Assembly: GCF_905475395.1 (NCBI RefSeq)
Contig: NC_058342.1
Coordinates: 6,731,501 to 6,795,500 of the forward strand
DNA: 64,000 bases
Direction of reading: 5' to 3'
Origin: Chrysoperla carnea
Lineage: Eukaryota; Arthropoda; Insecta; Neuroptera; Chrysopidae
Below the pieces are notes generated by a model, which did not search any database, was not told where the DNA came from, and worked only from the letters and a program-made list of their open reading frames with translations. The translations under genes and the position numbers were made by a program. This document shows, one piece after another, positions 1 through 64,000 of this stretch. The first letter of the stretch is position 1. Each line of letters starts with the position of its first letter.

Positions 1-37
1 ACCTCAAAACAGTTCAATTCAAGATACATCAGAACAT
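1..37 (+). CDS. Partial penultimate exon of an unrecognised host gene
   Basis: The window opens inside an open reading stretch that ends at position 37 in a good splice donor (CAT, then GTAAGT). In the frame starting at base 2 it reads PQNSSIQDTSEH and stops at a codon boundary (phase 0). This fits the phase-0 acceptor at 2477/2478, so I pair the two as exons of one gene. All three frames are open over so short a stretch, so the frame rests on that phase match. Function unknown. Confidence 0.35.
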
Positions 38-130
38 GTAAGTTAATTTTAAATTCAATTTTCTTAAATTTCTGAAATAAATTATGAAAAATAATTTTTT
101 CAGATAAATAACTGTTGGTATACGCTACTA

Positions 131-1343
131 AAGTATTTGTGGCGTGCGACCTTTGCGCCGTCTCATAATTTTTTACAATAGTGGTTCAGCGAAAACTTAC
201 AAACATTTGGCATAATACTGTAAACAGGCTATTTTAAATCATACAATAGGCAAATAATTTCTTTAGAATGTCAGTAAAATTATTAATGAGTTGTTTCCAA
301 GAAGTCCAATTAGACATTTTTCGTAAAAAGTGTTTTTCGAAAGTTACCAAGTTGTGTAAAGTTTTCACGTTTTCAATCATTCATGAAGAGATCGATAAAA
401 ATGACTCTCAAAGGATTTTTCGAACAGTTTTACGAAAAACACCTGGTCAAAACAGTTCCAAAAATAAATCAAATTTTATTAAATGATTTTTGAGGTAAAT
501 AAATAATCTTATAATATAATTAACCTACAAATTTTATGTGTATAAGATTTGACAACAGGGTAAGCATTTAATTGAAAAACTTCATTGGAAAGAGTAATCT
601 TTATTATACTATAGCTATTTTATGACTTTGTATATAAAACAAATTAAATATTCAATTACTTTTAGGTGATAGATCAAATCGGTGTAAAATTTTTGATAAA
701 ATCGTAAGTGTTGTTATTAAAAACACACCAAGTAAAAATTAACAACACAACACAGGCGATTTGATAGTTTTTTATCAATTTTTTACACCGATCTGACGTA
801 CAGCTAAAATTTATTGAATATTTAATTTTTTTTATATGTATAAAAACAGAAAATAGTTATAATAATAAAGATTACTCTTTTCAGTGAAGTTTTGTAATTA
901 AATGTTTGCCCTGTTGTCAAATCTTATCCACATACAATTTTTAGGTTAATTATATTGTAAGATTGTTTACTTATCTCAAAAATCACTTAATAAGAATTTG
1001 TTTTATTTTTGGAACTGTTTTGACCCAGATGTTTCTCGTAAAACTGTTCGAAAAATCCTTTGAGAGTCATTTTTATCGATCTCTTCATGAACGTATGAAA
1101 CGTGAAAACTTTAAACAAAACTTGGTAACTTTCGAAATAATCTTTTTACGAAAAATGTCTCTTGGACTTCGATGAAGCCACTGATTAATATCTTTACTGA
1201 TATGCTAAATAATTTATTTATTTATTATAAAATTTAAAATAGACTGTTTACATTATTATGTCATATGTTTGTTAGTTTTCGCTGAACGACTATTTAAAAA
1301 TTAAACTAGGAGAGGTCGCCAAGGTCGCGCGCCAAAAATACTT
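131..1343. repeat. Long imperfect palindrome (foldback/MITE-like element) inside the intron
   Basis: The left arm (about 131-720) is repeated in inverted orientation by the right arm (about 740-1343). Matching landmarks are GGTTCAGCGAAAAC near 182 against GTTTTCGCTGAACGAC near 1277, GATTTGACAACAGGG near 547 against CCCTGTTGTCAAATC near 909, and ATCAAATCGGTGTAAAA near 674 against the inverted match near 778. The outer ends pair AAGTATTTGTGGCG with CGCCAAAAATACTT. Short open frames in the two arms (268-486, 963-1175) are by-products of the repeat, not genes. No transposase is present, so it is a non-autonomous foldback element. I could not fix a target duplication. Confidence 0.8.
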
Positions 1344-2477
1344 ATTATATTTTTCTATATTGCTTCTTAACTACAATTACATTCGATTCTGAAAAAATAC
1401 AAAGTGTAAACATGCTGTGTTAGAGTAAAATCTAAAAGGAAAGTGCAAATAGACTACATACAAATTTTGGAAGTTTTTTGCCCAGAAAATCTTTGTAAAT
1501 ATCTCCATAAATATATATGGTTTGTTATTAATAGGTTTCAGTTTATAAATTTGCACTATTTTTGTACTGTCAAAGATACGAATGTTACTTTTTGACAATG
1601 AAGTAAAAACAATCCAAGTTATGAAAATAGTAATATATACGCACCAACAAAGATTAGAAATAGTGAAATTTATTACAGAGATAGTGATAATTTTTTTGAG
1701 ATGATTCTTAAAGCTACGTCAAAAATATTTTTTTCATCAATAATCGTTCAACAATTGACGTATTCAATGATTATATTCGAGCTGTTATCGCGGCATGTTC
1801 AAATATAATTACGTTTTTTTTATAAAATTAATTTCCCTCTTGAGGGAAAACTGTACATATAGTGATTTAAATTCAATTGTAACTTTCCTACACCCAATTT
1901 TTTTTTCGTCAAATCAATATTTTTAAGCGTTGCAAACTTGAAACTAAACTTAGTATACCTTGATATATTTCATATAAACATAGTATATAAAGCCTTCTTT
2001 AACTCGGGTTATATTTCATTCCCGTGCTATTTCATTCCGGTTTTGTTTTCAAGATGTGAATGCAAATTTTAATAAAAACTTTAAGACGTGACGTACAAAA
2101 ACAGATAAAAATCTTATATTAAATTATTATATTATTAAAAATCTTATTCTCGGTGTAGGTGAAAAATACGAAAATTTTGATAAGAAATTTTTTGTATAGA
2201 GAACGTTCTATAAATCAGAAATGCAACTTTTTTATACTTTGAGAAATTTTGAAAGTATTTGTAATCAAAGTTTTTCTGGGAAGTTTCTTAATGGATTATA
2301 CTCATCAAACACCTTCTTCGAGTGATTTAAGAGATAGGTCAATAATCTGTTTTAAATGACTGAAGTTATTTAAGATACTCTAATAAACAACACTTTAAGT
2401 TTTTTTTGTGATAAATAAGTGTGTATTGACAAAAAAATCAAATGCCATTTTGACTTATTAAACATTTTTATTTTCAG

Positions 2478-2702
2478 TTTGACGAATCGGATGTAGCAGT
2501 GAATGCAGATATTGATTCGTCATTAATGGATCTATTGCCGATTTTAAAACATTTAAATATAAATGAACATATACGATCATTCTTTTTAACGTTTAAAAAT
2601 AATGAAGTATTTCAGTCTCTTTCTAGATATTTTACACAAAACGAATGCGAAATGTTACACACAATGGGCATTGATGTTCGAACATTCATGTTACATTGCT
2701 AG
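2478..2702 (+). CDS. Last exon of an unrecognised host gene, possible SAM-like C-terminus
   Basis: A pyrimidine-rich acceptor (TTTTATTTTCAG) is followed by 74 open codons beginning FDESDVAVNADIDSS and ending at TAG 2700-2702. The residues are not biased like the surrounding AT-rich noise. The stretch includes LMDLLPILKHLNINEHI, then EMLHTMGIDVRTF near the end. The spacing of leucines and the late MGI motif loosely recall the last helices of a SAM-type helical domain, but I cannot confirm this without a profile search. There is no in-frame ATG at the acceptor, so it is an internal or terminal exon rather than a whole gene. It joins in phase with the donor at 37. No exact AATAAA is seen soon after the stop. 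It could also be an exon of a pseudogene. Confidence 0.45.
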   Translation, partial: FDESDVAVNADIDSSLMDLLPILKHLNINEHIRSFFLTFKNNEVFQSLSRYFTQNECEMLHTMGIDVRTFMLHC

Positions 2703-4668
2703 TTATGCATTATTGATCAAATACGCTCCATTTTCAAGCAATAATATTTATATCTGTTAATGAGCAATTTTATACTCGAATAATATAAAGTATGAATTAC
2801 AATTGTGTTGCGTTTTATTTATTGATTATGAAATATTAGGGTGACATGCATCTCTTGAATTAAAAAAAATTTCACTTTACAAATTTATTGTTATTACGAA
2901 CTATAGATAACTTTTTTAAATATATTTTTTACACAAATTATTTGTTAAACATATCAGGGATACGTGAGTATTCTTTTGTAAACAAAAGAATGAGCACGGT
3001 AGTGGGGATACAATTTAAAAAAATTTATATTTTCAATTTTGATAAATTATATTATAATTTGACGATATAAGACGAAAAGTAAGAACAAAATTTTTCGATA
3101 TCGAAAATTGAAAATTTTGTTTAATTATTCAGCTTTCGATATTTCGAAAATTAAGGCACATATCGAAAAATTTTATTCTAATTTTTTGTCTATATTCTTA
3201 AAGTTATAACAAAATTCATCATCAAAGTTGAAAATGAGATAAGAATAATTTTAACCCTTAATCTACCCTGCTCTTACATTTCTTGTATAGACGGAGACAC
3301 TTGGTTTTTTTCTTTTCTATACCATTGTTTATATGCTTACTTTCTATTAAAAAGTTTTATTTAAATTTATTCCAAGTGAAAATTATCAAAAACTTTCAAG
3401 ATATGTCGTTTTTGAGATTCCTCCATAACAGCCAAGGTATTTTATATCGATTTTCAATGGCTTTTTTTTCTTTTTTTTTAAATTTGCACGGATACCTATA
3501 CTGAAATTTTAACCACATATTTTTTGAGTAAAAGTCTGCCATATACAAAAATTTTTAATCAAACTTTGTTGTCATGCTCATACATCCTTAAGTTATTTTT
3601 TATAGTTTTTCTTCTCATGTCAACCGTACAACCTTAGGACTTGAAACTTTTTTTTGCATACAAAAACACACAAAAATTTATTCTTAATTATTTTTTTTTT
3701 TATTGTATTGAAATTTTTCTGAATAGATAGCGTTAAAATAAAAAAAAAACTAGTTTTCAGGAACCGTCACAATATTTTGGCCCAAAGTTGTCTGACACAA
3801 AAAAACGGTGATGATTAAAAAGGTGTTTTTTTCTATGATGTATTATAGAATAAAACCATTTGGAAGATGGGGACTAAAAGTATTGGATGTTTATTTTACA
3901 TGTTTCGCCAATGTTTTATTTTGGCCAGATGATTATATTATTAAAAAAATTTTTTTTTTTAACTTTTTTTTCAGACAACATGCGACCAAGATATCATGAC
4001 GTTACCAGTTTTTGTATCACCGCTTAGCGAAAAAAATTTCGATAAACAAAAAGAAAACTTTAGAATTTGGTTTTTATGTGTAAACCAAATTTTAAGTCTT
4101 AGTACGTAATACTTTTCTCACAAATAATTTCATTAATAGGTATTTTTTTCAATTAAAGACATGCATTTCTTTAATTTCGCTTACCCTGCCATTAAAAAAT
4201 GTATAAATTTAATTTCTCTCCTTTTTCTATAAAATTCAATACTGTACTTATAATTAAATTTTTTTTGTCTTATTTTTTTTGGAAAGTATTTGAATCTTAT
4301 CTTAATGAGTAATACACCTTCGGTATTTCAAGCATAAAATTTTCTTTTTGGATTTTTTGAAAATGGCTATAAATCAAAAACGTTGCGGTCAACAAAAGTT
4401 TATTTGGCAACATTTAAGGTATTTGTATTTGTACAATCTTGTAAAAATAGTATACTACATCATACAGCATTGGTATGTACGTATAGATATGCTTAGCACA
4501 CTCAAATAAGTATTAATTTTAACATGCTTTTAACTGTCCATTTATCACGTATTCTGTATGAAAATAGTATGATAATAAACATCTGTATATAATAGACATC
4601 TATCTTACACTACTTATACTCTAAATATAATTGTTTCTATTATACAAAAAATTTAAATAACTGAGTGA
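2703..4668. other. AT-rich intergenic DNA, nothing recognisable
   Basis: After the stop of the terminal exon the sequence is AT-rich, with many T and A runs and only short chance open frames. I see no protein similarity, terminal repeats or RNA gene. Confidence 0.5.
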
Positions 4669-4995
4669 TTAACGTTCACAGGGTACCTGTAATTTTCCAG
4701 TTATTAAATCGAATACTCGAGCTTCCAGGTCCAGATAATTGATTTCTATTTCAGTAAGACCATATACAATAAGATTTTTACGTCTACGTTCTTGGTTGTG
4801 GATCTCGTTTTTTAGTTTTAGTTCATGAATTTCACTTTGAAGTGAAGCTTGGGTTGAACTTAACAGCTGGATTTGCTTTAACAGTTTATCCACTGAATTC
4901 GCTATTTCTAATTTTACATTTTCTTTTGATTTTTTTATTGCATCTAAAATTCGATCGAATCTCATTTTGTAGCACTTTGCGTACACAGAAAACAC
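4669..4995 (-). pseudogene. LINE ORF1 fragment (coiled coil plus RRRKNLIVYGL motif)
   Basis: The minus strand reads a 108-residue lysine/glutamate-rich coiled coil followed by ERRRKNLIVYGLTEIE, then decays. The same arrangement occurs in ORF1 of the LINE at 46748-54345 (STNRKKNLIIYGLIDIS). In such elements this ORF1 protein is thought to bind the element RNA and form the retrotransposition particle. Only this part remains: no endonuclease or reverse transcriptase follows, so it is a truncated relic of a related LINE. Confidence 0.6.
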
Positions 4996-6439
4996 AATTA
5001 TGGAAAACTCTCAGGTTAAATTAAATTATCCATTAAAATTCATTGATTATTTTTTAACTGATTTATTAAAAGAAACCGTACCATTAATTGGAAAATTATT
5101 CGCATTTGATTTATTAATTTCACTGGAGTGGGTTATTTTATAGTTTGTAAATTATAATAATAATAAAGAATGGTGAATATTAAAATAATAATAAAAATAT
5201 GAGTATTAAACTAATATCGAACCTAATTTAGTAGGCTCGGAACAATCTTACGTCCAGCACGCAGCTGATTGCCCCACAAGCGATGTTACAAATACTTTAA
5301 TTTTTGTAGTTTTTGTTTTAAGTCTTCTGTTTGTGAGAGGTTTATCAAATTCTTAAGAATTTTGTATTACGATAATATGCAAGGCAGTTTTTTTTTTTAA
5401 AAACTTTTCACTATTTAATTCGACACTTTTACTATATAATTAGAAACAAATTTTAATCATAGGAAATATTTCACTTCCTTAATCTGTATATTTCACTATA
5501 TTTCAATATCTTAGTAAATAGCTGAATAAGTTTTTATTTAGGTTAGATTTATCTTTAACGTTTTATTATAAAAAGTTTCTTTATTCCTCCATATTTATTG
5601 AGAAAGATCTATTAGCAAACACTTAAAATAGAAAAAAAATCAATAAAAATATTATTTGTTTATTGTTTGTCTATGGCTTCAAGATTCTTAAGACTCGACG
5701 CCTTGGAATACCAGATTCAGATTCAATCTGGCGGCTCTAAACTGTAGGGTTTGCAACCGTCATGGCAATTACACCAATATTTGTTTCTTCAGCATTCTCA
5801 TTGTTGTAATTTTTTTATCTTCGCTTGGTAAAAAGTTCGCCATTAATAATATTTTCCTATTTTAAAAAGACGTAACTTTGGGTCATAACTCAACCTTTTT
5901 ATTCAAATTTTAATGACGCCACTGGATTCTAAAGGAAAAAGTGCCTTTAAGATGTAAAAGTTATATTTTCTTAACTTTTCAAACAACGACGTTATTCACA
6001 TAAGTTTAAAAGTCGAAAAAATCTATATTTTGCTTAAAACTCGAAAACAAAAAATGTGCGCCAGTTTTTGTTGACGCCCATAAAACTTGTGCTCAAAAAA
6101 AAAAAGAACGAGAGAATACTATCCATTTTTCTATCTCGTATAGTTACGGAGATGCCCTATTAAACATCGAATTTGGCCCACTCTGTGCATACATTTGATA
6201 GAAACGCAATCGCAATGTCGTTACATTAACACCTTGGGCCAGAAAAAAATGTGTGGGAACGAACTAAGAATATTACGAATTTTCGATTCTAGGTATTTTT
6301 CTTTGAATGAACGCAACAAACTCAAAACGAAAATTTTGATTTTAATGTATGTGATTGATTATTCGTAGTTGGGGGAAACCACATACAAAAAAACTCCGGC
6401 CTTGCGGTGAAAAATATGGTGATATTGAAAATATCAAAA
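4996..6439. other. Unassigned AT-rich DNA
   Basis: No coding or terminal signals are recognised. A less AT-rich patch around 5690-5770 and a stretch around 6190-6210 (GAAACGCAATCGCAATGTC, closely echoed near 12647) suggest old dispersed repeats, but I cannot class them. Confidence 0.4.
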
Positions 6440-6632
6440 ATTATAAACATTTTCTAATTACAATGAAGAAATATAACACAGTAAATAAGCCGGAAAATAC
6501 CATTAAATGTGGAAAAGCTCCGATTTCAAAATTTTTTTTGTACGTGCTTCTTAGAAGGAACATTCAGCCGCACTAACCTCGGCATTACTATGAAAACTGA
6601 GAAAATTAGGGTAGTTTTCCCACCCCCAAAGC

Positions 6633-7371
6633 CAGGGCCGGATTTAAATTTCTGCCGCCCTGGGGCACTGAAGAAAATGCCGCCCTATGACTGAAATTTT
6701 ATTTTAATAGTTTTGATATCTTATTTTTTAAGAATTAGAATAACTAATTAATTGCAGAAAAAAGAACCTGACGAGCTGACTATCTGGTTGCAGATAAAGA
6801 TTTTAACGCAATTCTTTTTTCAGTATGAAACTGTAAGACTTCCCAGCGATGCGTCGATGCAGTAAAAAAGTTGTATAAAGTTTGTACTGTATGAAAGAAT
6901 AAAGCAGCTTCTGGGGCGCATTCTACTGCATTCCAACTAAATTCATAGAATGAGCAGCACAAGGAGCATGTTCTGCAAGATATAATTTCATGAATTCTTG
7001 CCTGAAAGCCCGAATAAATCCCTGATACATTATTCGCGTTATCATATGACTGACTTTGACAATCTGAGAGATCAAGATCAATAAACTCAAGAACAGATAA
7101 TACAGCAACTAGCAAATCTTCAGCTTTATGTCCAGAGTTCTCAATAAACATGAGAAAAAAAAATTTTTTTAATTCTTCAAAAAAAAACTATATTTTACAA
7201 TTCCAGAAAAAAAAAAATCAAATTTTATTTTTTCAAACAATGTTTATTTAAAAGAATTAGTTAATTATATATTTATAGAAAATGTTTTCTCACTTTACAA
7301 ATTTTGCCGCCCTAGAAAATTTGCCGCCCTGGGCGCTAGCCCCGACTGACCCTAGTGTAAATCCAGCACTG
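6633..7371 (-). mobile_element. hAT-superfamily transposon relic with 8-bp target duplication
   Basis: The left end CAGGGCCGGATTTA and the right end (reverse complement CAGTGCTGGATTTA) form hAT-type terminal inverted repeats. The element is flanked by perfect copies of CCCAAAGC (6625-6632 and 7372-7379), the 8-bp target duplication expected of hAT. Subterminal sequence repeats the phrase TGCCGCCCT at both ends. It is 739 bp long and carries only the middle of a transposase on the minus strand, so it is an internally deleted, dead copy. Confidence 0.85.
6780..7151 (-). pseudogene. hAT transposase fragment (ZMYM1/DUF4371-like)
   Basis: The minus strand encodes the family signature QSYDNANNVSGIYSGFQARI. 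The frame then shifts: the expected next motif, EHAPCAAHSMNLVG, appears in another frame (6923-7108). The first frame picks up again with LFFHTVQTLYNFFTASTHRW. In intact proteins of this family these are consecutive parts of the RNase H-like transposase core that cuts and joins DNA. At least two frameshifts, plus the loss of the N-terminal BED/TTF finger and the C-terminal dimerisation region, make it non-functional. It lies wholly inside the hAT terminal repeats. Confidence 0.8.
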
Positions 7372-8394
7372 CCCAAAGCACTCCAAGTAGTAACAGTGAA
7401 AAAATTCTTTTAATCAAAATTTCACCTCGAAAATCAGCTGCCGAGGGTTTTTGAGATCGCTAATCATGAATTCAAGATGAAAGCAACTGAATACGGTTGC
7501 AACCGCTTTAAATCTAACCCTAGAGGTGTTAATGATAAAAAAAGTTTAGAAAAGTGTTTATTTCACCTCAGAAATTGTCTCGGTGGTTTTTGGAGTCGCT
7601 GATCATGAATTTGAGGTCAAATAGCAACTGAAGAAGGCTCCATCCCTATTAAAACCACCCCTAGAAATGACAAAAGGGAGACGATTTCCGAGGTGAAATT
7701 ATAGATGATGAAAAAATTTTTTTTCCACTGTTACTACTTGGAGTGCTTTGGAGATGGGAAAACTACCCTAATTTTCTCAGTTTTTATAGTAATGCCGAGG
7801 TAAGCGCGGCTAAATGTCCATGAACGTCTAAGGATCACGGACAAAAAAATTTTTGAAATCGGAGCTGTTCCACCATTTTTTCAAATTTTCCGTCTTATTG
7901 AGTGTGCTAATACTCTCTGTAAATTCAGTATATTTCATTATTGAAATTTTATGAATTTGTAAATTCTTCACACTTGTATTCACATTCATTGATGGCCAAC
8001 TGAAGATTGGTGTTGTTGAGGATCTGGTGATGTTGAAGAACTCAATCGAAGTATTCAGAAATCAGAAGAAACATCAAATCAATGTGATGACACATGATGT
8101 ATGTTGAAACCAGTTGGGCAGAACCACTGAATGATATCATGTTATGGAGTCCCTTATGAAAAAAAGAAACTGTTAATAAGTCTGAATAACAGTTCTTAAA
8201 GTTTTACTTTCTCTAAAAAACTCTGAAAAAGTCTTACAATCTCTGAATAATTTTTAATAAGACCTAATAAGTCGGGATAATTCCAAGATTTCGGACTCTG
8301 CCAGAAGAGTTATTCAGAGTTAATTAAACTTACTAAAAGAGTTAGTAAGACTTTTTCATATTTATTAATTATTTCTTCAAATTTATTACCTTAA

Positions 8395-10804
8395 TTGATG
8401 TATTAGATTCTTACGATTGTTTTAATATTATAAAGGGAGCTACTCGTATTTATGGAGCCTCGGCTACAGGTATTGATTATACAATAATAAACAAAAGGTT
8501 AAAATATCGAAGTTCCGAAATTCTGGACACATTACTATCAGACCATACAGGTCAAATTATTACGCTTGACAAAATCAATGAGGAGAAAAATAGTTTGATA
8601 CATATTAAAAAACGTAATTTCTGTCAGATGAATTTCGAATTCATGAAACACTTGGCAGATACATCAAATTGGACTGCTGCTGTATTAGATGATGTGAATT
8701 CTCAAGTTGACTGTTTTTTAGATAACTTTAAGCATTGTTTTAATGTCAGTTTTCCGGTTACTTATCAAAAAATTAATACTCAAAAATTGAAGTCTTGGGT
8801 AACTGAACAAATTATTGAAGAGGGTCAAGTATTGAGGGATTTATTTAAAATCCGCAATTCGAGCAGTGAACTCATGTCATCATATGTAAAATTGAAAAAA
8901 GCACATAAATTTAACATCGATCAGGCTAAAAAGTGTGCATTGTTTAAAGATATAAATTTGAGTGTTTGTAATCAAAAAGACATTTGGGATGGAATAAATA
9001 AATTATTATTTAATAAGGGCAATAAGACTAATAATAAAACTGTGCTAATCCAGAATAACAAGGTGGTGGAAAATTTGGCGAATATTCTAGAAACATTTCG
9101 GGATTATTTCTTGAACTCAGTTCAACAGAAGCTCCTCGAACATTTTGGCCCTACCTTGTCAACACGGTGTACAGCTGTAACTTTATACTGTCATAAATCC
9201 ATATTTCTCTCTCCTACATATGAAAGTGAAATTTATAACATTCTAATGAATCTGCCTAATAAGAAATCCACAGGTGCTGATGAAGTTCCTGCGCAAGTTC
9301 TAAAGAACAATGCTCTAACATTCGCTCACACATTACTACCAATAGTCAATCTAATATTAGAAAAAGGGGTTTTCCCAGAAAAACTCAAAATTGCAAGAGT
9401 AAAACCTATATATAAAAAAAATGAGCGTACTGACGTGTGTAACTATAGGCCAATATCTTTACTATCGGTCTTTTCAAAAGTAGTCGAAAAAGTAATTTCA
9501 ACTAGATTTTATAGTTTTCTTGAAGCGAATAGCCTATTAAATAGCACCCAACATGGCTTTAGAGCCAATTACTCTACCACTAGTGCCACATTTGAATTCT
9601 ATGAGCATATATCGAGGGCGTTAGATAATGGTCAACAGGTTCTTGGTTTATTCTTTGACTTAAGCGCGGCTTTTGATACCGTCAATCATAAATTCCTTTT
9701 AGAGAAATTATACAATATGGGAATACGAGGGGTGAGTAATGATTTGATAAAATCGTACTTATCAAACAGAACTTTTTTTGTGGAAATTGACGGACAAAAC
9801 TCGAGTTTTGGAAAGATTGAAACAGGTGTCCCACAGGGAAGTACGCTCGGACCTTTACTTTTTATATGTTTCGTGAACGATTTGCAGCAGCATTTAAATA
9901 TTGGCAAGTTAATAATGTACGCCGACGATGTTACAGTGCTTATATCAGCGGGCAGCCTTGATGATGCCAAGAGCCTAGCGCATGAGGTACTCAATAAATT
10001 TCAAACTTGGTGTTACAATAATCAACTTATTGTTAATCTGGACAAAACAACTCTTGTGGATTTCAAGTTAAGAAGGCCCTATAATGTGAACTTGGAAATA
10101 TGTAGTGCTTGTGGATTATTAAAACCAAGTGAATCAACAAAATTTTTAGGTGTTAACATAGACTGTTATTTAAAATTTACATATCAAGTCAATGAAATCT
10201 GCAAAAAATTGAATAAATTTTTATTTCAAATCAAAACTCTAAGAATGTACGTAGAACACAAACAGCTGCTCATGTTTTATTATGCACACGTATTTTCTGC
10301 CATTAAATACGGTATATTAATATGGGGAAGAAGCGTAGAATCAAATAGGGTACTTGTTGCACAAAAAAAGATATTAAGAATCATATTCAATATTGGCTCA
10401 AAAGAATCATGTAAAAGTATATTTCAAAATAATGATTTATTAACGACTCATGGAATATATGCATATGAATTGATTAAATATATGAAAGAAAAACAATACT
10501 TCTGTACATCAAGAGCAAGAACAGAATATGATACACGAAAAAGTACATTATTTGATTTTGCGCATAGAACATCCTTCTTTGAAAAAACTCCCGTTTATAC
10601 AGGTCATAAACTTTTCCAGAACTTACCTGAAGATATTAGAAACGAAAACAAATTTAATAAATTTAAGATGAAATTGAGAAAATATTTAATTGAAATTGCA
10701 CCGTACGACTTATCAATATTGCTGTAGTTAAGTTAATGTAAACTGACGATTTGTATACCTGTAATTGGTCCTAAACAAATAAAATTATTATTATTATTAT
10801 TAAT
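8395..10804 (+). mobile_element. 5'-truncated LINE retrotransposon
   Basis: The insert starts in the last part of an AP-endonuclease domain and ends with AAATAAAATTATTATTATTA, a simple-repeat tail typical of target-primed reverse transcription. It interrupts the foldback element between TTATTACCTTAA and ATTTGAACTACAATTATA, where the intact copy at 57715-62414 is continuous. Only TTAA can be suggested as a target duplication. Truncation at the 5' end is normal for LINE copies. The open frame is unbroken, so the copy is fairly young. Confidence 0.85.
8397..10727 (+). CDS. LINE ORF2 fragment: end of AP endonuclease plus reverse transcriptase
   Basis: There are 776 open codons from 8397, where the insertion cuts the gene; there is no genuine start codon. 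The first 60 residues are the end of the endonuclease (TRIYGASATGIDYTIINKR, then LLSDHTGQ). A linker follows, then reverse transcriptase: STGADEVPAQVLK, CNYRPISLLSVFSKVVEK, STQHGFRANYST, FFDLSAAFDTVNH, GVPQGSTLGPLLF and the catalytic MYADDVTVL. The C-terminal region has SAIKYGILIWG and EYDTRKST, as in jockey/CR1-group elements. The enzyme would nick DNA and copy element RNA at the nick. All catalytic reverse-transcriptase motifs are present, but the missing endonuclease front and ORF1 make this copy unable to move alone. The clade assignment is provisional. Confidence 0.9.
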   Translation, partial: DVLDSYDCFNIIKGATRIYGASATGIDYTIINKRLKYRSSEILDTLLSDHTGQIITLDKINEEKNSLIHIKKRNFCQMNFEFMKHLADTSNWTAAVLDDVNSQVDCFLDNFKHCFNVSFPVTYQKINTQKLKSWVTEQIIEEGQVLRDLFKIRNSSSELMSSYVKLKKAHKFNIDQAKKCALFKDINLSVCNQKDIWDGINKLLFNKGNKTNNKTVLIQNNKVVENLANILETFRDYFLNSVQQKLLEHFGPTLSTRCTAVTLYCHKSIFLSPTYESEIYNILMNLPNKKSTGADEVPAQVLKNNALTFAHTLLPIVNLILEKGVFPEKLKIARVKPIYKKNERTDVCNYRPISLLSVFSKVVEKVISTRFYSFLEANSLLNSTQHGFRANYSTTSATFEFYEHISRALDNGQQVLGLFFDLSAAFDTVNHKFLLEKLYNMGIRGVSNDLIKSYLSNRTFFVEIDGQNSSFGKIETGVPQGSTLGPLLFICFVNDLQQHLNIGKLIMYADDVTVLISAGSLDDAKSLAHEVLNKFQTWCYNNQLIVNLDKTTLVDFKLRRPYNVNLEICSACGLLKPSESTKFLGVNIDCYLKFTYQVNEICKKLNKFLFQIKTLRMYVEHKQLLMFYYAHVFSAIKYGILIWGRSVESNRVLVAQKKILRIIFNIGSKESCKSIFQNNDLLTTHGIYAYELIKYMKEKQYFCTSRARTEYDTRKSTLFDFAHRTSFFEKTPVYTGHKLFQNLPEDIRNENKFNKFKMKLRKYLIEIAPYDLSILL

Positions 10805-11415
10805 CATTTGAACTACAATTATATTTATATTTGAAAATATTCCAGTTATCGTCGGCATTATAAATTCGCACTGTGAAACTTAAATATCCAGTAACAAATT
10901 ATTTTGCAGACGGGAATGTAATCCGAAAAAATTTTTAATAAATATAAAAAATTCCAAATAACTCTTTTCAAGCTGCACAAATTTTCAACAGAAAGTTTTA
11001 GTAAATCAGAAAAACTCTTAATAATTCTTTTTACAGTCGCATAAATTTTTATAAAAAATTTTTGTAAAGTATTAAAAAGTCATACTAATTCATTTTATAG
11101 CCTCAAAAATGTTCCATTGAAAGTTTTAATAAGTCAGAAAACTCTTAATATTCTTTTTACAGCCGCAAAAAAAAAAATATAAGAAACTTTTTTTAAGTAT
11201 TAAAAACTATGAAAAAGTCTGACTAACTCTTTTAGTAAGTTTAGTAACTCTGAATAACTCTTCTGGCAGAGTCCGAAATCTTGGAATTATCCCGACTTAT
11301 TACGTCTTGTTAAAAATTATTCAGAGATTGTAAGACTTTTTTAGAGTTTTTAAGAGAAAGTAAAACTTTAAGAACTGTTATTCAGACTTATTAACAGTTT
11401 TTTTTTCCATAAGGG

Positions 11416-12739
11416 GTATAATGAACTCACTAAACCTAGGCAAAAAAAGGAAGGATTCAGTTCATCATTTGAATTAAATTTAACGATCGATTTGAATCAT
11501 CTTTTAAAGATAATGAAATTGAATTGATTTTTGGTAAAAAATTATGCAAAAAGTTTTCATTTTCTTCGTTACGACGAATATCGATTGTATATTCGTCTAT
11601 AAAGTTCAAATAATGAAAATTTCAATTGAATAAATCATTAAATTAATAGCATTAGATAAATAATTTAAATTGGTCTGAATGTAAAATTTCGATTCGAATC
11701 AAAAAAATGTTATTTTTTTATTCGAAAGACCATCGCTAGTAATTTTTGAAAACATTGATTAAACCTTTGTTCAGTATCAGTAATTTTTCTTGATGCGAAC
11801 GATAAAGGTTTCTATACGTACTATTAATTCTTTGTTGTAAAGTGACATTTAGTCCTGTAGGTGCGGAGTTTGTGAGTAAATAAGTTTCAGCATTCGAAAG
11901 TGGATGCATTAATTTTGGCACATTGACTGTTTCCGAGAATAATTAATCTTCCCCAAACAATTTTGAAGTGATTTAGGAGTTTTCGGAATTTAGAAATTTG
12001 AAATTGATTCAAAGATAGAAGGAGACAGAGAAATTCCTTCATAATCGATTTCATAATTCTAAAAATATATTTTTGAAACGCTAAAAATGTATTTCAATGA
12101 GTTTAATTGAATTTTTGCTTCGTTGTCAACCTCGAATACAGCTTTTAAATTTTTTTGATGTGAGTATCAGTTTCACTAAAAATCAGTGTCACATGATATA
12201 AACACAAAATCAAAATTTTTAAAAAATTCTACCATAAGTTTAAAATTTGACTGTGGAAAATTTTTTTTTAATTAGGAAATTTAAAAGTTCCAAAACTGGT
12301 ATTTATAGCAGTTTTTTCGATATTATTTTTAAAGATAGGTATATGGTAATAAGAGTTCTGCAATTTCAATTTTGAAAATACTTTCTTACCATGCAATTTG
12401 CACCATGCAATCGTTTAAATTATTTGAACATGATTGCCTACAAATTTCCAAATCCAAGAGGTTCAAGAAATAATTGAAAAAAAAGATAAGAAAACTGCTA
12501 AAAGCTAAAAACGAAACAAAAATCAAAAGGGGCACTTTTTAAAAGTTTTAATCCGCAATAATGGAGTTCAAACAATAAGCTTTGCTCAGGTAATATTTGT
12601 TTACAAAGCAAAGTTGTATCTATCGAATATACATACACTCGAAAGAAACACAATCGCAATGTCATTGTCGAAACTATTTGCGTAAATCTAAATCATAATT
12701 ATAGTATATTTTGTCTCTTTAGTCTATTTACGCTTTAAT
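11416..12739. other. Unassigned DNA with one weak exon-like frame
   Basis: Mostly AT-rich without recognisable features. The one curiosity is the minus-strand frame 11921-11736, which continues upstream to read ETVNVPKLMHPLSNAETY and ends with a stop after INVFKNY. Its composition is protein-like (PTGLNVTLQQRINSTYRNL). It could be a terminal exon or a decayed coding fragment, but I recognise no family. Confidence 0.35.
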
Positions 12740-13960
12740 TACTAAGGCTTAGACTCTAAGCGATTGGTCACGTTTGGGTGCCGTTTAAGGCGATTCAAAT
12801 AACTGTCATTGAAACGCGCAATTTCTTCACGCTCTTTGGGCTCTTCGAGACTACGGTGAATTCCGCCATTACGTACATATCACGGAGATTCACTAACTGC
12901 TTATGACATTTTTGAATGAAACCGTTGAAGAATTTCGATGTTGTTGTTGGTAGCAGTTTTCCATAGTTGGATCCCATAAGTACACACAAGTTTCATAATT
13001 TTTTTTTACACACAAGCACTTTATTGCCTAATAATAACTTTGATATCTGGCCTAACAATCAGTAAAAAAAATTTAAATTCAATTCTTTTCTCTTTGACCA
13101 GATGTGATTGCTTCAAGATAGCCTTCTATCTAAGTGAATTTCCAAATATTTCACTTCATTTGTCTGTGGAAAACTGACATTGTTCATTTTTACAGCTGGG
13201 TAAGTTTGTCTTCTCGAAGTAAATGTTACTTGAACGGATTTTTGTTCATTTACTTGAATACACCGCTTCTGTAACCAGTTTTGTACTTTTTTTATACTAT
13301 GTTGTAGCCTTTGAGAAGCTAAATAATTGGCTCCACATCTATGGATAATATAGGAGTATCACCTGCAACAGTAGCTGTGCTATTTTTCCATAAACTGGTA
13401 AGTTTGAGATATAAATCAAGTAGGGAGTTGGGCCCAGGAACCCTACGGTACACCAGATTGAATAGAAAACAAGTCAGATAACTCCTCTTCAACCTTGACC
13501 AGAAAAAGTCGTTATTCTAAATATGATTTCTAAAATCAGTGATGTATACTAGAGATCTGTTGCTTTAATATTGATCTGTTGGCGTCAAGAAATGAATCTG
13601 TATAACAACATTTTTTTCTTTAAAGCTGTTGGTAAAGCAACTTGGGGGTCTGGTGTGATCTGCGACTCCTTAAGTATAATCTTTAATTTAAGAGTTTAGC
13701 TAGTATTGGTTATAAACTGATAAGTAAATATAATTTGATTCCCTTGATTGGCTCCTCTTTTTGGAATTAGAATTATTTGTGATATTTTAGAAAGACATGG
13801 AAAATAGCCCACTCTCAAAATCGCTTTAAAAATATTGCGAATTATGATAATCCCACTTTTTGGCTTATTTAAAATTCTAGTTGTTATGAGATCGAAACCT
13901 GGTGATTTTTTCGGGTTTAATGTTTTAAGGTAGTACCTACACGAAAGTGATATTCCAAGA
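12740..13960 (-). pseudogene. Decayed jockey-clade LINE reverse transcriptase
   Basis: Read on the minus strand in shifting frames, the segment gives, in order: an approximate reverse-transcriptase start near 13900 (ILRVGYFPC), IQSGVP-GSWAQLP near 13450 (the SGVPQGS motif with a stop), ASQRLQHSIKKVQNWLQKRC near 13300, EVKYLEIHLDRRLS near 13120, then KLVCTYGIQLWKTATNNNIE near 12980 and ARFNDSYLNRLKRHPN near 12790. This order and the TYGIQLWG motif are those of jockey-type elements. Many stops and frameshifts show it is old and dead. No endonuclease, ORF1 or clear tail is seen. Confidence 0.75.
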
Positions 13961-15864
13961 ATTTCTCAAAACTCAGAATATAAAATATTTAATTCATAAT
14001 ACACTTGCTGTTAAAATTAGAAGATGATTTACCATGCCATACATGAGATATTAGCAATTAAAAGTGACGCAATTTGTACGTGTACATGGGAGAAGTGTAT
14101 AAAAATACACAAATTTACAAATATTATATTTATTTACCAATGAATGACGTCCACCATCTCTATGAAAAACTAATATAATGTAGAATACTATATTTAGAAA
14201 ATATATAAATAAAAATAAAAATTATTTACCATATAGTTTCGATAAAAAACTTAAATAAATAACTCGTTTTAGCGATGATTTTTGTGGAAAAGATATGAAG
14301 ACTAATGTTAAAGGCATATGTCATAGTGTGTGTGTTTATATGTATACTAGAAACAGTAGTGAGGAACTACAGTCTTGTGAAAATAATATATGGTATATGT
14401 ATAATAGTCATAGCACAGTTAATGCACTGAATGATAGTATTAGTCCAAAACTTTTTGACTGGACGGTCGCGGAGGAACTACCTTAATTACCACTCTTATT
14501 TTTTTAAAAGAAAAAGCCTCGATTGATGGGGTAATTGTAAAACAGCGCTCAAGAATTGTTCAATTTTTTGGTCTAGTGAATTGGAAAAAGTTTCTTTCAA
14601 CTCTTAAGCAAAAAAATCAGCCCCTTTTTTATTGCACCTTGCCCACAAATGATCTTTGATCCTAGGGGGTGGAAGATGTTGTTGCGATTGATTGCAACGT
14701 TTTGTAGCTTTCCAAAATGAGTAATATGTCTCTTTTATGGGGCATAGGTTTTCTAGATAGCCTTGAATGTAATTTTTTTCGTTAAATTTTTCTATCACAC
14801 GTTTTAAGTTTTGTGCAGTTCTGCTGAAGGTATTTTTGTCACTTGAAAATTTTGTTTACCGCCAGATTTTTAATCTACGCTTTTCTGAGTTTAGATGCTA
14901 GCGTTTTGTGAGAAGAAACGATTTTTTCATAGTTACAAGATTTTATTCTTAATTGCAAATGAAGCGGGGTTCTTCAACTGTTGGCTTTTAGTTATTTTGA
15001 TTATCTTTTTTGACTGCTTGGGCATCAGAGAAGTTTTCCCGGGTGAAATTCGGTGTAGTTGCCCGGGAAATTGTGATGGGTGTGTTAATCTGGCATTTTC
15101 TTAACGCAGGCTATCTGTTTTTTACAATTTTTTGTTGACCTGACAACCTGTATAACAACATTTTTTTCTGTTTTTCTGACCTGACAACCTTTGAAGTAGC
15201 CGGGTGGTAATCATCACCGCATTAACAAAGTTAACCGGTTTATTTGAGGTTTTCTTGGGACATTCGCTGGTGGGACGGTTACCAGAAAACTTTAGACATC
15301 CTTCCATAGCGGTTTTAGTTGTGGCCAAATCGCTGGTTCCTCCGACATTGGGTGTATTTAGTTCGGTCTCGTTTTGGGATTTTTTTTAGGTCGACAAAAA
15401 ATATTTTCAGTGGTTCTTTCGTTTGGCTATGTTTCAACAACGTACCCAAGTGCCTAAAAATTACCAATAATGGTTTCGGCTACTGTGGTCATGTGAACAT
15501 TTCTTTCCGGAATACGAAAAGGTCATAAAACTCAAAATCTTCTATTCATGGGCATTTTTTTAATCGGAAAAACGCTGCCATCTCGGCCATAGGAGCTAAA
15601 AAAACTATTTTTTCCCTCCTGCCAAGTTAAATTTTTTCTTAAATGATTCTAATATGCTTTCTAACAGTATTTAAATCTGTATATAAATGTAACGGTGAGA
15701 GGTATTTAGGTATTTTGCATCAATTTTGAAATAATGAACAGTTCTCGTAACATCGCGGTTTACAAGTTTTTCCATATCTGTTTATGCAGTTCTCTAAATC
15801 TGTTGATACATTTTGGATAAAAATTTACTTTAAAATTAAAATAAAAAAATTAATGCATCTTCAA
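13961..15864. other. Unassigned DNA, partly less AT-rich
   Basis: The stretch 14850-15540 is richer in G and C and has several overlapping short open frames on both strands, none with recognisable domains. The phrase ACCTGTATAACAACATTTTTTTC near 15145 also occurs near 13598, which points to an old dispersed repeat. I see no RNA gene. Confidence 0.4.
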
Positions 15865-16945
15865 ATTTTCCACATTTGTTTATTAGGTTGTAAAAAAAGG
15901 CGACCTCTCAGAGGTGTACCTAATCCCCTTTTTTGGGGTGTAGTTGGGGGTATTAATAAGTGCTTCACAAATTACAAAAAACTGCCAATTTTAAAATGAA
16001 ATTTTGTTGCTCATGTATACCATCTTGTAAACAGTTAGACATCAAAAGTTTAAATGTAAAAGTTATTCCTTCGTAAATATCATTGTTTACCCGTGAGGGT
16101 GCAACTTAAGAAAAAACTTTGGTGTCCATTTTCTCCAAAACTATAAAATAGAAGTGTGTTGTGTTGATTTTTTCTAGTAGTTTTGTGAAACATTCTAGAA
16201 AAACAAAAAAATTCCATAAATACTTGCGAAAATTTTTGAGAGTATTTTCTAGAAATTTTTGCTCATTCGATCAAATGAAAATAAACCATCTTGTAAACCG
16301 TTAGAGATAGAACAAAAGTTTAAATATAAAAGTTATTTCTTATACAAAACTTTTGTTTCAAACATTTTTTTCCTAAACATCCCTTTTTATACGTGAGGGC
16401 GTCTTCAAAATACTTTCAAAAATTTCTTTTTGTTTTTTCTAGAAAACCACTAGTTGAAATTAACCTGAAAAAGATCAACACACTTTTTTTTAATAGTTGT
16501 GGAGAAAATGGACATCAAAGTTTTTTCCTAAGCTGCTCCCTCGCGGGTAAACAGTGATATTTACGAAATAATGATTCAAATAAAAGTTGTTAATTTTTTA
16601 TAAAGAATAATTTTTACATTACAACTTTTGCTCTATCTCAAACGTTTTACAAGATTGGAAGTTTTTCATTTGATTGAGTGAGCAAAAAAATTCCATTTTG
16701 AAAGGCGTATATCTCTGTCAAGTTTGAAGCTAAAAAGTCGAAAAAAAAAACGAAAATGTGCACAAATACTTCGGCTAAAACTTTTAATTGAATTTTTTTT
16801 ATTTGATATATAGTTCTTCTGTAATTTCTAAAAAAACTGATTAAAATCCCAACTACCCCGCAAAAAAGGTATTTAGGTACGCCCCTGAGATGTCGACTAT
16901 TTTTTACGAAATGCTTACACCCTAATAAACAACTGTGGAAAATTT
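15865..16945. repeat. Foldback element of about 1.1 kb
   Basis: The left end (TTTATTAGGTTGTAAAAA, then TCTCAGAGGTGTACCTAA and GGGGTGTAGTTGGG) is repeated inverted at the right end (CCCAACTACCCC, TTAGGTACGCCCCTGAGA, TTACACCCTAATAAA). Inner landmarks also pair: TTGGTGTCCATTTTCTCCA near 16120 against GGAGAAAATGGACATCAAAG near 16501, and GTTTACCCGTGAGGG near 16084 against CCCTCGCGGGTAAAC near 16538. An inner module (CGGGTAAACAGTGATATTTACGAAA) resembles one inside the larger foldback elements near 28072 and 60058. No open frame of significance. Confidence 0.75.
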
Positions 16946-17761
16946 GATATATTAATTTTTTTCTTCTAGATATTTAGTTCAATTGTACTATTATTAGTAT
17001 TTAATTAAGATATAACTGTAGTTTGATTAAATATTATTAATAAAATATAATGGCTGGGATTTTGGGAAATATTTTTAATAAAATAAATAATGGATGCAGC
17101 AAGCTGTGCATAAACATAAAGCCCATTATAAATGTTTAGCTGTAGAGTGTAGAGGAAAAAGAAATAAATAAGCCAAATTGGGAAAAGATATTGGATATGG
17201 CGGTTGAGATTTAGTTGTGCATTGTAAAATTATTTTCTAATAAAAAACAAACCGAATTTTCCAGTATTTTATATTTTTTAAATTGAATAAAACTACAATA
17301 ACATTTTTCATTAACTCGCGTGTATAATAATAAGATTAACATTTGTCTTCGGCATTAACAAAAACACAATGTATATATAATTTCGAGATTCAATTTGTGG
17401 AAATCCATTTTATAGAAATAAAATGAGCTATTATTTATCATATTTTATTATTTATTAAATTAGCTAAATGTCTACTTCAATCAAATATACATATGTGAGC
17501 TGAGTACCTGAGTACACTGTTTCTTTCACTGGAAACTATAATTTTAAGACGTAAACTTGTAGTTGCTACAACCAATGATAGTCTAGTTTAGGTATATTAA
17601 GTCTGTGAAATCTGACATGACGTTTTTATGCCTCGAAACTAGTTGTCATCACTGTAATGTCAATAATTTTATAAAAATTAAAAAGTATAATTTGCGTACA
17701 AATAGTATCAATAATAATATTATTAATGGATAAATTTTTATTTATTGACATAAATACTAAC
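16946..17761. other. AT-rich DNA upstream of the zinc-finger gene
   Basis: No coding sequence or repeat ends are recognised. It should contain the promoter of the gene starting at 17762, but I can identify no specific element. Confidence 0.4.
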
Positions 17762-17810
17762 ATGTCAAATGTTGACGGAGACATAAAAATTGAAAAATAT
17801 CAAAACCGAG
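17762..17810 (+). CDS. First coding exon of a C2H2 zinc-finger gene
   Basis: ATG at 17762 opens MSNVDGDIKIEKYQNR and reaches a donor (CCGAG then GTAACA) after one base of codon 17. The proposed acceptor at 18451-18452 (CTGTCCAG) supplies the other two bases, so the frame runs straight into the zinc-finger exon. The DIKIE motif is common at the N-terminus of insect zinc-finger regulators. An alternative is that one extra A in GAAAAATATC shifts the frame: the +1 frame reads IKTEVTIQDEHSNENLPIKK, which is equally protein-like and stays open to 17990. I prefer splicing because the phases agree exactly. Confidence 0.45.
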
Positions 17811-18636
17811 GTAACAATTCAAGATGAACATAGTAATGAAAATCTACCAATTAAGAAGAAAATGTTAAACATGAACAAATGCATTCAGAGTATATTGTTA
17901 TATTACTCTTTTGGTATGGTCCAGGGAAGATGCTGCCACCACCTGATTGTTTATTGTGAAGGATTAATCAGGAAAATCCTTGTAGGATAATAACCAACAC
18001 TTTTGATTTCTCTTAAAACGAATATTTAATTTCACTAATAATACTGTTGTATTTGATTATAAATATTTTGTTGATTTCAATTTAGCTTGATCATCAAGGT
18101 TAAATATTTACTGCATTCTTTTACGATGTTACTTCAAGTTGTATAATCACTGCATAGATGTTGTTTAAGTTTGTATAATCACTGTATGATTCTAATCAAT
18201 TTCCAATGTCTTAAATACAAAATTTGTAGGTCAAAATATTAAATATTTTGACGTAAAAATTAAAATATTAAATGTTAATTTTGCTGACAAGTAAATATAA
18301 TTAGAACCATTCTGCTAATATAAATTAGACCTCAATTCAATTATTACGATATTACAATATTTAAAATTAGGTTGTTAATAAAATGATTACTTAATAATGA
18401 TATGAATGATTTAGTGTGATAGAACCACGTTTTTAAGGATAACGCTGTCCAGGGCCTAACAATATAATTAAAGATGAAATATTTGAAGAATCTTACTCAT
18501 GTGAACAAGATACCAATATAAATTTACATCTAATCGACGCCGAAAATATTCAATGTGAATCATTTCACTCAGCAACATTCGAAGAAGAACAAATTCATTC
18601 ATATTCGTGTAATTTATGTGCGAAAACATTCACAAA

Positions 18637-18723
18637 CAAAGATATTGTAATAGTATAGATGGAACCAAACATATTGTAATAGTATAGATGGAACCAAAGA
18701 TATTGTAATAGTATAGATGGCAC
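18637..18723 (+). repeat. Three tandem copies of the 29-bp P-like left terminus
   Basis: Units at 18637-18665, 18666-18694 and 18695-18723 are nearly identical; the first and third begin CAAAGATATTG and the second CAAACATATTG. Single copies of the family at 37362-38626 and 46149-55027 have one unit only, so the terminal repeat was amplified here. Confidence 0.8.
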
Positions 18724-18868
18724 ATAGGCAACGAGTATACGTTTCCGTGTAGCCGACCAAAGACGATGAATATTGCCACTGTATTCAATTTCAATCGACC
18801 ACTGACCAGTGAACATCTCAAGTAAATTTACATATTTCGTGTTTAAAATTGTAATTTTTTGTTATAAA

Positions 18869-19670
18869 ATGGTTTCGTGCAGTGTGAAATCTTGTAATAT
18901 TTAGGGTGTAAACTCGAAAAATAAGTAATTTACAAAAAGTAAGTACAAAAATATTTTTACCATTTTTTTATCCGCCATATTCGTTAATATATAATATACT
19001 GTCATTATTTGTCAGTTTACCAGGTACGGATTATCGAACTTTTTTTAAAATTTTGTTTTATTATTTTCATGTTTATTTCTTAAAATTTTTATAACTGACA
19101 ACTTTGATATAAGATTTATTATAAGAAAATAAAAGAATATTTTACGGGATAGAGAATCAAGTTATTTTTTTGGCTTTTTGGTTGTTTTGGAAAATGTTAA
19201 AGTTTTTCATTTCATAATAATATATTTATATTTGTCGAAACTATGTCATGAAAAATCTGTTTAACTTGTATGTTAAATATAAAATACACAAATCCTTCCA
19301 AAAAATTATTAATATATTAATACGAATTCACAATAAATTTAAAAAATGTTAACTAGAGACAGTTTAATCGTTATCGTTTTCATATAGCATAAGTAATATG
19401 ATAATTGTAAATTTTATCATGGGCATAACAATTTAAATAATGTGATAGTATCTAATAAATACATTTTTTTTTTGTAGATTTCCACGTGATCTTCGGAAAA
19501 AAAGGGTGTGGGTTGCAAAAACTATGAACGCCGATAGTTGGATACCAACAAAAAGTAGTGTGATTTGTTCACTACACTTTGAAGAAAAATATTTTTACTT
19601 ATCTACAAAATGTTGCCGTTTGCTCAACGCTCATGCATTAAATAAAATAATTATTTTTCAAGAAAAATAA
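18869..19670 (+). pseudogene. THAP-domain gene, unit A (stop in exon 1)
   Basis: Exon 1 starts MVSCSVKSCN at 18869 but meets TAG after the next codon. Exon 2 (19478-19670), after an acceptor TTTTTTGTAG, is intact: FPRDLRKKRVWVAKTMNADS, then SVICSLHFEEKYF and NAHALNKIIIFQEK. It keeps the C-x2-H pair and the HF dipeptide typical of THAP domains. Exon 1 also lacks the codons for IDGVIC found in unit B. The premature stop breaks the zinc-binding C2CH unit. Confidence 0.75.
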
Positions 19671-20122
19671 AAATATTTAAAAAAATGTATAAATTTTATT
19701 ATTTTTTAAAAGATATCCCTTAAATTCTTCAATTATTCCTTAACAGTTCACTCACAAAATTTATATTTTTAATTGAACTAAATAATTTAATCTAAAATTA
19801 CTCTGAGTACTTCGCTGTACAAAATAATACGTCATGCTTTCCTTACCATAGATTCTTACTTCGTTTTCTACCGCACCAAAGCGCATAAGACGGCTTCATT
19901 GGTTTCTTAACATTTTAATACTGTATAGCATCTGTATAGTTCATCTCTACTATTATTTTATCTATGGATGGAACATAGGCAACAAGTATATGTTTCCGTG
20001 AAGACGACAAAAGATGATGAATAGTGTCACTGAATATTAGTATACAATCGACCACTGACCAGTGAACATCTCAAGTGAATTTACATATTTCGTGTTTCAA
20101 ATTGTAATTTTTTTGTTATAAA

Positions 20123-20885
20123 ATGGTTTCGTGCAGTGTGAAATCTTGTAATAATAAGGGTGTAAACTCGAAAAATAAAATTGATGGTGTAATTTGCCAT
20201 AAGTAAGTACAAAAATATTTTTACCATTTTTTGATCCGCCATATTTGTTAATATATAAAACACTGTCATTATGTGTCAATTTACCAGGTACGGATTATCG
20301 AACTTTTTTTAAAATTATGTTTTATTATTTTCATGTTTATATCTTAAAATTTTTATTACTGATGACTTTGAAATAAGATTTATTATAAGAAAATTAAGTT
20401 ATTTTTTACGGGATAGAGAATCAAAGTAATTTTTTGGCTTTTGGGTTGTTTTGTAAAATGTAAAAGTTTTTCATTTCATAATAATATTTGTCGGAATTAT
20501 GTCATGAAAAATCTGTTAAACTTGTATGTTAAATATAAAATGCAAAAATCCTTCCAAAAAATAATTAATATATTCACACGAATTCACAGTAAATTTAAAA
20601 AATGTTCACTAGAGACAGTTTAATCGTTATATAATGGGCATAACATTTTAAATAATGTGATAGTATCTAATAAATAATATATTTTTTTGTAGATTTCCAC
20701 GTGATCTTCGGGTAAAACGTGTATGGGTTGCAAAAACTATGAACGCCGATAGTTGGATACCAACAAAAAATAGTGTGATTTGTTCACTACACTTGGAAGA
20801 AACATATTTATATTTATCTACAAAAGGTCGTCGCTTGCTCAACGCTCATTCATTAAATAAAATAATTATTTTTCAAGGAAAATAA
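20123..20885 (+). CDS. Intact two-exon THAP-domain protein, unit B (about 90 residues)
   Basis: Exon 1 (20123-20202) reads MVSCSVKSCNNKGVNSKNK, then IDGVICH, and ends two bases into a codon at a strong donor (GTAAGT). Exon 2 (20693-20885) follows the acceptor TTTTTTTGTAG, completes that lysine codon and continues FPRDLRVKRVWVAKTMNADS, WIPTKNSVICSLHLEE and RRLLNAHSLNKII to TAA 20883-20885. The product is one THAP zinc finger and nothing else: C4-x4-C9, then C-x2-H, with the conserved FP, W, P and the C-terminal L-x3-A box position. THAP domains are the site-specific DNA-binding part of P-element transposases. A DNA-binding domain with no catalytic core could compete for element ends as a repressor, but that is inference. 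It lies inside the P-like element in the same orientation. HL replaces the more usual HF of unit A. Confidence 0.7.
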
Positions 20886-21265
20886 AAATATATAAAAAAA
20901 TTGTATAAATTTTATTATTTTTTAAAAGATATCCCTTAAATTCTTCAATTATTCCTTAACAGTTCACTCACAAAATTTATATTTTTAATTGTACTAAATA
21001 ATTTAATCTAAAATTACTATGAGTACTTTCCTGTAAAAAATAATACGTCATGCTTTCCCTACCATACGTTCGTTCTTACTTCGTTTCCTACCCACCATAC
21101 CACATAAAACGGCTGCATTGGTTTCTTAACATTTTAATACTATATAGTCCATCTCTACTATTATTTTATCTATGTTCACAAAACACCCGAATTTTACTAA
21201 GCATCAAAGGATTCACGCTGGAGATAGATTTTCATATTCATATTCATGATTTTCATATTCATGGA

Positions 21266-21694
21266 TGGTGAATGATTATTTAAATAAATTGTATATTTAA
21301 TTAAATATTTAAAATAATTTTTATTCTAATTTCCACTACATATAATAAATATAAATAGCATAAATAAATAAGATGAAATACCAAATATAAATATTCGATT
21401 GTAAAGATATTGTTAGATGATTTTTTGTAATGTGTGCTTATTGTAGAATTCGTTGTTAATGCTTCTTTTTGTTTCTTCTTCTTTCAAATGTCTTCATTCT
21501 TGGCGGTCAGCTTTCGTCTTTTTTTGCGAAGCTGAGTAAACTTGACCCGATTACTCTACAACCAATAAGATTCGCTGTTTTGTTATATGCCTGCATTGTG
21601 GCGCCAATAAATGTTTTAATTGTGTACTAAATATCAGGGTTGTCTAATCACACAAAATTGAATATTAAAATCAGGGTTCACCAAGGGCACCACA
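21266..21694 (-). repeat. 3' LTR of the Gypsy element
   Basis: A 429-bp copy sharing nearly its whole length with 34838-35238, for example GATGGTGAATGATTATTTAA and CAGGGTTGTCTAATCACACA. The two differ at many scattered sites and small gaps (about 28 bp in length), so the insertion is not recent. Confidence 0.85.
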
Positions 21695-21706
21695 GTACTC
21701 CCCTTC

Positions 21707-22716
21707 TGTTGTGTGCTACTAGATGACGTTGTGAGTTTAATATGAATTACACTAACGTTGTGAAATCCCCCTTTTGGTGTGGATCAATATTACATTAATC
21801 GATAATAGGTTTGTTTCACGGCTAAGTGAAATGCTTTATGTGCGTGCTAAATACGATGGTAAATCGATTAACGGAATTATTGATCGCCTGTATAGATGTC
21901 GCCCTTAGTAAAGATCTTCACGTTGCTGTAATTGATTTTCAGGATAAAACTTATTAATGATTGATATTTATTTGTGGAAATTTGGTCGGTTTATCCTTGG
22001 CCCATTTCTCAGTGACACAACATAAATCCAAACTTAACTCTTATAAAATAGAATTTTGAACTTCATCAAACATATAAATTTTACTTCTTCAAGTTGGTAC
22101 AATGACTTTATCCAAATTCACTCAGTAAACAAAGTGTTGAATATGGCGTACGAAAGTTCGTAGCTGTCATTAATTTTATTTCAAACTTCAACAAATTATA
22201 GCGAGGTAAGAAAAGTTCTTGATTAATTTAGAAAACTGGTAGAATATTGTTGAAATTACCTTTGATCTCCATTGTAGGGGATATTTATCTTTCAGGATAA
22301 CCGCCTAATGGATAATAATTCCAATTTATTCCACTGTTGATCCACTGTAAAGCGGCTCAACACACGTGTTCCAAATTTTCAATAAACTAACATTTTGCTC
22401 TAAAATTATTTCCTTTATTGATCTTACATTTTACAAATAGTTAAATTACATTCGTTTCTTTGAATTTAGAATACAATTTACGCGACCAATTAATCACGAA
22501 TCAAATATAAATTTACTGTTTCGTCGACATGTTTAATTTTAAAACCAATTATTTTTAGATGAACGTATGATCGATTAGATGTTGAATCGACGGAGTACGA
22601 TAATTAAAGAGGAAGATTTCATTCGCCTTCGCATCCATAACAGCTCGGGTATGTTTTGTGCGGTTGCGCAGATAAAATTTTAAATTTTTACAATAATAAT
22701 GTTTTGTAACATAACA
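21707..22716 (-). repeat. 3' LTR of the non-autonomous LTR element
   Basis: A 1010-bp repeat, practically identical to 24713-25722, with TG...CA ends. On the minus strand it lies next to the purine tract at 22717-22740. Confidence 0.9.
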
Positions 22717-22896
22717 TATTTCCACCCTTCTTCCAGAAGATTGGGGTGTTACACTCTTGCATGTACGAGGAGTTGCTGACCACTACACCACCGAGGAAAC
22801 AATCTGTGTGGGATTGTTATGGGGTCCAGACAACTGGCCCCTCGGGGGGGGGGGGAATCAGAAGGATAGGAGGTCACTGTTCGGGAGGTGTACGTA

Positions 22897-22932
<36 letters not shown>

Positions 22933-23675
22933 AATGGTCTTAAATATTGTCCATGGCTATTTGATGTTTCTTTAGTTGTACCCAGTCGTTTACTTTATAC
23001 ACATGTTTACGCCCGGTTTTATTAAAGTAGTCTCTACGTCATTTTTAAGGATTCATCCAAGAATCGGTTGATGGTGGACTCTTTTGGAACTTTTCAGGCC
23101 ATATAGTGTGTTTCCACTTGGACGTCGTTGTGATGGCGATGATTTGCGTTTCTGACAGATTGCAAGATTTTACGTAATATACCACGTCGCGATACATATT
23201 CCTCCAATCTTCTTTCCTTATGTTTTTCTCACTAGTTTACGGAGAAGCCCGGCTTGAATTTGTAAAATTTTCATCAGGTTGTCGTGTTTTAAACGAGCAG
23301 TGATGTATTTACGTACTCCATCCAGTGCTTGTACCACGCGAAACGTTTGGGAATTTTCATAAGTATCCGTAAGAATAGTAGGGTATCGTCTGGTAAATTT
23401 TCTTGGAATGGTAGTTTATAGTGATTCAGTTTGTGGATGGTTCGATTTTCCATTTTGCAAAGATGTGAATAGCATCGTCGATGTTGTTATTTGCATCCGG
23501 AATGTATTCAACCATGAACTTATGTTGTGATAAGTTCAATTTCCAACGTTCCAGTTTAGCTGAGCCTTTAGAATTTTCGTGGAGGTGTACCAACAAATAT
23601 TATCGAATTTGTATTGAGTGAATTAATTTTAACGTTTCTTTTTCATATATGGATTTGTTTTCAGATGTTGATAAT

Positions 23676-23708
<33 letters not shown>

Positions 23709-24712
23709 CTCTTGTATATGAAATTTTGTATTTTGTATTTATTGGGTCTGCTGTCAAACCATTTTCTTTCACTCGTTTAAGTGTTTCTTCTGAATGTTGA
23801 AATGTTTTATTGTGTCATCATTTGGTCGTAATAATCGTCGAAATTTGTAAAATTTTGTGAAATTTTAGGCCTTGTAGGTGGTGATTTGTGATACGGTTCG
23901 GATTGGGGTATATTCCTTTAAAAACTTTCCATTGAAATACTTGTACATCCAATTATTGTTCGTTGAAACATTTTTATAATTTGTTTCAATTTTTCAGAGT
24001 CATCATCGTCGGTTCTTGGAATTCCCTCACAAAGCTTGTGGATATCAGGATGAAACGTCAGCACGACCGGATTTAACTGATTATGCGTTCATGTGTATCA
24101 AGCAAAAAACTGTTATGGATAGCCATTTTGTCCGTCAGGTTTGGGTCACGTGTCGATAATTGTCTGTTAGGTTCTGAATGTGGAAATAGGATTAAAGGTT
24201 GGGTGCAGAGTGCTCTCGGTTTAATGGTACATGTTTATTCTACCTTTGTATGATTGACGACCACCGAGTGTGTTGTTGATGCGAAAGTGTTTGCTGCATC
24301 GTGAAAATTTCTGTCCACCAATTTATTATGATGACTTCAATTTATGTTTGATCTCCTACTACGGAATGCTTGGTTCCACTTGCAGATGACGAAGTTGGTT
24401 CAGTCTGTAAATAATAAATAACAAAGCAGAATATGTTTCTTTTTTTTTTGTTGAAAGATCTTATAAAGAAAAAAATTCTTTGGAATGTTTTCAGACTCGC
24501 TATAAATAATAAATTAATTTGTTTGAAATTTTTTTTTTGTGTTTTATTTAGTGTGAAATTCCGTGTTAATTCTATTCTTAAGATTAATCCAAATGCTTCG
24601 CTTTTTGAATTAATCTTGTTATGAAATTTATGGTTATAATTTGAATTTTTTTTTTTTTTTTCTAACCTGTAGATATCTATTTTTAAATAGTTCAAAGCTT
24701 TGCTACCATTTA
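22717..24712 (-). pseudogene. Degenerate pol remnant between the 1010-bp LTRs
   Basis: The minus strand shows scattered pieces of Gypsy-type pol: VVLTFHPDIHKLCEGIP near 24050, RVKENGLTADPI near 23770, and the RNase H end LERWKLNLSQHKFMVEYIPD near 23530 followed by ANNNIDDAI, where functional elements have a similar RWxLxLxxxxFxxxYxPGxxN run. Frames break often. Long T runs (22902-22932, 23683-23708) and a G run near 22846 lie inside. The short open frames at 22746-22943 and 24342-24695 are chance products of these tracts. No gag, protease or integrase is seen, so the copy needs proteins supplied by a relative. Confidence 0.65.
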
Positions 24713-25722
24713 TGTTGTGTGCTACTAGATGACGTTGTGAGTTTAATATGAATTACACTAACGTTGTGAAATCCCCCTTTTGGTGTGGATCAATATTACA
24801 TTAATCGATAATAGGTTTGTTTCACGGCTAAGTGAAATGCTTTATGTGCGTGCTAAATACGATGGTAAATCGATTAACGGAATTATTGATCGCCTGTATA
24901 GATGTCGCCCTTAGTAAAGATCTTCACGTTGCTGTAATTGATTTTCAGGATAAAACTTATTAATGATTGATATTTATTTGTGGAAATTTGGTCGGTTTAT
25001 CCTTGGCCCATTTCTCAGTGACACAACATAAATCCAAACTTAACTCTTATAAAATAGAATTTTGAACTTCATCAAACATATAAATTTTACTTCTTCAAGT
25101 TGGTACAATGACTTTATCCAAATTCACTCAGTAAACAAAGTGTTGAATATGGCGTACGAAAGTTCGTAGCTGTCATTAATTTTATTTCAAACTTCAACAA
25201 ATTATAGCGAGGTAAGAAAAGTTCTTGATTAATTTAGAAAACTGGTAGAATATTGTTGAAATTACCTTTGATCTCCATTGTAGGGGATATTTATCTTTCA
25301 GGATAACCGCCTAATGGATAATAATTCCAATTTATTCCACTGTTGATCCACTGTAAAGCGGCTCAACACACGTGTTCCAAATTTTCAATAAACTAACATT
25401 TTGCTCTAAAATTATTTCCTTTATTGATCTTACATTTTACAAATAGTTAAATTACATTCGTTTCTTTGAATTTAGAATACAATTTACGCGACCAATTAAT
25501 CACGAATCAAATATAAATTTACTGTTTCGTCGACATGTTTAATTTTAAAACCAATTATTTTTAGATGAACGTATGATCGATTAGATGTTGAATCGACGGA
25601 GTACGATAATTAAAGAGGAAGATTTCATTCGCCTTCGCATTCATAACAGCTCGGGTATGTTTTGTGCGGTTGCGCAGATAAAATTTTAAATTTTTACAAT
25701 AATAATGTTTTGTAACATAACA
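24713..25722 (-). repeat. 5' LTR of the non-autonomous LTR element
   Basis: The partner of 21707-22716. On the minus strand it is followed by TAAATGGTAGCAAAGC, the proposed primer-binding site. Confidence 0.9.
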
Positions 25723-25805
25723 CTTCTAGAAAACGTCCCATGAAAATTTGATGTAAGAAAACGTTTTGGAAAATGAAATTTACGCACAGTACGAGTCGTT
25801 GTAGT

Positions 25806-28800
25806 CCCTTATGGAAAAAATAAACTGTTACAAAGTCATACAAAGTTTAAATAAGAGTTTTTAAAGTCTTACTTTCTCTTACAAACTCTGAAAAAGTCTT
25901 ATAAACTCTGAATAAGATCTAATAAGACGTAAAAGTAGGAATTATTCTATCTTTTCGGCCGCTGCCAGAAGAGTTATTCAGAGTTAATAAAACTTACTAA
26001 AAGAGTTAGTAAGACTTTTTCAGAGTTTTTAATACTTAAAAAAAGTTTTGAATAATTTTTTGAGGCTGTAAAAAGAATCATTCCGACTTTTTAAAACTTT
26101 CAATAGTAAATTTATAGGCTATAAAAAGGGATTAGTAAGAGTTTTTAGTACTTAAAAAAAGTATTTTATAAAAATGTCAAAAGAATTAGTAAGAGTTTTT
26201 AATACTTAAAAAAAGTATTTCATAAAAATGTCAAAAGAATTATTCAGAGTTTTTCTGACTTATTTTCTATATTTATTAAAATTTTTTGCGAATTACATTA
26301 TAATTATTATTTCAGTTATCGTTGTCATTATAAATTCGTCATGTGAAACTTAAATATCCAGTAACAAATTATTTTGCAACACAGGCAAAATAATTTGTTA
26401 CTGGATATTTAAGTTTCACATGACGAATTAATAATGACAACGATAACTGAAATATTTTCAAATATAAATATAATCAATCGCAGTTCAAACGTTTAAGGTA
26501 ATAAATTTGAAGAAATAATTAAAAACAAATTTTTATTTTTTCTATTTATTTTTACAAAGTTTTTTTTTTACATTTTTTAAATTATAAAATCTTTTTTTAG
26601 GAGTGCTTATTGTGCGCTGTTTTTGAATATTAATTTTTTTGTTTGGTTTTACAAACTTTTGAAGCTTATATTAATATTTTTTAAATCTATTTACTATCGC
26701 TTTAATTTTATTCATTCCTAATTATCATAAATAAATAAATTATTAATTAGAACATAAAAGTTACATAATACTTTACGAGCAATTATTGCACGCTGTTCAA
26801 TGGACGATATTACTTTTTTGTTTGATTATGACAAAAACTTGCAACTTATATTAACTTTTTTTAAAACAATAAATTAAAAATTATTAACATAAAAACATAA
26901 ATAATATCTTACGAGCAGTAATTGCACTCTTTATATCCCTTTTATCAAATTGGTCATTTTCAAACACTGTGTCATGACCTGTGACAAAATGACCAATTTG
27001 GTACAAAACATATGTCACCAAAAAAAATTACATTTTTAAATAGTTAAAAATACAGTGATGTCTTTTAATTGTTTAAAAAATATATATTTTAATAAATCGG
27101 TGGAATAATAAAATAATTAATTAAAACATGTTCCACAAAATAGAATTTTTTAGAGAAAATACAATTTTATAGAAAAATTGATCAAAAATAATTGACTGGA
27201 TAATTTTTAAAATTCAATAAAATTTGAAAGCAAATTTTCAAAAAAATCAATTATATAATTTTTATTATTATCAATAATTATTAACTATCAATTGTTTTTG
27301 TCAATCTTTTTTAGATGAAAATTTTTAAAATCAATCATTCAAAAACGGTTTGAAATCAACGTCTAAAATTTACTGTTCAATTTAGATACTACAAAATCAC
27401 AAAAAAAAATTGTAAATTTAAGAGAATTCGTACCTTTCGGATTTCAGATCCGAACTAATTTTCTTTTGTTGGTTTGTTTCTTCAGTAGATTTCGTTTTGA
27501 TAGAGACGATTTTCTTCTGTCGTGTATCTCTTCTTCTCGGCTTTCGTAAACTGTTTCAAGTTCAACGAATAAATTGTACTAAAATTTTTAAAATATGTTA
27601 GCAATGCAAATTTTACAGAAAAAATTTTCGAGCTTTTTATATAAAAATGCCACCAGGTTACCTTCATATTTGTTTAGTTTTGTATTTTATTTTATTTAGA
27701 GCCAATATTAATATATTATAACACTTAACTGATATGCTCTCTGTACACAAGTGTTTAGTGTTATGTCTTGTTGTGTGCGACACTTCATGACTTCACCACC
27801 CACCCTTCTTTAAATCTGTTGTACAGTTTTATATAAATATACTTAATATTAAGTACGTTCCTTCCTATAACCTATTGTAAAATAAAGTATGTTCAGCATG
27901 GATTAATCATATCTACCAATTTTTACATGTTTAGTTTTATAAAATTGCCCACAACCTCTTAAAACCAAAATTTAAATAAAAAAAAAACAAGTGAAAACAA
28001 ACAAATGACTGAATCAATTTTTGAAATACCATGTACATACTATGTATATAATTTGCGCCCTCAAGGGTAAATAGTGAAGTTTACGAAAAAATGTTTCAAA
28101 CAAAAGTTGTTAATTTTTTTATAAGGAATATTTTTTACACTTTTGTTCAATCTATAACGACTTAAAATATTGATCTCTGGACTCAAGACCCAATTTTTAC
28201 ACCTCACTTTTTACGTCCTAAAAACAATATTGTTGTCATTCGCAGCCCATAACTGAAAAATTCTAGGAGTTATTAGAAATGTGCAGTAAATACTGTTATT
28301 TACAACATATTTGCAAAATAATGTTTTTACTTTTGGGCAGTAAATTTTATATTATATTGGCAATTGTTGTTGCTTAAGTGATAATTAGTTTCTCCTTATT
28401 TGTCGATTACAGTGTTCTCGATTTAATTATAAAACTTACAGTGATTGTTAAAATTTATTATGCATTGATATGAAAATTTTTGAGAATTTGTATTTTAAGA
28501 TTTCTCTAACATATTTTATTTTATCAACAATATAAAAAAAGACGTGTCGTGAGCACCCGGTAGGAAGTATGCCACTTTTGTTTTAAGTTATGCTATATTG
28601 AAAAACAAGCTAAATGAAGGGAGGATGGTAATAAAATTGTATTTAATAATTTTCATAGGGTCTGAAAATTTTTATTTTTGAAAAAAAATATTTTTTGAAA
28701 AATTTAAATAACAAACGTCTTCTTTATGAATACAAATATCATAGAATATGGTTTATTAATATTCGAAAATAATTATATTTACTGTTAAATATATTTCACA

Positions 28801-31800
28801 AAAGTTTTGAAATGAAATTAGTTATTTCACTTCATAAAGTAAATGTACATATGATATAATGGTGGCTAATACAATAATATTTTTACAAGATTATTCTGGT
28901 CAAACTTAAACATACACACATGTGGTTACTTTAACAAATATGATTCATGTTTTACAAGATTTTCTGTTAAAATATTATTATTTAAAATAAATAAAACATA
29001 AATTTTATTTTTGAGGATTGATAATAAATATTCAACAAAGTGCACTCAAAAAACTCTGATTTAGATTTTGGTTTTTGCCAAAATTATTATTTTTGTTTAT
29101 TTAAAAAATAAGTAATTGAAAAAAAAATTAAGTTCAGAAAGTATTATTTAGTATGTAAATGAAATGTACAAAGTATAGGAGAAATCGGTCCGAATATTTT
29201 CGACTACCGATTTGACAACCGAAAAAGTTTTGAGAAAAACTTAATTAAAGTTTGATACACAAATAAAACTGAAAAAAATACATATAAAAATACATTAATG
29301 AAATAAAGATTAAAAAAGCGCCCGGAGACTATTTGGCTTCTAATGACTTGAAAGGTTGTTAAATGGAGAGTGTTCTTAGCTATATTTCAAATGCGAGTTT
29401 AGAATTCTGAACACAAAAAAAAAAAAAAAAAAAAGAAATTAGCGATGAACTTCAAAATCGGCTAAGTTGGCTTCAAATGACTACAAATTTTCAGAAAACA
29501 AAAAATTTTATTCCAGTTTCAAAATATATAAGAGAATCGATTATCAGACCCTATGAAAATTGTATTAAAAAAATTATTAAATACAATTTTATTACCATCC
29601 TCCCTTCATTTAGCTTGTTTTTCAATATAGCATAACTTAAAACAAAAGTGGCATACTTCCTACCGGGTGCTCACGACACGTCTTTTTTTATATTGTTGAT
29701 AAAATAAAATATGTTAGAGAAATCTTAAAATACAAATTCTCAAAAATTTTCATATCAATGCATAATAAATTTTAACAATCACTGTAAGTTTTATAATTAA
29801 ATCGAGAACACTGTAATCGACAAATAAGGAGAAACTAATTATCACTTAAGCAACAACAATTGCCAATATAATATAAAATTTACTGCCCAAAAGTAAAAAA
29901 ATTATTTTGCAAATACGTTGTAAATAACAGTATTTACTGCACATTTCTAATAACTCCTAGAATTTTTCAGTTATGGGCTGCGAATGACAACAATATTGTT
30001 TTTAGGACGTAAAAAGTGAGGTGTAAAAATTGGGTCTTGAGTCCAGAGATCAATATTTTAAGTCGTTATAGATTGAACAAAAGTGTAAAAAATATTCCTT
30101 ATAAAAAAATTAACAACTTTTGTTTGAAACATTTTTTCGTAAACTTCACTATTTACCCTTGAGGGCGCAAATTATATACATAGTATGTACATGGTATTTC
30201 AAAAATTGATTCAGTCATTTGTTTGTTTTCACTTGTTTTTTTTTTATTTAAATTTTGGTTTTAAGAGGTTGTGGGCAATTTTATAAAACTAAACATGTAA
30301 AAATTGGTAGATATGATTAATCCATGCTGAACATACTTTATTTTACAATAGGTTATAGGAAGGAACGTACTTAATATTAAGTATATTTATATAAAACTGT
30401 ACAACAGATTTAAAGAAGGGTGGGTGGTGAAGTCATGAAGTGTCGCACACAACAAGACATAACACTAAACACTTGTGTACAGAGAGCATATCAGTTAAGT
30501 GTTATAATATATTAATATTGGCTCTAAATAAAATAAAATACAAAACTAAACAAATATGAAGGTAACCTGGTGGCATTTTTATATAAAAAGCTCGAAAATT
30601 TTTTCTGTAAAATTTGCATTGCTAACATATTTTAAAAATTTTAGTACAATTTATTCGTTGAACTTGAAACAGTTTACGAAAGCCGAGAAGAAGAGATACA
30701 CGACAGAAGAAAATCGTCTCTATCAAAACGAAATCTACTGAAGAAACAAACCAACAAAAGAAAATTAGTTCGGATCTGAAATCCGAAAGGTACGAATTCT
30801 CTTAAATTTACAATTTTTTTTTGTGATTTTGTAGTATCTAAATTGAACAGTAAATTTTAGACGTTGATTTCAAACCGTTTTTGAATGATTGATTTTAAAA
30901 ATTTTCATCTAAAAAAGATTGACAAAAACAATTGATAGTTAATAATTATTGATAATAATAAAAATTATATAATTGATTTTTTTGAAAATTTGCTTTCAAA
31001 TTTTATTGAATTTTAAAAATTATCCAGTCAATTATTTTTGATCAATTTTTCTATAAAATTGTATTTTCTCTAAAAAATTCTATTTTGTGGAACATGTTTT
31101 AATTAATTATTTTATTATTCCACCGATTTATTAAAATATATATTTTTTAAACAATTAAAAGACATCACTGTATTTTTAACTATTTAAAAATGTAATTTTT
31201 TTTGGTGACATATGTTTTGTACCAAATTGGTCATTTTGTCACAGTGTTTGAAAATGACCAATTTGATAAAAGGGATATAAAGAGTGCAATTACTGCTCGT
31301 AAGATATTATTTATGTTTTTATGTTAATAATTTTTAATTTATTGTTTTAAAAAAAGTTAATATAAGTTGCAAGTTTTTGTCATAATCAAACAAAAAAGTA
31401 ATATCGTCCATTGAACAGCGTGCAATAATTGCTCGTAAAGTATTATGTAACTTTTATGTTCTAATTAATAATTTATTTATTTATGATAATTAGGAACGAA
31501 TAAAATTAAAGCGATAGTAAATAGATTTAAAAAATATTAATATAAGCTTTAAAAGTTTGTAAAACCAAACAAAAAAATTAATATTCAAAAACAGCGCACA
31601 ATAAGCGCTGCAAAATAATTTGTTACTGGATATTTAAGTTTCACTTGACGAATTTATAATGACAACGATAACTGAAATATTTTCAAATATAAATATAATC
31701 AATCGCAGTTCAAACGTTTAAGGTAATAAATTTGAAGAAATAATTAAAAACAAACTTTTATTTTTTCTATTTATTTTTACAAAGTTTTTATTTTTACATT

Positions 31801-31836
31801 TTTTAAATTATAAAATCTTTTTTTAGGAGCGCTTGT
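25806..31836. mobile_element. Giant CCCTTATGG foldback element, right terminus lost
   Basis: The left terminus CCCTTATGGAAAAAATAAAC at 25806 runs to about 26380 and matches 57715-58280. Next comes segment X (26385-26603). Then a huge palindrome: the left arm about 26604-28670 pairs almost perfectly with 29550-31605, around a 0.9-kb loop. Only a few mismatches are seen, such as CATTCC/CGTTCC and GAAGC/AAAGC. After the right arm X recurs in direct orientation (31609-31836) and passes straight into Gypsy pol, so the expected right terminus is absent. The two identical 61-codon frames, 27482-27667 (minus) and 30556-30741 (plus), are mirror images in the arms. No transposase is visible. Confidence 0.8.
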
Positions 31837-34426
31837 TTTAACTTTTTGAATACAAGTGACCATTTGGGTGACAGGATCAGATTTTGAAGTTCCTGATCTT
31901 TCGATTGAGCAAGTGCAAATTTATTGTAGTCGATAGATTGTGGTATATCTAATGTTTCGATACGAGACATAGCGTCGGCTATAACATTAGAACAAGCGGG
32001 AATGTGTTGAATATCTGTCGTGGATTGCGATGTATAATTTAAATGGAGATATTGTCTCGGAGATAAATTATTTGATTTTTGCTTAAGAGAAAAGGTAAAT
32101 GGTTTGTGATCCGAATAAATAATAAATTTTCGGGCTTCGAACATATATCGAAAATGCTTAACAGCTGAATATGCCGCGAGGAGTTCGCGATCAAAAGTAC
32201 TGTAACGTTTTTGGGTATCAGTGAATTTTTTAGAAAAGAAGGAGCGAGCGGCTCATTTGTATTGTTTCGTAATTGTTGTAGTACTGCACCCATTGACGAA
32301 TTTGATGCACTACTAGTAAAGACAAAGGTGGTGTTTTAGAGGGATGAGCGAGCAAAGTGACATTAGCTATGGCGTTTTTTAGTTTTTCGAAAGCAGTGTT
32401 TGCATCTTCCGACCAATTGATAGAAGATTTGTCGTGTTTTTTTATTGCCTTTGCATAATTCAATTAATGATTTCTGAATTTCAGCTGCTCTGGGAATTGA
32501 TCGACGATAATAGTTAATGATTCCGATGAAACGTCGCAGATCGGAAACGGTTTTAGGTACAGGATAGCTTTGAATAGTTTGAACTCGATCAGGGAGTGGA
32601 AGAATTCCTTCACGGTTAGTTGTATAACCCAGGAAAGGAATTTCAGATGATCCGAAAATACATTTGTCGGTGTTAATTGATATTCCGAATTCAACGAATT
32701 TTTGAAAATTGTTTGGAGGTGCTGACGATGTTCGATTTCTGACGATGATGCTACGAGAATGTCGTCAAGGTAAGAGAAACAAAAGTCTTTTAGTACTTCA
32801 TGTGTGACCTTTGAAAAGATTGAGCTGCGTTTCGAAGTCCGAAAGGTAATACCAGAAATTCGAATAAACCAAAAGGCGTGATTACTTCGGTGTTGGGAAT
32901 GTCAGATTTGTTAATTGGAATCTGGAAAAGATAGTTTTTCCGTCGAGAAAATGATTGAAATCTTGAATGTGTGGTAAAGGATAACAATCTGGTATTGTTA
33001 TATTATTAAGCGCGCGGTAATCACCACATGGGCGTCAACTACCATCTTTTTTTGGGAACTAGATGAAGTGGGCTAGCCCAGTTTCTTTTTGACGACAAAT
33101 TCTCAAGTTCTACCATGCGTTGTAATTCGTTTTTCGCTATCTCGAGTTTAATAGGACATAGCCGAAGTGCGCGTGCCGTTAGTGGAGGTCAACTAGTTTC
33201 GATAAAGTGAACGACCGAGTGATTGATTTGTTTTGAAAACTGGCGAGGTTTAGTAATTTCGTTGTATTTTTTAAGTAAATTTGCGTAATTCAGTTTGGCG
33301 TTTACAGTCGAGAGTGTAACTGGAGTAATTTGGCAGATTTTTCTGAATGAATGACATTGCGTGATACCGTCTACCAAACAATGTCTGTTTAAATCGACCA
33401 GAAGATTGAAATGTCGGAGAAAATAGGCTCCGATGATGGGCTTATCGACATCTACGATGACAAAGTTCCATTCGAATTCTCTTCGTAATCCTAGATTAAG
33501 GTTTAAAAGTTTTTCACCGTAAGTATTGATTGCCGCACCATTTGCCGCGAATAATATGAAATCGTTGGGTTTGGCGTATGGTTTGTTAATATGAGGTACA
33601 ACAGATGAATAAGCGGCTAGTTGTTGATCCGTTATAGGCCGCCACTGATAACAGATCCGGTAGTTTGACGATTTCATATTGAATTTACAAGGAGGTGAAC
33701 ATTTTTTAGCTTTATTCCCATAACGATAGTGATACCAACAGTTTGGGTACCTATTCGTGTCACGAGCGATTGATCGAGAACGTCCACGCTGGTAATGTGA
33801 TTTGCTATTTCTTGAGATAGCCGAAATTATTTGTTTCAAATTGGAAATTTGATATTGTAATGAATTAATTTGAAGGGTAATTGATGGTTCAATATTATGC
33901 GATTGTACCTGATTAACGCTGGTTATAGAACAATTGTTAGGCGTAGAGATATCCAAAATTTTGTCAGCCATTGATGCAAGTTTGTCCAGTTCTTCGGTGC
34001 TGGTGGCTAAAATGGAACGTACGTTTGATGGTAATCGCTGAAGAAACATGCCGCGCAAAAAATCTCCGGTAATTTGATCGCTGGCCAAGTTCTTCATTTC
34101 ACGAAGTAGAGTTGATGGCTTTTTGTCACCAAGTTCTAGTTCGTTGAGAAGAATTTCGATTTTACGCTCCTCGGAATCACTGAAGCGTGAAATTAGTTTA
34201 TCCTTGAGTTGTGTAAATTGGTTTTCCGTTGGTGGATTTGTGATGAAATCGCTAACTTGTCTAGGATGTCGCTCTCCATTGCAGCAAGTACGTAGTGAAA
34301 TTTTGTTGTTTCGTTCGTAATTCCGCAGGTAACAAATTGTGATTCGAGTTGAGTGAACCAAAGCTTCACGTTTTTCTTCCAAAACGGTGGAATTTTGATT
34401 GAAAATCGTACTATTTCAGTAGTCAA
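31837..34426 (-). pseudogene. Gypsy gag-pol relic (Gag, protease, reverse transcriptase, RNase H)
   Basis: Order on the minus strand: a Gag start near 34426 (IPPFWKKNVKLWFTQLESQF), continuing in another frame with FITNPPTENQFTQLKDKL and FLRGMFLQRLPSNVRSIL; a zinc-knuckle-like CWYHYRYGNKAKKCSPPC near 33700; a protease tail IVDVDKPIIGAYFLRHFNLL near 33430, with the usual DTGA active site not readable; reverse transcriptase with FEFLVLPFGLRNAAQSF near 32850; and RNase H with KFIIYSDHKPFTFSL near 32110. The catalytic YVDD box is only partly readable near 32760. This order is that of Mag-like Gypsy elements, which copy RNA into DNA in cytoplasmic particles. Several frameshifts separate the parts, and the pol reading ends at the foldback junction before any integrase. 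No envelope gene is seen. Confidence 0.8.
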
Positions 34427-34559
34427 TGTGTTGAAAAATTTATATTTTTTATGTCAATGTGTTGCGTATGTATAGTAAAATAAAATGTTCTCACAATTAC
34501 GTGTTTTTGTTGTACGTAACCACTTACATGTTTCACGTTTTGTTAGTTGAGTGCTCACC

Positions 34560-34836
34560 ATTAATGTAAAATGACCAAAATGTTGCACTTTTTAACGTTC
34601 AGGATCACTAATATCTTGCACGTATTGTTTTTATTGTTCGCCGGGTCACTATTTATGTAGAATAACCCAAAAGTATGAACCACGTGTTGTTTTTCGTCGG
34701 GTCACTAATTATGTAGAGTGACCAAAAGTATGTAGCACGTGTTGTTTTTTGTCGTCAGGTCACTAATTATGTAGAGTGACCAAAAGTATGTAGCACGTGT
34801 TGTTTTTTGTCGTCGGGGTCACGAATTATGTAGGGG
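34560..34836 (-). repeat. Tandem repeat of about 58 bp in the Gypsy leader
   Basis: Four to five units carry GTCACTAATTATGTAGAGTGACC and CACGTGTTGTTTTTCGTCGGG. The right-hand units are almost identical, while the leftmost are diverged. The array lies between the Gypsy 5' LTR and gag, the place of the untranslated leader and packaging region. Each unit has the palindrome GTCACT...AGTGAC and an E-box-like CACGTG. Confidence 0.8.
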
Positions 34837-34837
34837 A

Positions 34838-35238
34838 TGGTGAATGATTATTTAAATAAATTGTATATTTAATTAAATATTTAAAATAATTTTTATTCTA
34901 ATTTCCACTACATATAGTTTCACATTTAAATTGATAAAATACCAAATATAAATATTCGATTGTAAAGATATTGTTAGATGATTTTTTTTAATGTGTGTTT
35001 ATTGAAGAATTCGTCGTTAATGCTTCTTTTTGTCTTCTTCATTCTTGGCGGTCAGCTTTCGTCTTTTTTGCCGAGCTGAGTCGACTTGACCCGATTACTC
35101 AACAACCAATAAGATTCGCTGTTTTGTTATATGCCTGCATTGTGGCGACAATAAATGTTTTAATTGTGTACTAAATATCAGGGTTGTCTAATCACACAAT
35201 ATTGAATATTAAAATCAGAATTGACCAAGGGCGCCACA
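34838..35238 (-). repeat. 5' LTR of the Gypsy element
   Basis: A 401-bp direct repeat of 21266-21694, ending TGTGGCGCCC on the minus strand. It differs from its partner by substitutions and a deletion around CACATATAGTTTCACATTTAAA. Confidence 0.85.
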
Positions 35239-35880
35239 TTATAAAGTTATCTGTAAAAAAAATCGCAAATCGAAGTTTCCTACCCTTAAAGATGCTAGTT
35301 ATTGAAAATAAAGTGACAGAGAGTGATTCCGTGATGCTACTAGTTAGACAAGGATGCTAAATACCAGCTGGACGCCATTGCGCATGCCTCAATGAATAGG
35401 GTTCTCAACCAACGCTCTAAGTAGTATAGTAGTAAAAACGATTCTATTTAAATGCTTCAAAAAAATTAAACAGATAAAATATTAATAATATTCGCAAAAG
35501 TAATTAATTTTATAAATATTAAATATTATTTATAAAATAAAAATAATGTTAAATATTAATATTATCATAATAACAATAATAATAATAATAAACTTTTACA
35601 TATTTTGCAAAAAATTGGACTCCATAAAATTTTGAAGAGATGTTTTCTAAACCACATGACATAATTTTTATTTTACAGTGAAAAATCTCATTCATTATAT
35701 AAATTAAATGAAAAGGGCTTGCTTATCAAAAATAAAACCTTAGTTACTTATGTCAAAGAAAATTTTATTATGTAAGTTTTGTTGAGTAAATGTTTCATTT
35801 TAATAATTTTTTCAGTGCAGTTACAAGTGACATAAGAATTACAGTTATTAATAAGTTACCCTTAGTTAATACAAACAATA
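35239..35880. other. Unassigned AT-rich DNA
   Basis: Contains a short AATAAT tract near 35575. No coding sequence is recognised; it may include 5' parts of the decayed LINE that follows. Confidence 0.4.
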
Positions 35881-37345
35881 TAGCAACACAAATTTTTAGG
35901 ACTAATATATGACGAAAAATTAACATGAAAAAATCACGTACAAAACCTAAAAACAGAATTAACTCCTCGAATTATATCCTAAAAATTTTATCAAACAAAA
36001 ATACTGGCTCCGATAGAAAAACTCTTACACAAGTCTACAACGCAATTATCAAGTCAAAAATAGACTACAGCTGTCACATATACGTTTCCGCAAGCACTTC
36101 AACTCTAAAACCGCTCGAAACAATCAAGAACTCAGCACTTCGAATAATAACTGGAGCATTTCGTACATCACCAATAACAAGACTATATTGCGAAGGTGGA
36201 TTCCTTACTCTCACCGAATCCAGACACCAACAGATAATGTAATACTACTTCAACACGCGACTAAATTATATTCTCGATCTAATTAACACTGTCCATTCAG
36301 ATTTGTTTCTCCACAAATACAAAAAAAAAAAAAAAAAATTACTCAAAACATTTCCATATAAATATCCAAAAAATATTACAAACCACACAAACCCACAATC
36401 CCACAATTTCAACCCCTCAAAACTAGAAATCCCACAAAACAAACCACCATGGATGAAATGGCACATAGATACGGATCTGACATTAAGCGAACTTCCAAAA
36501 CTAACAACAAGTTCCCAGAGATATCTCCAAGCATTTCGAGAAAAATTAAATACAGTTTCTAGTGAATACAAATACATATACACTGACGGTTCCAAAAACA
36601 ACACAGCGACAGGAAGTGCTTCCATAGAAAACAAAAACATATACAAATACAAACTACACCAACATACATGAAACTTAACAGCAAGAGCAACAAATACAAG
36701 AAATTCAAAATATATACATGAATCTCAAACAAAAATAATCCTAAAATTCTTCTGGATTCCTGGACACATTGGAATAAGTGGAAACGAAAAGGCTGATAAT
36801 GCTGCAAAACAAGCTCATGACAACGGTACACCAACACATGAATCCACAGCCCAGGACGCAATCATTCAAGGAAAACAAAAAGTCATTCTACTTCGAAACG
36901 AAAACTGGGAAAACAGCCCACTAAGCAAACTGAAACTAATCAAAACCGACATCCAAACCTGGGATACCAGTTATCAACAGCATCGAAAATTTGAGATAGC
37001 CCTTGCTAGATTACGCATCGGACACGCCAAACTCACTCACTCGTATTTACTAACAAAATATCTACAACCACAATGTACAACATGTCATACAACATTAACA
37101 ATAGAACACATACTAATCCACTGCAGAAAATATGAAAATACAAGAAATAAACACAACCGGCCTCCTAATCTAAATCAACTTCTCTCCGACAACAACACAA
37201 TACTGACCAAGCTCAATCATTACCTTACAGATACAAAATTAATTAACAAATTATAACATTAATACACTGTATATTATTGGCTGTACATATGACCTAAGCT
37301 GTTTAACGTACAGGCGTTAAACTACCTTAATAAAAAAAAAAAAAT
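35881..37345 (+). pseudogene. 5'-truncated I-clade LINE with RNase H
   Basis: The piece starts in the reverse-transcriptase thumb (KFLGLIYDEKLT, a stop, then after a shift INSSNYILKILSNKNTGSDR) and has IDYSCHIYVSAS and SALRIITGAFRTSPITRLYC at 35925-36242. A connector follows, then RNase H: YIYTDGSKNNTATGSASI near 36570 and FFWIPGHIGISGNEKADNAA near 36750. The middle of RNase H, which should hold the catalytic glutamate, is shortened and interrupted by a stop. The C-terminus has ALARLRIGHAKLTHSYLL and CTTCHTTLTIEHILIHC, a Cys-His cluster, with a stop near 37255. The tail is TTAATAAAAAAAAAAA. An RNase H domain after the reverse transcriptase marks the I/R1 group. The copy is dead. Confidence 0.85.
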
Positions 37346-37361
37346 TGACTTATGTTGCTCG

Positions 37362-38626
37362 CATAGATAAAATAATAGTAGAGATGGACCATACAGTATT
37401 AAAATGTTAAGAAACCAATGAAGCCGTCTTATGCGGTATGGTGCGGTAGAAAACGAAGTAAGAATGTATGGTAGGGAAAGCATGACGTATTATTTTGTAC
37501 AGCGAAGTACTCAGAGTAATTTTAGATTAAATTATTTAGTTCATTAAAAAATATAAATTTTGTGAGTGAACTGTTAAGGAATAATTGAAGAATTGGAGGG
37601 ATATCTTTTAAAAAATAATAAAATTTATACATTTTTTTTATATATTTTTATTTTTCTTGAAAAATAATGATTTTATTTAATGCATGAGCGTTGAGCAAAC
37701 GGCGACCTTTTTTAGATAAATAAAAATATTTTTCTTCAAAGTGTAGTGAACAAATCACACTACTTTTTGTTGGTATCCAACTATCGGCGTTCATAGTTTT
37801 TGCAACCCACACCCTTTTTTTCCGAAGATCACGTGGAAATCTACAAAAAAAAAAATGTATTTATTAGATACTATCACATTATTTAAATTGTTATGCCCAT
37901 GATAAAATTTACAATTATCATATTACTTATGCTATATGAAAACGATAACGATTAAACTGTCTCTAGTTAACATTTTTTAAATTTATTGTGAATTCGTATT
38001 AATATATTAATAATTTTTTGGAAGGATTTGTGTATTTTATATTTAACATACAAGTTAAACAGATTTTTCATGACATAGTTTCGACAAATATAAATATATT
38101 ATTATGAAATGAAAAACTTTAACATTTTCCAAAACAACCAAAAAGCCAAAAAAATAACTTGATTCTCTATCCCGTAAAATATTCTTTTATTTTCTTATAA
38201 TAAATCTTATATCAAAGTTGTCAGTTATAAAAATTTTAAGAAATAAACATGAAAATAATAAAACAAAATTTTAAAAAAAGTTCGATAATCCGTACCTGGT
38301 AAACTGACAAATAATGACAGTATATTATATATTAACGAATATGGCGGATAAAAAAATGGTAAAAATATTTTTGTACTTACTTTTTGTAAATTACTTATTT
38401 TTCGAGTTTACACCCTAAATATTACAAGATTTCACACTGCACGAAACCATTTTATAACAAAAAATTACAATTTTAAACACGAAATATGTAAATTTACTTG
38501 AGATGTTCACTGGTCAGTGGTCGATTGAATACTAATATTCAGTGACAATATTCATCGTCTTTGGTCGGCTACACGGAAACGTATACCCGTTGATTATGTC
38601 CCATTTATACTATTACAATATCTTTG
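37362..38626 (-). mobile_element. P-like THAP element, single copy C
   Basis: The ends are CATAGATAAAATAATAG and the inverted CAAAGATATTGTAATAG. The flanks GTTGCTCG (37354-37361, 38627-38634) are a perfect 8-bp target duplication. Its 1265 bp are the reference length of the family. On the minus strand the THAP gene has exon 1 from 38450 (MVSCSVKSCN, then a stop as in unit A) and exon 2 from 37840 with CSLHFEEKY. It sits just after the tail of the I-like LINE. No transposase core. Confidence 0.9.
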
Positions 38627-38634
38627 GTTGCTCG

Positions 38635-39331
38635 TTTATGAATTTAAGTTCACTTTTTACGTCCTGAACATACATCGTGATATTATACAGAAAAAATTTG
38701 CTATAACTCGAAAAATATTTTTAACATGTTGAAACTTTTGTTATAAGTTCTTAATAGATAAATGTTCGTGGTTAACAAAATTTTGAGGCAATTCCGTATA
38801 CGAAAACCTCAGTTGGACTCTATAAGGGGGAGGCTCGAAAGTGTTAATTTGTGAAAAACCATGTTAAATTGAACCCGTACGGACATATTCGGATGATTAA
38901 ATTCTAAATAAATTCAAATTCAATTTATTTAAAGATATCAGTCTTTTTTATATAATTATTACAATAGTAAGAGATCTAAATATAAATTTAAGTACCTTGT
39001 CACCTTAATATTACTACAAGTAGTACGAGCACCAAGGCAATTTTAGATTTAGGGTTGAAATTATTTGTACCTTGTTTTCAACTTTCATTATGAATTTCTT
39101 ATAACTTCATGAGTGTAGACGGAAAATTTTTTTAAATCCCACCGACTAGTTTTGGAGAAATCTTTGAAAACATTATCCTTCTAACGTTTTACCATAAAAG
39201 CAATGTTAAATATGCCTACTTTTGAAGTAATTTATTTATTTAAATAATCGGAAACCTGCCCCCTAAAATTTTCAAAATTGCTTTAAACTTAGTTCAACTT
39301 CATACAAAAAACTGAAGAAATTTATTTAAAA
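38635..39331. other. Unassigned AT-rich DNA
   Basis: No coding sequence or terminal repeats recognised. Confidence 0.4.
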
Positions 39332-39400
39332 CTAGAGTGATACCCACCGCTTCGCTGAGTTTAAAAGTAAGCCCTGGTGGAAAAAATATTTGAAAAAAGA
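39332..39400 (-). mobile_element. Probable Helitron 3' terminus
   Basis: On the minus strand the sequence reads CTCAGCGAAGCGGTGGGTAT, then CACTCTAG followed by T. A GC-rich hairpin-like stretch ending in CTAG before a T is the Helitron 3' signature, and it resembles the end at 40860-40891 (GTGAAGCGGGCGGGTATGAA, GCTAG, T). The matching TC-starting 5' end was not located, so only the terminus is called. Confidence 0.5.
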
Positions 39401-39724
39401 ATAAGTCTTAATAAGTCTTAGAAAACTCTCAAAAAATATTAGAAACTTAATGACGAAACGAAATAATGGTAAGGATTGTTTTACACAGGTAAAATAAATG
39501 TATGGTTTTCTATTTTTTTAAATGTAGAATAGTCGTAATTATTCATTGAGTATATCAGAAAAGATGGCCGTGAAATAATTTATATTGACTATTTTTACAG
39601 AAATCTGTAATTTATAGTAATGTCGAATGACTACTTTTGCAGAAATCTGTAATTTATAGTAATGTATGATTAAATTAATTTTTCTTTACAAATTAATCTT
39701 TATAAATTATATCAGAGAATAATA

Positions 39725-40018
39725 ATGGGGGGTTTAACCTCCGTTTTTGCGACGCATGTCTAATCACAGAGGCCACCCACATCATTATTTGTTAAACTTT
39801 ATTTATTAAATTACAAACATATTTACAATTACATTTTCGATGTGGGTGGAGTCGGTTACTTCGTTCTTATCCAAGCGATGACAATGTGATCAATTCTGCA
39901 CTCCCATTAATTATAAATTGTTCACACTGCCGCTGCCTGGATTCGAACCCGCAACCTAAGTCTAAATAGTCAAACGTTCTAAAACTAGCGCCTTAGACCG
40001 CTCGGCCATTTAGGCTGT
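39725..40018 (-). mobile_element. tRNA-derived SINE (leucine tRNA-like head), full-length
   Basis: The minus strand begins CCTAAATGGCCGAGCGGTC, with an A box TGGCCGAGCGG at 40008-39998, and has a B box GGTTCGAATCC at 39949-39939, the two RNA polymerase III promoter parts. The order GGCCGAGCGGTCTAAGGCGC is typical of tRNA-Leu. Downstream comes a tRNA-unrelated body and a 3' part with GATGTGGGTGGCCTCTG, then ACGGAGGTTAAACCCC and an ATT-type tail. The last part recurs in a second insertion at 45337-45452. CAGAGAA at both sides may be the target duplication. Confidence 0.8.
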
Positions 40019-40421
40019 TATAAACAGAGAAGAAAATTTCATATTTGTAAATTTTTAGGTGTTCTTTTTTTCCAGTATACTGTACAAAAGTTGTAAAGCG
40101 TTTTAATAAACCATCTAAAATAATATTAAAATTTTTTCTATATCCCTTAGTCGAAAGTAGGTACTTTCTGATCGCATTTGACTTCAGAAAGAACGAATTT
40201 TGTTATTAATTGTAGAGAGCTTTACTTTGAGGAACTCCAAAATTTAGGATTTGAAGAAATAAAACTTCTAATTTTTCACTTATATACTTTTGTGGCTTGC
40301 TAAAGCTATAAAGTTAAAGCATGCTCTGATTTTTATGAATCGGTAGCATAGTATTACTGGTAGCATCGGTAGCATCACTGTATTGGCATGATCTGTCGAT
40401 ATAAATTTGAATAAATATAAA

Positions 40422-40891
40422 TCTCTATATATTATAAATGTGAAAGTAAGGATGTTTGTTTGTTAGTTTGTTACGTTTTCACGCAAAAAATAATGCATGT
40501 ATTTGAATCAAACTTAACAATAATATAGCTCATACATCAGAATAACACATGAGCTATAATTTATAAAGATATATTTAAAAAAATATAATAAAATTTAAGC
40601 TGACATTTTACTGCCCCATCTATGGACATCATTCTGAATCATAAATTAAAGCTTTGTGTAAAAATTTTAAATAGTTAAAGTCAAACAATTCATATCCAAC
40701 TTTTCTAATATACTCTTTGAATTATGACTATTTTACACTTTAACAAATTGAAAACTTGCATATATTTTAGTTGTGTAAAACAATTCCTGCGAGTGTTATG
40801 GAATGGGGATAAGTGAGATCAAGAGAGATGGAGGCTATAAAGCGGTGGATTTTACTCCTAAGTTCAGTGAAGCGGGCGGGTATGAAGCTAG
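40422..40891 (+). mobile_element. Non-autonomous Helitron
   Basis: Starts TCTCTATATATTATAAATG and continues GTTTGTTTGTTAGTTTGTTA, as many insect Helitrons do. It ends GTGAAGCGGGCGGGTATGAA then GCTAG. It sits between A (40421) and T (40892), the usual insertion site, with no target duplication. At 470 bp and with no Rep/helicase frame it is non-autonomous. Confidence 0.65.
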
Positions 40892-41640
40892 TAATAATAT
40901 AAAGTTAACATAAATAAAATTAATGAAAAATAAATAAAATAAGTAATCAGTCACCTGTATGCAAAAAAGGACAAAGTGATATGCTAGTTGACAATAACAT
41001 AAACTCAACACTGAAGAAACATTATTTAAAACTGGATACTTTCAATAATTGTGTACTGTAATTGAAATAAAGAAAATAAATACTAAAAAGGAAGAAAAAC
41101 GCCAGTATTAACAGATTTTTTTTCAATGTCATTAAAACTTTTAATAAAATACGGGAAACTCGCACAAACTTTCGCAAATGGGGTTAAGAAAATTGTATAT
41201 TTTACTATTTAGTTTCATTTACATTTCACATTTCATACATTTAATCTTATATTTAACCATCCTTGTCTAATATGAGTGACATTTCGTTTATCGGCTAACT
41301 TCATGGTGTTAAAATTTGTAATTAACTTCAATATGTAGTTTTCTCGCATCCTGTGCGCGCGCATCATAAAAATTCATGATTTTTTCATAATATGTCGAGA
41401 AGTAAGTAGACTGAAATTGTGTAATTTACTCGTACGTGCGAAAATCGTATTGTTATCATATAAAAATGAAGGGGTAAAATCGAAGTTTGGAAAATACATT
41501 TTGGTATTGTATTGAAATTGAAATATTTTTTAAAACTCAGGACAAAATGTCACAAGATCTGTTTTAGAATTGAGAAATGTAAAATGAGACCCTTGGGAAA
41601 AGGGAAAGTTCCTTTTTTGTCTTAGGATATTTTTCAATCG
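40892..41640. other. Unassigned AT-rich DNA
   Basis: No coding sequence or terminal repeats recognised. Confidence 0.4.
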
Positions 41641-42360
41641 TTGAAATCCACAGGTAGTATCAGTTTCTTATAATGGTTTGGCGACCATTTTTTTATATCT
41701 AGATAATATTTGCATTTTACACGCGTAGCTTGTATGTTTGTAAATTTCTTTATTATTTTGTATCTTCGAAACGGCTCGGTGGATTTTGACAGCTAAGGTA
41801 TCGTTATATTCGTTTTAAGGTATTTCTAACGACATGCGTCTACTGCACGACCATTGACCATTGACCGTCTCTGTTAGCTGTTATAAATTTTCAAAGTTGT
41901 CGATATTTAACATTTAAAAGATAGGAATTTATACTATTTAGAAGGCATTTTTAAACATTTTCAGCTCGCATTTTTGCTATAGAAAATAACTTTGCGTTCA
42001 AAACTATACATATACAATCTTTCAGAATAATCTCTTTTCTGATGACTACTTTTTTGGGTTTGCGTACCCTTCTACCGTAGGAATCCATAGATAGCAGTTT
42101 CTTTTAATTTTTTTTTATCATTTTTTATTTTAGGGTAATATTTGAAGTTTTGGATCTGTTTATTATTCGACTGTTAAGGAGTTTCATTTCAATGTCTTTA
42201 TTACCTTGTATCTTCCAAACGGCTCGATGAAATACCTTAGCCATCCAGCCGTTTGGTAGGTACAAGGTAATAAAGAAATATACAAATAAAGAAACATACA
42301 AGATATGTACGAAAAATATAATTACTTCTTGACAGTCGGATAATAAAAAGATCCAACAAT
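41641..42360. repeat. Two diverged direct copies of a repeat, the second ending in a hairpin
   Basis: About 41645-41820 and 42085-42240 share GAAATCCACAGGTAGTATCAG / GAATCCATAGATAGCAG, TTTTGTATCTTCGAAACGGC / CTTGTATCTTCCAAACGGC and the CTAAGGTAT / ATACCTTAGC region. In the second copy 42150-42360 folds back on itself: GGATCTGTTTATTATTCGAC against GTCGGATAATAAAAAGATCC, and TTTATTACCTTGTA against TACAAGGTAATAAA. Likely a small MITE family. Confidence 0.6.
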
Positions 42361-42400
42361 GCAAATATTATCTAAACATAAAAAATGGTGGCCAAAACAT

Positions 42401-42401
<1 letters not shown>

Positions 42402-42457
<56 letters not shown>
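42402..42457. repeat. (AAT)n microsatellite, 3' tail of the minus-strand LINE
   Basis: About 18 uninterrupted AAT units lie exactly where the minus-strand LINE ends, as tails of several LINEs here do. Its length suggests secondary expansion. The run of asparagines seen by translating it is not a protein. Confidence 0.85.
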
Positions 42458-42535
42458 TTATTTCCAAAATATATATACAATAATATACAAAACTGTACAT
42501 GGAAAATAGTCATGATCTTTATAATTAGCTTACAT

Positions 42536-45490
42536 AGCGTACAGAAAGTCTTTAACTTTATAATCACACCTCTCAGTCAATAAACTTTTTAGTGCTTTCT
42601 TAAATCTTGAATCACTATGTAGATTACGAATTTCAATTGGTATTTTATTGAAAACTTTAATGAAGTTATTATATGGGCCATCAAGTATTACATTAAGTTT
42701 TGTCTGGTCGATTGTGTATGGAGCATTGGATCTCGTATCATATGTTCGTTCGCGCTGATTTTCGTTAAATAATTGAAAATTATTTCTAACAAACAAGGCG
42801 GACTCCAATATGTAAATGCCATATAGAGAAAGCAACTTGTTTTTCAGAAATACTTCTCTACAAGATTCATATCGCTTTAATTCAAAAATGATACGAATGC
42901 ATCTCTTTTGAGTTTTGAATAATTTTTCAGCATAGCTGCTATTTCCCCAAAAAATTATTCCATATTTCATGCTTGCATATACGTAACTATAATACACATT
43001 AAGTATACCATTGATAGGAATTTGATTTTTGAGTGCTTTAAGTAAATAAATGTATTTATTAATTTTTTTATTTGTCATATCAATGTGCCTTTTCCAATCA
43101 AGGTTTTTATCAATGTGTATTCCTAAGAACTTTATAGTTTCATCGTATTTTATATTTAATTGAGAGTCTATTTTGAGATGGTCGATTTTTTCACCATAAT
43201 TACTAAATTTAACACCTTGCGTTTTTGCTAAGTTTAAGCATAATCGATTTTTTTGGGCCCATGTACATAAATCATTCACGGTATTAGTGACAGAATCTTG
43301 TAGTTCACTGATATTCTCAGCCTCAAACACAATAGAAATATCATCTACAAATATTATTGGCTTTTGATCCAAACAAAGGACTAAATCATTTATGTAAATT
43401 ATAAACGGGTACGGACCCAAAATGCTGCCCTGTGGTACGCTATTTTTGATGATTCAGATTGAACTTTGCTTCTACCAATTTGAATTTGCAAAGCTTGGTA
43501 TCTCCCTGTTAAATAAGATTCTAACAGTTTGTAAGCTTTGTCTCTTATCCCATACTTTTGAAGTTTGTACAATAATAACTTTACGTCAACACAATCAAAA
43601 GCTTTCGAAAGGTCAAAAAATAGCCCTGCAACTGGCCCATTTTTTGTTCCAAGCCTTCGAAATACTGCTAATGGTTTTGAAGACTGCTTTTTCTATAGAC
43701 CCCTTCTTTATAAATCCTTGCTGTACTTCTGAAATAAGGTTATATTTTTCAAAGAATGATTTTAATCGGTTTATGATGACTTTTTCAAATATTTTAGAAA
43801 TATTGGATAAGAGTGAAACGGGTCTATAGTTATCACACATACTTTTATCACCTTTTTTATAGATAGGCTTTATAATCGCTATTTTTAGCTTACTTGGAAA
43901 CTTTCCCTGTTCGAAGAATTTATTAATAATAAGACTGGTTGGTTCGCAGATAATGTGTGCACACTCTTTGATCACTTTCACTGGTATTTCATCCCAAGAA
44001 ACTGAGTTTTTATTTTTTAAGTTTATGCTCGTTTCAGAAATTTCAGGAGGAGAACATGGGTATAGAAACATTGAAGCATTGTTACCATTAATATTACAAT
44101 CATACTCTGGTTTCGGTAGATTTAACTTTGTTGATATCAATAAAATATTTATTCAACTCATTTGCGATTTTGTGTTTATCGTAGATGTATTCCTCATTGC
44201 CCTTAAGTTTGAGTTTCTTGATGGTTTCGATTTTGTGATCGTTATTGGATGCTTCTTTTATTAGTTTCCAAATTGCTTTGTTCCTGTTTTCTAGGAGTTT
44301 CTAATTTTATTTGAATTATATGCTAATTTGTCAGATCTAACCTTTAACCTAGTTAGCTTGCATATTCTTTTGTAATCTTGCCGTCGTTGCCTAAGTTCAT
44401 TGGAATCCTGCATATACTTCATAATATGGAAAAGTATCCTTTTTTTGTTCGTTAAATTTTTAACTTCCTCGGAAATCCATTTATTTTTTGAGTCCTGGAA
44501 GCATACTTTTCTTTTCGGAAAAGAGATTTCAAAAAGATGTAAAAATTCCAAAAAAAAATTTTCATACATGGTATCTGCATCTTTAAGATTTTTTAAAGTT
44601 TTAACCAATTAATTTGGCTTAAATACCAATTAAATTCGTTGATCTGATTGTCACTAAATGATCTCATAAATTTGATAGTATTTTTTCTATTTGGACTGAT
44701 CTCTGTACAAAAATTTATTGTCTGTGAGGTATCATCTGAAAGTAGATTGTTTATTACTTTTGTTTCAAACTTTTTTACATTTGTAAAAATGATATCAATA
44801 CAGGTGGCGGCACTCTGTGTTATTCTTGTTGGGGTGTATATTATTTGCATTTGGTTAAAGGATTCTAAGACCTCAATAAAATTTTGTGAATCTTTATCAT
44901 GTTTTAGTAAATTAATATTAAAGTCTCCGCATATGATAATATTATATTTGATTTTATTCCCTCTTATAACTGTATGGAGTCATTCATGAAGGATATCAAG
45001 AAATTGATTTATATCTCCACTTGGAGACCTATAGATACATAGAATCACTATTCGTATTGAGCTCATAGTAATACCTGCACACTCAAAAACACCATCAATG
45101 TTAAAAGAATTAATACTTTTAATATTTTGAGCTTCAAGATCTTTTTTTATATATATACTAGCACCCCCTCTTATCATATCAGTTCGGCAATGATATGCAA
45201 TAAGATTATATCCTTCTATTTTTTTTACTGTATTTCATCCTCGTTTAGCCAATTTTCTTCGAAGAACAGAATATCACCAACAATATTGTTAATTTGCAAA
45301 AAAATTTCAAATTCATTAATTTTATTGTTTAATCCTATAATTTGTAATTAAATAAAATAAAGATTCACAAATAATGATGTGGGTGGCCTCTGTTATAGGC
45401 GTATATGTCAGAGAAACGGAGGTTAAACCCCATTATTATTATTATTATTATATTATTGTTTAATCCTTGAATGTTTGTATGGATTAATGA
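42536..45490 (-). pseudogene. ORF2 of the outer LINE (AP endonuclease plus reverse transcriptase), broken
   Basis: The endonuclease starts with LIHTNIQG and resumes after the SINE tail with LNNKINEFEIFLQIN, FFEENWLNEDE, RGGASIYIKKDL, CIYRSPSGDINQFLDIL, the downstream ITQSAATCIDIIFTN and LLSDDTSQ, where SDH would be expected. Reverse transcriptase: VSWDEIPVKVIKECA, CDNYRPVSLLSNISKIFEK, VQQGFIKKGSIEKAVF, then after a frameshift near 43615 the KAFD region, and after another near 43430 GPYPFIIYINDL and FVDDISIVF. The usual YADD box reads FVDD. The C-terminal part is 42536-43420. At least four frameshifts or stops make it inactive. Confidence 0.85.
45337..45452 (+). mobile_element. 5'-truncated SINE copy inside the LINE endonuclease
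   Basis: Contains ATGATGTGGGTGGCCTCTG and AACGGAGGTTAAACCCC followed by an ATT tail, matching the 3' part of the SINE at 39725-40018. It is bounded by TTATTGTTTAATCCT at 45322-45336 and 45453-45467, a perfect 15-bp duplication typical of LINE-driven integration. Removing the insert and one copy restores the motif NIQGLNNKINE of the host LINE. Confidence 0.9.
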
Positions 45491-45539
45491 AATGTGGTTT
45501 ATTATGCTATTTGACACTGAACTATTTGGTTTATTAATA

Positions 45540-46140
45540 GTAAAATTACTAATTAAACTTTGCTGATTGTCCTCGAAAAAAAATAACGTTTTACTATTGC
45601 ACCTTTAGGCCATTTATTTTGGCCATATATATCTTTCTGCAATGTAGGATCAGAACCAATACGAAAGCTTTCAAATTGACCTTTGCTTTCCAAACAATCC
45701 ACAAGAAATTCATGACCTGGATATGTTTCATTTAAAAAGTTCTTAACATTTGTCACGCTTGTTTTTTTGGTACAGCGTCCCAAGAAAACCCACACTTTAG
45801 ATTCAGCAAATTGGAGTTCTTGCGATTGTGGTCCATTTCCTCTTACAGGTTGTTGCCGTTTCTTTTTATATCTTACAGTGGTAAATCCATCTTCATCATC
45901 ACCAGATTCAGGTTTGCTCAATTCAGTTAAGTTCTGCTCCGTTTCTGTATCATCTGCATTGTTTATTATTTTCGTACGATTTGACCTTTGTTGTTTGTTT
46001 TTATTTTGTTTATTATTATTTTGTGTTGACAAATTTTGTTTACTTTTAGCCTGAGTATTGCCATCATTAATGTTTATGTTTTTGATGACAGATGAGTTGC
46101 TAGTTGTTGCCACTGGGTGGACTAGCTTCAACAATTGTAG
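45540..46140 (-). pseudogene. ORF1 of the outer LINE, main part
   Basis: The minus strand reads DNLQLLKLVHPVATTSN at the transposon junction, then an asparagine/lysine-rich linker, DGFTTVRYKKKRQQP, KVWVFLGRCTKKTSVTNVK, HEFLVDCLESKGQFESF and WPKGAIVKRYF. The final domain is of the kind found at the end of ORF1 in jockey/CR1-group elements, which coats element RNA. The frame shifts at VKRYFF: the other frame continues FEDNQQSLISNFTINKPN. The N-terminal part lies beyond the P-like insertion, at 55036-55115. Confidence 0.75.
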
Positions 46141-47228
46141 GTTATCAGCATAGATAAAATAATAGTAGAGATGGACCATACAGTATTAAAATGTTAAGAA
46201 ACCAATGAAGCCGTCTTATGCGGTATGGTGCGGTAGAAAACGAAGTAAGAATGTATGGTAGGGAAAGCATGACGTATTATTTTGTACAGCGAAGTACTCA
46301 GAGTAATTTTAGATTAAATTATTTAGTTCAATTAAAAATATAAATTTTGTGAGTGAACTGTTAAGGAATAATTGAAGAATTGGAGGGATATCTTTTAAAA
46401 AATAATAAAATTTATACATTTTTTATATATTTTTATTTTTCTTGAAAAATAATGATTTTATTTAATGCATGAGCGTTGAGCAAACGGCTTTTTTAGATAA
46501 ATAAAAATATTTTTCTTCAAAGTGTAGTGAACAAATCACACTACTTTTTGTTGGTATCCAACTATCGGCGTTCATAGTTTTTGCAACCCACACCCTTTTT
46601 TCCGAAGATCACGTGGAAATCTACAAAAAAATGTATTTATTAGATACTATCACATTATTTAAATTGTTATGCCCATGATAAAATTTACAATTATCATATT
46701 ACTTATGCTATATGAAAACGATAACGATTAAACTGTCTCTAGTTAACTCTAGTTGTCTAAGTTGGTACCCAGTCGTCATTGAGTAAAGACGTGTTTTATA
46801 TGCCCTGATCTTTTAAACAAATTTTAAGTTAGTTTTTATTTTATAATTTTAGTTTAGTGTTTTAAGTGCAAAATATTTTTTAAATATTGTGGTGATAAGT
46901 GTTAAAATCACTTTATTAATGATTAATGATTAAGTGATTTAAAAAAAAAAAAAAAATCTGTGACAGTTAAACCATAGTGTAAAATGGCTTCATTGTGTTA
47001 AATAAATATTTAATTCTGATGTGATTCACGTTTATCGTAAGCAAGGAACTCAAAAAAGGAAACGTAACTTCTTTTTGAATATAGAATATTCTCAGCGAAT
47101 AATTTCGATAGTTTTGAATACGAAAAATCGTAAAACAAATAAGTGGCCAGTTTTAATAATTCTTAAAAAAAAAACGTACTTTCACAAAAGAACTCGGTGG
47201 CGCAGTTAGTAAGGTCGTGAAACCAATT

Positions 47229-49419
47229 TATTTATTTATTTATTTATTATAAACGGGCAGCTAACCCTTTACAAGTATAATTAGTATGTACATAAATAAA
47301 AATAATTAAAATATAAAATATAGAAATACAATAAATTTAGGAATAAAATAAATACAATAATTTAAAAAAAAATGATATAAATATCTACAATAAATACAAT
47401 AAAAATTGTTATAAAATATAATTTAAAAGAACAAAAAAAATTTGTATATATAAAATAAAAGAAAGTGAAAACTTATACATTAAAGCAATGAATTTTAGTG
47501 CTATGGCTAAGAATTATTATTTTGTATACTTCTCTTAAATGTATATAAATTTTGTTGAAAAAAATCAATGGAATCACAAAAGTTATTGGCATTACGCATT
47601 ATTCTATTAATTGGTTTGTGAAATAAATAATTACTTTTGGCAAATGGAATATTAAATAATTGATTTTTTCTTAAGTTCACATTAGGAACATTTAAATTAA
47701 TTAAATTTAAGAGGTAGGAACTGTCTATTGTATTGTTAAGTAATTTATATAGAAATACCATATCAGCTGTATCTCGTCTTTTACTCAACAAATCAATTGA
47801 AAATCTACTGTACAACTCCTCATAATTATGGTCGTCAAATGTATAGCCAAGTCTGAAACCAATCATTCTCAAAAATTTTCTTTGTACGCTTTCAATTCTG
47901 TCGATGTAGCATTCATAGTGCGGGGACCAAACTAATGTACCATATTCTAAGATAGGACGAACTAATGCAAGATACAAGGTAAGTAAAACGTTCATGTCTG
48001 TAAAGTTAGAAGAAGTTCTAAAAATAAAGCCTAGCATTCGATGCGCCTTTTTACAGGTGGTATCGATATAATGAGCAAAGGACAAATCATGACTCATAAT
48101 TACACCTAGATCTCGCACCTTCTCATACCGAGCCAGTGTGTGACTATTAATTGTGTAGGGATTGAAAATTGGGGATTTGTTTTTATAATAACTAACGATG
48201 GAACATTTGGAGTAATTCAAATATAATTGATTAATTTCGCACCAGTTATCTAATTGATTAATGCAGTTTTGAAGAATTGCACAGTCATTATCAGAGGAAA
48301 TAGGCAAAAATAATTTAAGATCGTCTGCGAATAACAGAAAGGAGCAACGTTGTAAGAATGGTTTGATATCGTTAATATATAACAAAAAAAGGTACGGTCC
48401 AAGATGTGAACCTTGGGGTATTCCTGAAGTTGCTAAATAGATAAAAGAAGAAGAAGATTCCAAATTAACGAATTGCCGTCTTCCACTTAAATAACTGGAT
48501 GTCCAGTCCAATAATGGGCCGGAGAAACCATAGGCTTGGAGTTTGGAAATAAGGATATTATGGTTTACTTTGTCAAACGCTTTACTAAAATCCGTGTAAA
48601 TGACGTCCAATTGATTGCCTCTTTCAAATGCATTAAGAACTTCGTTTTGAAATATTAAGAGGTTTGTATTAGTTGAGCGTCCTTGAGTAAAACCATGCTG
48701 TTCCGAGATTATAATATTTTTGAAAAATGGAGTAATAAAATCCAACACGCAACTTTCAAAGATTTTCGCAATTGTAGATTGAATTGTGATTGGGCGATAG
48801 TTACGAACGTCAGATTTATTGCCAGATTTATAAAGTGGTACAACTCTACTTATTTTTAAGCAGTCAGGAAACACACCAGTTGCAAGAGAATAGTTGAAAA
48901 GGTATGTAAGAGGATTGACTAAGATTTCAGCAAGATTTCTTAGTAACAGAGGAGCGATATTATCAGGACCTGGCTTCTTATTCACATCTAAAGAATTTAG
49001 CTTTTTATAAATAATTTCTGGAGATATATAGCATGAGTTAATATTAACAGATGAGGGGTAACTGAAATTCGGATTTGTATTTGCTGCAGTTTCATAAACA
49101 GAAGAGAAATTAGCTGCGAACAAGTTGACTATACCTTGACGATCATCGGCAGTTACATTATCTAAATACATATGATTTGGTATTCCTCCTGATTTTTTGA
49201 GTTTATTAACAAAATTCCAAAAGTAACTTATATTTTGAGGAATAGATTGTTGTACTAAATCAATATAAGAGTTATGGTGTTGTTTTACCAATAATTTACA
49301 GGCTTTTCTAGCTTCAGTAAAGAGATCATAATAACGAATTGAATTGGTTTGTTTGTAAAGCTTATGGTATATTTTTTTATTTGAAATAGCTAATTTAAGT
49401 TCCCTAGAAAACCAATCAG
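47229..49419 (-). mobile_element. Innermost LINE, 5'-truncated, minus strand
   Basis: The 3' tail at 47229-47245 is TATT repeats, that is (AATA)n on the minus strand. The flanks AACCAATT (47221-47228, 49420-49427) are a perfect 8-bp duplication. It starts in the linker before the reverse transcriptase, with the frame open from the junction. The frame is uninterrupted to its stop, so it is the youngest layer. Its protein differs from the outer LINEs, and its tail is AATA rather than AAT, so it is a different family. Confidence 0.9.
47507..49416 (-). CDS. Reverse transcriptase of the innermost LINE
   Basis: About 636 open codons from the truncation (DWFSRELKLAISNKKIYHKL) to TAA at 47507. Motifs in order: KKPGPDNIAPLLLRN, VRNYRPITIQSTIAKIFES, SEQHGFTQGRSTNTNLL, YTDFSKAFDKVNHNIL, SGIPQGSHLGPYLFLLYIND and the catalytic LLFADDLKLFLP. 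Then LGVIMSHDLSF and RPILEYGTLVWSPHYECYID close the C-terminal part. The enzyme would copy element RNA into DNA. All palm motifs are intact. There is no endonuclease or ORF1, because the copy is 5'-truncated, so it cannot move alone. The SKAFDKVNH and LVWSP motifs are of the jockey/CR1 kind; exact clade not assigned. Confidence 0.9.
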
Positions 49420-49696
49420 AACCAATTGTGCATATCGCAGAGTTACTGGTGATCGGAGGTTCGAGTCCGACTGGTGTTAGTTTTATTTTTTAATCATCTC
49501 AATATTATCAAACTTTAAAAATAGTGTTATTAAACCAGAAACTGTTGTTTATAAAATATACATTCGTGATTTAACTATTGTTTATTCTACTTAAAAACAC
49601 TGTAAACTACAACCCATTATCCCAAATAGCGTTAAGCATTGCTTGATAACAATAAATCAATACTACCTTTACAAGTGAACTTGAAATACTCCCAAA

Positions 49697-50488
49697 ATGA
49701 CAAATGCAGATATACTAAAGGCCATTGCGGATTTGAAGAATGATTTGAAAAATGATGTGCAAAATGTTAGTGAAAAATTAGACAAAAAATTCGAAGAATT
49801 GAAATTAGCGCAAACTAATTTAAAAGAAAAGGTAAAATTATTGGAACAAAAAGTTGAAAATTTAGAATCAACAAATCGTAAGAAAAACTTAATAATCTAC
49901 GGTTTAATTGATATAAGCCATTATACAAATGTTATGGAAGAACAAATAATATCATTCTTTAACATTACGCTGAAAGTTAATTGTACAATAAAAGACATTG
50001 ATTTTATTCGGAAACTCAGACCAAGTGGAGATAGCTCTAAATGTCCTATTATTGTTGGTTTTGTGTCATGGCGAATAAAAATCCAGATTCTGGAAAACCG
50101 AAAACTATTGAAGGGAACGTCCATTTATTTATCTGATGATCTTTCGCCAGCAGCTCGTCAGAAAAGGAAAGATTTAATACCTTATATGGTACAACTTCGT
50201 AACGAAGGGAAGCAAGCAGTTATCAAACAAGATAAGCTGTTTGTAAATGGCCAAAATATAAATATGGATGAACTAAAAATGGAATATAATTTAAAAAAAC
50301 GACCACTATCATCGGAAGAAAAAAGCTACGAAGACCACAAAATTAACAACCAAGTAAACAAGAAAGTAAGCAAACATATTTTTAGAGCATCAACTTTAGA
50401 TCAGTTCATACGGCCGAGATCTAACTCTATCGGTAATGATAACCAGGCAAAACCCCAAAGCAGCCTGGCGTTACAACCTACGCAATAG
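49697..50488 (+). CDS. ORF1 of the third-level LINE (coiled-coil RNA-binding type)
   Basis: 263 residues from ATG 49697. Residues 10-60 form a lysine/glutamate-rich coiled coil (SEKLDKKFEELKLAQTNLKE). The junction motif STNRKKNLIIYGLIDIS leads into an RRM-like fold (ITLKVNCTIKDIDFIRKLRP, PIIVGFVSWRIKIQIL). A basic region follows (SDDLSPAARQKRKDLIPYM). The same motif is found in the relic at 4669-4995. Such ORF1 proteins form trimers on element RNA and may act as chaperones. The frame is intact; ORF2 starts soon after its stop. It has no CCHC knuckles, unlike jockey/I-type ORF1. Confidence 0.85.
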   Translation: MTNADILKAIADLKNDLKNDVQNVSEKLDKKFEELKLAQTNLKEKVKLLEQKVENLESTNRKKNLIIYGLIDISHYTNVMEEQIISFFNITLKVNCTIKDIDFIRKLRPSGDSSKCPIIVGFVSWRIKIQILENRKLLKGTSIYLSDDLSPAARQKRKDLIPYMVQLRNEGKQAVIKQDKLFVNGQNINMDELKMEYNLKKRPLSSEEKSYEDHKINNQVNKKVSKHIFRASTLDQFIRPRSNSIGNDNQAKPQSSLALQPTQ

Positions 50489-50530
50489 CAATCCAACTTG
50501 AAACTTTTACAAACTGGGAATGGAAGCAGA

Positions 50531-53500
50531 ATGATTGGAGAAAGTGATGAACTAAAGGACAAAGTAAAATTTATATTTTGGAACTGTAATGGAATAAATA
50601 ACTTTTTAAATTTAGATACTAAACAACAACAATATTTTAAAAACTGTAGTGTTATAGGACTGAGTGAAACATGGCTATGCAGAAATTTTAGAAATGACTT
50701 TAAATTAAAAGAGGAATATCATTGCTATGAGGTGCAAGCTGTTAAGGAAAAACAGTTCGGAAGACCAAGTGGAGGGTTGATATTGTTAGTAAATAAGTCT
50801 ATTAATACGGAGTTGATAGATTCTTCTAATCTATGGATTGCAGTAAAAGTAAATTTAACAGGTTGTAATTATATTTTGATCTTTGTATATTTTAAGCCTA
50901 GTTATGATGTGGGTGTGGTGATAGATTTACTAAATGATTTGTTGAGTTTAATAAGTACAAACTATCGAGATACAGCAATTATTATTGCGGGGGATATGAA
51001 CTGTAGGATTGGCACATTGGGTCAAGAACATGGCGAGATTTTTGATTGTACACTTTTGAACAAAAACAGAAAATCTCAAGATATAGTCAATCGAAGAGGT
51101 ATAAAACTCAACGAATTTTTTGAGAGTTCCAATTTTTATGTTATAAATGGTAGAAGTAGGTCGGACCCAGAAGGACAGTTCACGTTTTTCAATACAAACG
51201 GAAACAGCGCTGTGGATCTCGTATGGGGAAATGATCTGGCTTTGGTTGAAGTTATAGATTTTGCAATTACAGACATTGTTTTAACGTCAGATCATTTACC
51301 TTGTATGCTGATCATCGACAGCACTGTTTCCAGTAGTAGAAGCAAGCGTAGATATAGTAAAATTAAAAGCTTTAAGTGGAATGAGGAAAAAGTTTCGTCA
51401 TACTTAGAATTGCTCAGAGAATCTCAATGGCCAACCTTGCACTCAGCAACACAGTTTTATCAGACTATGGTTACTAATATAACGAATGTAGCCACTAAAC
51501 TCGATATGTGCAATGAAAAAACTATTATCACTACAAGCTCAGGGGAAATATTAAAAAATAAAAATAAGATATGGTTTGACAAGGAATGTCAACAACTAAA
51601 AGTAACCCTAAAAAATAACTTCAAACTAGCAAAAACCACAAACTTTTCCCTAACGATTACAAAACTATATGTAGAAAGTAAAAAAAGGTACAAAGATACT
51701 ATAAAGGCCAAGAAAGAAGGATATTTCCAAGCTATTAAAGATAACCTTATTAAGTCCAGGGATAGTAAGGAATTTTGGAGTATTCTTAAACAATTTCGAT
51801 ATAAAGGTAATTTATCAAACATAAACCCTATACATATAGATCAGTGGAATCAGTATTTTCAAACTTTGTATCCTCCAAGTATTATAAATGAACACACCTT
51901 TTTTGATGCCCACCATCCATACCTAGATGTCGAAATCGCTGCTGAAGAGCTTCAAGCCGCATTACGACAAATTAAAAGGGGTAAAGCTCCCGGCCCAGAT
52001 GGTTTAACAAACGATTTCCTTAAAAATTTACCTGAAGTAGCTGAGACTCACTTATTAAATATGTTAAATCTAGCCTTCGAAAATGAAAAGTGCGGTGAAA
52101 ATTGGACCAAGTTAAAACTTAAACTGTTATTTAAAAAGGGTAACACTCAAAAACCCGAAAATTATAGGGGTATTGCTCTGTTAAATGCAATCACGAAAAT
52201 TTACACAAAAATTCTCAGCAACCGACTCCTTACTTGGGCGGAAGAAGCGCAAATATTACCCGAGCATCAAGGGGGTTTTAGGAAAGGAAGGGGATGCCAA
52301 GACAATATATTCATTTTGACAAATTTAGTTCAATCACACATTAGACAACCTAAACGAAAAGTTTATGCATGCTTTATTGATCTTAAAAAAGCTTTTGATA
52401 AAGTAGAACATTCCCTCTTATGGGATAAATTGTACTCGCTGGGTATTAGCAGAAAAATTGTGTCGATATTAAAAGATATGTACATTAACGCCAAAATGAT
52501 CGTTGATCTTGGAGATCCTGAAAATACCTTAAACATACATATCACACAGGGAATATTGCAAGGAGATTCCTTGAGTCCCCTTCTATTCATTTTGTTTATA
52601 GCCGACTTAGACAGTTACTTCCAGACAAATGGAGCGACAGGAGTTAGTCTCAACGGGCAATTAGAAATTACTCATCTACTGTATGCAGATGACTGCACAA
52701 TATTCGGAGACTCGCCTATAAATCTCCAAAGAAATCTGAACTTTTTCGAAAAATATTGTAACAAGAATAAGTTACAAATTAACATCCCAAAAACAAAAAT
52801 TGTAGTCTTCAGAAAAAAAGGAAAGATTAAGCAACAGAAATTTTATCTTTGCAATGAACTAATAGAAGTTGTGAATAGATTCGTCTACTTGGGCTTCCCC
52901 TCCACTAGCCCAAGCTTATTCCTAGAATCATTGAATACATTTACAAAAAAAGCAAATTCAGCAATTGGTTGTGTACGGGAAACATTAGTCAGGTCACAAT
53001 CAACTTTATGGGATACAAAGCTGAAACTTTTAAATTCTATAGTTGTAACTACTTTACTCTACTGTGCCGAAACATGGAGTTTGCGTTACCTTGAAGGGCT
53101 GGATAAAATTCAAAGCAATTTTATCAAGAGCATTATGTGCTTACCGCGAAGCACACCACACTATATGCTGAGATCGGAAACGCAAGAGCACACATAGGAT
53201 CGCAAGCATTAAATTTAATTTTAAATTGGTGGATTAAGATGCTGAATGCACCCAGTGCGAAACTTACCAAAGTGAGTTATTTAAGAATGGCGGAGCTAGA
53301 TAAGAGTCCTGATAATGTTCATAAGCTTAATTGGGCCACCCAACTTAAGAAAATTGTTACTGATCTAGAATATGGTTATACTTGGGAAGAACAGAATGCA
53401 CGGTCAATTAAGCAATTAAAACAAGAAATAATACAAAGTTATATAAATAAAATTCGAGCAAGGGATGAAAATAAAATCTTAGAATCTAATTATAACTTAA

Positions 53501-53886
53501 ATTATAAATATTTTCATCCACCCAATACCTCTTCATACCTTGAGCTAGATATACCAATTGATAAAAAAAGAGTCATTTTCCAGATGCGCGTTATAAATAA
53601 GAACCATATCAGAATATGCACAAGAGGTATAGTTTATAGATGGGATTCAGAATTGAAATGTGGGATGTGCAATTTGGATGAATTTGATACCTTAGATCAT
53701 TTTCTGCATAGATGTCCAATTCTAAAATCTTTAAGGGATCAATACATTTCAAAATACAGAAAACATACAAATGTAATAAATATAACAGCATCTTTGCTTG
53801 ATAACCTCAGCATCTCCAAAATAAATGATATTTATTTCTATACTATCAACGCGCTTAAATTGAGAAGTTTTGTTTTGTCTGAGTAG
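50531..53886 (+). CDS. ORF2 of the third-level LINE: AP endonuclease plus reverse transcriptase, one frameshift
   Basis: The first ATG is 50531 (MIGESDELKDKVKFIFWNCN); the open frame itself begins at 50498. Endonuclease: FIFWNCNGINN, VIGLSETWLC, IIIAGDMNCRIG and TSDHLPCMLI, so the catalytic N, E, D and H residues are present. Reverse transcriptase: RGKAPGPDGLTNDFLKN, PENYRGIALLNAITKIYTK, HQGGFRKGRGCQDNIFIL, FIDLKKAFDKVEHSLLW, ILQGDSLSPLLFILFIADLD and LLYADDCTIF. Near 53150 the frame shifts: the first frame ends at 53195, while the next (from 53137) carries on with EIGNARAHIGSQALNLILNW. Near the end CGMCNLDEFDTLDHFLHRC is a Cys-His cluster. It would nick target DNA and prime copying of the element. 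A single indel separates it from an intact gene; a sequencing error is possible. Confidence 0.9.
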
Positions 53887-54046
53887 AAAACACTTTCGAT
53901 CCGCCTATAAACTGTATCTTCAGAATATTTTAATGCATTTATATACATTATATGATTATTAATTGTTACTGTTGTTTACTGTTATTATTTAAATTGGTAT
54001 TATTATTGTTATCCACTCATTTTTGCTCTCAGTCTTAGAATCGTAA

Positions 54047-54345
54047 TCCCACATTATTAGCGATTTTTTTTTTATTGTTATTATTATTGTTATTATTACT
54101 GAAGCTATTTTTCTTATTGTTATTGTTATTATAATTGTTATTATTATTGTTATTATTCTGGTTCTTGTTTTCTTTTACATCTGTTATTGTTATTGTTATT
54201 GCTATTGTTATTGTTATTATTACTATTGTTCTTATCAGTATTATTATTACTATTGTTAATTGCTCTTTTCTCTCTTCTTTCTCTGTTTTGTGTACCAATC
54301 ACCTGTAATAACCATGGGTTTAAATACAGTATTATTATTATTATT
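54047..54345 (+). repeat. TTA/TTG-rich simple repeat and tail at the LINE 3' end
   Basis: Interrupted TTATTG/TTATTA units from about 54070 to 54260, then a short unique piece, then TTATTATTATTATTA directly before the 17-bp duplication. This is expanded tail sequence, not coding, although the reverse strand translates as asparagine and isoleucine runs. Confidence 0.8.
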
Positions 54346-55035
54346 AACTGTCTCTAGTTAACATTTTTTAAATTTATTGTGAATTCGTATTAATATATTA
54401 ATAATTTTTTGGAAGGATTTGTGTATTTTATATTTAACATACAAGTTAAACAGATTTTTCATGACATAATTTCGACAAATATAAACATATTATTATGAAA
54501 TGAAAAACTTTAACATTTTCCAAAACAACCAAAAAGCCAAAAAAATAACTTGATTCTCTATCCCGTAAAATATACTTTTATTTTCTTATAATAAATCTTA
54601 TATCAAAGTTGTCAGTTATAAAAATTTTAAGAAATAAACATGAAAATAATAAAACAAAATTTTAAAAAAAGTTCGATAATCCGTACCTGGTAAACTGACA
54701 AATAATGACAGTTTATTATATATTAACAAATATGGCGGATAAAAAAATGGTAAAAATATTTTTGTACTTACTTTTTGTAAATTACACCATCAATTTTATT
54801 TTTCGAGTTTACACCCTAAATATTACAAGATTTCACACTGCACGAAACCATTTTATAACAAAAAATTACAATTTTAAACACGAAATATGTAAATTTACTT
54901 GAGATGTTCACTGGTCAGTGGTCGATTGAATACTAATATTCAGTGACAATATTCATCGTCTTTGGTCGGCTACACGGAAACGTATACCCGTTGCCTATGT
55001 TCCATCTATACTATTACAATATCTTTGGTTATCAG

Positions 55036-55115
55036 CTTTTAATTTTTCAATTTCAATTAATAATTTCAAACACATTTTCACTTGCTCACTATGCAAAGTC
55101 GTTATGAATGAATTG
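55036..55115 (-). pseudogene. ORF1 start of the outer LINE beyond the P-like insertion
   Basis: On the minus strand ATG near 55115 gives MANSFITTLHSEQVKMC, then LLIEIEKLKAD, which runs through the GTTATCAG site into DNLQLLKLVHPV at 46140. Upstream the frame is open back to a stop before SLLNKLWIFSNPF, so translation may start earlier. Confidence 0.7.
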
Positions 55116-55170
55116 GCCATTTCTTCTTCGTCAAAATGGTTAAATGGATTAGAAAAAATCCAAAGTTTAT

Positions 55171-56128
55171 TTAATAAACTTTAAAAGAAAAATATATAAA
55201 TGACATAGTCTAAAATAAAGAGTTAGTCATATCTAAAGGAAACAAATTGTTTCGAAAAAAAATTAGCAGGGATGATTTATGCAACATCATTAAAAAAAAT
55301 ATTAGTTATAATGTCCTCATTTGACAACACAATATAACAACAAAAAAAAGTTCATGTTAAACTACATCCTGGAGTGTTAAATTCATCACACACCAAAGAA
55401 CACATGAATTACCCAAAAGTTACATAAATCTTCCCGTACTGTATAAAATAATAATCGTATATCATCTATCTAAAGTAGCTTACTAATCAATAAAATAATC
55501 ATTTTTGATTGTCATTTAGCACTTAGATTGAATTAATAGAACTATTATCAAATTTATTAAATAAAATAAGATAAAGTTCAAAAATTAAATTAAAATATTT
55601 AATGTTTTTTTTTTTGTTTCTCACCTTTACATTTGAAATAGAATATAAAGTTAATGAAGTTTATACATATCCTTGTTGCTCGAAGAAAGATGTATATATA
55701 GTTTCCTCTATTCCATGGTGTTGACTTTTGGTTACTGCTGAGTTGAATTAGACTGAAGACATTTTTTCCTCTCTGCTTGTATGATATTCAGTGACTATCT
55801 TTTATATCTGAATTTAAATATCTATTTCTATTATTTATATGTTAACCATGTATACATCTTTCCTTGTCCAACAATTAATTATTTTTTTCCTTTTTATGCA
55901 AAATTCATACATACAAAATTACTGTAAGTATTTTTAATATTTCAGAAATTGAAAATGTAAATAGAAAATGTTAATATTTTTCATAACATATAATTATAAG
56001 GATTTTTTTAAGAAAAAGAATTTAACTTATATATATCTGACATCTGTGCGTCGGTAAAGTAATTATTAAATAATGGTTAGTGTCTTAGCTAAATGTGATA
56101 AATGGTTGTGTCACACTGTTTAACCTCG

Positions 56129-56159
<31 letters not shown>

Positions 56160-56264
56160 AGTGCCACTTCCGGAGCCAAAATCAAACATTTCTGGAAAAT
56201 CGCAAAATTGAGTTTTTTGGCCAAAAAATACAGTTATTTAAATAAATCAAAATAATTCTTGTAG
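55171..56264. other. Unassigned AT-rich DNA
   Basis: Contains a T run at about 56132-56154 and no recognised coding sequence. It may hold the 5' leader of the outer LINE at its left end. Confidence 0.4.
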
Positions 56265-56770
56265 ATTTAGGTCATTATAACCTAAAAACGCCATCCATTG
56301 TAAGTTTTGTCAACACCCTGACTTCTGGTAAGTTTACTTACCGCGAAAGAGTGGTAAGTTTTCAAGGTTAGAATTATTTTAGATTGGCCAAATTTTACAA
56401 GTTGTTAGAGTAGTTATCGCATCTAGAACCGGAAATATTAATGATAATTCGTTTGGGGCTACTCTGGGCCCAATATTGCGAATAGGGAAAAATTCAAAAT
56501 TTAGGCATCCTTAGTTTAAATCCAAATTACAAAGGATAGCCCCAAACACATTTAAAAAAATACCTCCTGTTCTAGATGAGATAAAATAAATCGGCCGGCG
56601 GCAAAGTTGGGTCGTAGTCTACTAAACAACATGTAAAATTAGACCAATTTAAAATAAATCCAACCTCGAAAACTTAGCACTTTTTCGTTGTCTGAATTTT
56701 TCTAAGTTAGCTCAGAAGTCAGGGTATTTACAAAACTTACAATGGGTGGTGTTTTTAGGTAAAAAAAATT
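56265..56770. repeat. Foldback element of about 0.5 kb
   Basis: ACCTAAAAACGCCATCCATT and GTAAGTTTTGTCAACACCCTGAC on the left pair with GTCAGGGTATTTACAAAACTTAC and AATGGGTGGTGTTTTTAGGT on the right. Inner landmarks GTTTGGGGCTACTC against GATAGCCCCAAAC, and ATCTAGAACCGG against its near-complement, also pair. No coding sequence. Confidence 0.75.
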
Positions 56771-57714
56771 GAGCAAACCTATCGAATAGGTTAATAATAA
56801 ATAAAATTAAAAGGGTATTACAAAAACATATAACAGTTATATGTTTAAATTCAATTAGGAATAATAAATTGATTTAAAATGTTTAAATATAGTTGAAAAT
56901 TCTAACTAAAAAGTGTAAAATTAATTTTAACGATCAATTTAAGAATTTTTTAAGGGACGACATAAGTGTTGAAGGAAATGTTAGAGTTCATCTTTTGGCC
57001 ACACATAAATATTAAGAAAATATATATCCTTAATTTTTTTTAGATTTGTCCTGCGTTCAGCTTAAAAGTTATCTGGATTTTAAAATTTCGGCGTCGTCCA
57101 TTTCAAATACACACAAAGCTTGTCATACCTTTTTCCAAGTAACTAAATTGAACACATATGTAGATCTTTATCTACAGAATCGTTTTGGAATTTCTAATAT
57201 TTACGTTCAATATTTCCTCTGTTCAATTTACGAGTTTCATACACGAAAAAAAGCAAGAATACACACAAACATATAATAGTATCTTTCTTGTACACATTGC
57301 GTAATGTATATGTACATATGAACTCTCTCATATTCATTGATTTAGCATGCGAACTTACAATATATGGAGTACTAGTATATATATTTTTTTTTTTTATATA
57401 GAAATTCTGGTCTTGGTTTTGAAATAAGTGACAAGCCGTAACATGGTCAATCTTTTTGCTGGCTACAATATCATTGTAAGATTTATTAACGCTAGTACAA
57501 GTTTTTGTAAAATTTTGATAGATACAGAGAAGGACTCCAGATTGTGATAGCTAAATTCTTTAAATTTTAATCTGACACGCAATTCTACCATTTTTTAGGT
57601 TTAAACTTTGATATAAAATTAAAAAAATAACTTCTCTTACCTTTAAAGTTTCAATCATCATTGGTTGTGCCCTTTGTAGCTCAAGATCATAAAATTATAA
57701 ATTACTTTGGCATA
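56771..57714. other. Unassigned DNA with one weak exon-like frame
   Basis: An acceptor-like TTTTTTTTAG at 57034-57043 precedes an open frame (57046-57276) reading SCVQLKSYLDFKISASSISN. It has no recognised family and no clear donor, so I do not call it a gene. Confidence 0.35.
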
Positions 57715-60700
57715 CCCTTATGGAAAAAATAAACTGTTACAAAGGCATACAAAGTTTAAATAAGAGTTCTTAAAGTTTTACTTTCTCTTACAAACTCTGA
57801 AAAAGTCTTATAAACTCTGAATAAGATCTAATAAGACGTAAAAAGTAGGAATTATTCCATCTTTTCGGTCTCTGCCAGAAGAGTTATTCAGAGTTAATAA
57901 AACTTACTAAAAGAGTTAGTAAGACTTTTTCAGAGTTTTTAATACTTAAAAAAAGTTTTGAATAATTTTTTGAGGCTGTAAAAAGAATTATTCCGACTTT
58001 TTAAAACTTTCAATAGTAAATTTATAGGCTATAAAAAGAATTAGTAAGAGTTTTTAATACTTAAAAAAGTATTTTATAAAAATGTCAAAAGAATTAGTAA
58101 GAGTTTTTAATACTGAAAAAAAGTGTTTCATAAAAATGTCAAAATAATTTAATTTCATACTTATTTTCTATATTTATTAAAATTTTTTGCGAATTACATT
58201 ATAATTATTATTTCAGTTATCGTTGTCATTATAAATTCGTCATGTGAAACTTAAATATCCAGTAACAAATTATTTTGCAACACAGGCAAAATAATTTGTT
58301 ACTGGATATTTAAGTTTCACATGACGAATTTATAATGACAACGATAACTGAAATATTTTCAAATATAAATATAATCAATCGCAGTTCAAACGTTTAAGGT
58401 AATAAATTTGAAGAAATAATTAAAAACAAATTTTTATTCTTTCTATTTATTTTTACAAAGTTTTTTTTTTTTACATTTTTTAAATTATAAAATCTTGCAA
58501 TGTTTTTGAATATTAATTTTTTTGTTTGGTTTTACAAACTTTTGAAGCTTATATTAATATTTTTTAAATCTATTTACTATCGCTTTAATTTTATTCATTC
58601 CTAATTATCATAAATAAATAAATTATTAATTAGTAACATAAAAGTTACATAATACTTTACGAGCAATTATTGCACGCTGTTCAATGGACGATATTACTTT
58701 TTTGTTTGATTATGACAAAAACTTGCAACTTCTATTAAATTTTTTTAAAACAATAAATTAAAAATTATTAACATAAAAACATAAATAATATCTTACGAGC
58801 AGTAATTGCACTCTTTATATCCCTTTTATCAAATTGGTCATTTTCAAACACTGTGACAAAATGACCAATTTGGTACAAAACATATGTCACCAAAAAAAAT
58901 TACATTATTACATTTTTAAATTGTTAAAAATACAGTGATGTCTTTTAATTGTTAAAAAAATATATATTTTAATAAATCGGTGGAATAATAAAATAATTAA
59001 TTAAAACATGTTCCACAAAATAGAGCTCCAAAACATAAGAATAATTTAATACATTTTATAATACAAGAAATAATTTTTATTTTTATTTGTAAATATAATT
59101 CAGTTAAATAAAAATACAATTTTATAGAAAAATTGATCAAAAATAATTGACTGGATAATTTTTAAAATTCAATAAAAATTGAAAGAAAATTTTCAAAAAA
59201 ATCTATTATATAATTTTTATTATTATCAATAATTATTAACTATCAATTGTTTTTGTCAATCTTTTTTAGATGAAAATTTTTAAAATCAAATCATTCAAAA
59301 ACGGATTGAAATCAACATCTAAAATTTACTCTTCAATTTAGATACTACAAAATGACAAAAAAATTGTAAATTTAAGAGAATTCGTACCTTTCGGATTTCA
59401 GATCCGAACTAATTTTCTTTTGTTGGTTTGTTTCTTCAGTAGATTTCGTTTTGATAGAGACGATTTTCTTCTGTCGTGTATCTTCTCGGCTTTCGTAAAC
59501 TGTTTCAACGAATAAATTGTACTAAAATTTTTAAAATATGTTAGCAATGCAAATTTTACAGAAAAAATTTTCGAGCTTTTTATATAAAAATGTCACCAGG
59601 CTAGCTTGATATTTGTTTAGTTTTGTATTTTATTTTATTTAGAACCAATCTCTTATAACACTTAATGACCAGCATACATACGTACTCGTACTGTAACAGT
59701 CTCTGTACACAATGTTTTTACCGATATATTCTCTGCAAGTGTTGTGTCTTTGTGTGTACCACACTTCACCACCCTATAATAACCATTCAATCTCATTCAA
59801 TGTACAGTTTTATATAAATAGTTAAAGTACGTTCCTTCCTATAACCTATTGTAAAATAAAGTACGTTCAGCATGGATTAATCATATCTACCAATTTTTTT
59901 TAAACAAGTGACTATTTTTACATTTTTAGTTTTATAAAATTGCCCACAACCTCTTAAGACCAAAATTTAAATAAAAAAAACAAGTGAAAACAAACAAATG
60001 ACTGAATCAATTTTTGAAATACCATGAACTTACTATATAATTTGCGCCCTCAAGGGTAAACAGTGAAGTTTGCGAAAAAATGTTTCAAACAAAAGTTGTT
60101 AATTTTTTTATAAGGAATATTTTTTACACTTTTGTTCAATCTATAACGACTTAAAATATTGATCTCTGGACTCAAGACCCAATTTTTACACCTCACTTTT
60201 CCGTCCTAAAAACAATATTGTTGTCATTCGCAGCCCATAACTGAAAAATTCTAGGAGTTATTAGAAATGTGCAGTAAATACTGTTATTTACAACATATTT
60301 GCAAAATAATTTTTTTACTTTTGGGCAGTAAATTTTATATTATATTGGCAATTGTTGTTGCTTAAGTGATAATTAGTTTCTCCTTATTTCTCGATTACAG
60401 TGTTCTCGATTTAATTATAAAACTTACAGTGATTGTTAAAATTTATTATGCATTGATATGAAAATTTTTGAGAATTTGTATTTTAAGATTTCTCTAACAT
60501 ATTTTATTTTATCAACAATATAAAAAAAGACGTGTCGTGAGCACCCGGTAGAAACTATGCCTCTTTCTTTTTAAATTATGCTATATTGAAAAACAAGCTA
60601 TGAAGGGATGGTAATAAAATTGTATTTTATTACCATCCCTTCAATTGGATACACGACAGAAGAAAATCGTCTCTATCAAAACGAAATCTACTGAAGAAAC

Positions 60701-62414
60701 AAACCAACAAAAGAAAATTAGTTCGGATCTGAAATCCGAAAGGTACGAATTCTCTTAAATTTACAATTTTTTTGTCATTTTGTAGTATCTAAATTGAAGA
60801 GTAAATTTTAGATGTTGATTTCAATCCGTTTTTGAATGATTTGATTTTAAAAATTTTCATCTAAAAAAGATTGACAAAAACAATTGATAGTTAATAATTA
60901 TTGATAATAATAAAAATTATATAATAGATTTTTTTGAAAATTTTCTTTCAATTTTTATTGAATTTTAAAAATTATCCAGTCAATTATTTTTGATCAATTT
61001 TTCTATAAAATTGTATTTTTATTTAACTGAATTATGTTTACAAATAAAAATAAAAATTATTTCTTGTATTATAAAATGTATTAAATTATTCTTATGTTTT
61101 GGAGCTCTATTTTGCGGAACATGTTTTAATTAATTATTTTATTATTCCACCGATTTATTAAAATATATATTTTTTTAACAATTAAAAGACATCACTGTAT
61201 TTTTAACAATTTAAAAATGTAATAATGTAATTTTTTTTGGTGACATATGTTTTGTACCAAATTGGTCATTTTGTCACAGTGTTTGAAAATGACCAATTTG
61301 ATAAAAGGGATATAAAGAGTGCAATTACTGCTCGTAAGATATTATTTATGTTTTTATGTTAATAATTTTTAATTTATTGTTTTAAAAAAAGTTAATATAA
61401 GTTGCAAGTTTTTGTCATAATCAAACAAAAAAGTAATATCGTCCATTGAACAGCGTGCAATAATTGCTCGTAAAGTATTATGTAACTTTTATGTTACTAA
61501 TTAATAATTTATTTATTTATGATAATTAGGAATGAATAAAATTAAAGCGATAGTAAATAGATTTAAAAAATATTAATATAAGCTTCAAAAGTTTGTAAAA
61601 CCAAACAAAAAAATTAATATTCAAAAACATTGCAAGATTTTATAATTTAAAAAATGTAAAAAAAAAACTTTGTAAAAATAAATAGAAAGAATAAAAATTT
61701 GTTTTTAATTATTTCTTCAAATTTATTACCTTAAACGTTTGAACTGCGATTGATTATATTTATATTTGAAAATATTTCAGTTATCGTTGTCATTATAAAT
61801 TCGTCATGTGAAACTTAAATATCCAGTAACAAATTATTTTGCCTGTGTTGCAAAATAATTTGTTACTGGATATTTAAGTTTCACATGACGAATTTATAAT
61901 GACAACGATAACTGAAATAATAATTATTATGTAATTCGCAAAAAATTTTAATAAATATAGAAAATAAGTCAGAAAATAAATTATTTTGACATTTTTATGA
62001 AATACTTTTTTTAAGTATTAAAAACTCTTACTAATTCTTTTGACATTTTTATAAAATACTTTTTTTAAGTATTAAAAACTCTTACTAATTCTTTTTATAG
62101 CCTATAAATTTACTATTGAAAGTTTTAAAAAGTCGGAATAATTCTTTTTACAGCCTCAAAAAATTATTCAAAACTTTTTTTAAGAATTAAAAACTCTGAA
62201 AAAGTCTTACTAACTCTTTTAGTAAGTTTTATTAACTCTGAATAACTCTTCTGGCAGAGACCGAAAAGATGGAATAATTCCTACTTTTTACGTCTTATTA
62301 GATCTTATTCAGAGTTTATAAGACTTTTTCAGAGTTTGTAAGAGAAAGTAAAACTTTAAGAACTCTTATTTAAACTTTGTATGACTTTGTAACAGTTTAT
62401 TTTTTCCATAAGGG
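57715..62414. mobile_element. CCCTTATGG foldback element, most complete copy (4.7 kb)
   Basis: Starts CCCTTATGGAAAAAATAAAC and ends with the inverted GTTTATTTTTTCCATAAGGG. TA flanks both ends (57713-57714, 62415-62416), a possible 2-bp target duplication. The outer arms (57715-58280, 61860-62414) end in a small hairpin around ATCCAGTAACAAATTATTTT. Segment X follows, in inverted orientation on the two sides. The inner arms pair with each other around a centre near 60625 (GGTAATAAAATTGTATTTTATTACC), but the right inner arm lacks the sequence matching 59485-60590. The inner arms match those at 26604-31605. No open frame for a transposase. Confidence 0.85.
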
Positions 62415-62669
62415 TATGACAGGTATAAACAAATAAAAAAAACCCTATTTCTCAAAAATTAAAAATATTTATTATTATTTATTTATTTGATATTTTAGGG
62501 TGTAAAGATAAGTAAAATTTTGCCTTTTCACGTGTTTATGCGCTTGAATTGTTGAAGTTTTTCCTGAAAAATAAAAATTATTGCAATATATTAATGCAAC
62601 ATTGAGTTACAAACTAAAAGAAAATGTACTAATGTAGCGTGGAAGGTTCTAAAGCAATTATTTTGTTTG
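62415..62669. other. Junction DNA with a short LINE-derived repeat
   Basis: CACGTGTTTATGCGCTTGAA followed by TTTTTCCTGAAAAATAAAAATTATT near 62530-62585 recurs near 63803-63855, where it reads as LINE C-terminal sequence. Two related LINE pieces therefore flank the piggyBac relic. Confidence 0.5.
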
Positions 62670-62739
62670 TTGTAACATAATGATGCTTCGCATTTTTCGC
62701 AAATTGTTTGTGATACACAAGTACATTTGGGAAACTTGC

Positions 62740-63480
62740 ACCGAACCCTTTTTTCTACTCAAACCGGCCAGTGGCGAATTTGATTTTGATTTAATGCCAA
62801 TGGGGGAACATGTTGCGCTGATCCCTTGTGTTTTTTGGCTTGAATTTCCTTTTCAACTGACCTTCGGTGCTTGATATTAGATTTCAAGCCTAGCTTGCCT
62901 AAAGTTTCACCGATCCCAAGACGAAAATCGCCTGAAGGCATTCGTTTGTCACTGTAGTTTTTCACTTGCCTTTCTCTTGGATATAAAAGGCAAGAATTTG
63001 CCATAGTCAGGTATAATAAGTGATAAAACATCCAAACCTACTATTTTTACTTTATGTCAAAATTTTATACCTTCCCATAATGCTGTCTCTCAAATCTACG
63101 CCACGCATATGTCGATGTACTTCTTATTGGGCTAATCATAACGTATGACTTGGGCCTTCGGCAATTCATCAGAAAATATGATAGAAGCGTTACAACTTTT
63201 TTGCCTTTCCATATAACGTTCGACACATCAATTCTGTCCATATTTGCTACATATTCAACGGAAAACCCTCGTTTTTTTTTATTACTTCCTTGTCAGCGTG
63301 TAGTTTGCAATCTGGAATGTGATTGCGTCGTACTGTCTCAAGACCCAATTTACTCTGTTTAGCCAAGTATTCCGGCAATGCCAACGAAGTAAAGTAATTA
63401 TCAAAATACAGTTGATAGTTTTGAGGTCTTGATATGCTCCGCGCCATTATTTGAATAAATCTCAAATTCAAAAATTTAAA
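62740..63480 (-). pseudogene. piggyBac transposase relic
   Basis: The minus strand reads NYQLYFDNYFTSLALPEYLA and KLGLETVRRNHIPDCK near 63420-63300, matching the piggyBac core around the third catalytic aspartate (FDNFFTS, then GTxRxNR). Further on, in other frames, come VIWKGKKVVTLLSYF near 63210 and, near 63005, MANSCLLYPRERQVKNY, close to the piggyBac NSWLLYRR region. The conserved GGVDxxD stretch is not readable. Transposases of this family cut and paste at TTAA sites. Frameshifts, stops and loss of the N-terminus show it is dead. No terminal repeats were found. Confidence 0.75.
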
Positions 63481-63484
63481 GTCA

Positions 63485-64000
63485 ATAATAATAATAAGGG
63501 GATAGATATATTCCCGGTTTTCAAACAAAATAAAATTTTTGGGTATCATATTTGAGAGTAGCATTAAATGGAAAGTTCACATAGATTCATTATATGCAAG
63601 GCTAAATAAAGTTTGTTTTCAGTTAAGAATGATGAAAAAATAATTGATATAAATTCTCTGCTTATTTATATTTATTAATTTATAATTATTGTATGGGGCT
63701 CTAATAACTGCGCCAAACAAGTTTTAATATTACAAAAAAAGGTTATTAGAATTATATTTAGTCTAAAAAGACATATTTAAAGATTTGAAAATTTTGACTC
63801 TTCACGTGTTTATGCGCTTGAATGGTTTTTCCTGAAAAATAAAAATTATTTCAATACGATTAAAGTTAGTATAAATCGTAATATAAGACAGCAGCGCAGT
63901 TATGTGAGCTCCTTAAGCGATTACAAATGTGTAGATTTAGGACCTCGAAACCAGGCAATTCGCCTTTATAATAAATTTATTAGTTGTAAGAGAATTAATT
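63485..64000 (+). pseudogene. LINE reverse-transcriptase C-terminal relic, cut by the window end
   Basis: In shifting frames: KIFGYHI near 63530 (for KFLGI), IIVWGSNNCAKQVLILQKK then VIRIIFSLKRHI near 63680-63778, SSRVYALEWFFLKNKNYF near 63800, and DLGPRNQAIRLYNKFISC near 63935. The order is that of the C-terminal part of the LINE at 8395-10804 (ILIWGRSVESNRVLVAQKK). Stops show decay. The fragment may continue beyond the window. Confidence 0.7.

Follow-up and report, generated by a model that had tools for sequence, protein, structure and literature searches.

What is a THAP finger doing in a short element with terminal inverted repeats (TIRs)? Four such elements lie in the stretch of the Chrysoperla carnea genome analyzed here (64 kb; the window), and an earlier reading made from the sequence alone described them as a P-like family that carries only a THAP domain, whose product might repress the element that encodes it or might be a captured domain used by the host. 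We asked what the ends, the insertion sites, and the reading frames of the copies say about the THAP gene and about the origin of the family. The four copies are likely to be a nonautonomous deletion derivative of the KP or P-MITE kind, probably from the P superfamily, that was moved in trans and holds the THAP exons as relics.

Copies, ends, and insertion sites

A blastn search of the 64-kb window with one copy (c2) as the query recovered four copies, c1 to c4, and none besides at E ≤ 1e-3. They measure 1229 to 1272 bp, c2 and c4 being measured minus the DNA nested in them. Pairwise identity is 99.1% between c3 and c4, 98.1% between c1 and c4, and 97.9% between c1 and c3. The c1 copy is a mosaic: it is identical to c3 over 684 nt, but its first 100 alignment columns include 12 that differ and its last 91 include 15, gaps counted. 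When THAP peptides were used as tblastn queries, just matches at E ≥ 1.8 were returned from outside c1 to c4. A 26-base pattern from exon 2 had no match in viral and prokaryote contigs, in a search whose output may omit near records. The literature searched (THAP and P deletion forms, self-insertion, Neuroptera, and the C. carnea genome) held no title on this family.

Two of the copies are on the minus strand, c3 at 37362 to 38626 and c4 at 46149 to 55027. The 8.9-kb span of c4 is due solely to the insertion of a LINE (endonuclease/RT; 46748 to 54345, plus strand), which measures 7,598 bp between 17-bp duplications, AACTGTCTCTAGTTAAC, or 7,615 bp counting one duplication, and which has a second RT-coding element nested within it. 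The RT ORF of this inner element occupies 47507 to 49489 on the minus strand; tRNA-like A- and B-box letters seem to flank the element, and ARAGORN found no tRNA. Elsewhere in the window, a giant, foldback-like inverted repeat (26979 to 28653 and 29570 to 31244) has 1675-nt arms that are 100% complementary, with 916 nt between them. A second, related foldback-like unit (58424 to 59482 and 60648 to 61706) has 1059-nt arms that are 98% complementary, and stretches of the two units are 98 to 99% alike.

The remaining two copies, both on the plus strand, had been described as side-by-side units at 18637 to 19966 and 19967 to 21174. Their junctions revealed a different arrangement, in which c1 (18695 to 19966) interrupts the left TIR of c2, and c2 consists of 18637 to 18665 plus 19967 to 21174. 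The order is TTCACAAA, a 29-bp left TIR ending in GATGGAAC, a second 29-bp unit, c1, GATGGAAC with the remainder of c2, and TTCACAAA. The left TIR end of c2 (18637 to 18665, plus strand) is therefore separated from the body and right TIR (19967 to 21174, plus strand), which begin with the second GATGGAAC. Because this 8-bp sequence is duplicated exactly around c1, at 18687 to 18694 and 19967 to 19974, c1 must have inserted into the left TIR of c2, or into that of another copy at this place. The extra 29-bp unit (18666 to 18694, plus strand) comprises 21 bp of TIR and GATGGAAC. It points to either a second insertion at the same site, the body of which would have been lost, or a tandem slip or duplication. 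Tandem duplication as the source of the c1-c2 pair itself was rejected, since the two copies of GATGGAAC abut c1 precisely on either side.

The perfect 8-bp duplications noted earlier at the outer ends were confirmed at all three outer insertions and extend to the nested c1, so that four of four insertions have them. Copy c2 lies between TTCACAAA at 18629 to 18636 and its partner at 21175 to 21182, c3 between GTTGCTCG at 37354 to 37361 and 38627 to 38634, and c4 between GTTATCAG at 46141 to 46148 and 55028 to 55035. Given the base composition, an 8-bp match would arise by chance with a probability of about 6e-5 per pair; the figure is 6e-5 to 1.3e-4 over all window starts at the same spacing.

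Reconstruction of the empty sites in silico gave a second view of these insertions. Removal of c1 and c2 plus one TTCACAAA left a frame that is open and encodes a canonical C2H2 finger, CNLCAKTFTKHPNFTKHQRIH (Pfam zf-C2H2, E = 1.7e-4; 22.3 bits, under the curated cutoff of 25.2). Removal of c4 plus one GTTATCAG rejoined a LINE reading frame of 226 amino acids (aa) from the first Met. Pfam returned no match to this rejoined frame at E ≤ 0.01, and its assignment to a LINE is based on RT frames farther downstream, which lie on the same strand as it does. Frames are thus restored at two of the three outer empty sites, which argues for true insertion into older sequence; the c3 site is silent, all six frames having stops close to the junction. 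The C2H2 frame interrupted by the c1/c2 pair (18443 to 18636 and 21183 to 21249) ends soon past its one finger and is possibly a pseudogene. The older LINE frame that was the target of c4 (45553 to 46148 and 55036 onward, minus strand) gives a nesting order of LINE, P-like element, LINE, and RT element.

The sequence-only reading counted four units with shared TIRs. The number of copies stands, but its first two units are c2 interrupted by c1, and the TIRs are imperfect. They are approximately 30 bp long with CA...TG ends, and across the four copies, 20 to 22 of the first 27 and 22 to 25 of the first 31 positions match. The right-end motif has four exact matches in the window, all at copy ends. 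Away from these, two matches with three mismatches occur, where chance alone would give 1.44. All five matches to the left-end motif in the window fall within c1 to c4. Subterminal inverted repeats in c2, c3, and c4 were not above the level of shuffled sequence; some short palindromes are present in the copies, including CACTGACCAGTG near the left end.

The THAP frame of c2 and its public record

An intact gene with strong splice sites had been placed at 20123 to 20885, and our analysis bears this out: the c2 frame has no interruption, and its splice sites are a GTAAGT donor and the acceptor TTTTTTTGTAG. Exon 1 (20123 to 20202, plus strand) encodes residues 1 to 26 and two bases of Lys27. The 490-bp intron (20203 to 20692, plus strand) splits this codon in phase 2 (HK^FP), and exon 2 (20693 to 20885, plus strand) runs to the stop codon of a predicted 90-aa product. 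This product (MVSCSVKSCNN...SVICSLH...) matches the Pfam THAP family (PF05485, E = 1.6e-10) over profile positions 1 to 76 of 87, and C4, C9, C57, and H60 are arranged in the C2CH pattern. Residue 61 is Leu in c2 and Phe in c1, c3, c4, and human THAP1. The 11 unmatched positions at the end of the profile are in the region of the AVPTIF motif, which PMC6402169 speculates to be the carboxy-terminal boundary of the THAP domain. The frame stops at residue 90, directly past the THAP region, and is without a leucine zipper or other dimerization part.

Only one relative of the c2 product with a length of 50 to 157 aa was found among 5.8 billion proteins. It is a 74-aa record named "THAP domain-containing protein 6-like [Chrysoperla carnea]," with 100% identity over 79% of the query. 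Exons at 20123 to 20202, 20693 to 20826, and 20929 to 20939 of the window reproduce this record exactly, indicating that the c2 copy is already annotated as a gene. The record fits an extra intron (20826/20929) by which the THAP frame would lose its last 19 residues, and transcripts may or may not underlie this model. A structure prediction of the 74-aa protein had a mean pLDDT of 35.5 and was set aside. Longer relatives at E ≤ 10 were found neither among 8 candidates of 112 to 357 aa nor among 11 candidates of 357 to 1135 aa.

Coding state of the copies and selection

Each unit had been said to carry the same two-exon gene. THAP exons are indeed present in all of the copies, but c2 alone is open throughout. 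The other three have a common TAG at codon 12, which we took as derived, since an ancestral gene that worked could not have had a stop within the domain. A 10-bp deletion in exon 1 is common to c1 and c3, in which exon 2 is still open, and exon 2 of c4 has 1-nt and 4-nt deletions. The splice signals are kept in four of four copies, which is little evidence in copies so alike. Since copies have spread with a broken THAP gene, the THAP product is not needed in cis.

In none of three comparisons with c2 did the divergence of the THAP exons differ from that of the rest of the element. Exon and non-exon divergence from c2 were 21 of 263 versus 73 of 948 sites for c1 (Fisher P = 0.90), 20 of 263 versus 71 of 951 for c3 (P = 0.90), and 19 of 268 versus 60 of 946 for c4 (P = 0.67); these three comparisons are not independent, c1, c3, and c4 being near relatives, and have low power. 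The sequence-only reading had suggested computing dN/dS across the THAP exons. The values, from counts that exclude the stop codon and gapped codons, were 0.80 for c1 (5 synonymous and 16 nonsynonymous differences from c2), 0.76 for c3 (5 and 15), and 0.81 for c4 (4 and 13). They are near neutral and give no sign of retention. Nonsynonymous differences accounted for 16 of 21, 15 of 20, and 13 of 17 (0.75 to 0.77), versus 0.80 (standard deviation, 0.09) in a neutral simulation that uses the substitution spectrum of the c2-c3 intron.

Simulated frames, with indels not counted, were free of stops in 49% of cases after 10 substitutions and in 24 to 27% after 20, the former figure corresponding to the assumption that half of the differences (approximately 10 substitutions) arose on the c2 branch. 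One open copy among four is unremarkable. The THAP exons appear to be passengers under no visible selection, and with just about 20 exon differences and a dN/dS below 1, weak selection on them may also be compatible with the data.

Origin of the family

The copies have 8-bp duplications, TIRs of about 30 bp with CA...TG ends, and an N-terminal THAP domain, all of which are features of the P superfamily, and they retain both THAP exons along with the 5' end and a short 3' end. In these respects, the earlier description of a P-like, THAP-only family was a fair one, but no P transposase, with its HTH, split RNase H, and GTP-binding insertion, was found, either in protein searches with THAP words or in the copies themselves. 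Ten non-THAP pieces of c2 and c3, out of 69 stop-to-stop pieces, matched no transposase family; two chance-level matches, to Ovate (E = 0.16) and TcpC-like_C (E = 0.045), were both below the cutoff. Because no autonomous parent was seen, we infer the deletion origin and the P assignment, the latter from the THAP exons, the 8-bp duplications, and the ends taken together. The ends, the duplications, the nesting, and the identity of c3 and c4 in turn imply a need for a cut-and-paste transposase acting in trans.

These considerations suggest a history in which an autonomous element, probably of the P superfamily, would have undergone an internal deletion that left two THAP exons and terminal DNA. 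The resulting copies would have been cut and pasted by transposase made elsewhere, and a version with the nonsense codon 12 would have given rise to the three most alike copies (c1, c3, and c4). The c2 frame would be open through age and chance and, if transcribed, would yield a THAP fragment of 74 to 90 aa without a dimerization or catalytic part. Counted against a deletion relic are the open exon 2 in c1 and c3, the kept splice signals, and the public protein record for c2.

The gene structure of c2 raises the alternative that an element with TIRs captured exons 1 and 2 of a cellular THAP gene, in which case the domain would not derive from the element's transposase. Intron 1 of human THAP1 follows c.71 (PMC4049367). 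By the residues of the THAP1 structure chain, this intron falls at Lys24 before Phe-Pro, and the c2 intron is in the same place, in phase 2 of the Lys codon before Phe-Pro. In its exon layout, the c2 gene is thus like a cellular THAP gene. Further, of the four solved structures that match the c2 product at E ≤ 1, none is a P transposase chain; by name they are THAP2, THAP1 (two sequences), and THAP11. The intron position may, however, be ancestral to both cellular THAP genes and P elements, and the THAP gene sits at the 5' end of the copies, where a P transposase would sit. All known P proteins have an N-terminal THAP domain (PMC1562414), which also makes descent simpler than capture. We regard capture as unlikely.

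Another possibility is that a different superfamily that makes 8-bp duplications, such as hAT, moved the copies. The duplications and CA...TG ends would be compatible with this. P transposases are not alone in having THAP domains, which are found in that of Kolobok, for example. Moreover, the resemblance of the c2 and c3 TIRs to the TIR of the Drosophila P element, letter by letter, does not exceed the level of shuffled ends (left ends, 6 for c2 and 5 for c3 versus 10 shuffled; right ends, 11 and 10 versus 10). hAT transposases usually have a BED finger, and Kolobok duplicates TTAA. The combination of a THAP domain with an 8-bp duplication fits P best, and involvement of another superfamily seems decidedly improbable.

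Could c2 nevertheless encode a repressor, with its THAP finger expressed, bound to the TIRs or subterminal sites, and blocking the transposase as KP does? Its frame is open, its splice sites are good, and it has a public protein record. Repression by KP has been documented (PMC4938643), and purified MBP-fused 90-aa THAP domains of Galileo, both consensus and ancestral, bind Galileo TIRs (PMC3688188). Several features of c2 run counter to this role: the Leu61 where c1, c3, c4, and human THAP1 have Phe, the last 11 THAP profile positions unmatched, the last 19 residues missing from the public record, and the lack of room for a dimerization part. With near-neutral divergence and exon 1 dead in three of the four copies as well, the earlier proposals of a self-encoded repressor or of a captured domain in use are unsupported, and we consider a repressor very unlikely. 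A composite scheme is very unlikely as well: captured cellular THAP exons would be transcribed from the intact c2 to give a THAP-only protein, a competitor of a P-like transposase at the element ends, and nesting would have tied two copies into a larger unit.

As deletion derivatives, the copies can be compared with known systems. KP and other internally deleted P elements of Drosophila are similar in retaining both ends and N-terminal coding sequence without catalytic parts, and in their 8-bp duplications. The leucine zipper of KP was reportedly the subject of work by Andrews and Gloor in 1995. In contrast to KP with its zipper, c2 has a frame of only 90 aa and an intron-split domain, and three of the four lacewing copies are dead. 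KP is 207 aa long (PMC7776569), and deleted P elements of Drosophila that encode repressors are known (PMC7776569 and PMC4938643).

The P-MITEs of Anopheles gambiae (PMC1562414) are nonautonomous P relatives, as the lacewing copies would be, and likewise have 8-bp duplications and recent bursts; c1, c3, and c4 are near identical. The P masters of this species have TIRs of 27 to 32 bp with up to 8 mismatches (6 and 8 in two clades). The central region of P-MITEs is unlike any P element, whereas c1 to c4 keep recognizable THAP exons. Zebrafish Pdre2 and deleted Pdre elements (PMC10983969) resemble the lacewing copies in having CAT at one end, 8-bp duplications, and internally deleted relatives. 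Pdre2 differs in its 13-bp TIRs and its 12-bp subterminal inverted repeats, the latter being a feature not above shuffled level in c2, c3, and c4. The lacewing copies fit among known deleted P relatives, and the THAP-only remnant is their particular feature.

If the THAP product were active after all, c2 would encode a very small self-encoded repressor, under half the 207 aa of KP. If instead the copies are deletion derivatives with relic exons, an open frame in such a derivative would by itself be no evidence of a repressor, and the C. carnea record "THAP domain-containing protein 6-like" would describe a relic of a transposon, not a gene of the host. The copies would then add a description of a P-like nonautonomous family in a lacewing.
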